Assembly (NCBI RefSeq): GCF_000787575.1
Contig: NW_012236514.1
Location: 186,001 to 250,000, forward strand
From: Acytostelium subglobosum LB1
Taxonomy: Eukaryota > Evosea > Eumycetozoa > Acytosteliales > Acytosteliaceae
Direction: 5' to 3'
Length of the DNA: 64,000 bases
Below the pieces are notes generated by a model that worked only from the letters and a program-made list of their open reading frames with translations, searched no databases and was not told the origin of the DNA. Of the stretch, positions 1 to 64,000 are shown piece by piece. The translations under genes were made by a program, and so were the position numbers. Every line of letters begins with the position of its first letter. Positions within the stretch are counted from its first letter, which is position 1.

Positions 1-361
1 CTCTACGCTCTTCTTCTGTGAGCATGATTCCACCTGCCGCCTGGTCGACTGGGGGCGGGCTGAATGATATCTAAAGTTGAGTAATAGAGTGTGAGTTAGT
101 AAGTGGAAGGGAAGTGGCAGTGATTGTGATTGGATTCATTCCATCAATCAATCATACATTTGGTACGCTATTCTTTGAATTATTATTATTATTATAGTCT
201 ATTGTTGTGGCCATTGTGCTATATATGCTCGTTTTGTCCTTTGGACCACCGACTATTATAACGTTCCTTGGTCCAAATTGTAAGCCTGCCGATAATATTG
301 GCTTCTTATTATTGCTGTTGTTATTAACAGGTGATGGTATATTACTGCTCCTATAATACAT
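1..361 (-). CDS. Hypothetical protein, N-terminal part (cut by left window edge)
   Basis: This is the start of a minus-strand gene that runs off the window. The first exon (158-361) begins with ATG at 361 and encodes 68 residues with two Asn-rich stretches. A GTATGA donor and a CTTTAG acceptor bound an 87-bp intron (71-157). Reading resumes in phase 0 with a Pro-rich segment and then a charged LTEEERR stretch at the edge. The in-frame join and the fresh coding pattern after the intron support a real gene. I do not recognise the family, and no function can be given from about 90 residues. Confidence 0.6.
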
Positions 362-1617
362 TGTTGGATTGTTTGTTTGTTTGTTAATATTGTAATGAAT
401 GTTTGAATGATTGTAAGATTATGTATGAATGATTGATTGAATGAATGAATGGAGAGTAGAGTTGGAATATGGGATGGTCCAGGCACCATGTTGTTGATAT
501 CAATGGAGGCCGCTTAGCCATAACCACATATATTAGGTAGAACATACTCGCTCACTCACGCTCAATCAATCAATCATACACAACATGATTGGATAGTGTG
601 TGAATGAGATGGTGAAAGTGTATGTTGGTGTGTGTGTATCTATGTAATCGATCACACGGACCACGATCGTGGTCCTCTGACCCCACCCCCTTTATCTCAC
701 ACACTAGGTGTTGCAATGTGATGAGCAGTGGACCCTGGGGTTTGTTGACCTGACATCACTTGACCTGAAGCGTCAAGACAAGACATTCGTGAAGGTGTTG
801 CATTGTCTACTAACCTGTTGTTGTTGTTGTTGTTGGGTCAATGAATGCTTGGTCTTGGGTCCGGTAACTTTAAAGTACAACTGTCTTTGTCAGATTGATA
901 AAGATATAGAGATTGATAGAGATAGAGATAGAGAGTTGCTTACACAAGTGTGTGTGTGTGTGTATATGTGTATGATTATGTGTATGTGTAAGTGTAAGTG
1001 TATTGGTTATAGGAGTAGTAGAAGTAGAGTGACCTCTCGCCTCCTAACTTTCTCCTTCCAACACAAACACACCACACACAACACGACACTCTGACATTGT
1101 TTCCTTTGAATGAATCAAATCACACAACCCATCAAGACATCCTGTCAAATCGGGTGATTGGTTGGAGCACCACGCTGCCCATCGTGATGGCCCTAAAATG
1201 AATGAATGAAACAGTTGTGTATGCACCACACTCACATCGAATCTAGATACAGATATGCGTGCCCGTGTGTTCCCATCCAAACCAAAGTCTAAAAAAAAAA
1301 ACACAAACTTTGATCAAAGGCCTCAGAAACGGCCCAATCTTGTTTCCATTAGAAAAGACGATGTTCTGATCAATCTAGCTACCTAGATTTATGATAATGT
1401 TGGGGTGGACTTGGCCTACATTGTCTTTGCATTGTTGATTTGAGTGATTGGATGGATGGGCCAGTGATCAGGACGGACGTTTCGGTGTTAGTTTAGGTCC
1501 TTCCGAACATTGCCAACTTGAGTACGATTGTGTGGAGTAATGTATTCCACGTTGTGAATGGCCATTGGCGCGACTGCATGGCCTTGCCTTTGGATTGATT
1601 GACTTGATCACTTCACC
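362..1617. other. Intergenic region with microsatellites and a palindrome
   Basis: I see no credible gene here. The short open frames are made of simple repeats: a GT-rich tract near 945-990, GAGATA repeats near 905-935, and a TGT run near 820-835. There is an 18-bp perfect palindrome at 658-675 and a 12-bp TTTGATCAAA-type palindrome near 1310. The region lies between the upstream side of the left-edge gene and the 3' end of NUS1. Confidence 0.6.
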
Positions 1618-2641
1618 TCACTTTCCACATCGCTTCTCGATTCGTCCATAAGTTTGCAATACATGTAAGTACTTCTCAAGATACATTTGATTGAAGTTAT
1701 CAACCTTGCTGTAATATCATTGGAATGATTGAATGAATGAAAGTTAGTATGTGATTGAATGATTGGTCGAATGAATGATTGTATGTTACTTACATGAACT
1801 CTGTCAATTTGACATGCCAGGGTAGGAATCCACTTAGGATGTTGCGTTCGGTGAAGTCCATTGCTATCTCGGGCTCACTGCCCTCGCCTCCAATGTGACG
1901 TGGCAGGTTTGATTGAATGTAATGCTCATTGAGCTCTAGTGACTCATCCAGCTTGCGCTCCTTTGTATACTTCTTTGTAATATTGACCAGCTCCAACTTT
2001 CCATCGTCCGCCGATACAACACTAATGTCGAGAACGCGTTGGTTTGTGATTGGTGCAACGGTAGCATGACCGTGGTCAGCGTCATGGCTGTGATGATCAT
2101 TCGATGACTTGTTCAACCAATTGAATGAGAATGTGATGTTGTTGTCGTTGTTGTTGTCGTTGTCAACGGTGAGCCTCTTGTGCTGACCCTCCAGTGTATG
2201 CTGTAGGATGTCCAACTGCTTCTTCAACTCGCCAGTGCGCTCCATGATTGTGATACGCGAGATGCCAGCCATAACAGACCACATCAACACGTCGGCCAAC
2301 TTATGAAGCAATGCCATGTTGTTTGATGCTTCATGCTCCAGAATGATGGCGAGATGGCGTGGCAATGATCCCGACAACTGTGACACTCGTGACTGTATAT
2401 GATCAAAGATGTGCTTGGCACTAACACTGCCACTCGCTGACGTGGCCATTGTTATATTATGCTTGTTACTATTGTTGTTGCCATTGCTTATACCAGCATA
2501 GATTATACAGAATAACCAAGCATTCAATGACCTCAACATCTTGTACATCCACATCACCAATAGCAATGTATTGAATGATACACAATATATACAGTAATAG
2601 ATCCAAGGTGTGAGTTGAGCACTAACAGAGTCCATTGCCAT
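1618..2641 (-). CDS. nus1: NUS1/NgBR subunit of dehydrodolichyl diphosphate synthase
   Basis: NUS1 is the non-catalytic but required subunit of the ER cis-prenyltransferase that makes dehydrodolichyl diphosphate for N-glycosylation. The model has two exons, 1794-2641 and 1618-1708, joined across an 85-bp intron in phase 2, giving 312 residues. Visible marks are hydrophobic N-terminal segments (about residues 12-50), the LPRHLAIILEHE block, the ADVLMWSVMAGISRITIMERTGELK block, and the C-terminal GFLPWHVKLTEF block. The short second exon ends in RCGK, which fits the RxG motif that NUS1 supplies to the partner's active site. An Asn/His-rich insert lies near residues 155-195. The catalytic partner (DHDDS type) is not in this window. 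Confidence 0.92.
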
Positions 2642-3233
2642 TCTATGTATGTATGTTACTATACTATATAATGTATATATTATATTATATATCTATCTTT
2701 GTTACACGATGAAACAAGGAAGTAAATGACTTGAATTGAAAAGGCACCAGTAGTCGATTTTTCAAAAGAAAGTGTGTTGATGGATGACTCAAACGAATCG
2801 AATGAATGAACCTAGAGTGTTGTTGAGTGAATGAGTCATCCTCAATGAATCATAGGGATCTTCACAATCAATCAATTATCTTATGTAATATCAACATTAT
2901 TAATATTATTTGTTCGTGTATTAGCATTAATATTATATCAATTAAAATTTGTAATTCCCATTACAACAATGTTGACTGACTTTTGCGCCTTTTCTTGTCC
3001 ATGGACAATCCGACTTTGAAGATTAGTGAAATTGTAAAGAGTGTGTGGTAGAGACAGATACTTCTACAAGTAGTCACACACACACACACACATTCATTCA
3101 CTCTTGGGTTTGTTTACAACTTAAGTTATCTCTAGATATAGACATAGATATAGATATAGATATAAGATAGATATAGGATAGAGACAGATAACATATATAT
3201 TTTGTTTAGTAGTGTCAAAGAGGACACAAATAG
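2642..3233. other. Divergent intergenic region
   Basis: The AT-rich stretch lies between the 5' ends of NUS1 (minus) and the coiled-coil/FYVE-like gene (plus). It holds a CA repeat near 3076-3092 and GATATA repeats near 3135-3190. It must carry the two promoters, but I cannot point to a specific element. Confidence 0.55.
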
Positions 3234-6200
3234 ATGTTATCAAACGACTCGCCACTTTCAAAGGGTAGCGAGTTGGAACGAGACAAGATGTCGTTCGCCC
3301 TCGGTGGCGATCACATCAATACAATGAATAATAATCAGAAACAACAACAACAACAACAACAACAGCAACAACAACAACAACTACAACCTCCTCCTACATT
3401 GATACTCAATAATAATGGAAACAACAACAACAATAATAATAATAATATGATACCATTCTCATCAATGGGTGGAATGTTGTCTGGTTTGAACAATAACAAT
3501 AACAATCATGTATCATCAAGTCCCATGAGTATCAATGGCAATACATCAACAGACTCATCACCCAATCACTCACTACTCTTTGGCATCGTTGACAATCTCA
3601 CCACGCCCAGTAGCGCCAAGTTCAATGCATCAATCCAGGGAACAAGGTAAGTGTGAACAGAGCTGGGCTCACTCATTCAAACTCAATCATACTCATACTC
3701 AATCAATCAGATCAAAGGATGCATCAGCTAGACGAAGGAAACATCAACAGAGTAAATCACAGAGCTATTCAAACTTTACAAACTTCATGCCTGATCTTGG
3801 CGTCGTTGGACTGCCGATTAACAGTCAGGAGGATCAGAGCGAGGCCGTGCTGGACTACTGCAGCGTGCTGAAGGACAGGCTGAAGCAACTGTCATCACGC
3901 ATTCAAATGGACAACACAGAGATGGCTCACAAGGATGCTGAGATCGAGCTGATGACTGGCCGTCTCAACAAGTACAACAACGAGATCAGGGAGAAGGAGG
4001 AGGAGAACGAGCGACTGCACGAGCAGATCAATCAGCTGCAGAAGCGTCAGCACGACGAGAGCATCACAAAAAACACGCTGGAGCGCGAGCTGGTCAACAT
4101 CAAGGACCAATGGGTCAGTCCGCAGGAGATTGAGGATTGGAAGGAGCAGATCGAGGACGTCTCGGTGGTGATGCATCGCAAGGACGCCGAGATCGAGTCA
4201 TGGATGGAGAAGGTGCAGCTGCAGGAGCAAAAGGTCGAAGCGCTGCAGGAGCAGCTGAGGCGTGAGCGCGATCTCAATGTGTTCTCACGGCAAGAGTCGG
4301 AGAACACCCATCGCCAGATGAAGCAAGAGCGCGAGAACTACTTCAGTCAGATCGAGGAGCAGAAGGCACGCGCAGATCGCGCCAAACTAAAGACCAAGTC
4401 CTGGAAGGAGCGACACAGCCGCGCCACAGTCGACGTGGAGGCCAGTCAACGCGCGGTCGACAAGATGAAGGGCCAGCTGTCGAGCGCCGAGATCGAGTCG
4501 CTCAATCATCAGAAGGAGATCGACCGTCTGCGCCAGAGTCTGTCCGAGTCGAGCAAGAAATACGACGATCTGAGCAGCTCACAGCAATCGATGACGCAGG
4601 AGCTCAAGCAATCAGAGGGCGAGCGTCTGGCCATCATCGGTCTGATGAACAGGAATGAAGTGGAGATTGAAGAGCGAGTGTCGTTGCTGGTGTCCGAGTG
4701 CGCCAAGTCCAACGAGACGATCGCACGCCTCAACGAGCGCATTGGCGAGCTGGAGTATCAATTGGGAAGTGAGCGATTGAGCAAGCGCGTGACCGCAATC
4801 TCGCTCACCGATGCCACCTACACAATGTCCGAGAAGAACCTGATCAAGCTGGTGCAGGAGAAGGACGAGGAGCTGCAGCGTCTCAACAAACAGGTGCAGC
4901 GACTACAGATCGATTCAAACTCATTGATGACGCGATACAAGAAGATGGAGGAGAACATGAATGAGAACTCATCACAGCTGCAGTTCACCAAGAAGTCATT
5001 GCGCAACTCTCGCAAGGAGTTGTCCAAGATCACACAGGAGCTACTCATACTCAGTGATGAGAACTTCACCGAGAGCATTGGTAGCAACACATCGATACTC
5101 AAACGCAAGTCATTGGACCTAAGCGATCTGTCAAGGATCATGCAAGAGTATGATGCTACCGCTGAGGCTGACAACAACAATCATGGTGTCATGGACGACA
5201 AGAATGAACAGGCACAAGACAACAACAACAACAGTGGATACATTGCGAGCCAACCTGTGACATCACCTTTGAAACAGACACGTAGGGATAGAGGCAAGTC
5301 GACGCCACCCGCAGTGCAGAAGCAACTTCAACAACAACTCCAGCAACAAAAGGAGACTGAGGAGGCCAATGCCAAGGCCACCGCAAAGGCTACATCATCA
5401 TCATCCAAGACCAAGTCCAATAACAACGATCAAAAGGCAACGACGTCGACGCCAAAGACTGTGGAGCAGGTGGAGGACATGCTGGAAAGGGCACGTTCCG
5501 CCAACATTGGTTATAGACTGCACATTCAATTCTTGAACAAGGAGATCAAGATGCTGGAGAAGGACACACAACAACAGAAGGACTATAACGCAACACTTGT
5601 GACTCGTTTGAACTTGGAGTTGGAGGAGTCACGCAGGACAAACGCACGCATTAGAAAGGCATTCCTTCAGCGATTTGCAAAGGAAGACGACTCAATCTTT
5701 CTCGACTACTATACGATTGCAGACAAGCATCATCCACCTATCAACGCATCTGTACAGAAGGAGTTGATGTTACCCATTACTCCTATATCCCCTTCTTTAT
5801 CATCATCTTCATCTTCTTCATCATCAATGGCAGAATCACCATCAACATCATCTACATCATTATCACAACCAACAACAACAGTATCTTCAGCAATTGTCGA
5901 CAAGGCTGTAATTGTTGTTGCACCGAACGAACAAGAACGAGAACAAGCCACATCAACATTGGCAACAAAGACTTCAAGCAATGGTAGTAGTAGTAATACC
6001 AGCCCGACCTTCCTCAAACAACAGACCACAACAACTACAACAACGACGACAACTACAACTACTACATCCAGACAAGTGGATCTGAATAGGCAATGTAACA
6101 AATGTAGCAAAGAGTTTGGAATGTGGTCAAGGAAGGTAAGTTAGGACAAACACGCAATCAATCAACCAACCAATCGTCTAACACTCCTGTCCATCCACCA

Positions 6201-6379
6201 ATCCATCCATTCTCCAGCATAATTGTACAGCATGCCAAATGGTATATTGCTCGGACTGTTGCAACACCAAGACAAAGCTTTGTAATTTCTGTACTACAAC
6301 TCTACCTTCATCAACTGCCGTAGCAACACCAACTCTTCCAACTAATGCTCCACCTCCATCCACCACGGCTCGTAAATAA
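3234..6379 (+). CDS. Large coiled-coil protein with C-terminal FYVE-like zinc finger
   Basis: Three exons (3234-3646, 3711-6135, 6218-6379) encode 999 residues. The N-terminus is low complexity with poly-Gln and poly-Asn. Residues of about 180-640 form long Glu/Lys/Leu/Gln heptads typical of a coiled coil, followed by Ser/Thr/Gln-rich linker. The end of exon 2 and exon 3 together build a cysteine finger: CNKC, then WSRKHNCTAC, then CSDC, then CNFC. This eight-cysteine spacing and the RKHNC block resemble FYVE fingers, which bind PI3P on endosomes. The basic patch is degenerate, so lipid binding is an inference. The finger is only complete after splicing the 82-bp last intron. Possible roles are endosome tethering or trafficking; I do not assign a named orthologue. 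Confidence 0.85.
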
Positions 6380-6955
6380 AGCTTTGAATGAATGGATAGT
6401 GTGTGAAAGGTCCTTTCACGTCTTTCTGTAGCAGTCGGCAAGTCTGTCAATTAATGTTTATGTAGTGTGGCTAAACTTTAAGTAATTAAAGGTGGCAGCG
6501 GCAGAGGGTTCAGTTTAAAACAAGGATGGCAACAACACACTGATCAGTGGCAACACATTTGACCCTAGTCCAGTCAATAAGTAGTGCAGTCACTCAGTTA
6601 GTCAAAGTTTACCACACTGTTGTTGTTCATTGTTTGAGTGAGTGTTGATGCTCATTCTTAAGATGGTGGCAACAGAGGGGTGTGTCAGTGTGTTGTGTGT
6701 GTGTTCAGATGTGATTAGATGGAGCAAACACAGTGTCAATTTGTGTGCTGAGAGTGGGTCCTCTATCCAGCATCCTTGTTCCATCTTCCACTCATCCATC
6801 CAACCATCTCATTTCCCATTATACTCCTACTTACTTAGAGCGTAGTATGTTCATCTCTTATCTCTAACTTCAACTACCTTCATTGTTATAGATAATATAT
6901 TATTATTACTTATATTTATTATTACTTTTCCTTCCAACAACTACATATATTATAA
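6380..6955. other. Intergenic region
   Basis: Nothing gene-like is seen. Open frames here are short and lack domain or splice support. The last 100 bp before the next ATG are very AT-rich, as is usual for promoters and leaders in this group. Confidence 0.5.
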
Positions 6956-8234
6956 ATGGATACTAATAATGCCGAAGTTGACAATACTTTATTCCTCATT
7001 CCACCTGATGAGAGATTTATATGTACCAATCATCAAGGTTTAATGGGATGTCCCATTACCAATGTTGAGTGTGGACATACATTCTGTTCAAACTGCATCG
7101 AGTCTCTTTCCTTCTGTCCAGTAGATAATATGGTGATCAAGACTCTAGATATCAACTTCCAACTCAAAGGTATTAATATTCATTATACATTCAATCAATC
7201 TTTTGTATTCATGTTACTCACTTAATCTATTATTATTTAAAGGTGAACTTGATGAACTGTTATGTTACTGTAGATACGCTGTATATTACGATGACTATGG
7301 TCATCTGAGTCTTAGACAAGACGGTGGATGTAATATGTTGGTGAACTATGGAAACAAACAAGCTCATGAAGCAATGTGCAAATATAACCCGGCCACATAC
7401 ACTCGTGCTCCACCTGCCGAGTTTGATGACAATGACTGCCATATAATGAGTGACCTGGACGATGATCAGTACGACGCCGACAGTGATGATGTGGAGAAGG
7501 AGGTTGACATGGATGAGGAGAACGAATCAATGTCCTTCCAATCGATACCCTCCCCATTATCAACACAAAGCTTCCACTCTACTTCATCCTCCGACATCAA
7601 TGTCCATCCCCTGTCTTTGGACCTTGACAATGCCAAGTTTGTGGTTGGACAACAATCATTACCATCGAGTCCTGTACCAAAGTCTACCTCAGAGTCTATG
7701 AATTCTTCATCCTCATCCTCGTCGTCATCAGAAGAGTCTTCATATGAGTCATTCCCAGAGGTACCTGTCCCAAAGGAGACGCCACATGAAGAGGAGATGA
7801 CAGTGACACGTAGACAAACATTGGAGAAGTGTGCCTGTCCCAACAAAGACAGTGGTTGTTACTACTTTGGAAACCATACATCATTGCAACATCATTTGGA
7901 CAATGAATGTGAGGCTCAGAAGTTAAAGAACAGGATCAGACTGCTGGAGGACACCCTCGAAAAGAAGAACAATGAGATCACTGAGCTCAAGTTCAACCAA
8001 CTGTTGGAGACCTCCATCCATCCGCAGCCACACAGTGGAACTATTATACCCTACTCAATCAGCAACTATGTCTTTGATGTATTCCGAGTGATCAAAGAAC
8101 AGTATGTATACTTAGAGATTGATTGATTGATTGATTTGGATAGATTACTAACTCACATTAACTCATTCAGAGTTGTTGTTGGTATTAACAAAGTACGAAC
8201 ATGGTTCACGAGCAAGATATCCAGTCTATTCTAA
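6956..8234 (+). CDS. RING/TRAF-like zinc-binding protein, probable E3 ubiquitin ligase
   Basis: Three exons (6956-7169, 7243-8101, 8171-8234) give 378 residues. A RING-like finger covers about residues 23-57 (CTNH, CPIT, CGHTFCSNCI, CPVD). A second Cys/His stretch follows just after the first intron (LLCYCRYA through HEAMCKYNP), as in TRAF-type fingers. An acidic Ser-rich middle leads to another Cys/His cluster (CACPNKDSGCYYFGNHTSLQHHLDNEC) and a short coiled coil near residues 270-300. Dictyostelids have many TRAF-like RING proteins, so ubiquitin ligase activity is a family-based guess. The C-terminus lacks a recognisable MATH/TRAF-C domain. Confidence 0.8.
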
Positions 8235-8455
8235 GTCATCGATGACTTGTGTAAGTGGATGGATGAATCAACGAGGAGACATGTGAGATAAAGAGGTATA
8301 CATTGTATACACGACGTGTATTGTGAATAGAGATAAGATAGATAGGTAAATTGATTTGTTATGACCCATCACTCCTTAGCTTGGTGGGCTACTGTGTTGG
8401 TTGGTGTCCAGTCAAAGAGATAGATGTTGCTGGATTGATACGCAGAAGGGGAAGT

Positions 8456-8926
8456 TTACTGTGGGCCGGATGGCTGGTATGGCTGGACGTACTCGCCTGG
8501 GACTGGGTAGAGACCGGCCTGTGGCTGAGCGTAGATTGGCTGACCTGGGTATGGCTGGGCTTGGTACATTGGCTGGGCCTGGTATGGCTGGGCAACAATA
8601 CCGGCTGGCTGCTGACCAACGACAACAACAGTGTTGGTGTGAGCGTGGCAGTGCTCGTTCTCATGCTCGACCATTCCTATTTGAGTTTGAATTGATTGAT
8701 TGATCATTAGTTAGAAGGTTGTTGAGGATTTGATGTAATGTGATGTGAGGTCATCATTGCGAGACTTACCTGGGATGAGACAGATATCGACCAACCAACC
8801 AATGCCAAAGACACCGAGGGTGAACAAGTAGAGAACACCAGAGCATGGTCTGTTCAAATAGAATCTGTGGACTCCAAAGACGCCCAAGAAGAACCACAGG
8901 AGGTATGCGACAAGAATATCCTTCAT
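8456..8926 (-). CDS. TM2-domain membrane protein
   Basis: Two exons (8770-8926, 8456-8676) give 125 residues. The first exon encodes the TM2 domain: one membrane helix (about residues 4-20), the conserved GVHRFYLNRP turn, then a second helix (about 28-48) ending in CLIPG. The second exon encodes a His-containing linker and a Pro/Gln/Tyr-rich tail with repeated QPYQAQP-like units. TM2 proteins are small two-helix membrane proteins of poorly known role. The donor splits a Gly codon in the CLIPG motif, and the join is in phase 1. The gene converges with the RING/TRAF-like gene, about 220 bp apart. Confidence 0.88.
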
Positions 8927-10068
8927 TATTATTATGTATATATATTATGTATAATTATAAGTTAACTTATTTGTTTGTTTGTATGTTTGGTGAATGAATG
9001 AAGAGTTGGTATCATAACAAGATGGTCAAGCATGCTTGACAATTAAAAGCCCTCATTAAGAGTATTGTTGTGATTGACAACAACGATAGGATGGGGCTTG
9101 GTGGTAGGGCTGCTCGGCTTGGGAGAGGAGGAGAGGACTCATTTCCAGGCAGAGACAGACGTGAGGTCAGCAACCTCGACTTTTGAGGGAAGTGAATCAA
9201 AAACAATCATTCGCACACACGAATTTAAATATCCAATTTTGGTTTGTGTTTTAGGCCTTCTTGGGCTTTATTATCCAAGAATGGTGAGCCAATCAAATCA
9301 TATGTCCTGTCAAAAGTCACCTGATGCACCACGATGGATGGGGAGGCCTCCATGGTTTTGGTTCTCAGCCAGTGCTCGGCGCTCCAAAGAAACTGACGAG
9401 AATAGACACTTGACACTGCAGGCGTATTCCACGATCACATCAACAAACCTTCTCAATCACCCAAAAGTTGATTGATCGTTTATTTATTTGATCAGATCTG
9501 AATGAATGACAACTCGAATGTTCTTCGATTCGATTGTTGTAGATTCCTTAACCGTTATCATATGATATGATTGTTTGATCAAATGTAATAATATTATTAT
9601 ATATATACAGATAATAACTAATGCAATGGTTGGTTGATTGATTAGTTGATGGAGTGTGATGAGACAGCGATGTAGTGAGCGAAGATTCGTTGATCAGAGA
9701 TCACACTACACTTTTGCGAATGTCTGCACTCGGCGGAAATTGAATCGAAACAAGTCCCAAAATAGTGATGGTGTAATAATAATAAGTTTATCAAGTGTTC
9801 GTGACCTCACCTCGTATTGGCCTAGGCATGGGACTCTCGTCGTTCCATTTAAAAAGTTGATAAAGTAATGTTCAAGTTCAACTTCAACTTTATTACAAAG
9901 TGATACAGAGGTGTAACAATCATAGGGGACTTGGCTTGATGGTATGAATGAAGGCCACTGAAGGTCAGTCAACTCTGATCATTCAATCATTCAATCAATC
10001 AATCAATCAATCACTTGATCACACATTACACATAACATTATATAATTATCATCATATTTAAATAAGAC
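8927..10068. other. Intergenic region with an unexplained GC-richer block
   Basis: Most of the stretch is AT-rich. The block at about 9060-9420 is clearly richer in G+C than its surroundings and has no convincing reading frame on either strand. It could be a non-coding RNA, a lost exon or a pseudogene. TTTGATCAAA occurs near 9575. The last 100 bp carry the promoter side of the next gene. Confidence 0.45.
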
Positions 10069-11610
10069 ATGTCAACTCCAGCACTACCAATGTACGTTCA
10101 GCTTAGAGTGTTGACACTTTGTTGGAATGATCCACATTTGTCATTGAAGTGGAAGTTGGCTACGACGTTGGTGTGCCGCAGGTTTCAATCATATATTGCG
10201 TCAAACTTAAACAACAGAGCATCTTGTGAGATGATCACCAGTGGCAAGCTGCTACCGTTGCTCTCCTCTACTAGCTCGCCACTCTCACATATCACACGCT
10301 TCAACTGCACAGGCCGATCATTCACCAGCACCTTTGGCGAGCAGCTGGAAGCGTGTCCCCCGCCACCACACCGGCCACCCGGAGACTGGAACATCTTTGG
10401 CGCACTACACACCTTGGACATCGCACTCAACTTCCCTCGCGTCAACAATGAGGCCACCGATCAGATCCTGCGTCTACTGGTCGCGCAGGGCGCACACCGC
10501 AACATGGATACACTGACATTGCGAGCATTCCACAACTTCCCATTTGACAGACTGGCGGACTTCCCAGCGATCACCTCGCTCGGCCTCAACGTCTCGATCT
10601 TTGGCTTTGGCGGCACGACCGACAGCAGCCAACACTCATTCGCCGCACTCGCCGCCTATCTCGAGAGCAAGACAACGTCGATGCGTAGTCTGCACTTCCA
10701 CTTTGCCGGCTCGAGCTTCAAGCCCACGCTCACCATCACACCACCAGACACGGCGTTCTCGCGTGCCATCCTCTCCTGCCAGCCCTTGCAGCACCCCACA
10801 TCCGGGCTGGCTGCGCTTCGACTGTCCGGCGTGATCATTGAGCGTCCAGACGCGTTCTTTTCTGGTCTCTCCAAACTTCGCTGTCTGACTAGTCTGCGGT
10901 TCGACTCGCTCGTCAACACTTCGGCTACACAGTTCAACGCTGCGTTGGCCACATTCCTTCGCCAGAACAACACACTCGAGCGCCTCTACCTCGCCTTCCC
11001 CGCCGGCGAGCACATCATGAAGTTGCTGCCCAACAACACGCGCATCTCCACTCTCTCGCTACACCCGCTGTTCATGGTCAAGTTCAACGCGGCCCTTCGC
11101 AAGCTGGTGTTGCGCGACGTCAACCACGCCACATTGGACGAGTTCGCCAAGATGAACCGCGACCACGCTGGCCTGTGCTCACTTAACGTGGGCATGTCGT
11201 CCACCACCAAGAACACCGACCTCCACTTGTTTGGCAGCATTGTGCAGCTGATAATGGTGTCGGCCACCATCACGCGACTCAAATGGAGCGGGTTCAATTG
11301 GATCCAGTTCCGGCCACTGATCACCGCGCTCCAGGGTACGCGATCAGTCAACACACTCAAACTGGCCTTCTCTGACGAGCTGTCCGTCACTGACGACGAG
11401 GTGGACGATCACTGTTTCCAAGACCTGGCCGCACAGATCTCAAAGACCATGTCCCTCGTACTCTCCAGCATCGACACCTTTGGCGAACAACTTCAAACAG
11501 TTGCCTTCCGATCACTCTTCCTGCCTGACCTCACCACCTGGAAGTCTCCCGATCGCTTCCAAATAGGCCGTATCGATGCCACAAGCTGTACATTCATACG
11601 CAATAACTAA
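10069..11610 (+). CDS. F-box-like/leucine-rich family protein
   Basis: A single exon encodes 513 residues. The N-terminus (QLRVLTLCWNDPHLSLKWKLATTLVCRRFQSYIAS) has the form of a dictyostelid F-box-like helix pair. The rest has irregular leucine-rich segments (for example HTLDIALNF, LGLNVSIF, LAALRLSGV, NTLKLAFS). Such proteins usually act as substrate receptors of SCF ubiquitin ligases, but this is inferred from the family pattern only. Codon use is GC-rich and even throughout. A second member of the same general type starts at 12840, beyond the ubiquitin-eL40 gene. Confidence 0.75.
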   Translation: MSTPALPMYVQLRVLTLCWNDPHLSLKWKLATTLVCRRFQSYIASNLNNRASCEMITSGKLLPLLSSTSSPLSHITRFNCTGRSFTSTFGEQLEACPPPPHRPPGDWNIFGALHTLDIALNFPRVNNEATDQILRLLVAQGAHRNMDTLTLRAFHNFPFDRLADFPAITSLGLNVSIFGFGGTTDSSQHSFAALAAYLESKTTSMRSLHFHFAGSSFKPTLTITPPDTAFSRAILSCQPLQHPTSGLAALRLSGVIIERPDAFFSGLSKLRCLTSLRFDSLVNTSATQFNAALATFLRQNNTLERLYLAFPAGEHIMKLLPNNTRISTLSLHPLFMVKFNAALRKLVLRDVNHATLDEFAKMNRDHAGLCSLNVGMSSTTKNTDLHLFGSIVQLIMVSATITRLKWSGFNWIQFRPLITALQGTRSVNTLKLAFSDELSVTDDEVDDHCFQDLAAQISKTMSLVLSSIDTFGEQLQTVAFRSLFLPDLTTWKSPDRFQIGRIDATSCTFIRNN

Positions 11611-11809
11611 AGATTGATTTGAAGTAATACATGGTTGATTGATTGATATGATGTGATGTTGGGTTGAGTGATGATGATGACGCGAATGATTGAGATAGAG
11701 TGGTCTAGACAAGTCCGGGGAAGGGACTATGAGGGAGGTTTGTTTGGTTTGGTTTACCTAGAACATGCAACAAGATCACCGACACCCTGAGGAGATCGCC
11801 TTTAGTTTA

Positions 11810-12839
<1,030 letters not shown>

Positions 12840-14477
12840 ATGGATGAACAAATAAGAATTGTGGAATTACCTTGGAGAATCCAGAAAAGGATTGTGACGA
12901 TGGTGTTCATGGATGATGTGATGCCTTTGTCTTGGAGATTAAGATTAGCATTGGTTTGTAATAGTTGGTTGGAGTATGTATCTGATGTATTCCAATTCAG
13001 GTTTGATCGTGGCCCATCATCAGCAGACAGCACAACAACAACATCATTGATCAATCATTTGGAGAACAAACTATGTCCATTCAAACATGCAGTCAATGCA
13101 TTCATGTACTGGCAGCCTGAGAACATACTCACACCAACAAGTGAGCAATCGATACATGATTGGAAGTACTACCTATATCGAGTTGGTCAAAGATTACAAT
13201 CACTCACTATAGTGTCAAAGAGCCTGGTCCAGACCTACCACCCACTCGTGGCCCAGGACGCTGTGATGATGGACTCACTGATCGATCAGCTACCTGTGGG
13301 CTGTGAGCTGAACCTCTCAAAGTTTTACCATCTATACATGCCTGCCAACCTCAGCAATCTCAGCAGACTGATATTCACTGTGTCGTCCCATTTTCAAGTT
13401 GATATGCTAATTGATCTCGATTCACACATCAGCACGTCGGCACCATCATTGAAGTTCTGCATTCAATCAACTTTGTCGTCGTATTATACGACGAACTTGA
13501 TACTGTCGATCCCATCAATCATGTCGCGAACAATATCACTCACTTTATCCAAGTCGATCAGCACAGAAATGATTGAGTGCATGGGTCGTGACAATGTTGG
13601 GCTCACATCAGGTTGTCTACAAGCATTAATCCTACATCAATATGTGCTCCAAAGTGAAGTCGTGCCACTGCACGCTTTGCTAAAGTCTCTCAGCGCAAAA
13701 CTAACATCACTTCAAGTGTTGATGAATCATACATGTACATACCCGGCAATCATTGAGTTGGTGGCCTCATCAATGCCTCTTCTTGGACATCTCATAATCA
13801 ATTCAAATGTGATGCGAGGTGTCATTGCACCACTCAACTTCAAAGCCGGGAAGTTGGATATGTTGGAGATTGACATGTCCGATTCCACACATACGATCGT
13901 CCAACAAACATTTTCAATGTTATCCAATACTCGAGTTCATAGTCTAAACACATATGGACAATACCATAATGGAATGCCCAATGTGGATATATTATCTAGT
14001 CAACTACGTGACTTTGGTACGGTGACGGCAGTGAGATGTAATCATACTATTCGCAAGTGGAAGGTGAGATACTTAGAGGCCATCATAAGTCCACTTCAAT
14101 TATTGTTAAATATGATTGAGCATCCATCATTGATCAGTATAGATATGGAACACAAGGCTGATCACGGCAATGTTAGAAACTTAACAGTTGGCACAATCTA
14201 TCATGAAACTTTCATACTGGTCTCGATCAATCATAAAGAGCCACCATCAACACCAACAAACCAAACAGTTTGGTTGTACTTTGTACGAGTCAAATCTCAT
14301 GATGATCATGACTTGGACCATGGACATGATCATGGTCATGGTCATGGCGATGTTGTTGTTGTTGGACAAAATGATCATCACAAAACACAAGAACAAGACA
14401 ACACCACATCAAATGATAGCTTGTACAATAGACTTATTTCCAAGTTTTGGGTACATTCGCGTCCCAATGAGAATTAG
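12840..14477 (+). CDS. F-box-like/leucine-rich family protein with His-rich tail
   Basis: A single exon encodes 545 residues. The N-terminal ELPWRIQKRIVTMVF...WRLRLALVCNSWLEYVS segment has F-box-like form. Leucine-rich segments follow. The C-terminal 60 residues contain a His/Asp/Gly run (DDHDLDHGHDHGHGHGD), which could bind metal ions. The general plan matches the gene at 10069 but the sequence is much diverged, so the two are probably old relatives. A role in substrate choice for ubiquitination is an inference. Confidence 0.72.
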   Translation: MDEQIRIVELPWRIQKRIVTMVFMDDVMPLSWRLRLALVCNSWLEYVSDVFQFRFDRGPSSADSTTTTSLINHLENKLCPFKHAVNAFMYWQPENILTPTSEQSIHDWKYYLYRVGQRLQSLTIVSKSLVQTYHPLVAQDAVMMDSLIDQLPVGCELNLSKFYHLYMPANLSNLSRLIFTVSSHFQVDMLIDLDSHISTSAPSLKFCIQSTLSSYYTTNLILSIPSIMSRTISLTLSKSISTEMIECMGRDNVGLTSGCLQALILHQYVLQSEVVPLHALLKSLSAKLTSLQVLMNHTCTYPAIIELVASSMPLLGHLIINSNVMRGVIAPLNFKAGKLDMLEIDMSDSTHTIVQQTFSMLSNTRVHSLNTYGQYHNGMPNVDILSSQLRDFGTVTAVRCNHTIRKWKVRYLEAIISPLQLLLNMIEHPSLISIDMEHKADHGNVRNLTVGTIYHETFILVSINHKEPPSTPTNQTVWLYFVRVKSHDDHDLDHGHDHGHGHGDVVVVGQNDHHKTQEQDNTTSNDSLYNRLISKFWVHSRPNEN

Positions 14478-14629
14478 TGATCATGTCCAACTCAATCAAT
14501 CAATCAATCATCAATTAAATAGTAATGTTTGAATGATTCAATCAATCACTTCATTAGCAATCCAAAGTTCTCGAATGATGAGTCCATGTATTGAGGTGTC
14601 TCGCCTATGTCATGCATGACATTGGCCTA

Positions 14630-16347
14630 TTATGAGAAGAATTTGATCTTGTCCTCAATGGTCTCGGAGGACTTGATCTGACTGAATTGGTATGTTCCAT
14701 TCTCTGATTGCTCCACAGCGTAGATGGGTGGTGCAAGACGGAGGTTGTAATGTGAGTACGAGCTGTACATATATGCTCCAGTATCATGAACGACCACATA
14801 ATCATTTGGTACAATATGGGGTAGTTTCCTCTATTTATGATTGATTGATTGATGTTAGTACAAGTACGATGTATCAAAGGTGGACTGACTGACACTCACC
14901 TCCTTGACAAGGAGATCAGCTGCAAAGCAACAGGGACCGGCAAGATCATAGATGGAGCTGTTGTCCTTGCCATCCTTGAAGTCACCACGCTCGTCAAACA
15001 CTGATACTCTGAGCTTCCATAATGGGAATTGGTAGACTGTTCTGATGAACATGTTGGCACCAGCGTGCACCACTCCAATATCACGACCACCTGATCGCTT
15101 GGTATACTCCACCTTGCTGACCACATATCCACACTTGGCAAAGTATCCTCTTCCAAACTCTGTGATCAGCACAAAGTCACCATTGAACAATCCTGGAATC
15201 TTCTGTCTCAAGTGATTGGCGTACTGAGTGAATGTTGGTGTGTCCACCTCTGTGTTAAAGTTCACCGATAGTCTGTTCAATCGGTGATTGAGTGATTGGA
15301 ATAGTTCCAGTGAGTGATTGTTAGTGAGTGATCAATCAATCAATGATATTAATCAAACATACCCTCCACCGATGTTGAAGAACTTGATCTGTTTGTTTGT
15401 GATCTGATTGATCTCGTTGACAAACTCGTAGACTTTGAGAATTCCATTGCTGGTCTGATCCATCTCGAATCCTTGTGAGCCAACATGGAGATGTACTCCG
15501 GTGATCCACTTGTGATTCTTGTAGGCCTGGATGATCTCATCACGATACTCCATTCCAATGCCAAACTTTGAAGTGGGTACACCAGTGCTCAAGTCTGCAT
15601 ACTTGCCTGCCTCAACCTGTGGATTGATACGGATACCACAACTAACTCTTTGTTTGATGTCCTCTGGTAGAGTCTATTCCAATGTGTGAGTGAGTAAGTA
15701 ACGGCCATACATCCAATAAATCAATCAATCTTACATTGACAATCTCGACTACTTTGTCCAACTCTTGCAAGTTATCAACGTTCAACTTGACACCAAGTCT
15801 AAGGGCATACTCCAACTCTTTCCTTGTCTTGATTGGTGAATCATAGATGATTTTCTGGAGTGTCCATCACGATCATGTCAGTCATTCAATTACTTAATCA
15901 CTCAATCAATCATCACTCCATCAAACATACCTCAACAGGGAATCCAGCCAATTCTGCAATTCTAAGTTCACCAAATGATGCCACCTCTGCACCAAGTCCA
16001 GCTTTGATGGCCTCCTTCAAAAGACTCTATTATAATGTTTGATGGAACTTGGTATCAGTGTATGATCAATCACTCAATCAATCACTCTAGCAATCATAAC
16101 ATACCAAAACAGGATTTGACTTGACAGCCATTGTTTGGATACCTTGGAAGTTGTCATTCGATTCTTTGGCCAACTGTCTAAAGTGATCCAAGTTGTAGAT
16201 GAGTGCCAAGGGTTCATCATCAAACACCTTTTGATCAATGGCCAACTTTAATGCCTCCTTCTTCCATGATAAGCAGTTGACAGACTCTGAACAATTGTTA
16301 TCTTCAACAATCTCATCATTGATTCTATAAAGTTTAGTTGAATCCAT
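14630..16347 (-). CDS. PLP-dependent Orn/DAP/Arg-type (fold III) decarboxylase
   Basis: Six exons (16105-16347, 15931-16026, 15735-15854, 15363-15673, 14900-15272, 14630-14830) give 447 residues. The family decarboxylates basic or meso amino acids with pyridoxal phosphate. Visible marks are the Schiff-base lysine in MAVKSNP (about residue 76), GIRINP, the phosphate-side HVGSQG, the IGGG turn that is split by an intron, and the cysteine block GPCCFAAD near residue 369. The C-terminal GAYMYSSYSHYN fits the family. HVGSQ and the tail look more like diaminopimelate-type than ornithine-type decarboxylases, but FAAD replaces the usual residues after the cysteine, so the substrate is left open. Confidence 0.85.
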
Positions 16348-16883
16348 ATCTATCTATGTTGTATTATCTATCTGTATGATGTGTTGTGATTGTGATAGTG
16401 ATTTTGAATATGATTGATCCTCATAAGATTGGTAGTTAGGCTTTGTAAAGTCCTTGCAAAGGTCATGACCTCCACCAAATATCTGATCTTATTTTGGAGA
16501 GGACCAATGAGTCCCTGGGCTAGGTCCACCCTTCCATTCACCCCTCACTGACCCACAACAATCATTCAAGTTGTTTGACGAGCGAGCAAGCAGTGAGCGT
16601 GCTGCAGCTACAACAATCATTGACGTACCTGTATCATCATTGACGACCAGACCCCCACTTATAATCATATGTATGTATATACTTATAATCGTAATCATTC
16701 GTATTCAGTCAATTACAATATGATGATGACGTGTTCATTGTGTTTGCTGCTTTTATGAGTCATTGAGACATAGAGAGATTACTAATACATGTTACTACTC
16801 CATTCATTCATTCAATCCAATCAATCATTCTATGAATCAATGAATCAATTAATCAATCAATCAAACCAACATTAGTTAAAACT
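16348..16883. other. Divergent intergenic region
   Basis: AT-rich DNA between the decarboxylase and the microprotein ORF. It has TCAA repeats just before 16880. No gene is seen. Confidence 0.5.
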
Positions 16884-17048
16884 ATGATATTCAGATCAAT
16901 CTTTAAGAGATTCTCAACAGAGAATGAAGAGACAGATAAGAAGTCAAATGCCAAGAGGAATATAATATGGTTCTCAATCGTATCAGCCAGCAGCTTCCTA
17001 ATCTACATGTTCTTTACAAAGAGGAAGCTGTTGTTAAAGTCACATTAA
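16884..17048 (+). CDS. Single-pass microprotein with mitochondrial-like N-terminus
   Basis: A 54-residue frame from ATG at 16884 to TAA at 17046. The first 12 residues (MIFRSIFKRFST) are basic, hydroxylated and free of acids, as in mitochondrial presequences, with a possible cleavage near the RFS step. An acidic/basic linker is followed by one membrane helix (IIWFSIVSASSFLIYMFFT) and a basic C-terminus. The reading frame has balanced amino-acid use and no Asn/Gln runs, unlike random frames here. The leader upstream is TCAA-rich and AT-rich, as for neighbouring genes. I do not recognise the family; a small inner-membrane or assembly factor is a guess. Confidence 0.6.
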   Translation: MIFRSIFKRFSTENEETDKKSNAKRNIIWFSIVSASSFLIYMFFTKRKLLLKSH

Positions 17049-17701
17049 CTCTATATTTATATATATATATATATACCTCGATATCAATCATACAATCAAG
17101 CGCATCAATCAAACGTCAAACACAATCACAATCACAATCACAATTACACAATCATACAACCAATCATAATCACATATATATATATATATATATATAGATA
17201 GCTTGTTAGCGAACGAGCTAGCAAGCAAGAAGCATCAAGGTACTTGTTGCGAACACGAGGATTGCAAACACTTCATTTGCCACAGACATGCATGCACATG
17301 ACAAGGCACACATGCAGTCAGACATACAGATAGATAGATAGAGATGTCCTATATCATGGTTAGGACATTCAAGGTTAGACTTCCAGCGATACACAGCAGC
17401 AGGAATATAATATAACATATATATAAAGTGTACCATTATATCATCCAAATCAATCAATCATGGAGTGGAGAGGTCGACTACTTAGTTAGCTGGATGCAGT
17501 GCAAGCGATGCAGTGCAATATTCTCGAGTTGTTTATTGACATGATATATTAGGACAGTGGAATAAATATGGATAGAGGTGGATGGATGGATGTTATGAAC
17601 CGAATCAATCAGTACACCAACATGTTAAAGTTGGCAATTGATTGATGGTGGATGGTGGATGTTGGATGTTGGATGTTTGTTGTAGATATATATGCTCAAC
17701 T
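17049..17701. other. Intergenic region with a strong hairpin
   Basis: Contains TA dinucleotide runs (17060-17075, 17174-17194) and an 8-bp perfect hairpin at 17344-17368. No coding gene is supported. Confidence 0.5.
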
Positions 17702-20700
17702 TCAAGTTGATGAGCTGGTCACATGCTCACCAGCGACAGATTGTCCTGTGGACGATGGACTGGTAGCTCCACTTGATGCCGCCAGACGAAGTGTGAGTGG
17801 CAAAGGGGTGAGAGCGATGCGCTTGTGCATCAACTTCTTCATTGGCGTGGTATCAGTATCGTTGGGATAGTGGAAAAGATTGGTGGTGACATTTGTGTGC
17901 GAGATTGAAGATGTTGACGAGGTTGTCGTTGAGGAGGATGAGGTCGTCGTTTGGGAGGATGAAGATGAGGAGGAGGTTGGGCCACCAGATGCAGGCATCT
18001 TTGTTGGAGTGGAGCCTGTTGGTTTGGTCAAGACAGAACTCTTGTAGGCCAGTGTTGACACTGGTAGTTTGGTGGCAGCTGGCTTGGAGAGTGAGTGTCC
18101 CATCGTCTTTGTCAGTGACAGAGGTGAGGCTGGTGGTTTGGTAGTGGGGGCGACCGTGCTCCTGGTAGTCTGTTGTGACTTGACGGATATTGGCGATGGC
18201 GATGATGATGCGCTGCCCTTGGCAAGCATGGGCGGCTTGGCTCTGCTCAGCAATGTTGAGCTGGATGCATTGCTGCTGCTTCCAATGGTGGGGCGAGCAG
18301 ATGTTGTCTTGGTGGGTGTTGTGTTCCTTGACGAGGTGGTGGACGAGGATGAGGTCATCGTTGTGGTCGAGGACTGTGTAGCCTTAGTTGGAGTTGAGGG
18401 CGTTGATGACGATGGGGTCGAAGATGTAGATGTGGATGTGGATGTTGACGAAGATGATGTTCCAAGACTTGCTAATGACAGAGATGATGATGACAATCTC
18501 TTCTTGATGTTGGACAGTGCCACACCAATCGTTGATGTTTTGGTTGGTGCTGGGGGCTTGGCGGTTGATGGCTGAGGTTCAGGTGCCTTGGGTCTTGGTG
18601 AAGATGGTCGGGATGGAGGCTTGGCAACAACCCTTGGTGATGATGGTTGTTTGGTGATGGGTGAGGTCGTAGTCGAGGAGGAGGGTGTTGTGCCAGTGAC
18701 AGTTCCAGTGCCAGTACCAGTGGTCGATTTTGCCAAGTGACTCAGCGTTGGTCGTGAGAGTGATCCAGTGTTTGGAGATGTCTGTGGCACCTTGACAGTG
18801 CTACTGCTGGCAGTGGAAGAGGTAGTTGATGGTTTGGATATTGCCAATGGTTTGATGGGACTGCCAGCTAACCTTGATGATGACGATGTTGAGGACGATG
18901 AGGATGTGAGAGTTGGTTTGGAGACCAATTTTGTTGTGTTGCTTGATGTTGTTGTCGACAATGATGATGTTGTTGTTGGTCTGCTTGATGTTGTAGTTGG
19001 ACTGGTGACAGTCATAGTCCTTCGTGTTGGAGGTGGTGTTGTAGTCAGAACACTTCTTGTCAATGTCTTGGGTGGTAGTAATTTTGAGGGAGTGGATACA
19101 GATGATGATGATGATGGTGAAAGAGGTGGCTTCCTTAATGATGTCGGGGTGGTAGTTGTTGCAGTTGCAGTTGTTGTTGTTTGCTTTGTTCCAGTTGTTG
19201 TTGTTGTTGATGGAGGTACAGTTTGCTTCTTTCCATTGACCCATTTAACACCTGTCGATGCACTTGTTGATGTGACTGTAGTGGACCTTGGAGAGTCCTT
19301 TGATACCAGTTGTCTCGCTGATGATTGTGATGATGCCATTGGTGGAAGTTTGGAAGTTGAACGAGGTGAAGCAACTGGTTTGGTTCGAATGTCTGATGAT
19401 GCTGGACTGCCAATGACTGACTTGGGTGGTGTCTTTACCGGTGCCTTTGACTCTGTCGTCACTGTGGCCTTGGGTGCCTCACATGCAACAGGTTGAAGCA
19501 TCTCTTCCTCAGCGATGCGAATAGGTGGATGGGCAATCTGTTGTGCAGTTTGCTGCTGCAGCTTCTCTGCCTCGTCGACTGGCACTGGAGCTGGCACTGA
19601 TACTTGGTCATTGCTCGCGGACAATGTTGGTATTACAAGCTCACTAATGATCTGCTTCCATTTCTCAAAGCATAGTTCCATCTTGTTCTGTAGCGCCTTG
19701 ATGTTCTCTGGACAACATTGCGAGTGGATGTCCATGCCAACCTCAAGTAGGAGTTGTTGTTTGAGAAGTAGGTCCTTGAGCTTGCCAAGAAGGTCCGGGT
19801 GTGCAGGGTTCTCCTCCAAGTAGCATTGACTAAAGAACACTCGGTACATGTTGATTCCACCAGAGACTGCTGCGTCCACCACACCATTCAACGCCATTGT
19901 CAGGCCTTGTGACCATTGCTTCTGCTCCTTTGACGAGTCGACAATGCCCTGCAGTTGTTTGTTCTTCTTGTTGAGGTCTTCAATGGCAGTCTCGAGGGGA
20001 TTGCGCTCGATCTCAATGATGGACTTGACCTCACTGCAACGTATCAAGTCGGGGAATGTGTTTGACGAGACGATGTACGTATTGCACGTCCACAGGTCGA
20101 GGAACTCATTGTTGCTGGCCGCCACCTGGTCGCCCTCCTTCTTCTTCTTCTTGAAGGGTTGGGAGTAGAAGAATACTCGCGAGTTGTTGTGGATGTATGC
20201 CTGCTCGTCCTTAAAGTGCGAGCGGAGTGTGTGGCCCTTGGACACCATGTGCTGTTGTTGATTGGCCATGGCCAGCGTCTGCACGCCGGCGAATATCTTT
20301 GGCAGGAAGATGGGCTTGCATGGTCGAATGTGCACGTACTGGCCAGTGAGTATATCATCCTTGTCAGTCTTGGGCACCACCTGTGCGCCAGGATATCTGT
20401 TCTTCATCCTGCCTACAAAGTTGCCAAGCTTCTCTAACACATTGCCTCTAAAGATGAACTTCTTGGCATCAACAGACTTGGGGAAGCCCTTGCCTCTGAA
20501 CTCCACCAAGAAGTACTCCTCAAAGAATCTCTTCTCTTTGTCTCGCGATTGGTAACATGTATGCTCAAGTTCCTAAGTTGATTGATTGAGTGAGTGAGTG
20601 AGTGAACGTGATTGATTGGCATGTGACATCAACATACTGATAGGGCAACCATCTTCTTGATCAAAGTGTGTCGTTGCTCGGGCTGTGTTAGCTTGGGCAG

Positions 20701-22324
20701 GTCCTTCTTGTATCTCTTGCGCAACTTGTTGATGATTGATAGTGAACGCTCCCAATGCTTGCCCTCGATGAATAGCTGTATTGATGCGTTTAGGAGTCGC
20801 TCCTTGCGATCGGAGTGCACCTCTGATGGATATCCATGCTCGGCTGGGAAGGTGGCTTCACCATTCCAGCTGATCAGCTGACAGTGATTCAACAAGCAGT
20901 TGGCAGCCTCAATCCTATTTCCAAATGTAATATGTATAGTCTTTAGCTCTTCCAACTTGCGAATGTACTCTGTTGTCGAGTCAGTATGCTTGAGGTAGTT
21001 CTGTTTGATTGATTGATTGATTGGGTCAGTGAGTGAGTGCCATAGAGTTTGATTGTGATTACAAACATACCAATACTTTGTACAACATGATGGTGATATC
21101 ATGCTCATATTCCGGCGTGACTGGGAACAATACCAACATCCTCTCAACCTCGCAGTATGAGTTGTCCATGAAGTCTGATGAATGTGGAGGAGTGTGTTAG
21201 TGTCGTTCGTTCACTCAATCAATCAATCAAGGTAACATACAATGTTGAGTGTATAACTCCTTCCAAGACTCGGTGGTGGCCTGACTGTGCAGTTTGTCAA
21301 GGATTGCCTTGGGACGTTGGAAGCGCTCATTGAACTTGATCAACCAGAGTGAGTCCTGTTCGGAGACTGTCTGCCACCATCGACATGTGAGTCCTACACG
21401 GCATATGTCTTGTGGGCCAAAGTGCTGGAAGATCGATATCAGCAGCTCGGCCGGCAGGTTGCCCAGACCGCCCTGCAGCAACATTGAGTGAACGTCTGCG
21501 TAGGCGTGCATGACTGTCGTCGAGCTCGCATTGACAGGAGGTGGCGACTGAAGCGAAGGGTGTTGGGAAGACGAGGGCGACAGTGTCAGTGTCAACGAGC
21601 GATCGCGCTCTGGTGAGTTGATGTAGAGTCGCGATGCCAAATTGTTACAGGTCTTGCGTCGACGAGGTGGCGAGAACACCTTGGTTGGAGGTGACAGCGT
21701 TGAGCTGTTGTGGGGCAGCGGTGTCGCGCCAGACAGCGGCAGCAATGAGGTGGATGATCGCTTGCCAGTGAGCGGGGTCATCAGTATATAGTGCTCTTGT
21801 GGCGTTGATGGCGATGCGGGTGGAGTCGACAGTGGAGTATTGTTTGATGTGTTGTAGTGATGTGATGTTGTTGATGATGATGAATGTGGAGGATGTGGTG
21901 TTGATGCTCTCACTGGACTAATAATACGTTGTTGTTGTTGTTGATGGTTCTCGCCAAGTCTGTTGATCGCATTACTACTGACACTGCCACTCATACCAAT
22001 ACCAATACCCATGCTCATGTTGTTGTTGTTGTTATTGTTTGACATATTGTTGTTTGATTGATTGCAGTCTGGTATTGGTGAACTGATTGGTGAGCCAGAT
22101 ATAGTGGATGATCTTCGTCGTGGGATGGTTGGCGTCAGGAATGACTTTGGATCAATGTCATCAAACGAAGAGTCATCACTTATTTTCATCGATGAGATTG
22201 ATGATGTGGCCATTGTTATTGGGCCATCATCAGACGATGATGATATCATATTGATTATATTGTTATTGTTATTGTTGTTATTGTTGTTGGTTGTTGTAAT
22301 AATATTTATATTATCTGTAATCAT
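17702..22324 (-). CDS. F-box plus DOCK-type DHR-2 Rho-GEF fusion protein
   Basis: Four exons (21241-22324, 21071-21174, 20638-21000, 17702-20572) join in frame to 1473 residues. The N-terminus is Asn/Ser-rich with DD-rich patches. An F-box lies at about residues 285-330 (NLPAELLISIFQHFGPQDICRVGLTCRWWQTVSEQDSLW). It is followed directly by a DHR-2/DOCKER domain (about 362-830): helical lobe A with EAANCLLNHCQLISW and ERSLSIINKLRKRY, then RFFEEYFLVEFRGKGFP, the TFPDLIRCSEVKSIIEIERNPLETAIEDL block, and ALNGVVDAAVSGGINMYRVFF. DHR-2 domains exchange GDP for GTP on Rac/Cdc42. The last 640 residues are Ser/Thr/Pro-rich and basic. The F-box could link the GEF to an SCF ligase; that is inference. Confidence 0.85.
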
Positions 22325-22739
22325 TCTTTGTCTTCTTCACTTCACTTGTTGGTATTACAAGGTAGATCTGATCAAGATGATGATCAATCTGACAATCTAT
22401 CTAACTTTCTAATCTCTCTTGTTGTTGAATAGTTAATAGTAATGTTTGGAAGTTATATATATACACGTGGTAATTGTATAAGTATTACTTATGTATGTGC
22501 ACACTTAGTACCGAACACTAATCAAAAGGTGATTGTTAACCCACATTTTGTAATTTGGCGCCAAATTATTTGAATAGTGAAAGGTATTGTTCAATCAATT
22601 CTTTGACAATTGAATACATATTTACTCTAGATATTGAATTAAAGAATTTATATCATTAATAAAAGGGAAATATAAGATTAAAAGAGCAGCGGCCTTAATC
22701 TGGCTATAAAATGCGAATTTTTTATTTGCCAAAAACATA
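22325..22739. other. Intergenic region with an E2F-like palindrome
   Basis: Promoter side of the F-box/DHR-2 gene and 5' flank of the tRNA gene. It holds the 18-bp palindrome at 22551-22568 and is otherwise AT-rich with no gene. Confidence 0.55.
22551..22568. promoter_or_regulatory. Palindromic E2F/DP-like site
   Basis: The 18-bp perfect palindrome TAATTTGGCGCCAAATTA contains TTTGGCGC on both strands, which fits the E2F/DP consensus TTTSSCGC. It lies about 230 bp upstream of the F-box/DHR-2 start codon. The symmetry is seen directly; factor binding is inferred from the consensus. Confidence 0.5.
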
Positions 22740-22812
22740 GGCTCCATAGCATAGCTGGTTATTGTACTTCCCTAGTAAGGAAGGGGTCACGAGTTCGAAT
22801 CTCGTTGGAGCC
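22740..22812 (+). tRNA. tRNA-Thr (anticodon AGU)
   Basis: The 73-base gene folds as a standard cloverleaf. The acceptor GGCTCCA pairs with TGGAGCC, the anticodon stem CTTCC pairs with GGAAG around the loop CTAGTAA (anticodon AGT), and the T stem ACGAG pairs with CTCGT around TTCGAAT. The D stem is imperfect (one mismatch and one G-T pair). There is no intron, and CCA is not encoded. The internal B box GTTCGAATC is intact, and a TTTT run at 22813 is the likely Pol III stop. It lies about 640 bp from an intact DNA transposon. Confidence 0.95.
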
Positions 22813-22816
22813 TTTT
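22813..22816 (+). terminator. Pol III terminator of tRNA-Thr
   Basis: A TTTT run directly follows the tRNA 3' end. Confidence 0.7.
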
Positions 22817-22909
22817 AGAATTAATTCTTCTTTTATTTATTTAATACATTATCCCGCCTCTTCAATGACGCCAATTTATTTGCAATAATAATAAACTTCC
22901 ACTCTAGTC

Positions 22910-22928
22910 AAAAAAAAAAAAAAAAAAA
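22910..22928 (+). repeat. 19-base poly(A) tract 98 bp downstream of tRNA-Thr
   Basis: An uninterrupted run of 19 A. In dictyostelids, TRE3-type non-LTR retrotransposons insert roughly 40-150 bp downstream of tRNA genes and end in A tails, so the run could be a remnant. No reverse-transcriptase sequence is visible beside it. A plain A tract is equally possible. Confidence 0.35.
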
Positions 22929-23054
22929 GATTGTTTTTCATTGACAGTCATGCTGATATATTCCTCTCCTCAAAACCCTTTTGCCACTAATCAAAGCTCA
23001 TCAAAACCCTATTGCCAACCTCCGATAGACAATTTTTATTAATAGGGAGAGATT

Positions 23055-23273
23055 TTAAAGTTCTACTTTTTCTTTCTTTTGTAAATCCTTTTGAAGGATA
23101 TATGTTTGTTTGTAAAGTGGTGATGGGAATATTAAATAATCAGCATTGTTGTTCAGAACAACTAAGTAGCCATATTTGATAAGTGATAGTGCAAATTTGT
23201 CAGAAGAGATTAGCCAACTTTTAAACTTGAATGATCCCTCCAAAACTACAATACCATAAATAATTATATACAT
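23055..23273 (-). CDS. Small hypothetical protein, doubtful
   Basis: A 72-residue frame from ATG at 23273, with a hydrophobic start (MYIIIYGIVVLEG) and a Lys-rich end. It has reasonable amino-acid balance and an AT-rich leader, but no domain and no splice or neighbour support. It could be the remnant of a longer gene lost to transposon activity, or a chance frame in AT-rich DNA. Confidence 0.25.
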   Translation of the reverse strand: MYIIIYGIVVLEGSFKFKSWLISSDKFALSLIKYGYLVVLNNNADYLIFPSPLYKQTYILQKDLQKKEKVEL

Positions 23274-23456
23274 TTATTTAATACTATTTATTATATATGG
23301 TAACTATTATTTTACCATTATTCTTGTTCATATTAGTAATATTTTCTATTAACTAACCTACCTCCCCTCCCCTCCCTTTGATTTTTTTTTGCTGTGCTGC
23401 ATAACAAATTTATCGTTTATTATTATTAACCTTTGTTCTTTAATTTTAATTTAATA

Positions 23457-23516
23457 CAGTATGTTTCATAAGTTATGGCCACCCCCTGTTCAAACAGGTA
23501 CGAGTTTGATATCTCC
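23457..23516 (+). repeat. Left terminal inverted repeat of the Tc1-like element
   Basis: Pairs with 24994-25053. The first 32 bases differ at one site (CAGTAT versus CAGTAC), after which identity falls but the CAAACAG and TTGATATCTC blocks are kept. It contains CATAAGTTATGGCCA, a likely transposase site. Confidence 0.9.
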
Positions 23517-23758
23517 TACAAATATGGTTCAAGATTCTTATTCACTTCCAAATATAGTAGTCCACTTTTGCTCAAAAATTTCCATTTATGAATATTTTTC
23601 CAAAAATGGAATTAATATATCTTTATCATTCAAACGATATTTTTGTTAAAGTAATGAACATGTCCATTATTTATGCAATAGTAAAGAATGAATGAGTTCA
23701 AACATCAAACACTTTGTTGGAAGAGATAGAATATTATTTATGTACATTACAATTAATC

Positions 23759-24775
23759 ATGTCATTAACAGAAGAAGAGAGAGCTAAAATCGTGAGAGCC
23801 AGAAGGAGAGGATATTCAAAGAAATTAATATCAAAGATGTACAATATTTCCCGATCAACTGTGAGCAGGACTATTCAACGACACAGCGAGCGAGGAGACT
23901 TCAAGGACCGTCTCAAATCGGGACGCCCTTCAAAGTTTTCAAGAAGACTTAGAAGGAGGATCATCAAAGCTTTGGTCAGGAAGGAGGTCATCACTTTGGA
24001 CGAGTTGAAAGCCAAACTTGAACTGAGATACGATACAGAGATATCAACGGCTCAAATATCTCGTATCGCTGCAAAGGAAGGTCTCACCTATCGCAGTTTA
24101 AGCAGGAAGCACGATCTAAAGCAAGTAAACGCAGATCAAAGGCTCGAGTTCGCTATGGCTCATCGAGACTGGACAGCGGAACAATGGGAACAGATAGTAT
24201 TCTGTGATGAGACCACAATTGAGTCCAACTTCAAGAACTACCGTCAACACGAGTGGGCTAGACAAGATAACAACACATTCAGTCGAGTTCATGGCATCAG
24301 GAGACTTCCCGGAACCAAGGTCAATTTCTGGGGATGTGTCACGAGTGCTGGTGTCGGATATCTCTCTGAGATTGAAGGCAATTTAGAAAACACTCAATAC
24401 ACGGAGATTCTTGATGATGCATACTCTCGATCCATCCGATATTATCATGGCCAACTCCCAGACTTTACACTGGCGATGGACAACTGTCCAATTCATAGAG
24501 CAACAAATGTCACCAGCCACTTGAGAAGGAAGAGGATACCCACCCTATTCATTCCCCCATATTCACCAGACATCAACATTATAGAGAATCTTTGGGCGAT
24601 CTTGAAGAAGAGAGTCAAGAGAGAGCTGGCAAAGAACCCTGGAGTGGTCCTTTCCGACCTTGCCAATGAACAATGGGAGCTAATGGATGACAGCATTGTT
24701 GAGAACCTATACGCCTCCTTGCCACAACGAATGGAGGACATTATAACAGCGAATGGATGGTGGACCAAATATTGA
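23759..24775 (+). CDS. Tc1-like DD34E transposase
   Basis: An intact 338-residue frame from the ATG giving MSLTEEERAKIV. An N-terminal paired-like helix-turn-helix region (about residues 1-110) includes the GYSKKLISKMYNISRSTVSRTIQRH helices and the GRPSK hook. The catalytic DDE domain has FCDETTIE, then MDNCPIH, then SPDINIIENLW. Exactly 34 residues separate the second Asp from the Glu, which is the DD34E signature of Tc1-like enzymes. The full acidic triad is kept with no stop or frameshift. It would cut and paste the element by binding the terminal repeats in the nucleus. An in-frame TTG start upstream is unlikely. Confidence 0.95.
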   Translation: MSLTEEERAKIVRARRRGYSKKLISKMYNISRSTVSRTIQRHSERGDFKDRLKSGRPSKFSRRLRRRIIKALVRKEVITLDELKAKLELRYDTEISTAQISRIAAKEGLTYRSLSRKHDLKQVNADQRLEFAMAHRDWTAEQWEQIVFCDETTIESNFKNYRQHEWARQDNNTFSRVHGIRRLPGTKVNFWGCVTSAGVGYLSEIEGNLENTQYTEILDDAYSRSIRYYHGQLPDFTLAMDNCPIHRATNVTSHLRRKRIPTLFIPPYSPDINIIENLWAILKKRVKRELAKNPGVVLSDLANEQWELMDDSIVENLYASLPQRMEDIITANGWWTKY

Positions 24776-24993
24776 CAACCTCCTTTGTCATTATTCTAGT
24801 TCATCGTTCCGATACCTTCGATCAATTTTCGTTGCATAAATAATGGCCATGTTCACTACTTATCATTTCAACACTCTCATTCAATTATTTGTAAATAAAT
24901 ATAACTAGCAATAAGTAATTCAATCAAGATTAGTAGATAATTGAGTCTATTATTTAGAGAGATAAGATATCATTTGGTATCTCTTAATATTGA

Positions 24994-25053
24994 AGAGATA
25001 TCAATCACCTATCTGTTTGCTCAGGGGGTGGCCATAACTTATGAAACGTACTG
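24994..25053 (-). repeat. Right terminal inverted repeat of the Tc1-like element
   Basis: The reverse complement matches the left end as described there. The terminal TA duplication at 25054-25055 is present. Confidence 0.9.
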
Positions 25054-25055
25054 TA

Positions 25056-25768
25056 TGTTTGGTTTTGTTCTTTGTCTTTTACATGTTGACTCTTTGCCCA
25101 CAATGTACTGCTGTGCAGTCAAAATTGTGTCAACTTCACTACGATTGATTCCTATTGTTAACCCTCATATTAAGTTACTATGTAAAAACGAATTCAAATC
25201 CTTAAGTCGTGCAATCACACAGCAATTCTCTCACAGGGGAATTGATGCAGAGGTCACCAATCGTGCGCGACTTTAACTGTTTTTCAAACATCTCGATCAC
25301 ACAAATGATCACCAAATGTGTAGATCATTGATCAAGGTATTGTCAACTTTATATATATTTGTATACATTCATCATGTGTCATTACATTTATAGTTAGTTT
25401 ACTGTTAGTAAATAGCAATCTATTAATTAAATATGCATTATACTCTTCAATATACTTGAGCATCATTTAAACAGCATCGATTAACAACAGTTCAAGCAGC
25501 AACAAATTTCCAACAGTCAACGATCAACAACAGTGACGTCAATCAATCAATAACAACAAGTATCCAGTGTTAATAACATCAACAACAATAGCAATCAATC
25601 ACAATAACAGCAGCGACATCAAACAATAACAAACAAACAAACAATTATAACAACAGCCACATCAATCAATCACAACAGTAGGGACCACAATCAATCACGA
25701 CACACGCAATCTCTCTATCTGTACTAACGATCAACTGCAGCAACATAACAACAAACAAACAACAACAA
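25056..25768. other. Right flank of the transposon up to the assembly gap
   Basis: A 74-codon open stretch (about 25056-25276, plus) ends at TAA and includes a balanced segment (NPHIKLLCKNEFKSLSRAITQQFSHRGIDAEVTNRARL). It has no start of its own and no family that I know, so it may be the 3' end of a gene split by the insertion. From 25489 the DNA becomes low complexity (CAACAG, CAATCA). No further gene is seen. Confidence 0.4.
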
Positions 25769-25868
25769 NNNNNNNNNNNNNNNNNNNNNNNNNNNNNNNN
25801 NNNNNNNNNNNNNNNNNNNNNNNNNNNNNNNNNNNNNNNNNNNNNNNNNNNNNNNNNNNNNNNNNNNN
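25769..25868. other. Assembly gap (100 N)
   Basis: Exactly 100 unknown bases, the usual size for a scaffold gap of unknown length. Flanks are low-complexity CAA repeats on the left and a hAT transposase tail on the right, so the missing DNA is probably repetitive. Confidence 0.99.
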
Positions 25869-26108
25869 ATCGAGAAACCAACTGTCAAAAAAAACAAATG
25901 GTGGAAGAATCATGCAAACGAGTACCCTATACTTTCAGCCATGGCCAGAGACCATCTTGCCATCAGATGTTCGAGTACATTCCTCGAAACAGAGTTTAGT
26001 GATGGACCAGATATAGTGACCCCAAACAGGAGCTCAATGGCTTCAGAGACAGTGGACCAGATCATGACATTGCGTTCAATCAACTCACTTCAGCTGGATA
26101 TCCAATAA
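25869..26108 (+). pseudogene. hAT-family transposase C-terminal (dimerisation) fragment
   Basis: Directly after the gap an open frame of 79 codons runs to TAA at 26106. It reads WWKNHANEYPILSAMARDHLAI, then CSSTFLETEFSD, then NRSSMASETVDQIMTLRS. This follows the hAT dimerisation pattern (WW...YP.LS.MARD.LAI..SS...E..FS....I...R..M....V). The rest of the protein would lie in or beyond the gap, so I cannot tell a whole element from a remnant or a domesticated gene. The usual Ser-Glu-Arg before FS is Leu-Glu-Thr-Glu here, so the copy may be diverged. Confidence 0.85.
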
Positions 26109-26272
26109 CCATCATTCAATCAATCTAACAACAACAACAACCATCATTCAATCAATCCAACAATCCAACAATATCAACCAAACAAATAATCCCACAACAA
26201 CATAATTAATTAATCAATCAATCATTTAAAGATAATAAAGGTCAGGTTTATCTTTGATCTACAAACACCTGT

Positions 26273-26289
26273 TCAGTTCACTGAACTGA
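26273..26289. repeat. 17-bp palindrome downstream of the hAT fragment
   Basis: TCAGTTCA and TGAACTGA surround one central C. It may belong to the hAT 3' end or another element border; this cannot be settled here. Confidence 0.3.
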
Positions 26290-26380
26290 TCTATTATACC
26301 TGTTGTATTGATGCACTCATTAGGATGTTTATCTTTATATTACCTAAGATCAACCTTAGGTGCGATCTATCGGAGCATTG

Positions 26381-26958
26381 ATCGTATCTCAGTTCAAGTT
26401 TGGCTTTCAACTCGTCCAAAGTGATGACCTCCTTCCTGACCAAAGCTTTGATGATCCTCCTTCTAAGTCTTCTTGAAAACTTTGAAGGGCGTCCCGATTT
26501 GAGACGGTCCTTGAAGTCTCCTCGCTCGCTGTGTCGTTGAATAGTCCTGCTCACAGTTGATCGGGAAATATTGTACATCTTTGATATTAATTTCTTTGAA
26601 TATCCTCTCCTTCTGGCTCTCACGATTTTAGCTCTCTCTTCTTCTGTTAATGACATGATTAATTGTAATGTACATAAATAATATTCTATCTCTTCCAACA
26701 AAGTGTTTGATGTTTGAACTCATTCATTCTTTACTATTGCATAAATAATGGACATGTTCATTACTTTAACAAAAATATCGTTTGAATGATAAAGATATAT
26801 TAATTCCATTTTTGGAAAAATATTCATAAATGGAAATTTTTGAGCAAAAGTGGACTACTATATTTGGAAGTGAATAAGAATCTTGAACCATATTTGTAGG
26901 AGATATCAAACTCGTACCTGTTTGAACAGGGGGTGGCCATAACTTATGAAACATACTG
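26381..26958 (-). mobile_element. Truncated copy of the Tc1-like transposon (578 bp)
   Basis: The copy runs on the minus strand from its outer end at 26958 (target TA at 26959-26960) to a break at 26381. It matches 23457-24034 of the intact element in length without any gap, and I saw no base difference in the stretches I compared. It keeps one terminal repeat, the inner 30-bp motif and the first 93 codons of transposase. It lacks the DDE domain and the other end. The insertion interrupts an ankyrin-like gene. The break leads into unrelated DNA. Confidence 0.92.
26414..26659 (-). pseudogene. Transposase 5' fragment in the truncated copy
   Basis: The DNA-binding half of the Tc1-like transposase, starting at the same ATG as the intact copy and identical in translation up to ELRYD, close to the break. 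The frame then runs about 30 codons into foreign DNA before a stop. Without the catalytic triad it cannot transpose; such a fragment could in principle still bind element ends. Confidence 0.8.
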
Positions 26959-28013
26959 TATCCACCTGCTTCTTTTACGATTGAAAACAATGTCTGTAGG
27001 ATATTAACACTGTCCTCCACGAAGCCAATACATGATATGTCGTTCTTTCCAAGGCGAATGTCCGGGAATCTGGAGATGAGGTACCTCAATACGTGGAGAT
27101 GTCCATACGTGCTCGCTAATAGTATTGAGTCGATGACTATGTTGACATTCTCATCAGAGTGCTCAAAGGCATCACCTTGAGTAATAAATTGAATCGACTC
27201 CAGTGCACCTTTTGATGCGAATAGCTTGAGCATCTTTGGTCCACAAGAACATTTCTTGAACTGAGAGAGCAAAAACTCGATTATTTCAAATGCACTGGCA
27301 ACATCGAGCAATTGTTGACAATTCACGTCATCAATGATATGTCCATTTTCCAATACATAATGCATTAGGTACAGATCTCCCAGCTCGGACGCAATCAAGG
27401 CAATGTCGAACCACTGTGACGTGGATGGTATACTCGATCCTCTCTTATTGGATATTGTGATGAAGGTGACCAAATGATTCTGATTCTTTGTTGTTACTAA
27501 GTGTCTGATGGTTCTACTTGAATACACATCTTGTAAAATGATTGATAAGTTTGGGTACTTGGTGAGTATGCCAACTCCACCATTGTCAAAGAATCGGACG
27601 ATGTCAGCTGGTGCAGAAAGATAGATTTGTGTGGCAATGGTGTTGATGTCTAGACGATTTGTTATTGTTGAGATACGTCCATAGATCTCCTCGAGCATGT
27701 CAAGTTTGCCAAGCTTGATTGCAGTGATTGTCCATAATTCAATTGAGGCAGACAAAACATACTGTCTAGTTTGAGTGTTCAGTGATCGCACCCTCATATT
27801 GAACAAATCTCTGAACAAAGATATGGTGCCATATTTGATCGACCAGGTCAATTGTAGGTCTTTGTATTTGATTAAATTTGGAGTACTATCGTTGAGTTCT
27901 ATTTCTTTAGGTTGTTGATTGCACAAGAGCAGTTGGTGAACATGTCCAAACAGAATCCTTCTTAAATATGGGTCATAGATGATGGCCTTAAATTTACTAC
28001 TATCGCTAGCCAT
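26959..28013 (-). pseudogene. Ankyrin-like dictyostelid protein, 3' end lost to transposon insertion
   Basis: From ATG at 28013 the gene encodes about 351 native residues and then runs into the transposon end at a TA dinucleotide. It has paired helices and ankyrin-like pieces (FDIALIASELGDLYLMHYVLENG, ILLASTYGHLHVLRYLISRF). Dictyostelids have large families of such proteins, usually longer than this. The frame stays open through 63 codons of transposon sequence (to 26766), so a chimeric product is possible. The natural C-terminus is not found. Function is unknown. Confidence 0.7.
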
Positions 28014-28036
28014 TATTTGACTTGGTCAATCAATCG

Positions 28037-28141
28037 CTTCTCTATTCCTACTCTCTATAGCTTATCTACTATGCCTTCGCTTCTCTACTTCTTTCTCTAT
28101 TCCTATCTCTCTCTATAGCTTATCTACTATGCCTATTCGCT
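28037..28141. repeat. Imperfect direct repeat upstream of the ankyrin-like gene
   Basis: Two units of about 45 bp share CTCTATTCCTA, CTCTCTATAGC and TTATCTACTATGCC in the same order (28037-28081 and 28093-28141). They lie just upstream of the start codon, followed by a C-rich run near 28150-28182. Confidence 0.7.
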
Positions 28142-28202
28142 ATTGCACACCTCACCCCTTACCCTTCACCCTTCACACCCCACAAAATAAACATCAAACG
28201 AA

Positions 28203-29564
28203 TTATATTATTTGATCCATTACTCTCTGTTCCTCTTTGTCCAAAAAGAATAATTTTGGAGCAGCTCTACTATTCTGAATTTCAATAGAATATTCAGAAG
28301 AGTATAAGTATTCCTTGATGTTTTTGACAGGTACCAAGGGTTGATACTTTGATTTGAACTTTGAAATATGACCCTTCTGAAAGCTGATCCATTTATCATA
28401 GCATAATGATAAAGACTTTCCAATCAATCCAACATGTCCATGTGAATGATTCCATAACATATCAACACAAACATCTTCCAAAATGTAATCCTTACAGTTG
28501 AACAATTTGATTAGTGTTTTATACTCTTGGTATGAAAATCTAAGGAATGAATAATCCAACATCATTGGTTTCAATTTCTTGAGTACCGAGGGCAGAGATA
28601 TTATGTTATCATTTGTATCCTCTCCGTATAATGACAAAAATAATATATGAATTGATTTGGGAAGTGTATTCATCAATAACCAAAATGATCTATTCTTGAT
28701 GTCATATAAATTCTTATTGAATATCCTATGACAATCATCCATTATAAAAAAAACTTCATATGATTTAGCGATAGTTAACCATTGATAAAAAGTATGATCA
28801 CTTTGTCTTATCCATAAATCATCAAGGTCCAGCTTGTGAATCCATTTCCAAGATATCCTCCTAGTTGCTGCTTCAGGTTTTGAATGTTTCAATTGATATT
28901 CTACTAATTGTCCAAATGATGTCTTGCCAGTGAATGGTGGAGATCTGATATAGACCATCTTTGTATCCAATAAATTAATAATACAATCTACTTTCTCCTC
29001 TCTAGGTATGATCACTTTAGTTCTCACCAATCCATCATATTCTAATTTCTCAACTACATCTATTATTAAAAAATTAATAAAAATATATATTTTTTAAAAA
29101 GGTTCTAACTTACTGATTGGATGAGATTCTCCTAATCTAGGTTCAATATCTCTTTGATCAAAATACTCAATTACTATTGGAGGTGAATATTGGTTTGATG
29201 TTGAAGTAGTAGATGTATGATAACAATCATATGTTGATTCCGGTATTTTAGAAGTTGGACCTCTTCTTTGTTGAAGATCATCCCAAAGAATATATGCTAC
29301 TTCATCCAGTTTACAACATAACATAAATTGTTCAATGTTCAAGCCTAATAGATCACTACCCTTTAAGAATTCATATTTGGTCATATGAGGGATACTTTGT
29401 ATATGTTTCATCTTCCTTTTCTTCAAATTTGATATCCAATTCTTTACATCTGGTCTCGTCCAATCACTTGGATCTTTAAAAAATATTTGTTAGTGGATGG
29501 CGTCCTAAATTGATATTTTATTTCCATATTTACCTTTGTTAATCCATGTTTGTATTTGTATCAT
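28203..29564 (-). CDS. SAM-like domain plus P-loop ATPase protein
   Basis: Three exons (29534-29564, 29114-29473, 28203-29059) join in frame to 415 residues. The first 75 residues have a SAM-like pattern (DPSDWTRPDVKNWISNL...FLKGSDLLGLNIEQFMLCCKLDEVAYILWDDL). A linker follows, then an ATPase core: VIIPREEKVDCIINLL, Walker A-like SPPFTGKTSFG, and a Walker B-like VFFIMDDCHR stretch. The later part has helices with no clear family. The plan is like that of STAND or AAA-type switches that pair an interaction domain with a nucleotide switch, but no repeat sensor is seen. Codons are much more AT-rich than in the TPR gene next door, which fits a young or accessory locus. Confidence 0.7.
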
Positions 29565-29731
29565 TCTTATATTATTTGTAGAGAACTTTGAATAATAATT
29601 GATTGATCATTTCTCTCACCTCACTTACTAATTCATTGATCTGTCCAATAAACCAATTCATTAGATTGATGTTACATAAAGGACCTGCCAGACAGATGAT
29701 GCTGCTGCTGGTCCTTAGATCTACACACCCT

Positions 29732-32700
29732 CTATTTATTTACAAAGAAGGTTGGGTTAAAGATGGCAATAGGCACTTGGAACTCCTCCTTTAGGTTCTG
29801 GACAGCAGAGATTAAGAATTGATACCTCTCCTTCCTAGTGGATGGCGTTGCATTCTTTACATTCTGCTTCAAGTGTACATCGTATATCTTGCACAGTCTA
29901 GACATAATCTCCTTTTGTTTACAATAGGGTATGAATAATACATTACAAATTGGTTTGCTCCTATAATTATTGTGAATGAATGAATGGTTAGTAATCTAGT
30001 CAATCTTGAAGTACAGGAGGATGATATTATACATACCTTAGAATAAATAGTGGAAGTTGTGAAAGGTCTACTATATCATGGTATGTGAATATGAATACTG
30101 GGAAGTGGATAGAGTCGTCAAAGCTCTCCAAGAAGTTGACAATGCCAGATATCTTGGATGTGGACAGGTCAAAGAAGTCCAAGTACTTGTACTTCTTCTT
30201 GACAACACTTGGCTTGACTCCAAGTTTGATCAATGGCGAAAGGAATGGTTGATTATCGTTTGGCAATCGGCCTGATGGTGTCTATATATGATTGATCATA
30301 ATGGTTAGTGAGTGAGATGGAATGCCAATGGAGTGGGTTATATAACATACATTGATGGTCGTGTAAAGGTTGTAAAAGATGCTCTTGAGCAATCTGTCCT
30401 TGCGTTGGTTGTCAATGTAGTGAGTCTTGTCAATGGATGAGTTGCAGCAACTGACAAAGGTTGGGATAATTCCATTCTCTTGGTTCTCTGGATCGCTAAC
30501 GTCCACACATGATGTCTTCATCAGGTCGTAAAGGGTAAGGTATCGCACCATAAAGTCCTGTATGATCAACTCCCAAGGGAACACCTGGAGACTCTTTGAG
30601 CAGATAAAGATCATTGGCGAGGTTGAGATGTTTGTCGCTGGCAGGGTGGCTGCTGACATTGTTGCCTCTGACGTCTTGGAGTTGCCAAAGAACACAAATG
30701 ACCTGGTCTTCTTGGCATTGGCAGCTGCTGTTGCTGCCGCCTGCGACTTGTGGGCCTCTGTGTCTGATTTCTCTGTGGGCAGTATCTCAAACAGCGAACC
30801 AAAGACTGAGCGTCTGAGATCGTTAACAATCTTCTTGCGATCAATGTCCTCTTGTGTGACCTCCTTGGATGAGGTGAGCGACAAGAGTGAGAGCAACGAT
30901 GTCAGGGTGTCGGGCTTGAATGCAATGGCCTGATCATTGACGTCCTCTGACGATGTGGTCAGAGGGCTGTCCAATGCACGACTGCTGCAACTCTTCTTCT
31001 CCTCACCACTGTTGACAAAGAGTGAGAGTTGTAGCGCATTCCTCTCGGTGCACTCATTCATCTCCCTCTGTGAGAACACCTTGCTGAGTGGAACATTGAG
31101 TTGATCGAATGACATGTAGCCCTTGGCGTGTGCCGGTCCTCCTCTGGTCATGCGCTTTGCCAAAGAGATGAGTGACAGCTGGTCCTTGGTGTACACCTTC
31201 CTGCCCTGTGAGGCGCCCACACTGTAGCTTCGGTTGTGTGGCTCGGACTGTGCAGCTGCCGCGGCAGCCGCCACCTTGTCGTAGGTGGCGCCGCCCGATG
31301 GTAGTATGGGCTGAGTGTTGGTGTGCTGGTGGTGGACCTCTGAGCCTGCGCCGTCGACTGTCTCGATTGCTGTGGGTGGTCCAATGATTGAGTTCAAGAA
31401 TCCAACGAGCTCGTTATGGAAGTTTGTCGTCTTCTCTATGAATCGTGGGGCAGACTTGAGGGCGTTGTGTGTGTTCCTGCTGAATGAGCCAAGGAAGCCC
31501 TTCTTCTTGGGGTCTGCAGCCTGCGCGCCGTCCACCGCCCAGTAGGGTCGGTTGCAGAGGGTGTACAACACCTTGTCCAGTGTGATCTGAGGGCTGACCA
31601 TGAATGACACCTTCTCCTTGGGATTGGAAAGAAGCATGATGTCCAGATAGACCATGTTGGTGCAGGGCTGCATCGTATCCAACTCCTCCATGCCACCAAT
31701 TCTGTTCAATCTCTTGCGTCCACTGTGCGGTAGATAGTGAATAAAGTAGTTGTCGACCTGTAGAGAGTACACCAGCTTCTGAAGCGAGGCGTTGATCTTG
31801 GCCTGCGCCGTTGTGAATGACAACTCCTCATACTTTGTGGAAAGGTCGCGTCTATTTGCTCCAAACACTGCGGTGGTGGTTGTGGACGATGCGTTGGAGG
31901 GTGTTCGTGTGCGGCCCATCAAAGCCTCGTGAGATGGTGATTGTGACTGAGTGATCTTGGGGCTAGCATTACCACTGCTACTGCTGTTGCCGGAAGCCTG
32001 TTGCTGACGGAACAATGATGCCAGACTGTTTGAACTCTGGAGCATGGGGATGTTGGGTGAGCCTGGCGATGAGGGGGTCGCAGCTGGGGCACTCTGGCTG
32101 ATCACTAGATGATTCTTGTACGCCTGGTGGATGGCCAGGATGTGCTTGATCGTGACCTTGCATCGTGTGGACAGATCGTCCTGGTTGATCTTGCCGATTG
32201 AGTACTTCCTGATCTCATTCTTGATGTAGTGCAGTGCACCCCACAGCTTCTCGCCAACGTCGTCTCCTGTCTTGACTGGACGCTCCTCTGGCCTGGTGCG
32301 CTCACAGAACGGTTGCTTGGGGATACTGAGCGTATGGACGGAGAAGTCCATCGAGATGGCGGCAGTCATCTCTGTCTTGCGCTTGATGTTGCGACCCAGT
32401 GTCAATGACTTGCCCAGGTAGGGGATGTAGATCTTGCCAATCATAGGGTTGGCATCATATGAGATTGGTCGGTTGGGGTTGATGGGACGCTTGCGTGCTT
32501 GGGCAATGTCAATCTCGAGCGAGAGGTAGCTGTCCACGAGCATCAGGTTCTTATTGATAAAGTCCTGATCAAAGGCAAAGAGGAATCGTATCATTCGCTT
32601 GCATGATTCAAACACCTTCTTGAGGAAGTGTAGTGGCGCGCTCTTGCCGATAAAGTGTGGTCCATCGCAAAAGAGCGTGTAGAAGAGGTTGCGCGCCTCG

Positions 32701-35700
32701 GTCCAATATGAGATGGCCAGATCTCGGTCGCCCTGCAAGAAGCGCAGCTCGGCCATGTTCATATAGGTGCGTAGCAACTGGAGTATGTTGCATGTGTTGA
32801 TGTTGACGTCCATGGCCACGGTTGATGGGTTCTCTATCATGTCCAGCGTGATGTAAAAGTCACCAGACGCAGGTTTGACGGCAGCTGTATCAGCTTCAGC
32901 CGCAGCCTTGGCCTTGCCACGCTTGTGCTTGTCGTCTTGTTGCTGCTGCTCACTGTCTCTTTGCATGAAGATCGATAGGTTGAAGATGGAGAGGCGTGCA
33001 ACATCATCGAATGGATAGTGATGTAGGGCGACGGGTGCGAACAAACGATCCAGGTACAATTCTGCAATGTGGCTGACGGTCTTTTGGATCTTGACATCGT
33101 CACCCGTGCTCTTGAAGTAGTTGTAGGCGCGCTTGAAGCTTGCAATTCCCTCCTGGAGCAGGTCGCCCGTGGATGTGTAGTTGGTCAGCTGGGAGGAGTC
33201 GATAAAGTCACGCCACTCTTCTCCGGATGGCCGCAAGTTTGTGGGGAATGTGATCAACGTGGCGTTACACAGCTGGATGAGGCGTTGGAATATCTTGCCA
33301 CGAGTGTAGAAGTACTGGCCACGAGCGTTGAGTGAACTTAGTGGACATATCTCGATGGCGCACTCAATGCACAGCAAGGCCTCTGCAAACTTGTTGGCCG
33401 CGAGGTAGTTGAGACAGTTCAGCACCCAATAGTTGAGGTTGCGGTCGCTCTTGTTGCCGCCACTGCCGCCGCCAGCAGCGCCCGATTGGCTGGCACTCTT
33501 GTTGGTGAACGCGGTGATTGGCGCGCCCTTGAGGATGCCGAGTTTGAGTGCAGCGTGTTGAGTTTGAGCTCCGCTCTCCTCGGCCGACGAATCGAGCTGA
33601 TTGAGCACGTTGGTGCACTCATCAAACATCTCCATCTTGGTGTAGGCCTTGGCCAGCAGGAAGAACAGGGAGTTCTGTTTGCCATGTGGCAGTGTGTGGC
33701 GACGCATGGTCATAAGCAGCTCGAGACCCTTCTCAAAGTGATAGCTCTCCAGATACAGATTGATCAACTTCATGTGCAGTTGGAAGAAGATTGGGTTGTC
33801 ATACTTGGGTGACTCGACCAGGTTCTTGCTGATTGATGCCGGGTCACCGGGGCCGATGGGATGCGCCGCGACTGTGGACTGCGACGAGGTCGACTTATGA
33901 AGGATGAGAAGCACCACCTTGAGGTACTCCTCACACTGCTTATAGTTGCCGAGTTCGCGATGCATTGAGCTGATCACCTCGCAGATGTAGACGATCTCGT
34001 TGGTCTTGGACTGTGGGTCGCTCTCAAGGTAACCATTCAGCACTTGTTTGAAGTAGTAGATCGCGGAGTTGATGTCATCGTTCTCGCGAGCCAAGGTGGC
34101 CACCTTGCTCAGTAGTGACAGGTACTCCTTGCGCTTCTTGCGTATGTTGAGATTGAGCAATGCATTGTCAAAGCTGACGATGGCGTATTGGTACTTGTAG
34201 TTGTCAAGCAACACGCTCGCGTAGCTGAAGGATGCATTGCCGGCTAGTTCGGAAAGGACAAGCGGCAGTCCGACCACAGGCTGTTTGCATCGATCCACAA
34301 TGTACAGACACTCAAAGAACAGCTTCTCAGCCAGAGCAAGCTCGCTGTTGTCCACGGCGTGAAGGCCCAATGCATAGGCCGCCTTGGCCTTTAGGAAGTT
34401 GGTGGCGGGAAGCTCTGTGTACAGCTTGGTCAGAAGGGCCATGCGATGATTGGCATCGAGTAGCTGAACAAACTGGGCGTCGACATTGACGCTGGTGGCT
34501 GGTTTGTCAGAGAGTCGAGCGGTCGTCAGAGGTGAGATGCCATTGACGTGGAAGTGTACGTCTATGAGGGCCTTGACCATGGCGCTCTTGAGGCCAATCT
34601 CCAGATAGTCCTTGTACTTGGCGTCTGCTTGCTGTTGCTGCTGCTGTTTGAGTGCGCACTGTGTGTACACGCGCAGGAACACGTTCAGAGGGTTGACCTT
34701 CTCCTCCTCGCTTCCGGCAAACTCCTCGGGGCGCGTCCGCAGCTCGGGCTCCTCAAGGTCAGAGTCACTGTTGTCATTGTCGCTGTCCGAGTCACCTGAT
34801 GAGCACTTGTGATGTAAATGATGTGAATAGGTCTCGGCGGCCATCAGCTCGACGTGTGCTGCGTTGGACGCCGACAGGTTCTTGAGGCCCTGACACATAT
34901 GGCGGAACGACGAGTCCTCCTCGGCGCGCCACAGCTTGGCAGCAAGATAGAGCATCTGAAGTGCATAGTGGTATGTGGCATCCCTCTCATCTATCTCCAT
35001 TGATGCCCTTCTTGATGATTGTCGCGGCGATGCAGGTGGCCGCAGCAGTGAGGTTTGGGTGGTTGTGGGCGTCAGTCGACCTGCGGTTGGACGCACGAGT
35101 GGCGATGAGTTGCCACCACAGTCGCGCAGCGCCAGGAAGAACTCATGAACGCTGTCCCAACACGGCTCGTCATAGTCAAAGATGTGCAGTGTGTAGCAGA
35201 ACTCCAGGTTCATCTGTGTCCATTTCTTGAGGTTGTTCTTCACCTTGGTGGACTCGAGCGTGAACTCGTTGCGAAGCTCCTCAAGCGCTGCCTTCTTGGG
35301 GAGCACGCGCAGGGCCATGTCAGCGCCATCGAGGTGTTTGATGACGAGGCCAGAGAGCCACTGCGAAAGGGCCTCCTCATGCATGAATGGATGGCCGTCT
35401 GGTGTGTTCATCGAGTAAAGGTAGGAAGGCTTGGGGTACTTGACAATCTCAAACGTCTGATTGTTGACACCCTCAATCAGTTTGTAGTGCGATGGCATCC
35501 TGTCCTTGTTGGGCGCGACGTTTGGTGCCTGGCCAGCCAGTTGCAACACCGGCCGACTATCCTCCTCGACGTCAAGACCCAGCTCTGCATCCCAGTCCTC
35601 TTCGTCCGACTCAAAGTCCTGTGTCGACGTCGCCTTTGTCGTGTCCTGTACCTGTATGATTGGCTTCTGTTGTTGCTGTTTCAAGTGTACAATTGTATCG

Positions 35701-37519
35701 CGATAGAGTTGGACGCACTCGTTGTATAGTGCGCCATGTTGTTGACGTGCTGCAGTAGCGTCCAGGTGTATGGCGCCAAAAGATCGTTGTGCTGCTTGCA
35801 CGGCCAGATCGTGCTCCTCCATCATCTTGAGTGACTTTGCCAACTGGAGACATCCATTGGCCAGTGAGTGTACAAGTGAAGCCTCTCCTGCCACTGTCTT
35901 CTTCAAGTCGACCTGCTTGCAGTCTTTGTTGTGTAGATGTTGCTGTGTGCATGGCGTAAAGAGAATGGCGCGAATGGCGCTCTCAAAGTGGCGTGCCGCA
36001 TATATTGGTGTTTCGGTGGCCAGATAGCACATGCCCAGTTCAACGTTGATCTTCTGCTGCATGGCCGCCAAGTCGCAACGCGCAATACACAGTTCCAGTG
36101 CCTTTTTGAGATACTCTGTCGTGTTGAAGATGTTGGCCATGGCCTTGTAGGCCAGCCCCAGTTGGTAGTACAGGTTGAGTTCGTACAGTGTCTGTGTGTC
36201 GTCGAGTGGCGCCGCATCAAAGTCGTCTTTATGCTCTTGTAATATACGATTAGCTGTTGTGAACTGAGCCGATGCTGCCATTGTCTGTTGATTCGAAGAG
36301 TATATCAGACCCAAGTCAAAGTACATCTTTGACAAGTCTACCTTTGCCACGCCAACTCCACCAGTAGCGCGATCAATAACTACATTCTGTGCGTCCAATC
36401 TTTTCTTCATCTCTGTTTCTGTGTTGATTGTATTCATTGATGGATTGATTGATTGATTGATTGATTGGGAAGGAGTGAGTGTCAGTATGTGAATGTGGGA
36501 GGGTCCACCGTTGAGCTCCTGGCGCGGCAACTGTGTTACCAGACCAGTGGCGGCACAAAGTGAGGACAGACTTACCACTTAGTACTTTGAGTTCATTGAG
36601 TGGAGGTGTCTTTACATCGATGGTCTGGTGTGATTCATTAAGTTCTACATGTCCAGGGCCAACTAGAGGTGGGGAGGGCAATGAGGGGTCAGTGAGTGCC
36701 AGATGCAACATCCTCACTTCGGATCTTACAATTAATACATGATATCAGTTCGGATACAGTTGCCAATAGTTTGGCATCTAGTGTGGATGTCGTCCTGCTT
36801 CCAAATGGAATGGACTTGCTACCAGACATGCTGCCACTGCTGGTATTGTGATGATGGTGAATGGATGTGCTGCTGGTGATGTTCGGTTTGCCAGTCATGC
36901 TGATGCTAATATTGATGTTGTTGCCAGGTTTGCCGAGTCCACTTGCGGTGATACTTGGCATTGACGCTGGAATGCCCGTTGACGAGCTCTGCTCCGACTC
37001 TGAGCTGTCATTGAAGACAAAGTCGTCGTCCCACTCGGTCTTGACTGTGGGATCCGCGCGGATACCCAAGATCTTCATCTGTGGCTGTAGTGTCGCGGCA
37101 GACAGTGGCGACTTGATGCTCGTGGCAAAGTCTGCGTCCCAGTCATCATCGTCGTCCTGTTGTGTCTTGGGTTTGGGGATGCTGGTGCTGCTCACGCCAC
37201 TTGTGGCGGTGCGACCAGAGGATGCCACGGGGTTGACGACGGCATCCCAGTCGTCATCGTCCTCGACATCGCCATCGTCGAATCCAAAGTCGCTCGAACC
37301 ACTCTTTGGCGATGAGGATATAGTTGTTGCGGGACCACCAACACCACGAGAAGTGGTAGTCGTCGCCGATGACAATGCTGGTGACACTGGCAAGAACTTC
37401 TTTGACAGATTACCAATAGTCAACTTGCGCTGCAGTGACAAATGTATAGTTGGATGATCATTGCTATTATTATCGAATCCAAACTCATCGTCCCAATTAT
37501 CATCATCGTCATTGGCCAT
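29732..37519 (-). CDS. Giant TPR protein with acidic WDD-rich N-terminus and CHAT-like C-terminus
   Basis: Five exons (36730-37519, 36576-36662, 30351-36418, 30037-30281, 29732-29960) encode 2472 residues. The N-terminal 260 residues are acidic and repeat a Trp-Asp motif (NWDDEF, DWDADF, EWDDDF, and later DWDAEL). TPR-like helical repeats fill much of residues 300-1500 (for example LYELNLYYQLGLAYKAMANIF). The last 250 residues (PMIFICSKSLQVFPWELIIQD... and the exons after it) resemble a CHAT domain, a caspase-like fold often found after TPR repeats. A catalytic His/Cys pair is not certain. Poly-Ser/Ala linkers lie between. The 5' end needs two small introns, so models starting near 36578 would be wrong. 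Confidence 0.85.
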
Positions 37520-38260
37520 CTATATATTATATTATATTATTACTATTACTACTACTACTATTGTTATTGTTGTTTTTGAATTGTACAAATGAATGAATGA
37601 GAGTGAATGAGTTGAGTCTCACACTTGATTCTTTTTGTTGGAGATTGAATGAATGAGTGAGTGATGTTCCTTATTTGAATGTAATAATAATATATATATT
37701 TTTTATTTATTTATACATACATATATATAACAAATAATAATAAATAATATCGTGTAGCGAACAAATATGATATGATATTTTTGAAGGTTTGATAAATGTG
37801 TACAAACTTGTGTGAAGCCAGTGTTTTTGATCAAAAACTTTTAAAAGCAAGCCCCGATCGGTCTTTTTGATAATCAAATTGGATTGTTGAAGGGGGTCTG
37901 GTCCAGATCAGAATGCAAACAATCTTTGATTCAGATACATTCACACACTCACAAACACACATATTCAAACACACGATCAAAGACGAAAGTGATCACGTTT
38001 GACAGAACACAAACACACACATAAATATACATGTTCACACATACACATACACACTCACATATGATAAATTGACAACTAGTTGACCATTGATAATGAATGA
38101 ATAATGATTGAGATGGTGGATGTCCACATGGATGGATGGATGGATGTCGGCATCGTGATGAAGAGATGGAATTGTACAACACATCACACATTACTATAAA
38201 CTACTAATCTTACCATTTCAGTTGAAAAGACCGACCAAGTTTAAAGAAGAAATCATTACA
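37520..38260. other. Divergent intergenic region
   Basis: It lies between the TPR protein and the amino-acid transporter. It contains GTTTTTGATCAAAAAC (16-bp palindrome, 37823-37838) and CA-rich tracts near 37940-38060. A TTTCAG at 38216-38221 looks like a splice acceptor and suggests a 5' UTR intron of the transporter. No gene is seen. Confidence 0.5.
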
Positions 38261-40701
38261 ATGATGGAGTCGATTCCATCGCCATCGCCCGCTCCAGCAC
38301 CAGTCGTAGCGCCAATATACTCGGACGCCAGCGGCCAAAGTACTCAATCAATGTTCACAAGTAATGACAGTATACCTAATATATTCTTTGGCAAAGGCCC
38401 GATAAAGTCAAGATTAAAGACATTTGGACATATGTGTAAGCGACAGCGCACTTTGGAAGAGTACCTACAAGTGACTCAGACAACTCCAGAAGTACCCCTG
38501 GCCAAAGAGCACGACCTCTCTACCACATCCACCTCGGAGCCGATGGTCACACATCAACCTCACCTTCGCAAATGTCTCAACTTATTCGATCTCCTTGCAT
38601 TTGGTGTTGGCTCAATCATTGGCTCAGGTATCTTTGTGTTGACAGGTGTGGCAGCACGCGACTATGCTGGCCCCGCCGTCATCTTTTCATTCCTGGCATC
38701 TGGATTTGCATGTTGTCTATCAGGTCTGTCCTATGCCGAGTTTGCCACTCGTGTGCCAGTCTCTGGATCAACATACAGTTACTCATACATTGTTGTTGGC
38801 GAGATGGTTGCATGGATCATTGGTTGGGATCTCACACTAGAGTATATGATAGCCAGCGCGACAGTGGCACGAGGCTGGAGTGGCTATCTCAATCAGTTGA
38901 TCAAATCATTTGGAGGCTCAGTGCCGCATCCACTCGACCCATACTACATCAGTGATAGTATATCAATTGATTTAATTGCCATGCTATCTGTATTGGTGTT
39001 GACTGCAGTCGTTGCCTTTGGAATGAAGGAATCAGCTCGATTCAACAAAGTATTCGTCGTGGTCAAGATCATCGTAGTACTCTTTGTCATCATCGCCGGT
39101 TCATTCAAGACCAACACAAACAACTGGACACCATTCACTCCATTTGGTATCCGTGGTATTTTCAATGCTGCAGCCATCACATGTATGTTTGTTTCCAGGA
39201 ACGTCATGTGAAGTCCATCCTCTAACCATTACCCTTACCCTCACCCTCGCCCTCGCCCTCGCCCTCATGACTTAGTCTTTGCCTACCTTGGGTTTGACTC
39301 TATATGTAATGTGGCTGAGGAGGTAGAGAAGCCTCAGAGGGACATACCCATTGGTATCCTTGGATCACTTGGCATCTCCACAGCACTCTACTTTAGTGTC
39401 AGTGTCGTGATCACACTAATGGTCAAGTACAGCGATATGTATGTGTTATGTACCCTCTCAATCAATCAATCAATCACTAACTCTTTGATCACGTTATCAT
39501 TGTAGGGATGTCAATGCACCTTTATCAGCAGCGTTTGCATCATATGGGTGGAAGTGGGCAGAGGTGATTGTGGCTGTTGGTGCATTTGCAGGTTTGACTA
39601 CGGCACAACTTGGTGGATTGATCAGTCAGCCAAGATTATATTATTCACTGAGTAGGGATGGATTGCTACCAAAGATCTTCTCATATATACATCCCAGGTT
39701 CAAGACACCATTCTTTTCAACATGGCTAACAGGAATATGTGCATCAATCATTGCACTATTCTTTGATATCAAAGTATTGGCTGACATGGTATCCATTGGA
39801 ACACTCCTATCCTTCACCCTAGTGTGCGCATGTGTATTGGCCAAGAGATATCCAGTCCTCAAGGATCGAAAGGACTCAAATGGTATGTTATGTGGTAGTG
39901 GTGGAACTATTCCATCCGTCAATCAATCACTCATATTCATACCATCCACCACCATTAGCCAGATGGATTGTCAAGTACTTGCCAGCAGTGTTGCAACGTC
40001 CTATTTACTTGTGTATTGTTATTGCAATCTTTGCAGCGATATGTTCGGCTGGATATATACATTATATGCATTGGTCAGTCAGTCTGGTGTTTGGAGTGCT
40101 TGGATTGATACCCAGTATAACCATCTTCTTCTTGGTACCCTGTGATATACCCGTTGGCTTCAAATGTCCTCTCGTGCCACTCGTACCCATACTTGGCATC
40201 TGGGTCAATGTCTACTTGATGATGTCACTCAGTTGGCAGACCTGGATCAGACTAGTGGTCTGGCTGTTCATTGGCCTGCTCATTTACATATTCTACGGTC
40301 AGAAGCATAGCAATGCTGGACGATACATCCAGATGAACACCTTTGGCAACACCAGCCCCGGCGACGACTTCTCAGACGACATGGACGACAAACTGGGTGA
40401 CACACCTCAAGACAAGCTGGCTGATGGAGATCCGACCACTGCCAATGCCAACGCAATGTTGTTGCCCGAGGCAGGACTCGGTCTGGACCAACAGAATGAG
40501 TTACTAGTGTCTTCAGCGTCAGAGTCAGAGAACTCACCAACATCATCATACTCATCGGATATCATGGACGACGAAGAAGACCAACTCGACGACCACGGCA
40601 ACATCCTACAAAGAAGGAATGTAATAGTAACCTACAGGGTCACTGGAGGTGGAGAGGGCAATGATGGCAGGACGACGCCACCGCCACCTCCGCACCCGTG
40701 A
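38261..40701 (+). CDS. APC-family (cationic) amino-acid transporter
   Basis: Four exons (38261-39182, 39276-39438, 39506-39882, 39959-40701) encode 734 residues. The first membrane block begins LLAFGVGSIIGSGIFVLTGVAA, the substrate-binding GSGIF motif of the APC superfamily. About 12-14 membrane helices follow, with FFAYLGFDSICNVAEEVEKPQRDIPIGI (formed only after splicing) matching the conserved CAT-family block. The C-terminal 120 residues are cytosolic, acidic and Ser-rich. The family carries amino acids, often Arg/Lys, across plasma or endolysosomal membranes. The start could be the ATG at 38261 or 38264. The first intron carries telomere-like C-rich repeats. Confidence 0.9.
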
Positions 40702-40801
40702 AGCCTGTGCACAAGGCAAGCAAGATATGTAATACAAGGGGGGAGGTTTATCTAAGTAGGGTTGCATTTAAATACGGATGTGGATGGGGATGTGGACGGG
40801 A

Positions 40802-43800
40802 TTAACAGATGCCGCAGCACTGTCGGCTCTGCTTGGCGGCGTTTTCTTTTGGCAGCAGAGGTGTCTGGTCCTGGTTGATGGACTGATCGTGTGAGTCGAG
40901 CTGGCTCTGCAGGTAGCGGTTGAGGTTGGTCTGGTTTTGAAGCTTGCTGTTGACATCCTCGAGGTCGGCGCGCAACTGCTTGATCTCTTCCTGTTGATTG
41001 TTGAGTTCTTGCTCGCTGCCAATGCTCTCGTACTTGGCCAAGCGTGTCTTGAGTGCCTTTGACTCCTTGAGCAGTTTGTCGAGCTCGGTCAATGTCTTGT
41101 TGTGCTCTTGCTTCAGAGCCTCGTGTGTGTTGAGCTNGCTCGGCATAGCGCTCCTTAAGCAGATTGATCTCCTGAATGCCCTGGCCGCACTGATACTCGA
41201 GTACGCGACTCCTCTCATCAAGCTTCTGTCCATTGGCCTTGAGTGACTCATTCTCGCGCCTCAGTTCATCGACAACACTGTCGTTGGCAACCGATGCCAG
41301 AGCCTGGCGGGCCTCTTTGTCCGATCGTTCAAGCTTCTCCTTGTATCTTAGCAGGTCCTTCTCAAGCTGATCCTTCACACTGGTGAGGCTGTTGACCTGG
41401 CCCTGCAGTTGGACAATCGAGTCAAAGGCAGCGTTGTTCTCTGAAGCTGGGTTGAGCGATGGCAGGTCTGGAGAGGCGATCTCGTGGCTGCTGGTCACAG
41501 GCGAGAACGATCCAGACTCTCTCTTGAGCGCTGTGTTCTCGTCGAGCAACGATGTGTTCTTCTGGGCCAACTCCTCGATCCTCTGCTTCAGCAGCGACAG
41601 CTCGCCCTGTGTCTGCTCGGCCTTGATGTGAACTGGGTCAATTGGCTGAGGCAAGTTGATGCTGTTCTGTTGGGTGCTCTTGAGGGAGCTGTTCTCTTCC
41701 TCGAGACGTGTCGTCTGTTGTGTCAGCTCCTTGATCCTGCTCTGCAACTGATCTACAGTCTGGTTTGTCTGCTCCAACGATTCGACGCTCAGAGAGAACG
41801 TCTCGTTGATTTGCTTGAGCTGGAAGTTCTGTAGCTCGACCTGAACCAGCTGCTTGGACAACTCGTCGTACTTGGCCTTCCAATCGTTATTTGAGTGAGT
41901 GTCATTGTCATCCTTTCCTCTGCCTCCAAGCATGCGCGACCTTCCATTGCCATTTAGATCGATTGAGATGCCTTGAGTTGGTGTGTTCTGTGGCGTGTAG
42001 GCACTTTGGGAAGGTGTGTTCTGTGGCGTGAAGGCCTGGCCATTCGTGTGTGTCGAGTCCTCAAGACCGGGAGTGCCCAGTCTGTTGACGACCTGCTGCT
42101 CCAACTCGCTGAGCAGTGACAGCTTGTAGCTCGAGTCAGAGTTGTGATTCTTGGACTGTATCTCCTCGATCGTCGAGCGCAGCTTGTGGATGATCTGATT
42201 TGACGAGTCGAGCAGCTGCTTCTGATCCTTGTTCTGCTTTTTCAAAAGATGGCCCTCATCGCTTAGCAGCTTGACCTCCTCATTGGCCTTGCTGACCTCC
42301 TTCTCCAGACGCTCCTTGAGCATATCCATCTCGACCTTGAGATGCTCAAGCTCAGACAGTGGCACGGACTGCGAGGCGGTGGCGCGGGCGGCCAACTGTG
42401 TCTCGAGCGTTGCGACGCGATCCTGAGTCGTCGACAGGTTGTTGGACGAGACGTCGAGCTTGGCACTCAGCGACTCGCGGTCTGACCTGAGTCTTCTGTA
42501 CAGGTGGCTCAACTCGTTCTTTGCATCGATGCTGTCCTGCAGCTGCTTCTTGAGCATCTCGATCGACTCCTCTAGCAGCTTGTTGTGCGACGCCAGCTTC
42601 TGGTTCTGGATCAGCGTCTTCTTGCCAATGACGACCGACTTTTTGAGCTGGGCATTGTCCTCGGAGAGCTTGTCGTGCGACTCCTTGACCTCGCGCAGCT
42701 GGCCCTCCACCATGTTGATCTTGGTGCCCAGATGCAGGTTGACCGACTTGAGATGCGCCTCCTTCTCCTTGAGCTTGTCGACGACCTCTGGGTCTTCCAC
42801 GACGTTGGTGAACTCCTCGATCTCCTTGTGATTGAACAGGTCTGTGCGCTTCTTTATCATCTGCACGATTGAGACGGGTGCGTACCAGCTGGAGCGCGCC
42901 GATCGCAGGCTGCGACGTCTTGATGACGACGACGAGAAGGTCGAGAAGCTTGACAAGTCTGGTTGGTCGACGATCTCCTCGAATGAAGAGTTGTTCTCGT
43001 CGTTGTGGTGGTGGTGTTGGTCGTCGCCATGTCCACTGTGGAGGTTTGGCATGCTGTTGCTGAGGAGCAGCGACTCGACACTGTTGTTGCGGTGATGATG
43101 TTGCTGATGTTGGCCAGTCGCTGAAGGGAGAGTGTTGTCGTCAGACTCGTCGTCGTCGGCGGGTGAGTTGTTCATATGCTCAATGGTGCTCATGAACTGG
43201 CTGAATGATATAGAGTTGCGTTTGCCCGACTCGCTCAACAAGTCCACAATATAATCAATGTCCTCATCCTCTCCCTCCTCTATTCCACTCTTTGCCTTGA
43301 TATCAATCAACATCTCTCTCAACTGTTCCTTATTAACAGCTCCATCTCCATCCTTATCGAATGAATTGAATATAGATCTAATATAGTTCTCATAATCCTC
43401 TGGTGATGGTTGCTATTGTTGTTTTATGTTAGTATTCATTCATTCAATCATTCATTCCATCAATCAAACAACATACCTGTGCAGCATCAGCAGTTGAAGA
43501 GTTTAACAAAGCTTCAATCTTCTCTTCATCGACTGGTGCACCAGAGTCATCTATGTTGTTGCTATCATTGATCAATAGTTCAGGATGTATCATGTCATAA
43601 CCTTTGATAAACTCTTGCAATGCCACTTTTCCATCATTATCACTGTCCAAAGCCTTCATCAGAGCGTCTAATTCATCCTCTTCCAATCCCTATCATATCA
43701 CATAGTATTGTTAGTATTCAATCAATGATTGGTACCAATCAATCATTATGATACATACAGTTGTAGTGATCTTTGATACTAGCATCCTCAATTGATTCTT

Positions 43801-43875
43801 GTCGATGAAGCCACTACCATTGGTATCGCACTCATTAAAGATACTCTCAAGATGTTGGAGTTGTTCTTTGTTCAT
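40802..43875 (-). CDS. EF-hand and coiled-coil protein with CaaX-like end
   Basis: Three exons (43759-43875, 43477-43689, 40802-43412) encode 979 residues once the single N at 41137 is removed. Calcium loops are visible in CDTNGSGFID (exon 1), DSDNDGKVALQEF (exon 2) and DKDGDGAVNKEQ (exon 3); a fourth, weaker hand follows (SGKRNSISFSQF). From about residue 300 to the end it is a long coiled coil rich in Glu/Leu/Gln/Lys. The last residues are CCGIC, a possible CaaX prenylation signal. The plan suggests a calcium-regulated membrane tether or scaffold; this is inferred from domains only. Confidence 0.85.
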
Positions 43876-44039
43876 CTTTTACTTGCTTGCTTGCTTGTTG
43901 TCTTGCTTGCTAGCTTGATTAGCTTGGTTGGTTGGTTGGTTGTGTATGTGTGTGGATGGAGAGCTAGGTTGTTGCAAACAAAGATGTGTTGTGCAAAGAT
44001 GTTTGTGTGAGATTGGCTGTCTATCTGTCTGTGTATATC

Positions 44040-44098
<59 letters not shown>

Positions 44099-44490
44099 TT
44101 GATTGATTGATGACGTACAGGCTTCACTAACCTGATTGATGACTTTATTATTATGATCACAATAAAAGATATATAAAGATTAAAGTCTTTATAATTATAT
44201 ATATATGTCTGTCTGTGTCTACTACTAAATGTTGACTTGACTCTCTGAGGGTGCTATCCACAATCCATCAAAACAATGATATCCTCAAAAATCTGGGTTT
44301 CAGTTCCCCCTCCAAACTAAGATACTTCACTTGACAATTCCTGATTGATTTCGAACTTCAGATTGATTACAAATCAACTAACCAAACTTGTGAGAATAAG
44401 TTATTGCACATATGATGAGAAGTGATGATCATTAGGAATAATAATAATAAGTAATAAGTATTATAATTATATTTATATTCCAAAGTGATA
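43876..44490. other. Divergent intergenic region with a GT microsatellite
   Basis: It contains 43876-43935 CTTG repeats and the GT run at 44043-44097. The rest is AT-rich. No gene is seen. Confidence 0.6.
44043..44097. repeat. GT dinucleotide microsatellite (55 bp)
   Basis: An uninterrupted GT run. Length may vary between strains. Confidence 0.95.
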
Positions 44491-47400
44491 ATGGAGTCGA
44501 TAAAAAAGTTCAATAATCAACTTTGTACTTTGATCAATCATGATGTGATACATGTTGTTGACAATGAGTCTCAATCACCAGACATTGAAGTTGAAACCAA
44601 CAATGTTATTACATCAGTCGAACTCAATCACATTCGAAATCAATTGCATCACACTGTGGACATCATCAATGAGTTTCCATTGCTTGCCAAAGTATGTTAT
44701 ATAAGATTGATTGAATGAATGAATCATGCTAACTCATAAGTCCATCCATCATACATATATTAGTTGTTCATTAGAATACCTGCCATCAGAAATGTTATCA
44801 ATGAGATGATTACGGCTATCACTTTTGTTACAACTTCCAACTCTTGTAGACATGATGATCAACTTATGATTGTTAACTTTAGACAACTATCTTCAATGAC
44901 TGGAATTAGGATATCATTGTTTCAATTGACATCCGCTCTATTATCAATGGCATCATCAGTCGATAGAGTTGAATGGAGGAATGTACAATACGATTATCGG
45001 CTTCTATTTGAAACATCATTCCTAGATATCTTGATCGATCACTATGACCTAAATATCAATCAAGTCGTCGACGACGACAATACACAGATGATGAAGTCAA
45101 TAATCGATCAATACTCGAGATATATCATTGTAGCAATCAATACAATGATTGATAATAGACAAGAATACTTTATGTTTGGTCTTAACAACGATTTGTTGAG
45201 ATCATACAACAACATCTGTTCAGTATTTGGTGCACAACGAGTTGATCAGAGGCTAAGTGATTGGTTCCTCTCTTGCCAATCTCCCATCGATGCCACGCCC
45301 CAAGAGGCCCTGAGGACCACACACTGCAAACTGTCCTATCTATTGATGATTCAAGACAAGCATCACTCCCAGCTGCTTCTCAACAACAAACAACTTATAT
45401 TCGAGTAAGTAGCTTGAGACATTCCATTGTCAAATGGAAACCCTCGCCTAACCCTCGCCCTAACCCTTGCCCTAACCCTCGCCCTTAGTTTCATATTAAC
45501 AATATTTAACAAATGGTATCACATCCAACTGGCCGATGACTCAATGTACAGGCTCAATGACATTATGGAAGTGGTGCTGGACAAGGATAACATAGAGCAA
45601 CAAAGACAATTGTCGTTATTCTTTGAGAATGACAAGACTCCACTCAAAAGTGCCGAGTTGCTAATTCTCCACTCTCCTCAATTAGAGTATACCTTCAACA
45701 AGTATTTCAAACAATCCGATGGTCGGATTATACGCGGTCAGCACAATCTCAATATTTGGAGCTCAGTTATCAAGAAGATGGGTCCATTATTCGTCAAGAT
45801 CTACGACCAGCACGAGAACTTCATCAATTCAAGAATGCGACCTCTGGTCCCAATGGGATGGTCATTTTTGGGTCTCCTGGATGGGATCACCAGTTGCTTC
45901 AAGGCGGCAGAGCAGCCGCTCCCCACATCGTTGGTGGACAGACTCAACCTAATAACCCTACAAGAAGTTTCCAGATCAACAGTTCCTGGATGGGAGTGTT
46001 ACACGGAACTTATTTCCAGAGGAATGATTGGTGTGTTTGAGAGCACGCGCATTGACAAGTTCCTTCAAATCGGCTTGTTGTATCTGATTTGGCAGCGTCA
46101 AGAGGATCACTACCCATTCAATGAGTACGTGATCAATAACTACCCATTGCAGATCAAGACATTGTTGGATGGCTTGCTCCCAAACCCAAGACGAGACATT
46201 CTCAACATCGACCTACTCATCAAGTGTTGTCAACGATCAATGATTGATCAAGGACAAACACTCATGGTTTTATTGGGCTCCATTAGACTTGATCAATCAT
46301 CATGGGCAATGATCATCAATGCATGTCCAAATCAAACAGAGGCCTGGACTATTGTCATCGACACTGTATTTAGTCAGGACTTTCATGTTGTAAAGTGGAC
46401 CGATGTCTTTGAACTTAACGACTATCTATTGTGTGCTGTTGAATGTGACCAAGGCATTGACATCAATATCCATGTGCACCGCTTCCTAAAGCATGCATAT
46501 TGCCTTCAAGCCATTGGATTCAATCGATTCAAACATTGCCAACACATGTTACTTGGCCATTGTAATCAACAGCTAGTAGGTCTCTTCAAAGAGTTCAAGA
46601 AGACTCAACTGATCATCACAAAACGGCCACAACCTCACATGTCTTGGCACACACTTCCACCACTCATCATCAATAAGATTATTGATGAATGCATTCTTGG
46701 CTATGGGGAGACAATCAATCAATCATGGGTGGTGTCATTGGCCATGGTTTGCAAGACCATTCACAAGGCATGTGCATCGACAATCACACACACTCCACTT
46801 CCAATTAAACTACGTACATCATTAGATCACATTGGATCACGATTCTGTCTGTTCCAAGACACACCACTTCAACTTGATGCCACGGATCTGGTGCACATAC
46901 CAATCAATCATCTACCGCGTTCTATTGAACGCCTGACCAATCTGATTGTTTTGTTCACCAATGACTCGATACTGCAACTTGATGAAACATACAAGCCACC
47001 ATCATTCATCCAGGTCAATGGCGCCAAACACCTACAACATATAACATTCATCGAGCATCACTTTACAGAAACTGAGATATCGAGACTGGAAATTAATTCT
47101 TGTCAATACTTTAGCATTCAAAGTCACAAAGATGATGGTGATGGTGATAATGATAATCAACAACAATATTATTTAATCCAACGAATGTACCAATACTACA
47201 TTCAAGATCAGCCAAGCTTGAAATCAATCGATTATCGTATGTTCTCAATCGTCGATCCACTCGGCAACATCATGGACACTGGACACCACCACCACCTCAA
47301 TGTTAGGAGACATTACAACAACAACCATCAATTTATGAACAAAGGCAAGGTACTCTTACCAACTCATTTGGACTCAATTAGATTGAATAGCTTTCATTAT

Positions 47401-47874
47401 CTAGATTGTTTGGAATATATTGGCTTCAACAACAACTACAGTTATGTTGACGAACTGGTCATCGCACTGCCCAAGCCTGATAGTAATATTTTTTATGCCT
47501 TTGAACAGCAAGAACAATTGAAATATCTACATCAGTTCTATGTAAATAGGAATAATTCCAGACCATTCAAGATCTCAATGGATGTTAGAGATTTGAGTGA
47601 TATCCATACATTACTACCAAGTTGTTCAACACCAATAACATCATTGACAATTAGACTTACTAATATACAATCTATTATTAAGAGACAGGTCCAAGGATCA
47701 CTTTACACCGACCTTTCCAGCTTGGCTACACAACTCAATGATTCAAAAATATTTAGTTCATTAACATCATTATCAATCAACATTATAGTTGTTAACAATG
47801 TCATTCCACTTAGCCATGTGGTTCTCTCAATGATGACACTACCATCACTTCAACATCCAATGATTATCCCATAA
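44491..47874 (+). CDS. Large dictyostelid protein with internal F-box-like segment
   Basis: Three exons (44491-44691, 44764-45404, 45489-47874) encode 1075 residues. The N-terminal 650 residues are helical with no domain that I know. Near residues 660-715 the segment MSWHTLPPLIINKIIDECIL...WVVSLAMVCKTIHKACAST has F-box-like form, as in the proteins at 10069 and 12840. Leucine-rich segments follow to the end. The second intron carries telomere-like C-rich repeats. An SCF substrate-receptor role is possible but not shown. Confidence 0.72.
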
Positions 47875-48020
47875 ATAAACAAGTTGATGTTGTGTGGGTT
47901 ACACAGTTGTTGCGCGACATTGGGCCTACTTTGATATTAATGAAGTTGAACATGTTAGGATCATTCATTTATTGTTGAGTCGGACTTAATATTTGTATAG
48001 ATATATATATAGAGAGTAAT

Positions 48021-48736
48021 ATGGCAGCATCAAAGAAGACTATTATATTGTATGGTGACATGATGTCACAGCCATGTCGTGCAGTGTCATGGGTTCTCAC
48101 CTTTGGTGGCATCGAGCACAAGATGCAGTTGACAAGGATTATGAATGCCGATCACAGGACACCAGAGTACAAGAAGATGTATGTGTCATCACCTGAATGA
48201 ACGAACCATCAAACAAGACAAGACCTGACATGTTCACATACAGCAACCCATTCTGCAAGATACCAACATTGCAAGTTGATGATCAATATGTTTGGGAGTC
48301 ACATGCACAGATGCGTCTGTTGTGTGATCTTTATAAACAGCAACAGTTGTATCCTGTTGAGCCAATGACTAGGGTCAAGGTTGACAGCTACTTGGATTGG
48401 CATCATCATAACATTAGATCGCCATTGTTTGAGTACTTCAAGGTCAAGTTCCTCAAGGTTGGCAATGCCGAGAAGCTGCCACAGCTTGAGGAGGACGTGT
48501 CCAAGGCACTGTACCTGTTCCAAAAGTACTGGCTTAGCGAGGATCGCAAGTTCATCACTGGTGACACGGCCACCATCGCCGACATCTCTTGCTTCTGCGA
48601 GATCACCCAGCTGTGGCTAGTCAAGTTTGACCTTTCCAAGTTTCCACTTATCAAGCGATGGATGATGGACATGGAGCAAGTCAAAGGATTCAAAGAATCA
48701 CATGCCATCATCTACAGAGCATTGGCCAAATTATAA
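48021..48736 (+). CDS. Glutathione S-transferase (theta-like)
   Basis: Two exons (48021-48178, 48244-48736) encode 216 residues. The N-terminal thioredoxin-fold half starts IILYGDMMSQPCRAVSWVL. Splicing creates EYKKINPFCKIPTLQVDDQYVWESHAQMRLL, the conserved cis-Pro and Glu-Ser glutathione-binding block. The C-terminal helical half has KFITGDTATIADISCFCEITQ, the GST N-capping motif. The enzyme conjugates glutathione to electrophiles in the cytosol. The Ser at about position 15 (MMSQP) would be the theta-type catalytic Ser. The intron is only 65 bp. Confidence 0.93.
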
Positions 48737-50302
48737 AGAGATAGTTAGGTTAGTTGTACACATTCAATCAAAAATCAATGGCGTTATAATGACTAATGGA
48801 CAATGATTGATTGATTGATTGATTGATAGAATGATTGATGGTATGGCCGGCGGACAAGCCTGAATGAATCAATCAATCAATCGTGGTCGAATCAACAATG
48901 TCCAGTGTTGGCAATGGGCAGCATCACATTGGTAATAATCGATCGACTTTATCAACCATACCCAATCATGGTAATCCCATTCCATTTATCATGTTCCCAT
49001 ACCTCTACTACCACCTACCCTCCCATCCATCCATACCATCCTACCATCCATTATTGAGATAAGGAAGTGCACTCCACTCCTTCTTCCTCTTTCCTTCATT
49101 CTCCATTCTCCATTCTCCACTTACACGTATTGATGTAGACAACAAGATTACCACTATCCATCCAGCACTCGACATCCATATCACTGCAACAACCAACACA
49201 ACATTTATGTTGTTTGTTCACTTGGTACTACAGACTGTAGTACTTCATACACACTAACAAACGAACCCTGGCAGGAAGTACCCCCTACAATGGTTGCCAT
49301 TCACTACTACTATAACTCAATCGTTAACACACAAGCTTAATCATGTGATGTAGTTGATGTTGATGGGCATCCTGAGGGGTGATCATTCTCCACACACACA
49401 CTCACACTCACACACTACCACCATTCAATCAATCAATCAATCAATCACATATATACCATATGGTATCAGTGATGGCGCATCCCATCACAAGTGTGTCCGG
49501 ACACATGGAATAGTCAGTCACTAGCAGTCGGTCAGTCACCGAGCAGGGAGGGAGGGAGGTGATGGTGAACACATCAACCTCAACACACAACATATCTTAA
49601 CACTACTTAGGTAGTGGTACTCTCTTAATTGTTATTTGTTTGGTGTTTCAGTTGTTGTAATAGTAGTAGGTTAGTCCCATTGATGGTGTGTGTCAGGTGA
49701 GGTGAGGTGCGTCAATCCAACATCCACACTCACACACACTACACTCAATATCCATTCATTCACTTCACTATACCTGGGTAGAGAGAAGCATAGCATAGTG
49801 ATAGTAATTAATTAATTACATACATACATATCCTGGCCCATCAATCAATCAATCACTACACGTACGACGATCAATTAATCAGTTTAAACTACAAGCTGTC
49901 CAGTCCGACTTTCACTCGTCCACCAATCAATCAAGCAATCAAGCAATCAATCAATCAATCAAGCAATCAATCAATCTCTTGACCTGAGCCATCTGTTGAT
50001 CTCAACGGGCAACAGAAGGGACATCTACTACCATTTACCTCACTACTCTTCAAATCAACCTTATATCTTTCACTCTCTCACCATCAATCAACTACTTCTA
50101 CTACAACTACACTCAATCCAATACAACCAATCAATCAATCTCCAATCTCAATCTAATCTCATATCTCTTTCATTCTCATTCCATACCTTGACATTCAATC
50201 ATTCAATCATTCACTCATCCAATCAATCAAACAAACAAACTATACGATTGATCAATGATCAGTAGCATAAATATCAACGATTGTTCAAACGTTGGCTTTA
50301 AA
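48737..50302. other. Long intergenic region with several palindromes
   Basis: About 1.5 kb without a supported gene. It is rich in CAAT, CCAT and CACA tracts. Palindromes lie at 49225-49243 (odd centre), 49453-49466 and 49492-49505. The final 300 bp are a C/T/A-rich leader before the PH-domain gene. The region is unusually long for this compact window and could hold complex regulation. Confidence 0.5.
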
Positions 50303-52504
50303 ATGGAGCAGCCACAAGTTAAGGATGGCGCGACAACTACTGTGGATGGAAGACCAAAGAAGGCTCATAAGGATGGAAGACCATCCACACTCAGACGAAC
50401 AATAAGCACAAAGATACAATCATTCGCCACACTAAGGAAGCAATCCTCTTCATCAACTTCACAGTCAGCCACCAACAAAGCTGGTCCACCACCAGTTGAG
50501 CAACAACCAGTCAACTCTCACTCGACACTCAAGCGCACTTATGGTCGCTCCAATACACTCCAGACATCAATGTCCTCCTACGACCTATTTAGTGACCCGT
50601 CCTCACCTTCAACAAATAACAACAATACATTGAATAGACGTAGTATCCGACTAACACAACAGATGCGCCTGGAAGAGGTCACCAAGCTGTATGCCCCACT
50701 GTCTGGATCCGAGTACCTGTCCAGCTCGTCCACCGATGAGATGATGTATATGCCACCACAGTCCATGAAGCAGATGCCCAGCAAGATGCTGTTGTCGTCT
50801 TCTCATACAATGTCATCTTCATATCTTGTGTCCTCCAGTGTCCAATGCCCATCGATTTTTGCCGCTGCAATGGATAAGGACAAGGAGAAGGAGAAGGATT
50901 CCCCCATCAGCTCGCCCTCCAGTAGTCCAGTGTTGACGCCGGCCAAGAGTGTCATGGCTTCAGTCCCACAACTCAATCGTTTCAGCTTGTCGGCCTCACC
51001 AGTTCAGGTTCGCAAGTCGCCTCCACCAATGACAATGATGGTTCGCGATGATTCATTGGCGTCCACTCCAGTGTCTTCATCACTCACTGGTGGCACTCAT
51101 CCAGACGATCTTACATTCATCAAGTTTGGCGTCATCAACAACTGTCAGTTCATTTCCAATCGAATGGCTGAATACCTCCAGATCATCAAGTCGCTACCAG
51201 ACATGTTCATGCTGAGTCATGATATATTATCGACAGAGTATGAATACCTGATCAAGGACACCCGGACAATTATCAATATTTTGGAGCCATTGATGCAGCG
51301 TGGCCATAGTGGTAGCTTCATTGGACAGCATCCAGCACATGGTGTGGTGCTGACTGAGGCCATCGTCCAATCAATCACATCGATCACACAATGTATTCAA
51401 CGAGTGGATAGCGAGTTGAAGCGAAGCAATGTGTCGGAGAAGCGTGTCAACCTGCTCACAATGTTCATCACCGCTGTTAAATACTACTTGGAGTCTGGCG
51501 AGGTCTTGGACGTGCCCAAGTCTATCGACTTACAACTTGGCAACTCAACAGGTGAGCTTGAGACCATCTCAGCATCCAAAGACTACGACAATGACTACAT
51601 TTACAAATCAGGCTACCTTGTCAAAAAGGGTACCAAAGGTCCACTGATCGTCTGGAAGAATCAATGGTTCGTCCTAACAGTTGACCGACTATCAATATAT
51701 TCGAACGAGAGTGTAAATATCCATCAATCAATCATTATGGAATCATTCCAATAACTAACACGAACACTTAAACAGAAGACAAAGTGTAAACCAAAGAAGG
51801 AGATAATGTTAAGCAATATAGTATCGATCGAGCCAACTACAAAGTATGACAATAAGAACTGTTATATTCTAAAGTTGAAGAGTCCAAAGTCAAAGCTGGT
51901 GATCAAGGCAAAGACTGAAAAGGAAGGTGCTCATTGGATGTTGGCAATCGACGGACTTCCGCGCAAGAACTTTGAGACCAATCAATCATGCATCAACCTC
52001 TACATCAAGGACACACTACTCGAGACCATCAGTAGCAACATGTCCAACAACAGCGTATCCAACACAGACCAACCCATGTCGGGAGGAGTAATCAGATGTA
52101 GCAAGGGCGAGGAATGGATTTATCGTGGGGATGGCGAGTTGTACAACTCGGTCGACCTGGATCACGGTGGAGCCAAGGCCAAACAAGTGCGCTACAAGTG
52201 GAACGGACAGCAGTTTGTCCCATCAAAGGAGTGCATGAAGAGCTATGGCAATGGAAAGTGGAATGGTGTGCGTCTTGGCTGGTACTTCAACAACACGCTC
52301 ACTCAGAAGTATCTGTGGCGCCAAGAGTCCAACGAGTACATCAACAACCAGAGCGACGCACTGTCCTACATGTGGACATCACCTCAAGCGCTGCAGTGCA
52401 AGCGAGGTGGTGCCTCACAGTGGTATGTGGAGGGCAATGTTCCACCAACCGTAGTCATGTTCCTCCAGTGTCTTCGTCAATGCCGATTGTCACATCTCCA
52501 ATAA
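50303..52504 (+). CDS. PH-domain protein with conserved C-terminal domain
   Basis: Two exons (50303-51712, 51776-52504) encode 712 residues; an in-frame ATG at 50255 would add 16. The AAAATGG context favours 50303. The first 260 residues are basic and Ser-rich (LRRTISTKIQSFATLRKQ). A helical segment follows (about 270-415). The PH domain covers about 430-535 (YKSGYLVKKGTKGPLIVWKNQWFVLTVDRLSIYSNES, spliced to KTKCKPKKEIMLSNIVSIEP, ending WMLAIDGL). The last 140 residues are Trp/Gly-rich (WIYRGDGELYN, RYKWNGQQFVPS, GKWNGVRLGWYF), a pattern I do not know by name. Membrane phosphoinositide binding is a family-based inference. Confidence 0.85.
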
Positions 52505-53236
52505 ATATTAATATTATTTATTATCATTTACAAATTTGTCCGAGTCATCAATTGAATGTCTTCAAGCTCAATGAATTTGGATGTATTGGGCGGGGCTGGA
52601 CTAGTAGCGAGACAAGTTCTCGTTCAACTATATGCATATGAATCACATTTCATTCATATGGAATATCAATATCAATTTCCATATAATCGGCATTCTCAGA
52701 CTTGTCTGGCAGGTGGGACAATTTGATGTGGATGTCGGGTCAATGAACGAACGAGCGAGTTGAAAGTCATTGACTAGATGGACAAAGTTACATCAAGAGT
52801 GTAAAAATAGACTATAGAACGACCAAACAATAAATAGTAGTGATGAATAATGTAGACAGGTCAGTCGAAGAGTCAATGACATCAGTTGTTTGCTTGATTG
52901 AAGGGGGATGGTCACCCACACTCACACACACCCTCATTCAATCAATCAATCAGATGATAGACACCACTACAATAGTACGATGGGGTATGTTTGATCATCA
53001 TTACCACACTTGTCCAACCAGGATATTGATATTGTCATATGATATTACATGCGAGTTGGATATGGGATTGGGCATTGTCGGACCTGACAAAGTGTAGAAG
53101 ATGTTAATGAATAGTTCAAGATTTACTCTGATCAAACATGTATAAAAGGCAATCACTTTGGATTTGAAAAGACATCATTAGTATCAATACAATAACTACT
53201 ATTACAACTACCTCTACTACTACTACCAACTAAAAA
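52505..53236. other. Intergenic region with two competing hairpins
   Basis: Just downstream of the PH gene, 52635-52660 forms a 9-bp hairpin and a second one overlaps it (about 52655-52684). Further on there is AT-rich DNA and TCAA repeats, then the TATA box of the next gene. No gene is supported. Confidence 0.5.
53141..53148 (+). promoter_or_regulatory. TATA box of the HssA-like gene
   Basis: TATAAAAG stands 96 bp before the ATG in a leader without other features. Position and sequence fit a core promoter for a highly expressed developmental gene. Confidence 0.6.
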
Positions 53237-53611
53237 ATGACTATTTTGAGTAAGTCCATTCCATTCAATCAATCAATCAATCAATACCCTTCTATTCCAA
53301 AAATTTACTAACTCTCAATCTCATCAGGTGCACTTTCAAAGATGAGCCTTTCGACTAGCTCAATCACCAATGCTGCCTTTGGATCATCGTCTGGATCTGC
53401 TGGTGGACAAGGTGCCAATGGTGTTTCCTGCGCTTCATGTGGTGGTGGTGGCATGGGTGGTGTTGTCCGTGTTCCATCTCCATGTGGAGGTGGTCTGGGA
53501 GGTGGTGCACTCCTCACCCTCAATGGAAACATTGGTCTCAACCTTGGAGGACTCCTCGGAGGTCTCGGACTCGGAGGTCTTCTTGGAGGAGGTGGTGGAT
53601 GCCACTGCTAA
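53237..53611 (+). CDS. HssA/2C-type glycine-rich small protein
   Basis: Two exons (53237-53249 and 53328-53611) encode 98 residues. The first exon is just 13 bases (MTIL plus one base), a gene form typical of this dictyostelid family. The product begins MTILSALSKMSLSTSSITNAAFGSSSGS, then has Cys/Gly clusters (CASCGGGG, CGGGLGGG) and Gly/Leu repeats (GGLLGGLGLGGLLGGGGG), and ends CHC. Family members are expressed in development, some under stalk-inducing signals. Their molecular role is not known. The ORF without its first exon would start at an internal Met. Confidence 0.9.
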
Positions 53612-53847
53612 ACATGATATGATCAATAAGTTCATGATCATGATCTTTTACAAACCACAAAGTAACACCATCATCAACATTACTTATTCATTAATAAATA
53701 TAATATTATGAATCAACAATAACATAAACATGTTTCCAGGAGTTTAATGATTTCCGAAAATGGGTGAAGTTGATAAATCAATCAATCATTCCCCATATGT
53801 GTTGTATTCATTTAACAAACATAAAGATAAAGATATAAGATATAGAT

Positions 53848-55262
53848 ATGAAAGCGATAGAGGATGGTGAATATGATGTTGCACTGGGAACTACATTCAC
53901 TGAACCAACAAGGGAACAATATCATACTTTACTCTGTATGTCAATCAACTCGATCGATATCATCAATCAATCTAACTAACACAACAACCAACCTTAACAG
54001 TTAACATAAAGCCAAACAGTCTAGATACAACTAAACCAGGCTTTATACGATCTAATCAAGGTCATATCAGTGTACAATACCATAATCAAAATGTAATGAA
54101 TGATTGATTGATTGATGATGTCGATGTGATGATGTCGTTGTATGAATGATTACTTACTCAACTCAACAATAACATCAGAACCCAAATGAGATGATAAAGT
54201 ATGAAGGTCCACTTGGAAAGAAAGCACAGAACAATACAGTTGAATGTCTATTGATATTTGATAATGGAGTGTTTAGATTGGAGAGGCTATCAAGTTCATC
54301 TCATCTAAAGAAGCAGAGTATGTACTGTACATCACATCACATCACATCATCACATGAACCAATAACTAAACAATCAACAACTATCAGGCGTAGGCGGACC
54401 ACCTCCATCAATCAATGACCCAATATACAATGAGGTCACTTCATTATCTACATCAATGCAATCATCATCTATACACTCGTCGTCTTCAAAGAAGAAGATG
54501 GAGGCAGAGGAAGTGTTCCCGTCTCAGTATCTTAAGAAACAGAAGAAGAACGAACCAGATACATTTACTCCTCCACCAATGTCAGCTCCAAGCGAACTAC
54601 CAACGACATCATCTTCTCGAAGATCACGATCATCAGCCAACTCCACACGAGCACAGCCTCCTCCCATGTCCAACACACCATCATCTTCTGCTTCTCTACC
54701 TCATAGACATGGTTCGAGCAGTGGCTCATCACACTCTAGTCATTCCAAGCACTCTAGCAGCGCAAAGACATCGACACCTCACGACCTGTCAATCTCTGAT
54801 GAGTTTGATGACTTTGCAAAGGAGCTGGAGGACATCAACAAGGACGAGATCGATGCCTCGATGGAGGACATTGATTGGGCCGAGTATCCAGTTGGTGGCG
54901 AGGCTGGAGGCCACGCCTCACTCACGACCTCTAGTGACATGAATGATATCCTGTCGCAGGACATGAAGATTCTGGACAGCCCTCTCGAAACCGATATTTC
55001 CACTACCATTGGTGGTCGCAACACCAACAGCAAGACAATAGCTCCACCCGTTCTTGTAACAACTGTCAACCCTCCAGGCTTTGCAGGATTCAAGGCCGGT
55101 GGGAATGGTGCCGCACCAAAAGTGCACCATCAGATGGCACAGAAGCAACCTCCACCTGGTGTTCACTATCACAGCGACCACAGCGACACAAGCGAGAGCG
55201 ATAGCGAGTCTGTGTCCTCGAGCTACTCATCAAGCGACTCTGAGAGTAGTAGTGATGCATAA
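53848..55262 (+). CDS. eaf: ELL-associated factor (EAF) transcription elongation protein
   Basis: Four exons (53848-53935, 54001-54092, 54179-54317, 54388-55262) encode 397 residues. The N-terminal 105 residues form the EAF domain: EYDVALGTTF, then REQYHTLLFNIKPNSLDTTKPG, then VECLLIFDNGVFRLERLSSSSHLKK. EAF binds ELL and stimulates RNA polymerase II elongation in the nucleus. The remaining sequence is Ser-rich with acidic patches, including DEFDDFAKELEDINKDEIDASMEDIDW and a C-terminal SDTSESDSES run, as in metazoan EAF transactivation regions. Three of the exons are too short to stand out alone, so the N-terminal domain can be missed. It converges with SCAPER, 52 bp apart. Confidence 0.92.
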
Positions 55263-55314
55263 TACAACTTTACTTTACAATTATACAAGGCCTTGTAGGC
55301 TGGCATTGGTCCAT

Positions 55315-58300
55315 TCAATCAAGTAATCGCTTGGAGATGTCATCTAAGCTCTCTCCCATCAACTGCTTGTAATCGCCCACTGTTCCATCGTTGGTAATAT
55401 CAGTTATGAATCGCAACAAGATGTTTACATCCATCTCCAACTTGATGTAGTCTCTACTCCTTCTATTATTACACAATACAAGCAATGTTGGAAGTAGTAT
55501 TCGCATGTAACTAATGAACGAGAGGGTTGTTAAACAACGTCCATCATGGTTGTACATCTCCCGACTACTTACTCCTTCTCAAAGAAATAGATGAATGGTA
55601 GATTGCAGAGTATCTGTATGATTGATATCTTGTCGCCCCAATGTAGTATCTCTTGATTGCGCTCGTTGCGAAGGCTGTAGTATCCGAGCAACATGACGAT
55701 CTTCTCAATGACATGTTGTTTGAAGGCAAAGAACTGTTTCTCGGTTTCCTGTCGCTGGGTGCAGTAGAGCAACAGATGGATGACAAAGTGGTAGAACTCC
55801 ACTTGGTAGTCATCTGATCCCAACATACTCTGTACGAATGGTAGGTCCAAGTGTGACAGATTGACAAAGAGTTCCAGGGTCTGGAGTAGGATGTGTGATA
55901 GTGATGGAGGTATCTCGATGCGAACAGTCTGCTTCTTGCGATTGTGTAGCATGATGAATGTGAGCAGTGATAGGACTCCGACGACATTGGTCTTCTTGAG
56001 TGCCATCACAAGGTTGGCCGACTCTGGCAGCGCGAGGAATGGTGTGACCTGTCTAGTATCAAATCGCTTGAAGTAGGTTGTGACACTGACCAAAAGTTGG
56101 ATCGTCTCCTCAGCCATTGACATTGGTCCTTGCATTCCCTCCAGCATACCAAGTTGTAAATGAGGTAACTTAAGCTCGAGTTTCTCAAAGATGCAGCTGT
56201 CCACGATGTAGCTATGAAGGGAGTTGAGTTAGAGATGTGAGCGTAAAGAAGAGATGACAGGTGCACTTACTTGATGAATGCGCTCTTGTACTCATTGATT
56301 GGTAATGGTAGACCTTCCAGGTTGGCGATGGTGAACATCTTGTTGATGAGTGCAATCAAAGGTGGAAGGAATGGGATGACCATGTCGTGTGTGGACAGGA
56401 TACTGCGACCCAAAAGATCAATGAACTGAGCTCCAAGTCCAAGAGATAGTAGATAACAAACATTGGTATCCACTGAGCATAGCTTTGAGATCAATTCCAT
56501 CGTAGTCTTTGTGATGCTAGTTGGTGTTGCTGTGTGTGTCTTGTGCTCGCTGCTGTTGGTGTTGCCCAGGAAGCATATCTTTGACAGTGCCTGTAGGCCA
56601 TTGAGTTTGGCAAAGTTGAGATAGTCATCTTGCGAACAATACTTGTTGAGCAGAGTTGTGATGTCAATGAGATGGTACTGGAGCTTGGCATAGTCCTTTC
56701 GTTGAATATGTCCATTGAGCTCATTGATCGTCTTGGTGAACGTTTGCTTCAATGTGTAGTCATCGGACACTTGACCTCCGATGGCCTGGAGGGAGAAGAA
56801 GTCATTGATCACAAGCTTCTTCAGCGTGGCCAGTGTAGTCACGAGCTTGGGTCTGCTAGCCTCCTCCTCCGACTTGATCTTCTCAATCACCTCGTTGGAG
56901 AGTGGCGCAAGACGATTGGTGGAGAAGGAGTCGTAGGGCAATGTGACCACCCAGGAGTTGCCATCACGCTGGCCCACAGTGGTCACCAGCGAAGTCTTCT
57001 TCTCGAGATTGGCATTCTTCAGATTGTTCTGATGCTGTAAGTCCTGGAGATGTGCCTGGAGCGCAGCCTCTGACGTGATAGGCACGTTACAATATCTACA
57101 ATAACTCCTTATCTTTCTCTTGTAATCGTCGCTGATTGGTGGAGCAATGGGCATCGATCCAAGCAGGATCTGTGCGCGGGACGCGTCAATCTCACGACGC
57201 CTCGTTGCGGCAGCCTCCTCTCTCTTTGTGATCAGGGACTCCTTCTGCTTCTTGACCATGGCAATCTTTTGACGACGACTCTCAGACTTCTCCAGTCTCT
57301 TCTGTTGCATGTATCGATCGTTCTCTGAAGTCTGATCACTGATCCACTTGATCTCCTCGGCTCGCTTCAACTCGTTGATGCCCTTGAGCTGGATTGAGCT
57401 GATGTGCTCATCGTGCAACTGATCGGCACGCTCTTGCTTCTCTACATGTGCTGCACGCTCCTGTGCCACACGTTCCTCCGTACGTTTGTTGAACTCTTTA
57501 ACACGATCACTTTGATTGGATAAATACTTGCTCTGATGTTTCTTGCTCGTCAACATCGCCTCTCTATTCTCCTTTGCCTTTTGTTGTCTACTCTCAAACT
57601 CTCTTTCCTTGTTATGTCGTATTGTTGACTCAAGATTGTTGTTGCTGTTGTTGTTGTTGCCGCTTCTCTCATTGTTGGACTGCTGTGCTTGGGATGATGG
57701 TCCAGGAGGAGGGATGGACTGTCCTTGACTCCTTGTGCCTTGATGCTCCTGATGTTGTGATTGACCCGATCCACTCCTCATATTCTCCATGGCAATCTTT
57801 AGTCTGTCCGACCATTTCATTCCAGTGGCGGTACTAGTGGTCGAGGTACCAGCTGTGTCAGCTGATGGTACACTCGATACTACCGTTGATGCCGATGATG
57901 ATGTTGGTTGTGTCACATCCTTGTCTATTTGTTGTTTCTTCTCTTGACTTGAAGGAGTTGATGATGGTGGCGCTGGAGTAGTCGTTATCTTGGTCCTCAG
58001 AGTCTGGAAATCTTTGAGCACATTGGAGAGCGTTTGAATGACACTGTCACATCTCTCGATTGAATGGTTGTTCTCCAATGTATTATATATCTGATCCATT
58101 GTGATACACAATGTTTGAATGTTACTGCTCCATTTGATATCCTCCTTTGATGGAGACACTGCTGATGTCTCTAAGGAAGAGGCAGGGATAGTTGCCAATG
58201 CAGGGATGTTGTTGTTCTTCTTTGACCCTTGAACAACTGTAGATGTTGTGGATGTTGACCCTGACCCTGACCCTGACCCAGAACCTGACACAACTGTTGA

Positions 58301-58606
58301 TGATGTTGATGGCAACTTCCGGATGTTCTTTCTCTCCCTCTCCCTCTCCTTGCTCTTGTTTGAAGAGGTCGATCCTTTGACATCCAACGACAAGTACTCT
58401 AAAGTCGGTATCATCCACCTATAGATATTCTTTGATCCGATTGATGATCGAATCGGTATGATCACGCCACTATGATGTGGTGATTGTATTGGTGATGTAC
58501 TTGAAGATGATGTGCGCAAACCAGTTGATGATGTTGATGTCTGTTCATCCTCATTACTAGTAGTGAGTTGAAGTTGAGCGGCCAGCGCATGGTCCTCGGT
58601 AGACAT
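55315..58606 (-). CDS. SCAPER orthologue (cyclin A-associated, zinc-finger protein)
   Basis: Three exons (56271-58606, 55573-56211, 55315-55510) encode 1056 residues. A helical block at about 160-207 (SSNIQTLCITMDQIYNTLENN...SNVLKDFQTLRTKI) matches the SCAPER N-terminal domain. A long Lys/Glu/Arg coiled coil covers about 335-480. A C2H2-type finger (YCRYCNVPITSEAALQAHLQDLQHQ, about 497-522) is the mark of this family. The C-terminal half is helical, armadillo-like. In animals SCAPER is an ER-linked cytosolic protein that affects cyclin A and binds ribosomes in translation-linked mRNA decay. The amoeba role is inferred from this. Confidence 0.9.
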
Positions 58607-58890
58607 CAGGTCAGTTCACTTCAGTTCAAGTTATCTCTATCTATCTATCCTTTTGTTATTGTTCTGTGTTTGATTAATCACTTAAGTGTGCATGTTCGTG
58701 AACCCCTCCCTATGTTGTTCATGACAAGGGGGGTTCTTCATCTTTTCCAGGTTTCTTCCAGCTCCAGCACACTATGCCAAAGAAAGGCAATGTTGACCGA
58801 GACAATGATGGGTTGGGATTCATTCATTCAAGGTTAGATAGAGTTATAAATAATACTAGAGAAGAGATAATATATATATATAATTACAAA

Positions 58891-59768
58891 ATGAAGACAA
58901 TTTATGTCAAATCAAAGAAGTCTGACTTCCAAAATTATAGTTCCAAACCAAGGATGATGGCTTCACCACCTTTTGGAAATCAAACAGTTCAATCACAAGT
59001 AGAGGACTCTTCACCAATTGATCAACTTGGTAATATATTATATAATCCAGACTATACACATTATGTTGTACATTCACAAAAGAGTGATTATGATATGTAC
59101 ATTGGAAGAAGGAATCCATTGGTATGTATTTGATTCAATTTGAATGGTTGATGGACCAAGGTAACTAATTGTCCAATGGAGTGATGCCAATAGATTGACT
59201 CAAGATTCTCTGATAAATGGGGCAATCCATTCAAGGTTGGAGTGCATGGAAATAGGAATGAATGTATGAAGAAGTATCGTGATTGGATATTCAGTCCAGA
59301 ACAGGATGCACTATTCAAGTTGGCAAAGAAGGAGCTGAAAGGAAAGATACTGGCATGTTGGTGTGCTCCTCTAAACTGTCATGTATGTATCCAATCATTC
59401 AAACTATGTAAGAGGACAAGTAACTTACTTATACGACACAATAGGGCTATGTGTTGGCAGAGATTGCCAACTCAAGTATTGGCAATTCCAAGGTTGATCA
59501 GCCACAACAACAACAACTTGTTGATAACTCAATCACAAGTACCACCTCGACACAAACTCAACAACCTCCGGTTGCCAAGGATGTGACGCCTGCCAATCCA
59601 AACTCATGGGCAGCACTGATAAAGAAGCAACCAGTACCTTCAAGCAAGCCATCGACTTTTGATAATGGAGGCAGTTCGTCTGTCGAACCTACAAAGGTTA
59701 GCAAGCCATCGAACGACTCACTTGATGACTTTCCAGCATTGGGTGGCGGATTGAAAAAGAAGAAGTAA
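58891..59768 (+). CDS. DUF4326 protein with FPALGGG tail
   Basis: Three exons (58891-59121, 59194-59382, 59445-59768) encode 247 residues. The DUF4326 domain spans about residues 48-150: VVHSQKSDYDMYIGRRNPL, DKWGNPFKVGVHGNRNECMKKYRDWI, LKGKILACWCAPLNCHGYVLAEIAN. The Cys/His cluster CWCAPLNCH looks like a metal or nucleotide site. This domain is also known from phages and bacteria, and its reaction is not known. A Gln-rich linker leads to NPNSWAALIKKQ and DDFPALGGGLKKKK at the end. An in-frame ATG at 58774 exists, but the AT-rich run before 58891 looks like a leader, so I chose 58891. Confidence 0.85.
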
Positions 59769-59838
59769 ACGAAGGAACGACCATCATGTAAATTATAATA
59801 TGTCATCCAATCCATTGTATTAACTTCCGGCATTGTGA

Positions 59839-60631
59839 TCATTGTTGTTGTTGTTGTTGTTGGAGTGCGGCCATTATGTCTGGCAACTTGAGACCAACAG
59901 CAAATGCAATGATTGTTATCAATAGACCGAGGACAACGGTCAACAGTGTACCACAGATCGAGCTGGAACTTGAACTGTTATCGCTTGGAGAAGTCTGGAT
60001 TTGGTTCTGGTGATGCATCAATGAGGAAGAGGATGTTCTTTGTTGTTGAGGCTTTGGCAATGACGTTGATGGTGGAGTCGCAATCTTCTTAGTCTTTGAT
60101 ATCACTGTGGTTGACGCTGACGAGGACAACATTGCCGGGCTTGTTGAAGATGGTGATGGGGACTGTGATTGGGATTGGGATGGGGATGGAATGGACGCTA
60201 TTGATGATGTTGTTGTTGTTGGCTTGGAAGTTGACTTTGATGCAACCTTCTTGGCCTCCTTCTTTCTCTGGCTCTTATCCTTGTTAGAGATAATAGTAAC
60301 AGCTGTCAGTGGCTCTTTGGACCGCAGGATCTTGGTTGTTAATGGCTGGTAGGTGTTCACTGTCTTGTTGGACTTGATGATCAACTTTTGATTGTAATCT
60401 GTTGGTGTCACTTCCACTGACTCATCATCATAATGCTCATCATTACTATCATCATAATCGTTGTCATTATCATGTTGATGATTCCTCTGTTGTTGTTGTT
60501 GTTGCTGTTGTTGCTTGGTCTGTTGTCTGGGCAGTTGTGGCGGTTGTGACTGCTTGCTCTGTTGCTGCTGCTGCATCTGTAGGAGGCTGGCCACCTCACT
60601 CCAGGACTTGGGCGAAGTCGGTTGATCACCA

Positions 60632-60665
<34 letters not shown>

Positions 60666-61341
60666 CTTGTTGCAATTGTTGTTGTTCCAAATTGGTAACA
60701 TTCTTTCTCGTAGGCCTCCTTCTCTGATTCTTCATTGAGAGTGATGGATATTGATCGTCATCATCTTCATCAGACTCGATGTCCAAATGCTCGGCATGGG
60801 TTGGAGGTGGTGGTGTTTGTATTGGCTTAGCAGCAGCATGTATATCACTCTCGCTCAGTGATACAACACTCTCGCTCTTGATGGACTCCACCTGTTGTTG
60901 CTGTTGCTGCTGCTTTGTCTGTTTCTGTTCCTTTTGTTGTTGCTTTGGCTGTTGCTGCTTCGGTTGCTTAGGTTGTTTAGGTTCCTTTGGTTGTTGCTTA
61001 GTTTGAGCTTTACCCTTGGTAGGTCGTTGTTGTTGTTGTTGTTGCTGTGGCTGATGTTGAACATGATCGATGCCACTACTACCATTAAAGAAGTTGTTGT
61101 TGTGGCTGATGTTGTTGTTGTTGTTGTTATTGTTACTACCAAAGCCATGATACATGTTGTGCATATGATTGTTGCTAGTGTGAATGGGATCGTCTCCCCA
61201 ACCTTTGGTCAACTCAGCGGCAGATGGTGAGTTCCAATTATCAAAGTCATCATCGTCCACGAGGAAGTTGGTAGTCTTTATCGCAGTCTTAAAAGTCTCC
61301 TCATTCTCTGTATCCTCTCCATCATCCCAGAATGTATTCAT
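59839..61341 (-). CDS. Tail-anchored polyglutamine protein
   Basis: A single exon encodes 500 residues. The N-terminus is acidic (MNTFWDDGEDTENEETF, DDDDFDNWNSP). Most of the middle is poly-Gln with Lys/Pro and Ser/Thr-rich spacers (about 95-440), coded by CAA/CAG runs. One hydrophobic helix near the end (about 463-485, LTVVLGLLITIIAFAVGLKL) is followed by 15 residues ending in seven Gln. The topology is that of a tail-anchored protein, with the Gln stretch inside the ER lumen or intermembrane space. No catalytic domain is seen, and orthology cannot be judged from such low complexity. Confidence 0.75.
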
Positions 61342-61570
61342 TCTCTCTAAGACTACTGCTACTACACTACTCTCTCTATATCTCTGTTATGAAATGTTAC
61401 AATAATGAATGAATGACCTTCGAACATCACACCTCAGTCATGTGATCACACCAAACAAACACGAATTCATGAATTGATGTGATGATGAACAATTGTAAAG
61501 AAGGGGCAGACGGGGCGGCAAAAGGGTTACAAGAAGACGACTCGCGAGTGCTATTTATAGTTCGCCAAGG

Positions 61571-63473
61571 TCACTTATGCTGTTGCTTCTGTTGCTGTTG
61601 CTGTTGTTGTTGTTGTACAGGTGGTATCTTTTGAGATGTTCGCGGACTGCCATTGCTCGATCCAGTCTCGTCGTCACTGTCATTACCAAAGCCATCATTC
61701 GCTGTACTGAAACTATCCTCTGACGCCCAACACATTGACCTTCTCAGTGCTCTCTGCCATCTCTTAAACAACTTCTTCCTATTATCCCTGTTCATCGATG
61801 GTGAGAACATCTTGGAACTCCTGTTTTGTGTGTGTGTATCAAGGTCGCGAGTGAGTATTTGATCAATCAATCAATCAACTTGGTGGAACTTACAATCTAA
61901 GCTTGACCAACTCTTCCTTGGTCTTCCAAACTCCAACGTTCAATCCAGCAAGCATACAGACTCCAGCCGCTGTCATCTCGGGGTGTCCTGCGCGGTCGAT
62001 CGGAGTCGCGCACATGTCCGAGATGAACTGGCAGACAAAGTCGTTCTGGCATACACCTCCATCGGCGACGACACTCTGAATCTGACAGTAGTTGTCCGAG
62101 CGTATGCTGTCGATCAGCTCCTTGCATCTGTATCCAAATGACTCTAGTAGTGCACGAACCACGTGCTCTCGCTTGGTTGATGGAGTCATTCCAATGATGA
62201 GTCCACGTGCGCGCGGGTCGTTCTGTGGCGGCGCCAGACCCGTGAACGCGGGCACAAACACGACGCCCTGAGTATGTGGCACGGACGTTGCCATGGCGGA
62301 CGTCTCGGCTGGGTTCTCAAACATGCCGAATGATTGAGCCCAGTCGACGACGGTGCCGGCAGCCATGCCCTTGCCCTCCATCATGTAGGAGATCTCCTTG
62401 CCGATCTTCCAGCCAATCAGCGGGTACATTCCGTAGCGACTGGCCTTGGCGTGCGCGCCCGTGTTGATGTTGACAAAGCAGCCGGTTCCAATCGTCAGCT
62501 TGGTGTCGCCCTCATTGAAGCAGCACTCGCCAAACATGGCAGACTGCTGATCGCCACACAGCGACGTGATTGGGATGGACGCGCCAAAGAGGCCGGGCAG
62601 CGTGTCACCATAGTGGTAGCTAGTGTCGTGGATCTTGGGCATGATGTGGTAGGGGATTGAGAATAGGTAGAAGACGACCTTGTTGTAGCACATCTCGAAC
62701 GGGTCGTACAGGCCAGTGGTGCTGAAGTTGCTGTAGTCGGTGGCGTGAACCTTGCCGCCAGTGAGGTTCCACAGCAGCCACGAGTCGATCGTTCCAAACA
62801 TCATCTGCTCGTCCTTGACCGCCTGCTTGGCCTCGGCGTGGTTCTGGAGGATCCAGGCGAGACGCGAGCTCGAGTGTGCTGTCGACACGTCCAGGTGGCT
62901 GGCCTGCAAGAAGCGTGGCTTGCCCGTGAACATGTGCACCACCTTTGTGGCGCCGTGGATACCCTTGACGGCGAGCGAACTGTTCATATTCTTGCAGATC
63001 TCAGCGGAACGCGTGTCCTGCCAGGTGATGAGGTTGTGGATCGGCTTGCCAGTGTCCCGACGCCAGTTGAGGAATGAGCTGCGCTGATTCGTGATGCCCA
63101 GACAGCGGATGCGGGCGGGGTCCGCCGCCACAGGCGACGCGGCAATGGCATCCTTGACGACGACCTGACACTTCTCCCACATCAACATTGGGTCCTGCTC
63201 AATGTAGCCGGGTCTATTCTCATCGATAATCAAAGGAATGTTCTGTGATGACTTTGACACAATATTCAACTCCTGATCGAATATCATCGCTCTTATATTT
63301 GTAGTTCCAACATCTATTGCTAATATATATTGTGTTGTTGTTGTTGTTGCTGTATCATTATTTATTGTTGTTGTAGTTGTAGTTGGTGATGATGTGGTCG
63401 TTGTTGTTGTTGTTGTCGAGGTACTACTACTTCCTATATCCATACTATCACTCATATCTTGTTTTGGTTCCAT
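61571..63473 (-). CDS. Glycerol kinase, GK5-type (FGGY carbohydrate kinase)
   Basis: Two exons (61894-63473, 61571-61820) encode 609 residues. After a Thr/Asn-rich leader, the kinase starts YILAIDVGTTNIRAMIFDQ (phosphate 1 loop). FGTIDSWLLWNLTGG, SLCGDQQSAMFGECCFNEGDTKLTIGTGCFVNINTG and VVADGGVCQNDFVCQFISD are the family blocks. The pattern (ISxxQRSSFxxW, WQDTRSAE, DQQSAMFGE) is nearer to animal GK5 than to the classic enzyme. The short second exon restores the C-terminus: KEELVKLRLSSKMFSPS, then RWQRALRRSMCW. It would phosphorylate glycerol with ATP. The tail carries poly-Gln. Leaving out the last exon would cut the protein at LRL. Confidence 0.93.
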
Positions 63474-64000
63474 TGACTCTAACTCTATATAGATAAGATA
63501 TATATTTATATGATTATAAGTTATATTTGAATGAATGAATGTATGAATGAAGATTCTTTCAAAGTTTGAAGTTGAAACACACACAACTAACCTTCAATCT
63601 ACATTGGATGCAACTACCTCTGAGGTTTATCATGAAAAAAACAGGGTGTTTCGGAGTTTGAGTTTGAGATGGCGATGATGGTGTGTGAATCGTCGTCATT
63701 AAAGGTGGTTAGGTCACTCTGTCAGTTATTTGCAGCATCTTCGTTAACATGAACACATGATTGTTACTTTTTGTCAATGAATTGCGCTACTCTCGGAGGC
63801 ACAAGTCAATGAAACTTATCGGCCGAATCAAAACAATCAGATTTGATAATATATAATATATCTTTGTATTTATTTGGAAGTATGGTATATCTAAAGATGA
63901 TTCAAAAGAGAGACAGAGGCAATAAATATATTATGATTATTATTTGTATACATATAAGTATTAATCCTATATTATTTTAATGGTATTGGGTATTACAAAT
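63474..64000. other. Right-edge intergenic region
   Basis: AT-rich DNA upstream of the glycerol kinase gene. No gene, tRNA or clear repeat is seen up to the window edge. Confidence 0.5.

Follow-up and report, generated by a model that had tools for sequence, protein, structure and literature searches.

An F-box joined to a DOCK-type DHR-2 exchange domain in a predicted single gene of Acytostelium subglobosum

Exchange factors of the DOCK-A/B type bind ELMO through an N-terminal SH3/DOCK_N region. In the account of one review, all human DOCK proteins combine their DHR-2 domain with a DHR-1 domain, and the valine of DHR-2 that serves as the nucleotide sensor is invariant (PMC10152721). F-boxes have been described in the company of exchange domains of other kinds and of other enzymes. 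FBXO8 (Fbx8) is reported to form a complex with Cullin1 via Skp1 and to bring about an ubiquitination of Arf6 that is not tied to immediate degradation (PMC2721971). For JcdI of Dictyostelium it has been suggested that the F-box serves the enzyme's own turnover (PMC9485057), while for ECT2L a table in PMC7281527 gives the GTPase as "not yet determined".

The gene considered here occupies 17702..22324 on the minus strand of the window, a stretch of 64,000 nucleotides from contig NW_012236514.1 of Acytostelium subglobosum LB1. The original prediction that four exons join in frame with agreeing phases was borne out: when 22324-21241, 21174-21071, 21000-20638 and 20572-17702 are spliced, a single open frame of 1473 aa plus a stop results, with phases of 1, 0 and 0 at introns 1, 2 and 3. 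Exon 1 (21241..22324) would encode a low-complexity N-terminus and the F-box; exon 2 (21071..21174), placed by its splice and by tblastn homology to paralogues, the start of DHR-2 lobe A; exon 3 (20638..21000), placed by its splice and by alignments with paralogues and human DOCK proteins, the continuation of that lobe; and exon 4 (17702..20572), placed by its splice, Pfam and DOCK alignment, the remaining DHR-2 including lobes B and C, followed by a long tail. The three predicted introns, at 21175..21240 (66 nt, GTATGT...CAG), 21001..21070 (70 nt, GTATGT...CAG) and 20573..20637 (65 nt, GTATGT...TAG), all fall within 65-70 nt, share the form GTATGT...AG and have a GC content of 0.37-0.41. GC3 is similar across the two domains, at 0.67 for the F-box portion of exon 1 and 0.62-0.69 for the DHR-2 exons. 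The ATG of exon 1 has an A at -3 and A-rich surroundings, and 414 nt from it a tRNA-Thr gene on the plus strand (22739..22814) forms the upstream boundary.

It might be asked whether the locus instead holds a pair of neighbouring genes, the first, with the F-box, running to 21227 and the second, with DHR-2, beginning at the ATG at 21169, or whether an assembly error joined two genes. The frame read through into intron 1 does stop at 21227, and exon 2 does offer an ATG 5 nt from its start. However, that stop and that start are separated by just 57 nt, the exon 2 ATG has a T at -3 where that of exon 1 has an A, and the gap matches introns 2 and 3 in both splice signals and size; we regard such an arrangement as very improbable. 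The in-frame splice, together with the domain and genome-survey evidence, supports a single gene in which F-box and DHR-2 are fused, in line with the earlier judgement that the fusion was unlikely to be two genes.

The F-box had been placed at about residues 285-330, and Pfam indeed finds an F-box-like domain (PF12937) at residues 288-327 (21344..21463), with E 2.5e-12 and 46.8 bits against a curated cut-off of 24.3 in a search of residues 1-858. By this motif the protein is an F-box protein, and in the genome-wide profile search the same F-box scored 51.1 bits. Its matches in the PDB include the F-boxes of FBXL5 and FBXW7 (E 7e-5 to 2e-4) and, weakly, that of ECT2L (E 0.067). Residues 328-361 are read as the F-box tail; the F-box exon has 15 other matches in the A. 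subglobosum genome, and 5 of these, all of them weak (E 4e-5 to 0.04), reach residues 358-361, which is where exon 1 ends.

The DHR-2 domain would span residues 362-828 (19640..21174, with introns 2 and 3 inside the span), as judged from alignments with human DOCK5 and with paralogues. Evidence beyond Pfam was needed to call the domain complete, because in residues 1-858 Pfam places lobe C above its cut-off (736-828, E 4.5e-11), lobe A below it (392-446, E 9.6e-5) and lobe B nowhere; in the genome search lobe C, at 19640..19921, matched PF20421 with E 5.9e-11 and 46.8 bits. Human DOCK5 aligns with residues 393-826 in a single alignment (E 9.2e-43), DOCK2 matches the region with E 7.7e-42 to 7.4e-40, and tblastn gives one-piece matches of the DHR-2 at 4 paralogue loci (E 4.4e-47 to 2.9e-57). 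On these alignments the domain has the lobes A, B and C of the DOCK family and classes as DOCK-A/B. The claim that a complete DHR-2 follows at once upon the F-box stands as to completeness, and the start is refined to about residue 362-368, tblastn homology beginning at 368 in the two best paralogues; the border between the two domains coincides, at least roughly, with the junction of exons 1 and 2. A shared ancestral intron at this border was considered and found unsupported: the intron of the C46 paralogue lies just before FLELL, about six residues off intron 1, and the C38:416k paralogue has no intron there.

Conservation along the domain is uneven. When the columns without variation among six canonical DHR-2 domains are taken as the reference, the residue is retained at 27 of 28 in lobe C and at 30 of 48 in lobes A/B (Fisher p 0.0008, computed over columns that are not independent). 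Val753 (codon at 19865..19867) aligns with the invariant sensor valine of lobe C and is the counterpart of Val1951, the DOCK9 nucleotide sensor (role of the valine in PMC10152721). Met743 and Asn746 align with DOCK2 Met1529 and Asn1532 (DOCK2 numbers counted along the printed sequence), yet pocket residues are not diagnostic, because the positions of Asn1532 (Lys in C38:416k and C46, Ser in human DOCK5) and of Phe1598 (Leu811 here, and likewise Leu in 4 of 6 paralogues and in DOCK5) vary among paralogues and DOCK5. In a tree built with six paralogues the F-box/DHR-2 gene forms the longest branch, at 1.66 changes per column, a branch whose placement is not fixed; this length and the divergent lobes A/B could mean relaxed constraint. 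At another locus of the genome, C32, the sensor helix carries a 4-residue deletion, unlike that of the F-box/DHR-2 gene. The long branch and the 18 of 48 changed columns of lobes A/B would also suit a factor in decay, its exchange activity being lost and its F-box fusion having no selected role, but 1473 codons run without a stop and the changes have spared lobe C, in contrast to the C32 locus, making decay highly unlikely.

The modules that usually precede DHR-2 in DOCK proteins (DHR-1, SH3 or PH) had been predicted to be absent, and Pfam, paralogue ORF and genome searches agree. Neither SH3 nor DOCK_N has a Pfam match in residues 1-858 or 859-1473, nor does a Sec7 or DH exchange domain, and 12 paralogue ORFs searched at E 0.01 match just the DHR-2 exons, with no homology to DOCK_N, C2 or TPR_DOCK in the window. 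In a profile search of the genome, 10 of its 11 DHR-2 loci are preceded, at a distance of a few kb, by a match to DOCK-C2 (DHR-1); the single locus without one is the F-box/DHR-2 gene, where C2 gave no match at E 0.001. The protein is thereby without the DHR-1 of the DOCK family and the SH3/DOCK_N of DOCK-A/B. Conversely, just 1 of the 71 F-box matches in the genome lies near a DHR-2 locus, at this gene alone, and the chance expectation for a same-strand F-box within 2 kb upstream is 0.025 over the 11 loci. For D. discoideum, PMC1914345 counts 8 CZH (DOCK/zizimin) proteins, as against the 11 DHR-2 loci here.

A second candidate fusion of an F-box with a GEF domain (DH), on C35, was rejected. 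The two matches, the sole same-strand F-box/DH pair within 15 kb in the genome, lie about 5 kb apart and are probably separate genes, since the interval holds two frames that match doublecortin (DCX, E 2e-18 and 8e-13). Beyond A. subglobosum, 58 pattern matches in genome contigs and 55 in viral contigs gave 0 confirmed relatives, and to our knowledge no other dictyostelids are among those collections. We found no description of the F-box and DHR-2 pairing among the open-access papers surveyed, and it may already be on record elsewhere, for instance in domain-architecture databases. All told, the observation of an F-box joined to a DHR-2 exchange domain is confirmed at the level of sequence.

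Our preferred reading, to which we give a probability of roughly one half, is that the protein is an F-box-anchored Rac exchange factor, bound to Skp1 and independent of ELMO and lipid, whose level or place is set via SCF. The F-box would bind Skp1 and bring the protein into an SCF complex, and the DOCK-A/B-type DHR-2, to go by its conserved residues, would open a Rac-type GTPase through the lobe C valine. Because the SH3/DOCK_N, DHR-1 and TPR regions are missing, the protein is expected neither to be gated by ELMO nor to be recruited to membranes by phosphoinositides; Skp1 binding would instead set its location and, most likely, its lifetime, the F-box acting in the protein's own turnover as has been suggested for JcdI. 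The earlier suggestion of a Rac/Cdc42 activator placed on an SCF ligase is plausible for Rac, since the catalytic valine is kept. Cdc42 is an unlikely substrate, because the DHR-2 is DOCK-A/B-like and D. discoideum, according to PMC1914345, has no Rho or Cdc42 orthologue.

The tail was described at the outset as 640 Ser/Thr/Pro-rich residues, and it proves to comprise 645 (829-1473; 17705..19639), with Ser+Thr at 44% and Pro at 12% and, in residues 859-1473, no Pfam match at E 0.01. It would be the phosphorylation-controlled part of the protein. Four [S/T]PR motifs lie within it against 1.15 expected, a number that 2.7% of 5000 shuffles reach. In PMC6397043 [S/T]PR is the ErkB motif and DocA is listed in the core phosphoproteome. 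These motifs lend something to the idea of a soluble Rac exchange factor under tail control whose F-box is a scaffold or localisation handle alone, as does the report that JcdI overexpression changed oxygen sensitivity without needing the F-box (PMC9485057). That said, [S/T]PR is only weakly enriched and was selected post hoc, in the light of PMC6397043, motifs are no proof of use, and none occurs in the N-terminal 284 residues; such a handle seems distinctly unlikely.

Somewhat less unlikely, and possible, is a role for DHR-2 as a substrate receptor, in which SCF with the F-box/DHR-2 protein ubiquitinates bound Rac as FBXO8 does Arf6. The layout is the same as that of FBXO8, and the best-kept lobe C, which bears the sensor, could be needed by a Rac-binding receptor too; against this, a pure receptor would have no need of the catalytic valine, which is kept, and there is no known ubiquitination target. 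The present evidence is compatible with self-turnover as well as with ubiquitination of the GTPase. The exchange-factor and receptor roles might even be combined, one polypeptide turning Rac on and marking Rac or itself for ubiquitination by the same SCF and so limiting the pulse, which we consider doubtful; in dictyostelids such a limiter could be tied to oxygen via Skp1 hydroxylation and glycosylation.

Compared with known systems, the F-box/DHR-2 protein has in common with DOCK2/DOCK5 and the Doc-type genes of this genome a nearly full-length DHR-2 and the sensor valine. DOCK-A/B factors carry SH3/DOCK_N, DHR-1/C2 and TPR_DOCK, whereas here these are missing and an F-box exon occupies the position of the DOCK front half while the catalytic lobe is nearly intact. 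The exchange domain of ECT2L (FBXO49, ARHGEF32) is a DH (Dbl) domain, unrelated to DHR-2. ECT2L is listed both as an F-box gene (PMC3984280) and as a Rho GEF (PMC7281527), and FBXO8, like the present gene, has an F-box and a small-GTPase exchange domain in one protein (PMC2721971), there Sec7 with Arf and here DHR-2 with, as predicted, Rac. JcdI/Fbxo13 of Dictyostelium is also an enzyme with an F-box, through which it binds Skp1 (PMC9485057), but is a dioxygenase and not a GEF. The joining of an F-box to a GEF is already known in humans with other GEF folds (FBXO8, ECT2L), and the pairing with DHR-2 looks unusual. If the protein works as drawn, a single molecule in an amoeba would make it possible to follow how a Rac signal is both switched on and cleared. 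DHR-2 would be the third GEF fold found with an F-box, after the Sec7 of FBXO8 and the DH of ECT2L, and three such folds hint at a useful pairing with more than one origin.

The F-box/DHR-2 gene lies on the minus strand in four exons (exon 1, 22324-21241; exon 2, 21174-21071; exon 3, 21000-20638; exon 4, 20572-17702) that splice in frame, with phases 1, 0 and 0, into the single reading frame envisaged by the original prediction (4422 nt, 1473 residues plus stop). The introns (66, 70 and 65 nt) all start with GTATGT and end with AG. Pfam places the F-box at residues 288-327 (E 2.5e-12, 46.8 bits against a cut-off of 24.3) and lobe C of the DHR-2, the catalytic domain of DOCK exchange factors, at residues 736-828 (E 4.5e-11); lobe A falls slightly under the cut-off and lobe B has no Pfam match in the protein. 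Taken alone, this result could suggest a partial, broken domain. Despite the lobe B miss, a single-sequence search of PDB aligned human DOCK5 unbroken over residues 393-826 (E 9.2e-43), which bears out the complete DHR-2 originally claimed. The same search matched DOCK2 (E 7.7e-42 to 7.4e-40) and, much more weakly, DOCK9 (E 0.002). Behind the DHR-2, the Ser/Thr/Pro tail estimated at about 640 residues counts 645 (24% Ser, 21% Thr, 12% Pro); residues 859-1473 matched no Pfam family at E 0.01.

Judging from the predicted splices, the F-box and DHR-2 very likely belong to one gene. They might instead be read as two separate genes, as the F-box frame, if not spliced, runs into a stop at 21227 and exon 2 offers an ATG at 21169, but that arrangement would leave just 57 nt from stop to start. 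Moreover, the gap between exons 1 and 2 has splice signals and a size like those of both introns inside the DHR-2, and the -3 base is A at the first ATG versus T at the exon 2 ATG. GC3 is 0.62-0.69 in the DHR-2 exons and likewise in the portion of exon 1 that holds the F-box; the introns have a GC content of 0.37-0.41. The F-box exon has 15 other matches in the genome, five of which reach residues 358-361 with weak E values (4e-5 to 0.04), and the two best paralogues align in tblastn from residue 368 onward, so the predicted splice junction (residue 361/362) appears to fall at or near the domain border. An in-phase splice so placed makes it improbable that an assembly error joined the two domains. 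A tRNA-Thr gene (22739-22814) leaves the 5' end of the gene at most 414 nt above the ATG.

A Tc1/mariner-type element (23454-25056) stands some 1.1 kb above this ATG, with a DDE_3 transposase frame (23714-24775) and 62-nt terminal inverted repeats, 89% complementary. Of 19 genome matches to the transposase, five, including the window copy, show 100% identity across 339 residues and another three show 99%, and these near-identical copies suggest that the element probably moved recently. A second, shortened transposase copy (26375-26659, minus strand; residues 1-95, 98% identical) lies near the full one. Ordinary neighbours include an FGGY carbohydrate kinase (61890-63584, minus) and part of an amino acid permease (38222-39211, plus); a 2098-residue open frame (30282-36578, minus) has no Pfam match at E 0.001.

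The genome search covered 30.7 Mb in 56 contigs, and its DHR-2, C2, F-box and DH match lists are lower bounds. At all ten other DHR-2 loci a DOCK-C2 (DHR-1) domain lies upstream on the same strand (11 matches, one locus having its domain split over two of them), whereas this search found none upstream of the window gene. By tblastn, the window protein belongs with six Doc-type paralogue loci, matched at E 1.3e-13 to 2.9e-57. The other four loci stand apart, three with E values no better than 0.06 and one without a match. Upstream frames at five scanned Doc-type loci hold DOCK_N, C2 and/or TPR_DOCK by Pfam, and the sixth, on contig C49, has C2 in the genome search. When 12 ORFs from these six loci, spanning SH3/DOCK_N, C2, TPR and DHR-2 parts, were compared with the window at E 0.01, they matched the DHR-2 exons and nothing else. 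Because DHR-1 was tested for and is absent, the protein should not be filed as DOCK family; its motifs mark it as an F-box protein with a DOCK-A/B-type DHR-2. At least 11 lobe C matches compare with the 8 CZH proteins given for Dictyostelium in a 2007 report (PMC1914345); the family may be larger in A. subglobosum, or may have been undercounted.

Scoring 150 of 165 candidates gave at least 71 F-box matches, and only the window gene's, 1.7 kb upstream, lies within 30 kb of a DHR-2 on the same strand. Chance would be expected to place 0.025 F-boxes within 2 kb upstream across all 11 DHR-2 loci. Among at least 97 DH (RhoGEF) exon matches, the closest same-strand upstream F-box is about 5 kb away, on contig C35, and was rejected, two doublecortin frames standing between.

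The window DHR-2 is 24-34% identical to its paralogues and forms the longest branch (1.66) of a nine-row tree, its place among the rows being unsettled. Four canonical paralogues together with human DOCK2 and DOCK5 define 76 invariant columns, of which the window DHR-2 keeps 57: 30/48 in lobes A and B and 27/28 in lobe C (Fisher p 0.0008, with columns that are not independent). The paralogues on contigs C26 and C32 keep 59 and 47, respectively, in hand-joined exons. The sensor valine is kept as Val753, and the counterparts of DOCK2 Met1529 and Asn1532, described as lying in the pocket for Rac Trp56 (PMC10152721), are Met743 and Asn746. These residues are not diagnostic, since the Asn1532 position is Lys in two paralogues and Ser in DOCK5, and the third pocket residue, DOCK2 Phe1598, is Leu811 here and also Leu in four of the six paralogues and DOCK5. 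The overall pattern fits an exchange factor still under selection for catalysis, most simply on a Rac. In the C32 paralogue (frame 4810-5532, plus strand, of its DNA, L038) the lobe C sensor helix lacks 4 residues and has Glu in place of an Asp; this paralogue is possibly a catalytically dead DOCK, and the C26 gene is closest to it (62% identical in rough exon joins).

In the mechanism proposed here, an F-box plugging into Skp1 would replace membrane recruitment by DHR-1 and ELMO gating through SH3. Since catalysis looks preserved, we favor, with a probability of about 0.5, a role in which the F-box would govern how long the enzyme itself lasts or where it is placed; F-box-like Skp1 interactors have been reported in Dictyostelium (PMC9485057). 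Less probably, the DHR-2 would be bait for Rac, much as FBXO8, which has a Sec7 domain, is reported to mediate Arf6 ubiquitination (PMC2721971); a use of Skp1 purely as a scaffold would also fit. Two weak leads concern regulation. The tail holds four [S/T]PR motifs (expectation 1.15), a count that 2.7% of shuffles attain, and this motif is attributed to the Dictyostelium chemotaxis kinase ErkB in a study whose core phosphoproteome includes DocA (PMC6397043). The other is the oxygen-dependent glycosylation reported for Dictyostelium Skp1 (PMC9485057).

Among the papers listed from an open-access library, which takes in neither subscription journals nor domain databases, no mention of an F-box with a DHR-2 was found. 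The pairing of F-box and GEF is not new in itself, and the exchange domain of ECT2L is a DH domain. ECT2L, also named FBXO49 and ARHGEF32, is one described example (PMC3984280, PMC7281527), and FBXO8 is reported to join its F-box to a Sec7 exchange domain (PMC2721971), where the window protein has a DHR-2.
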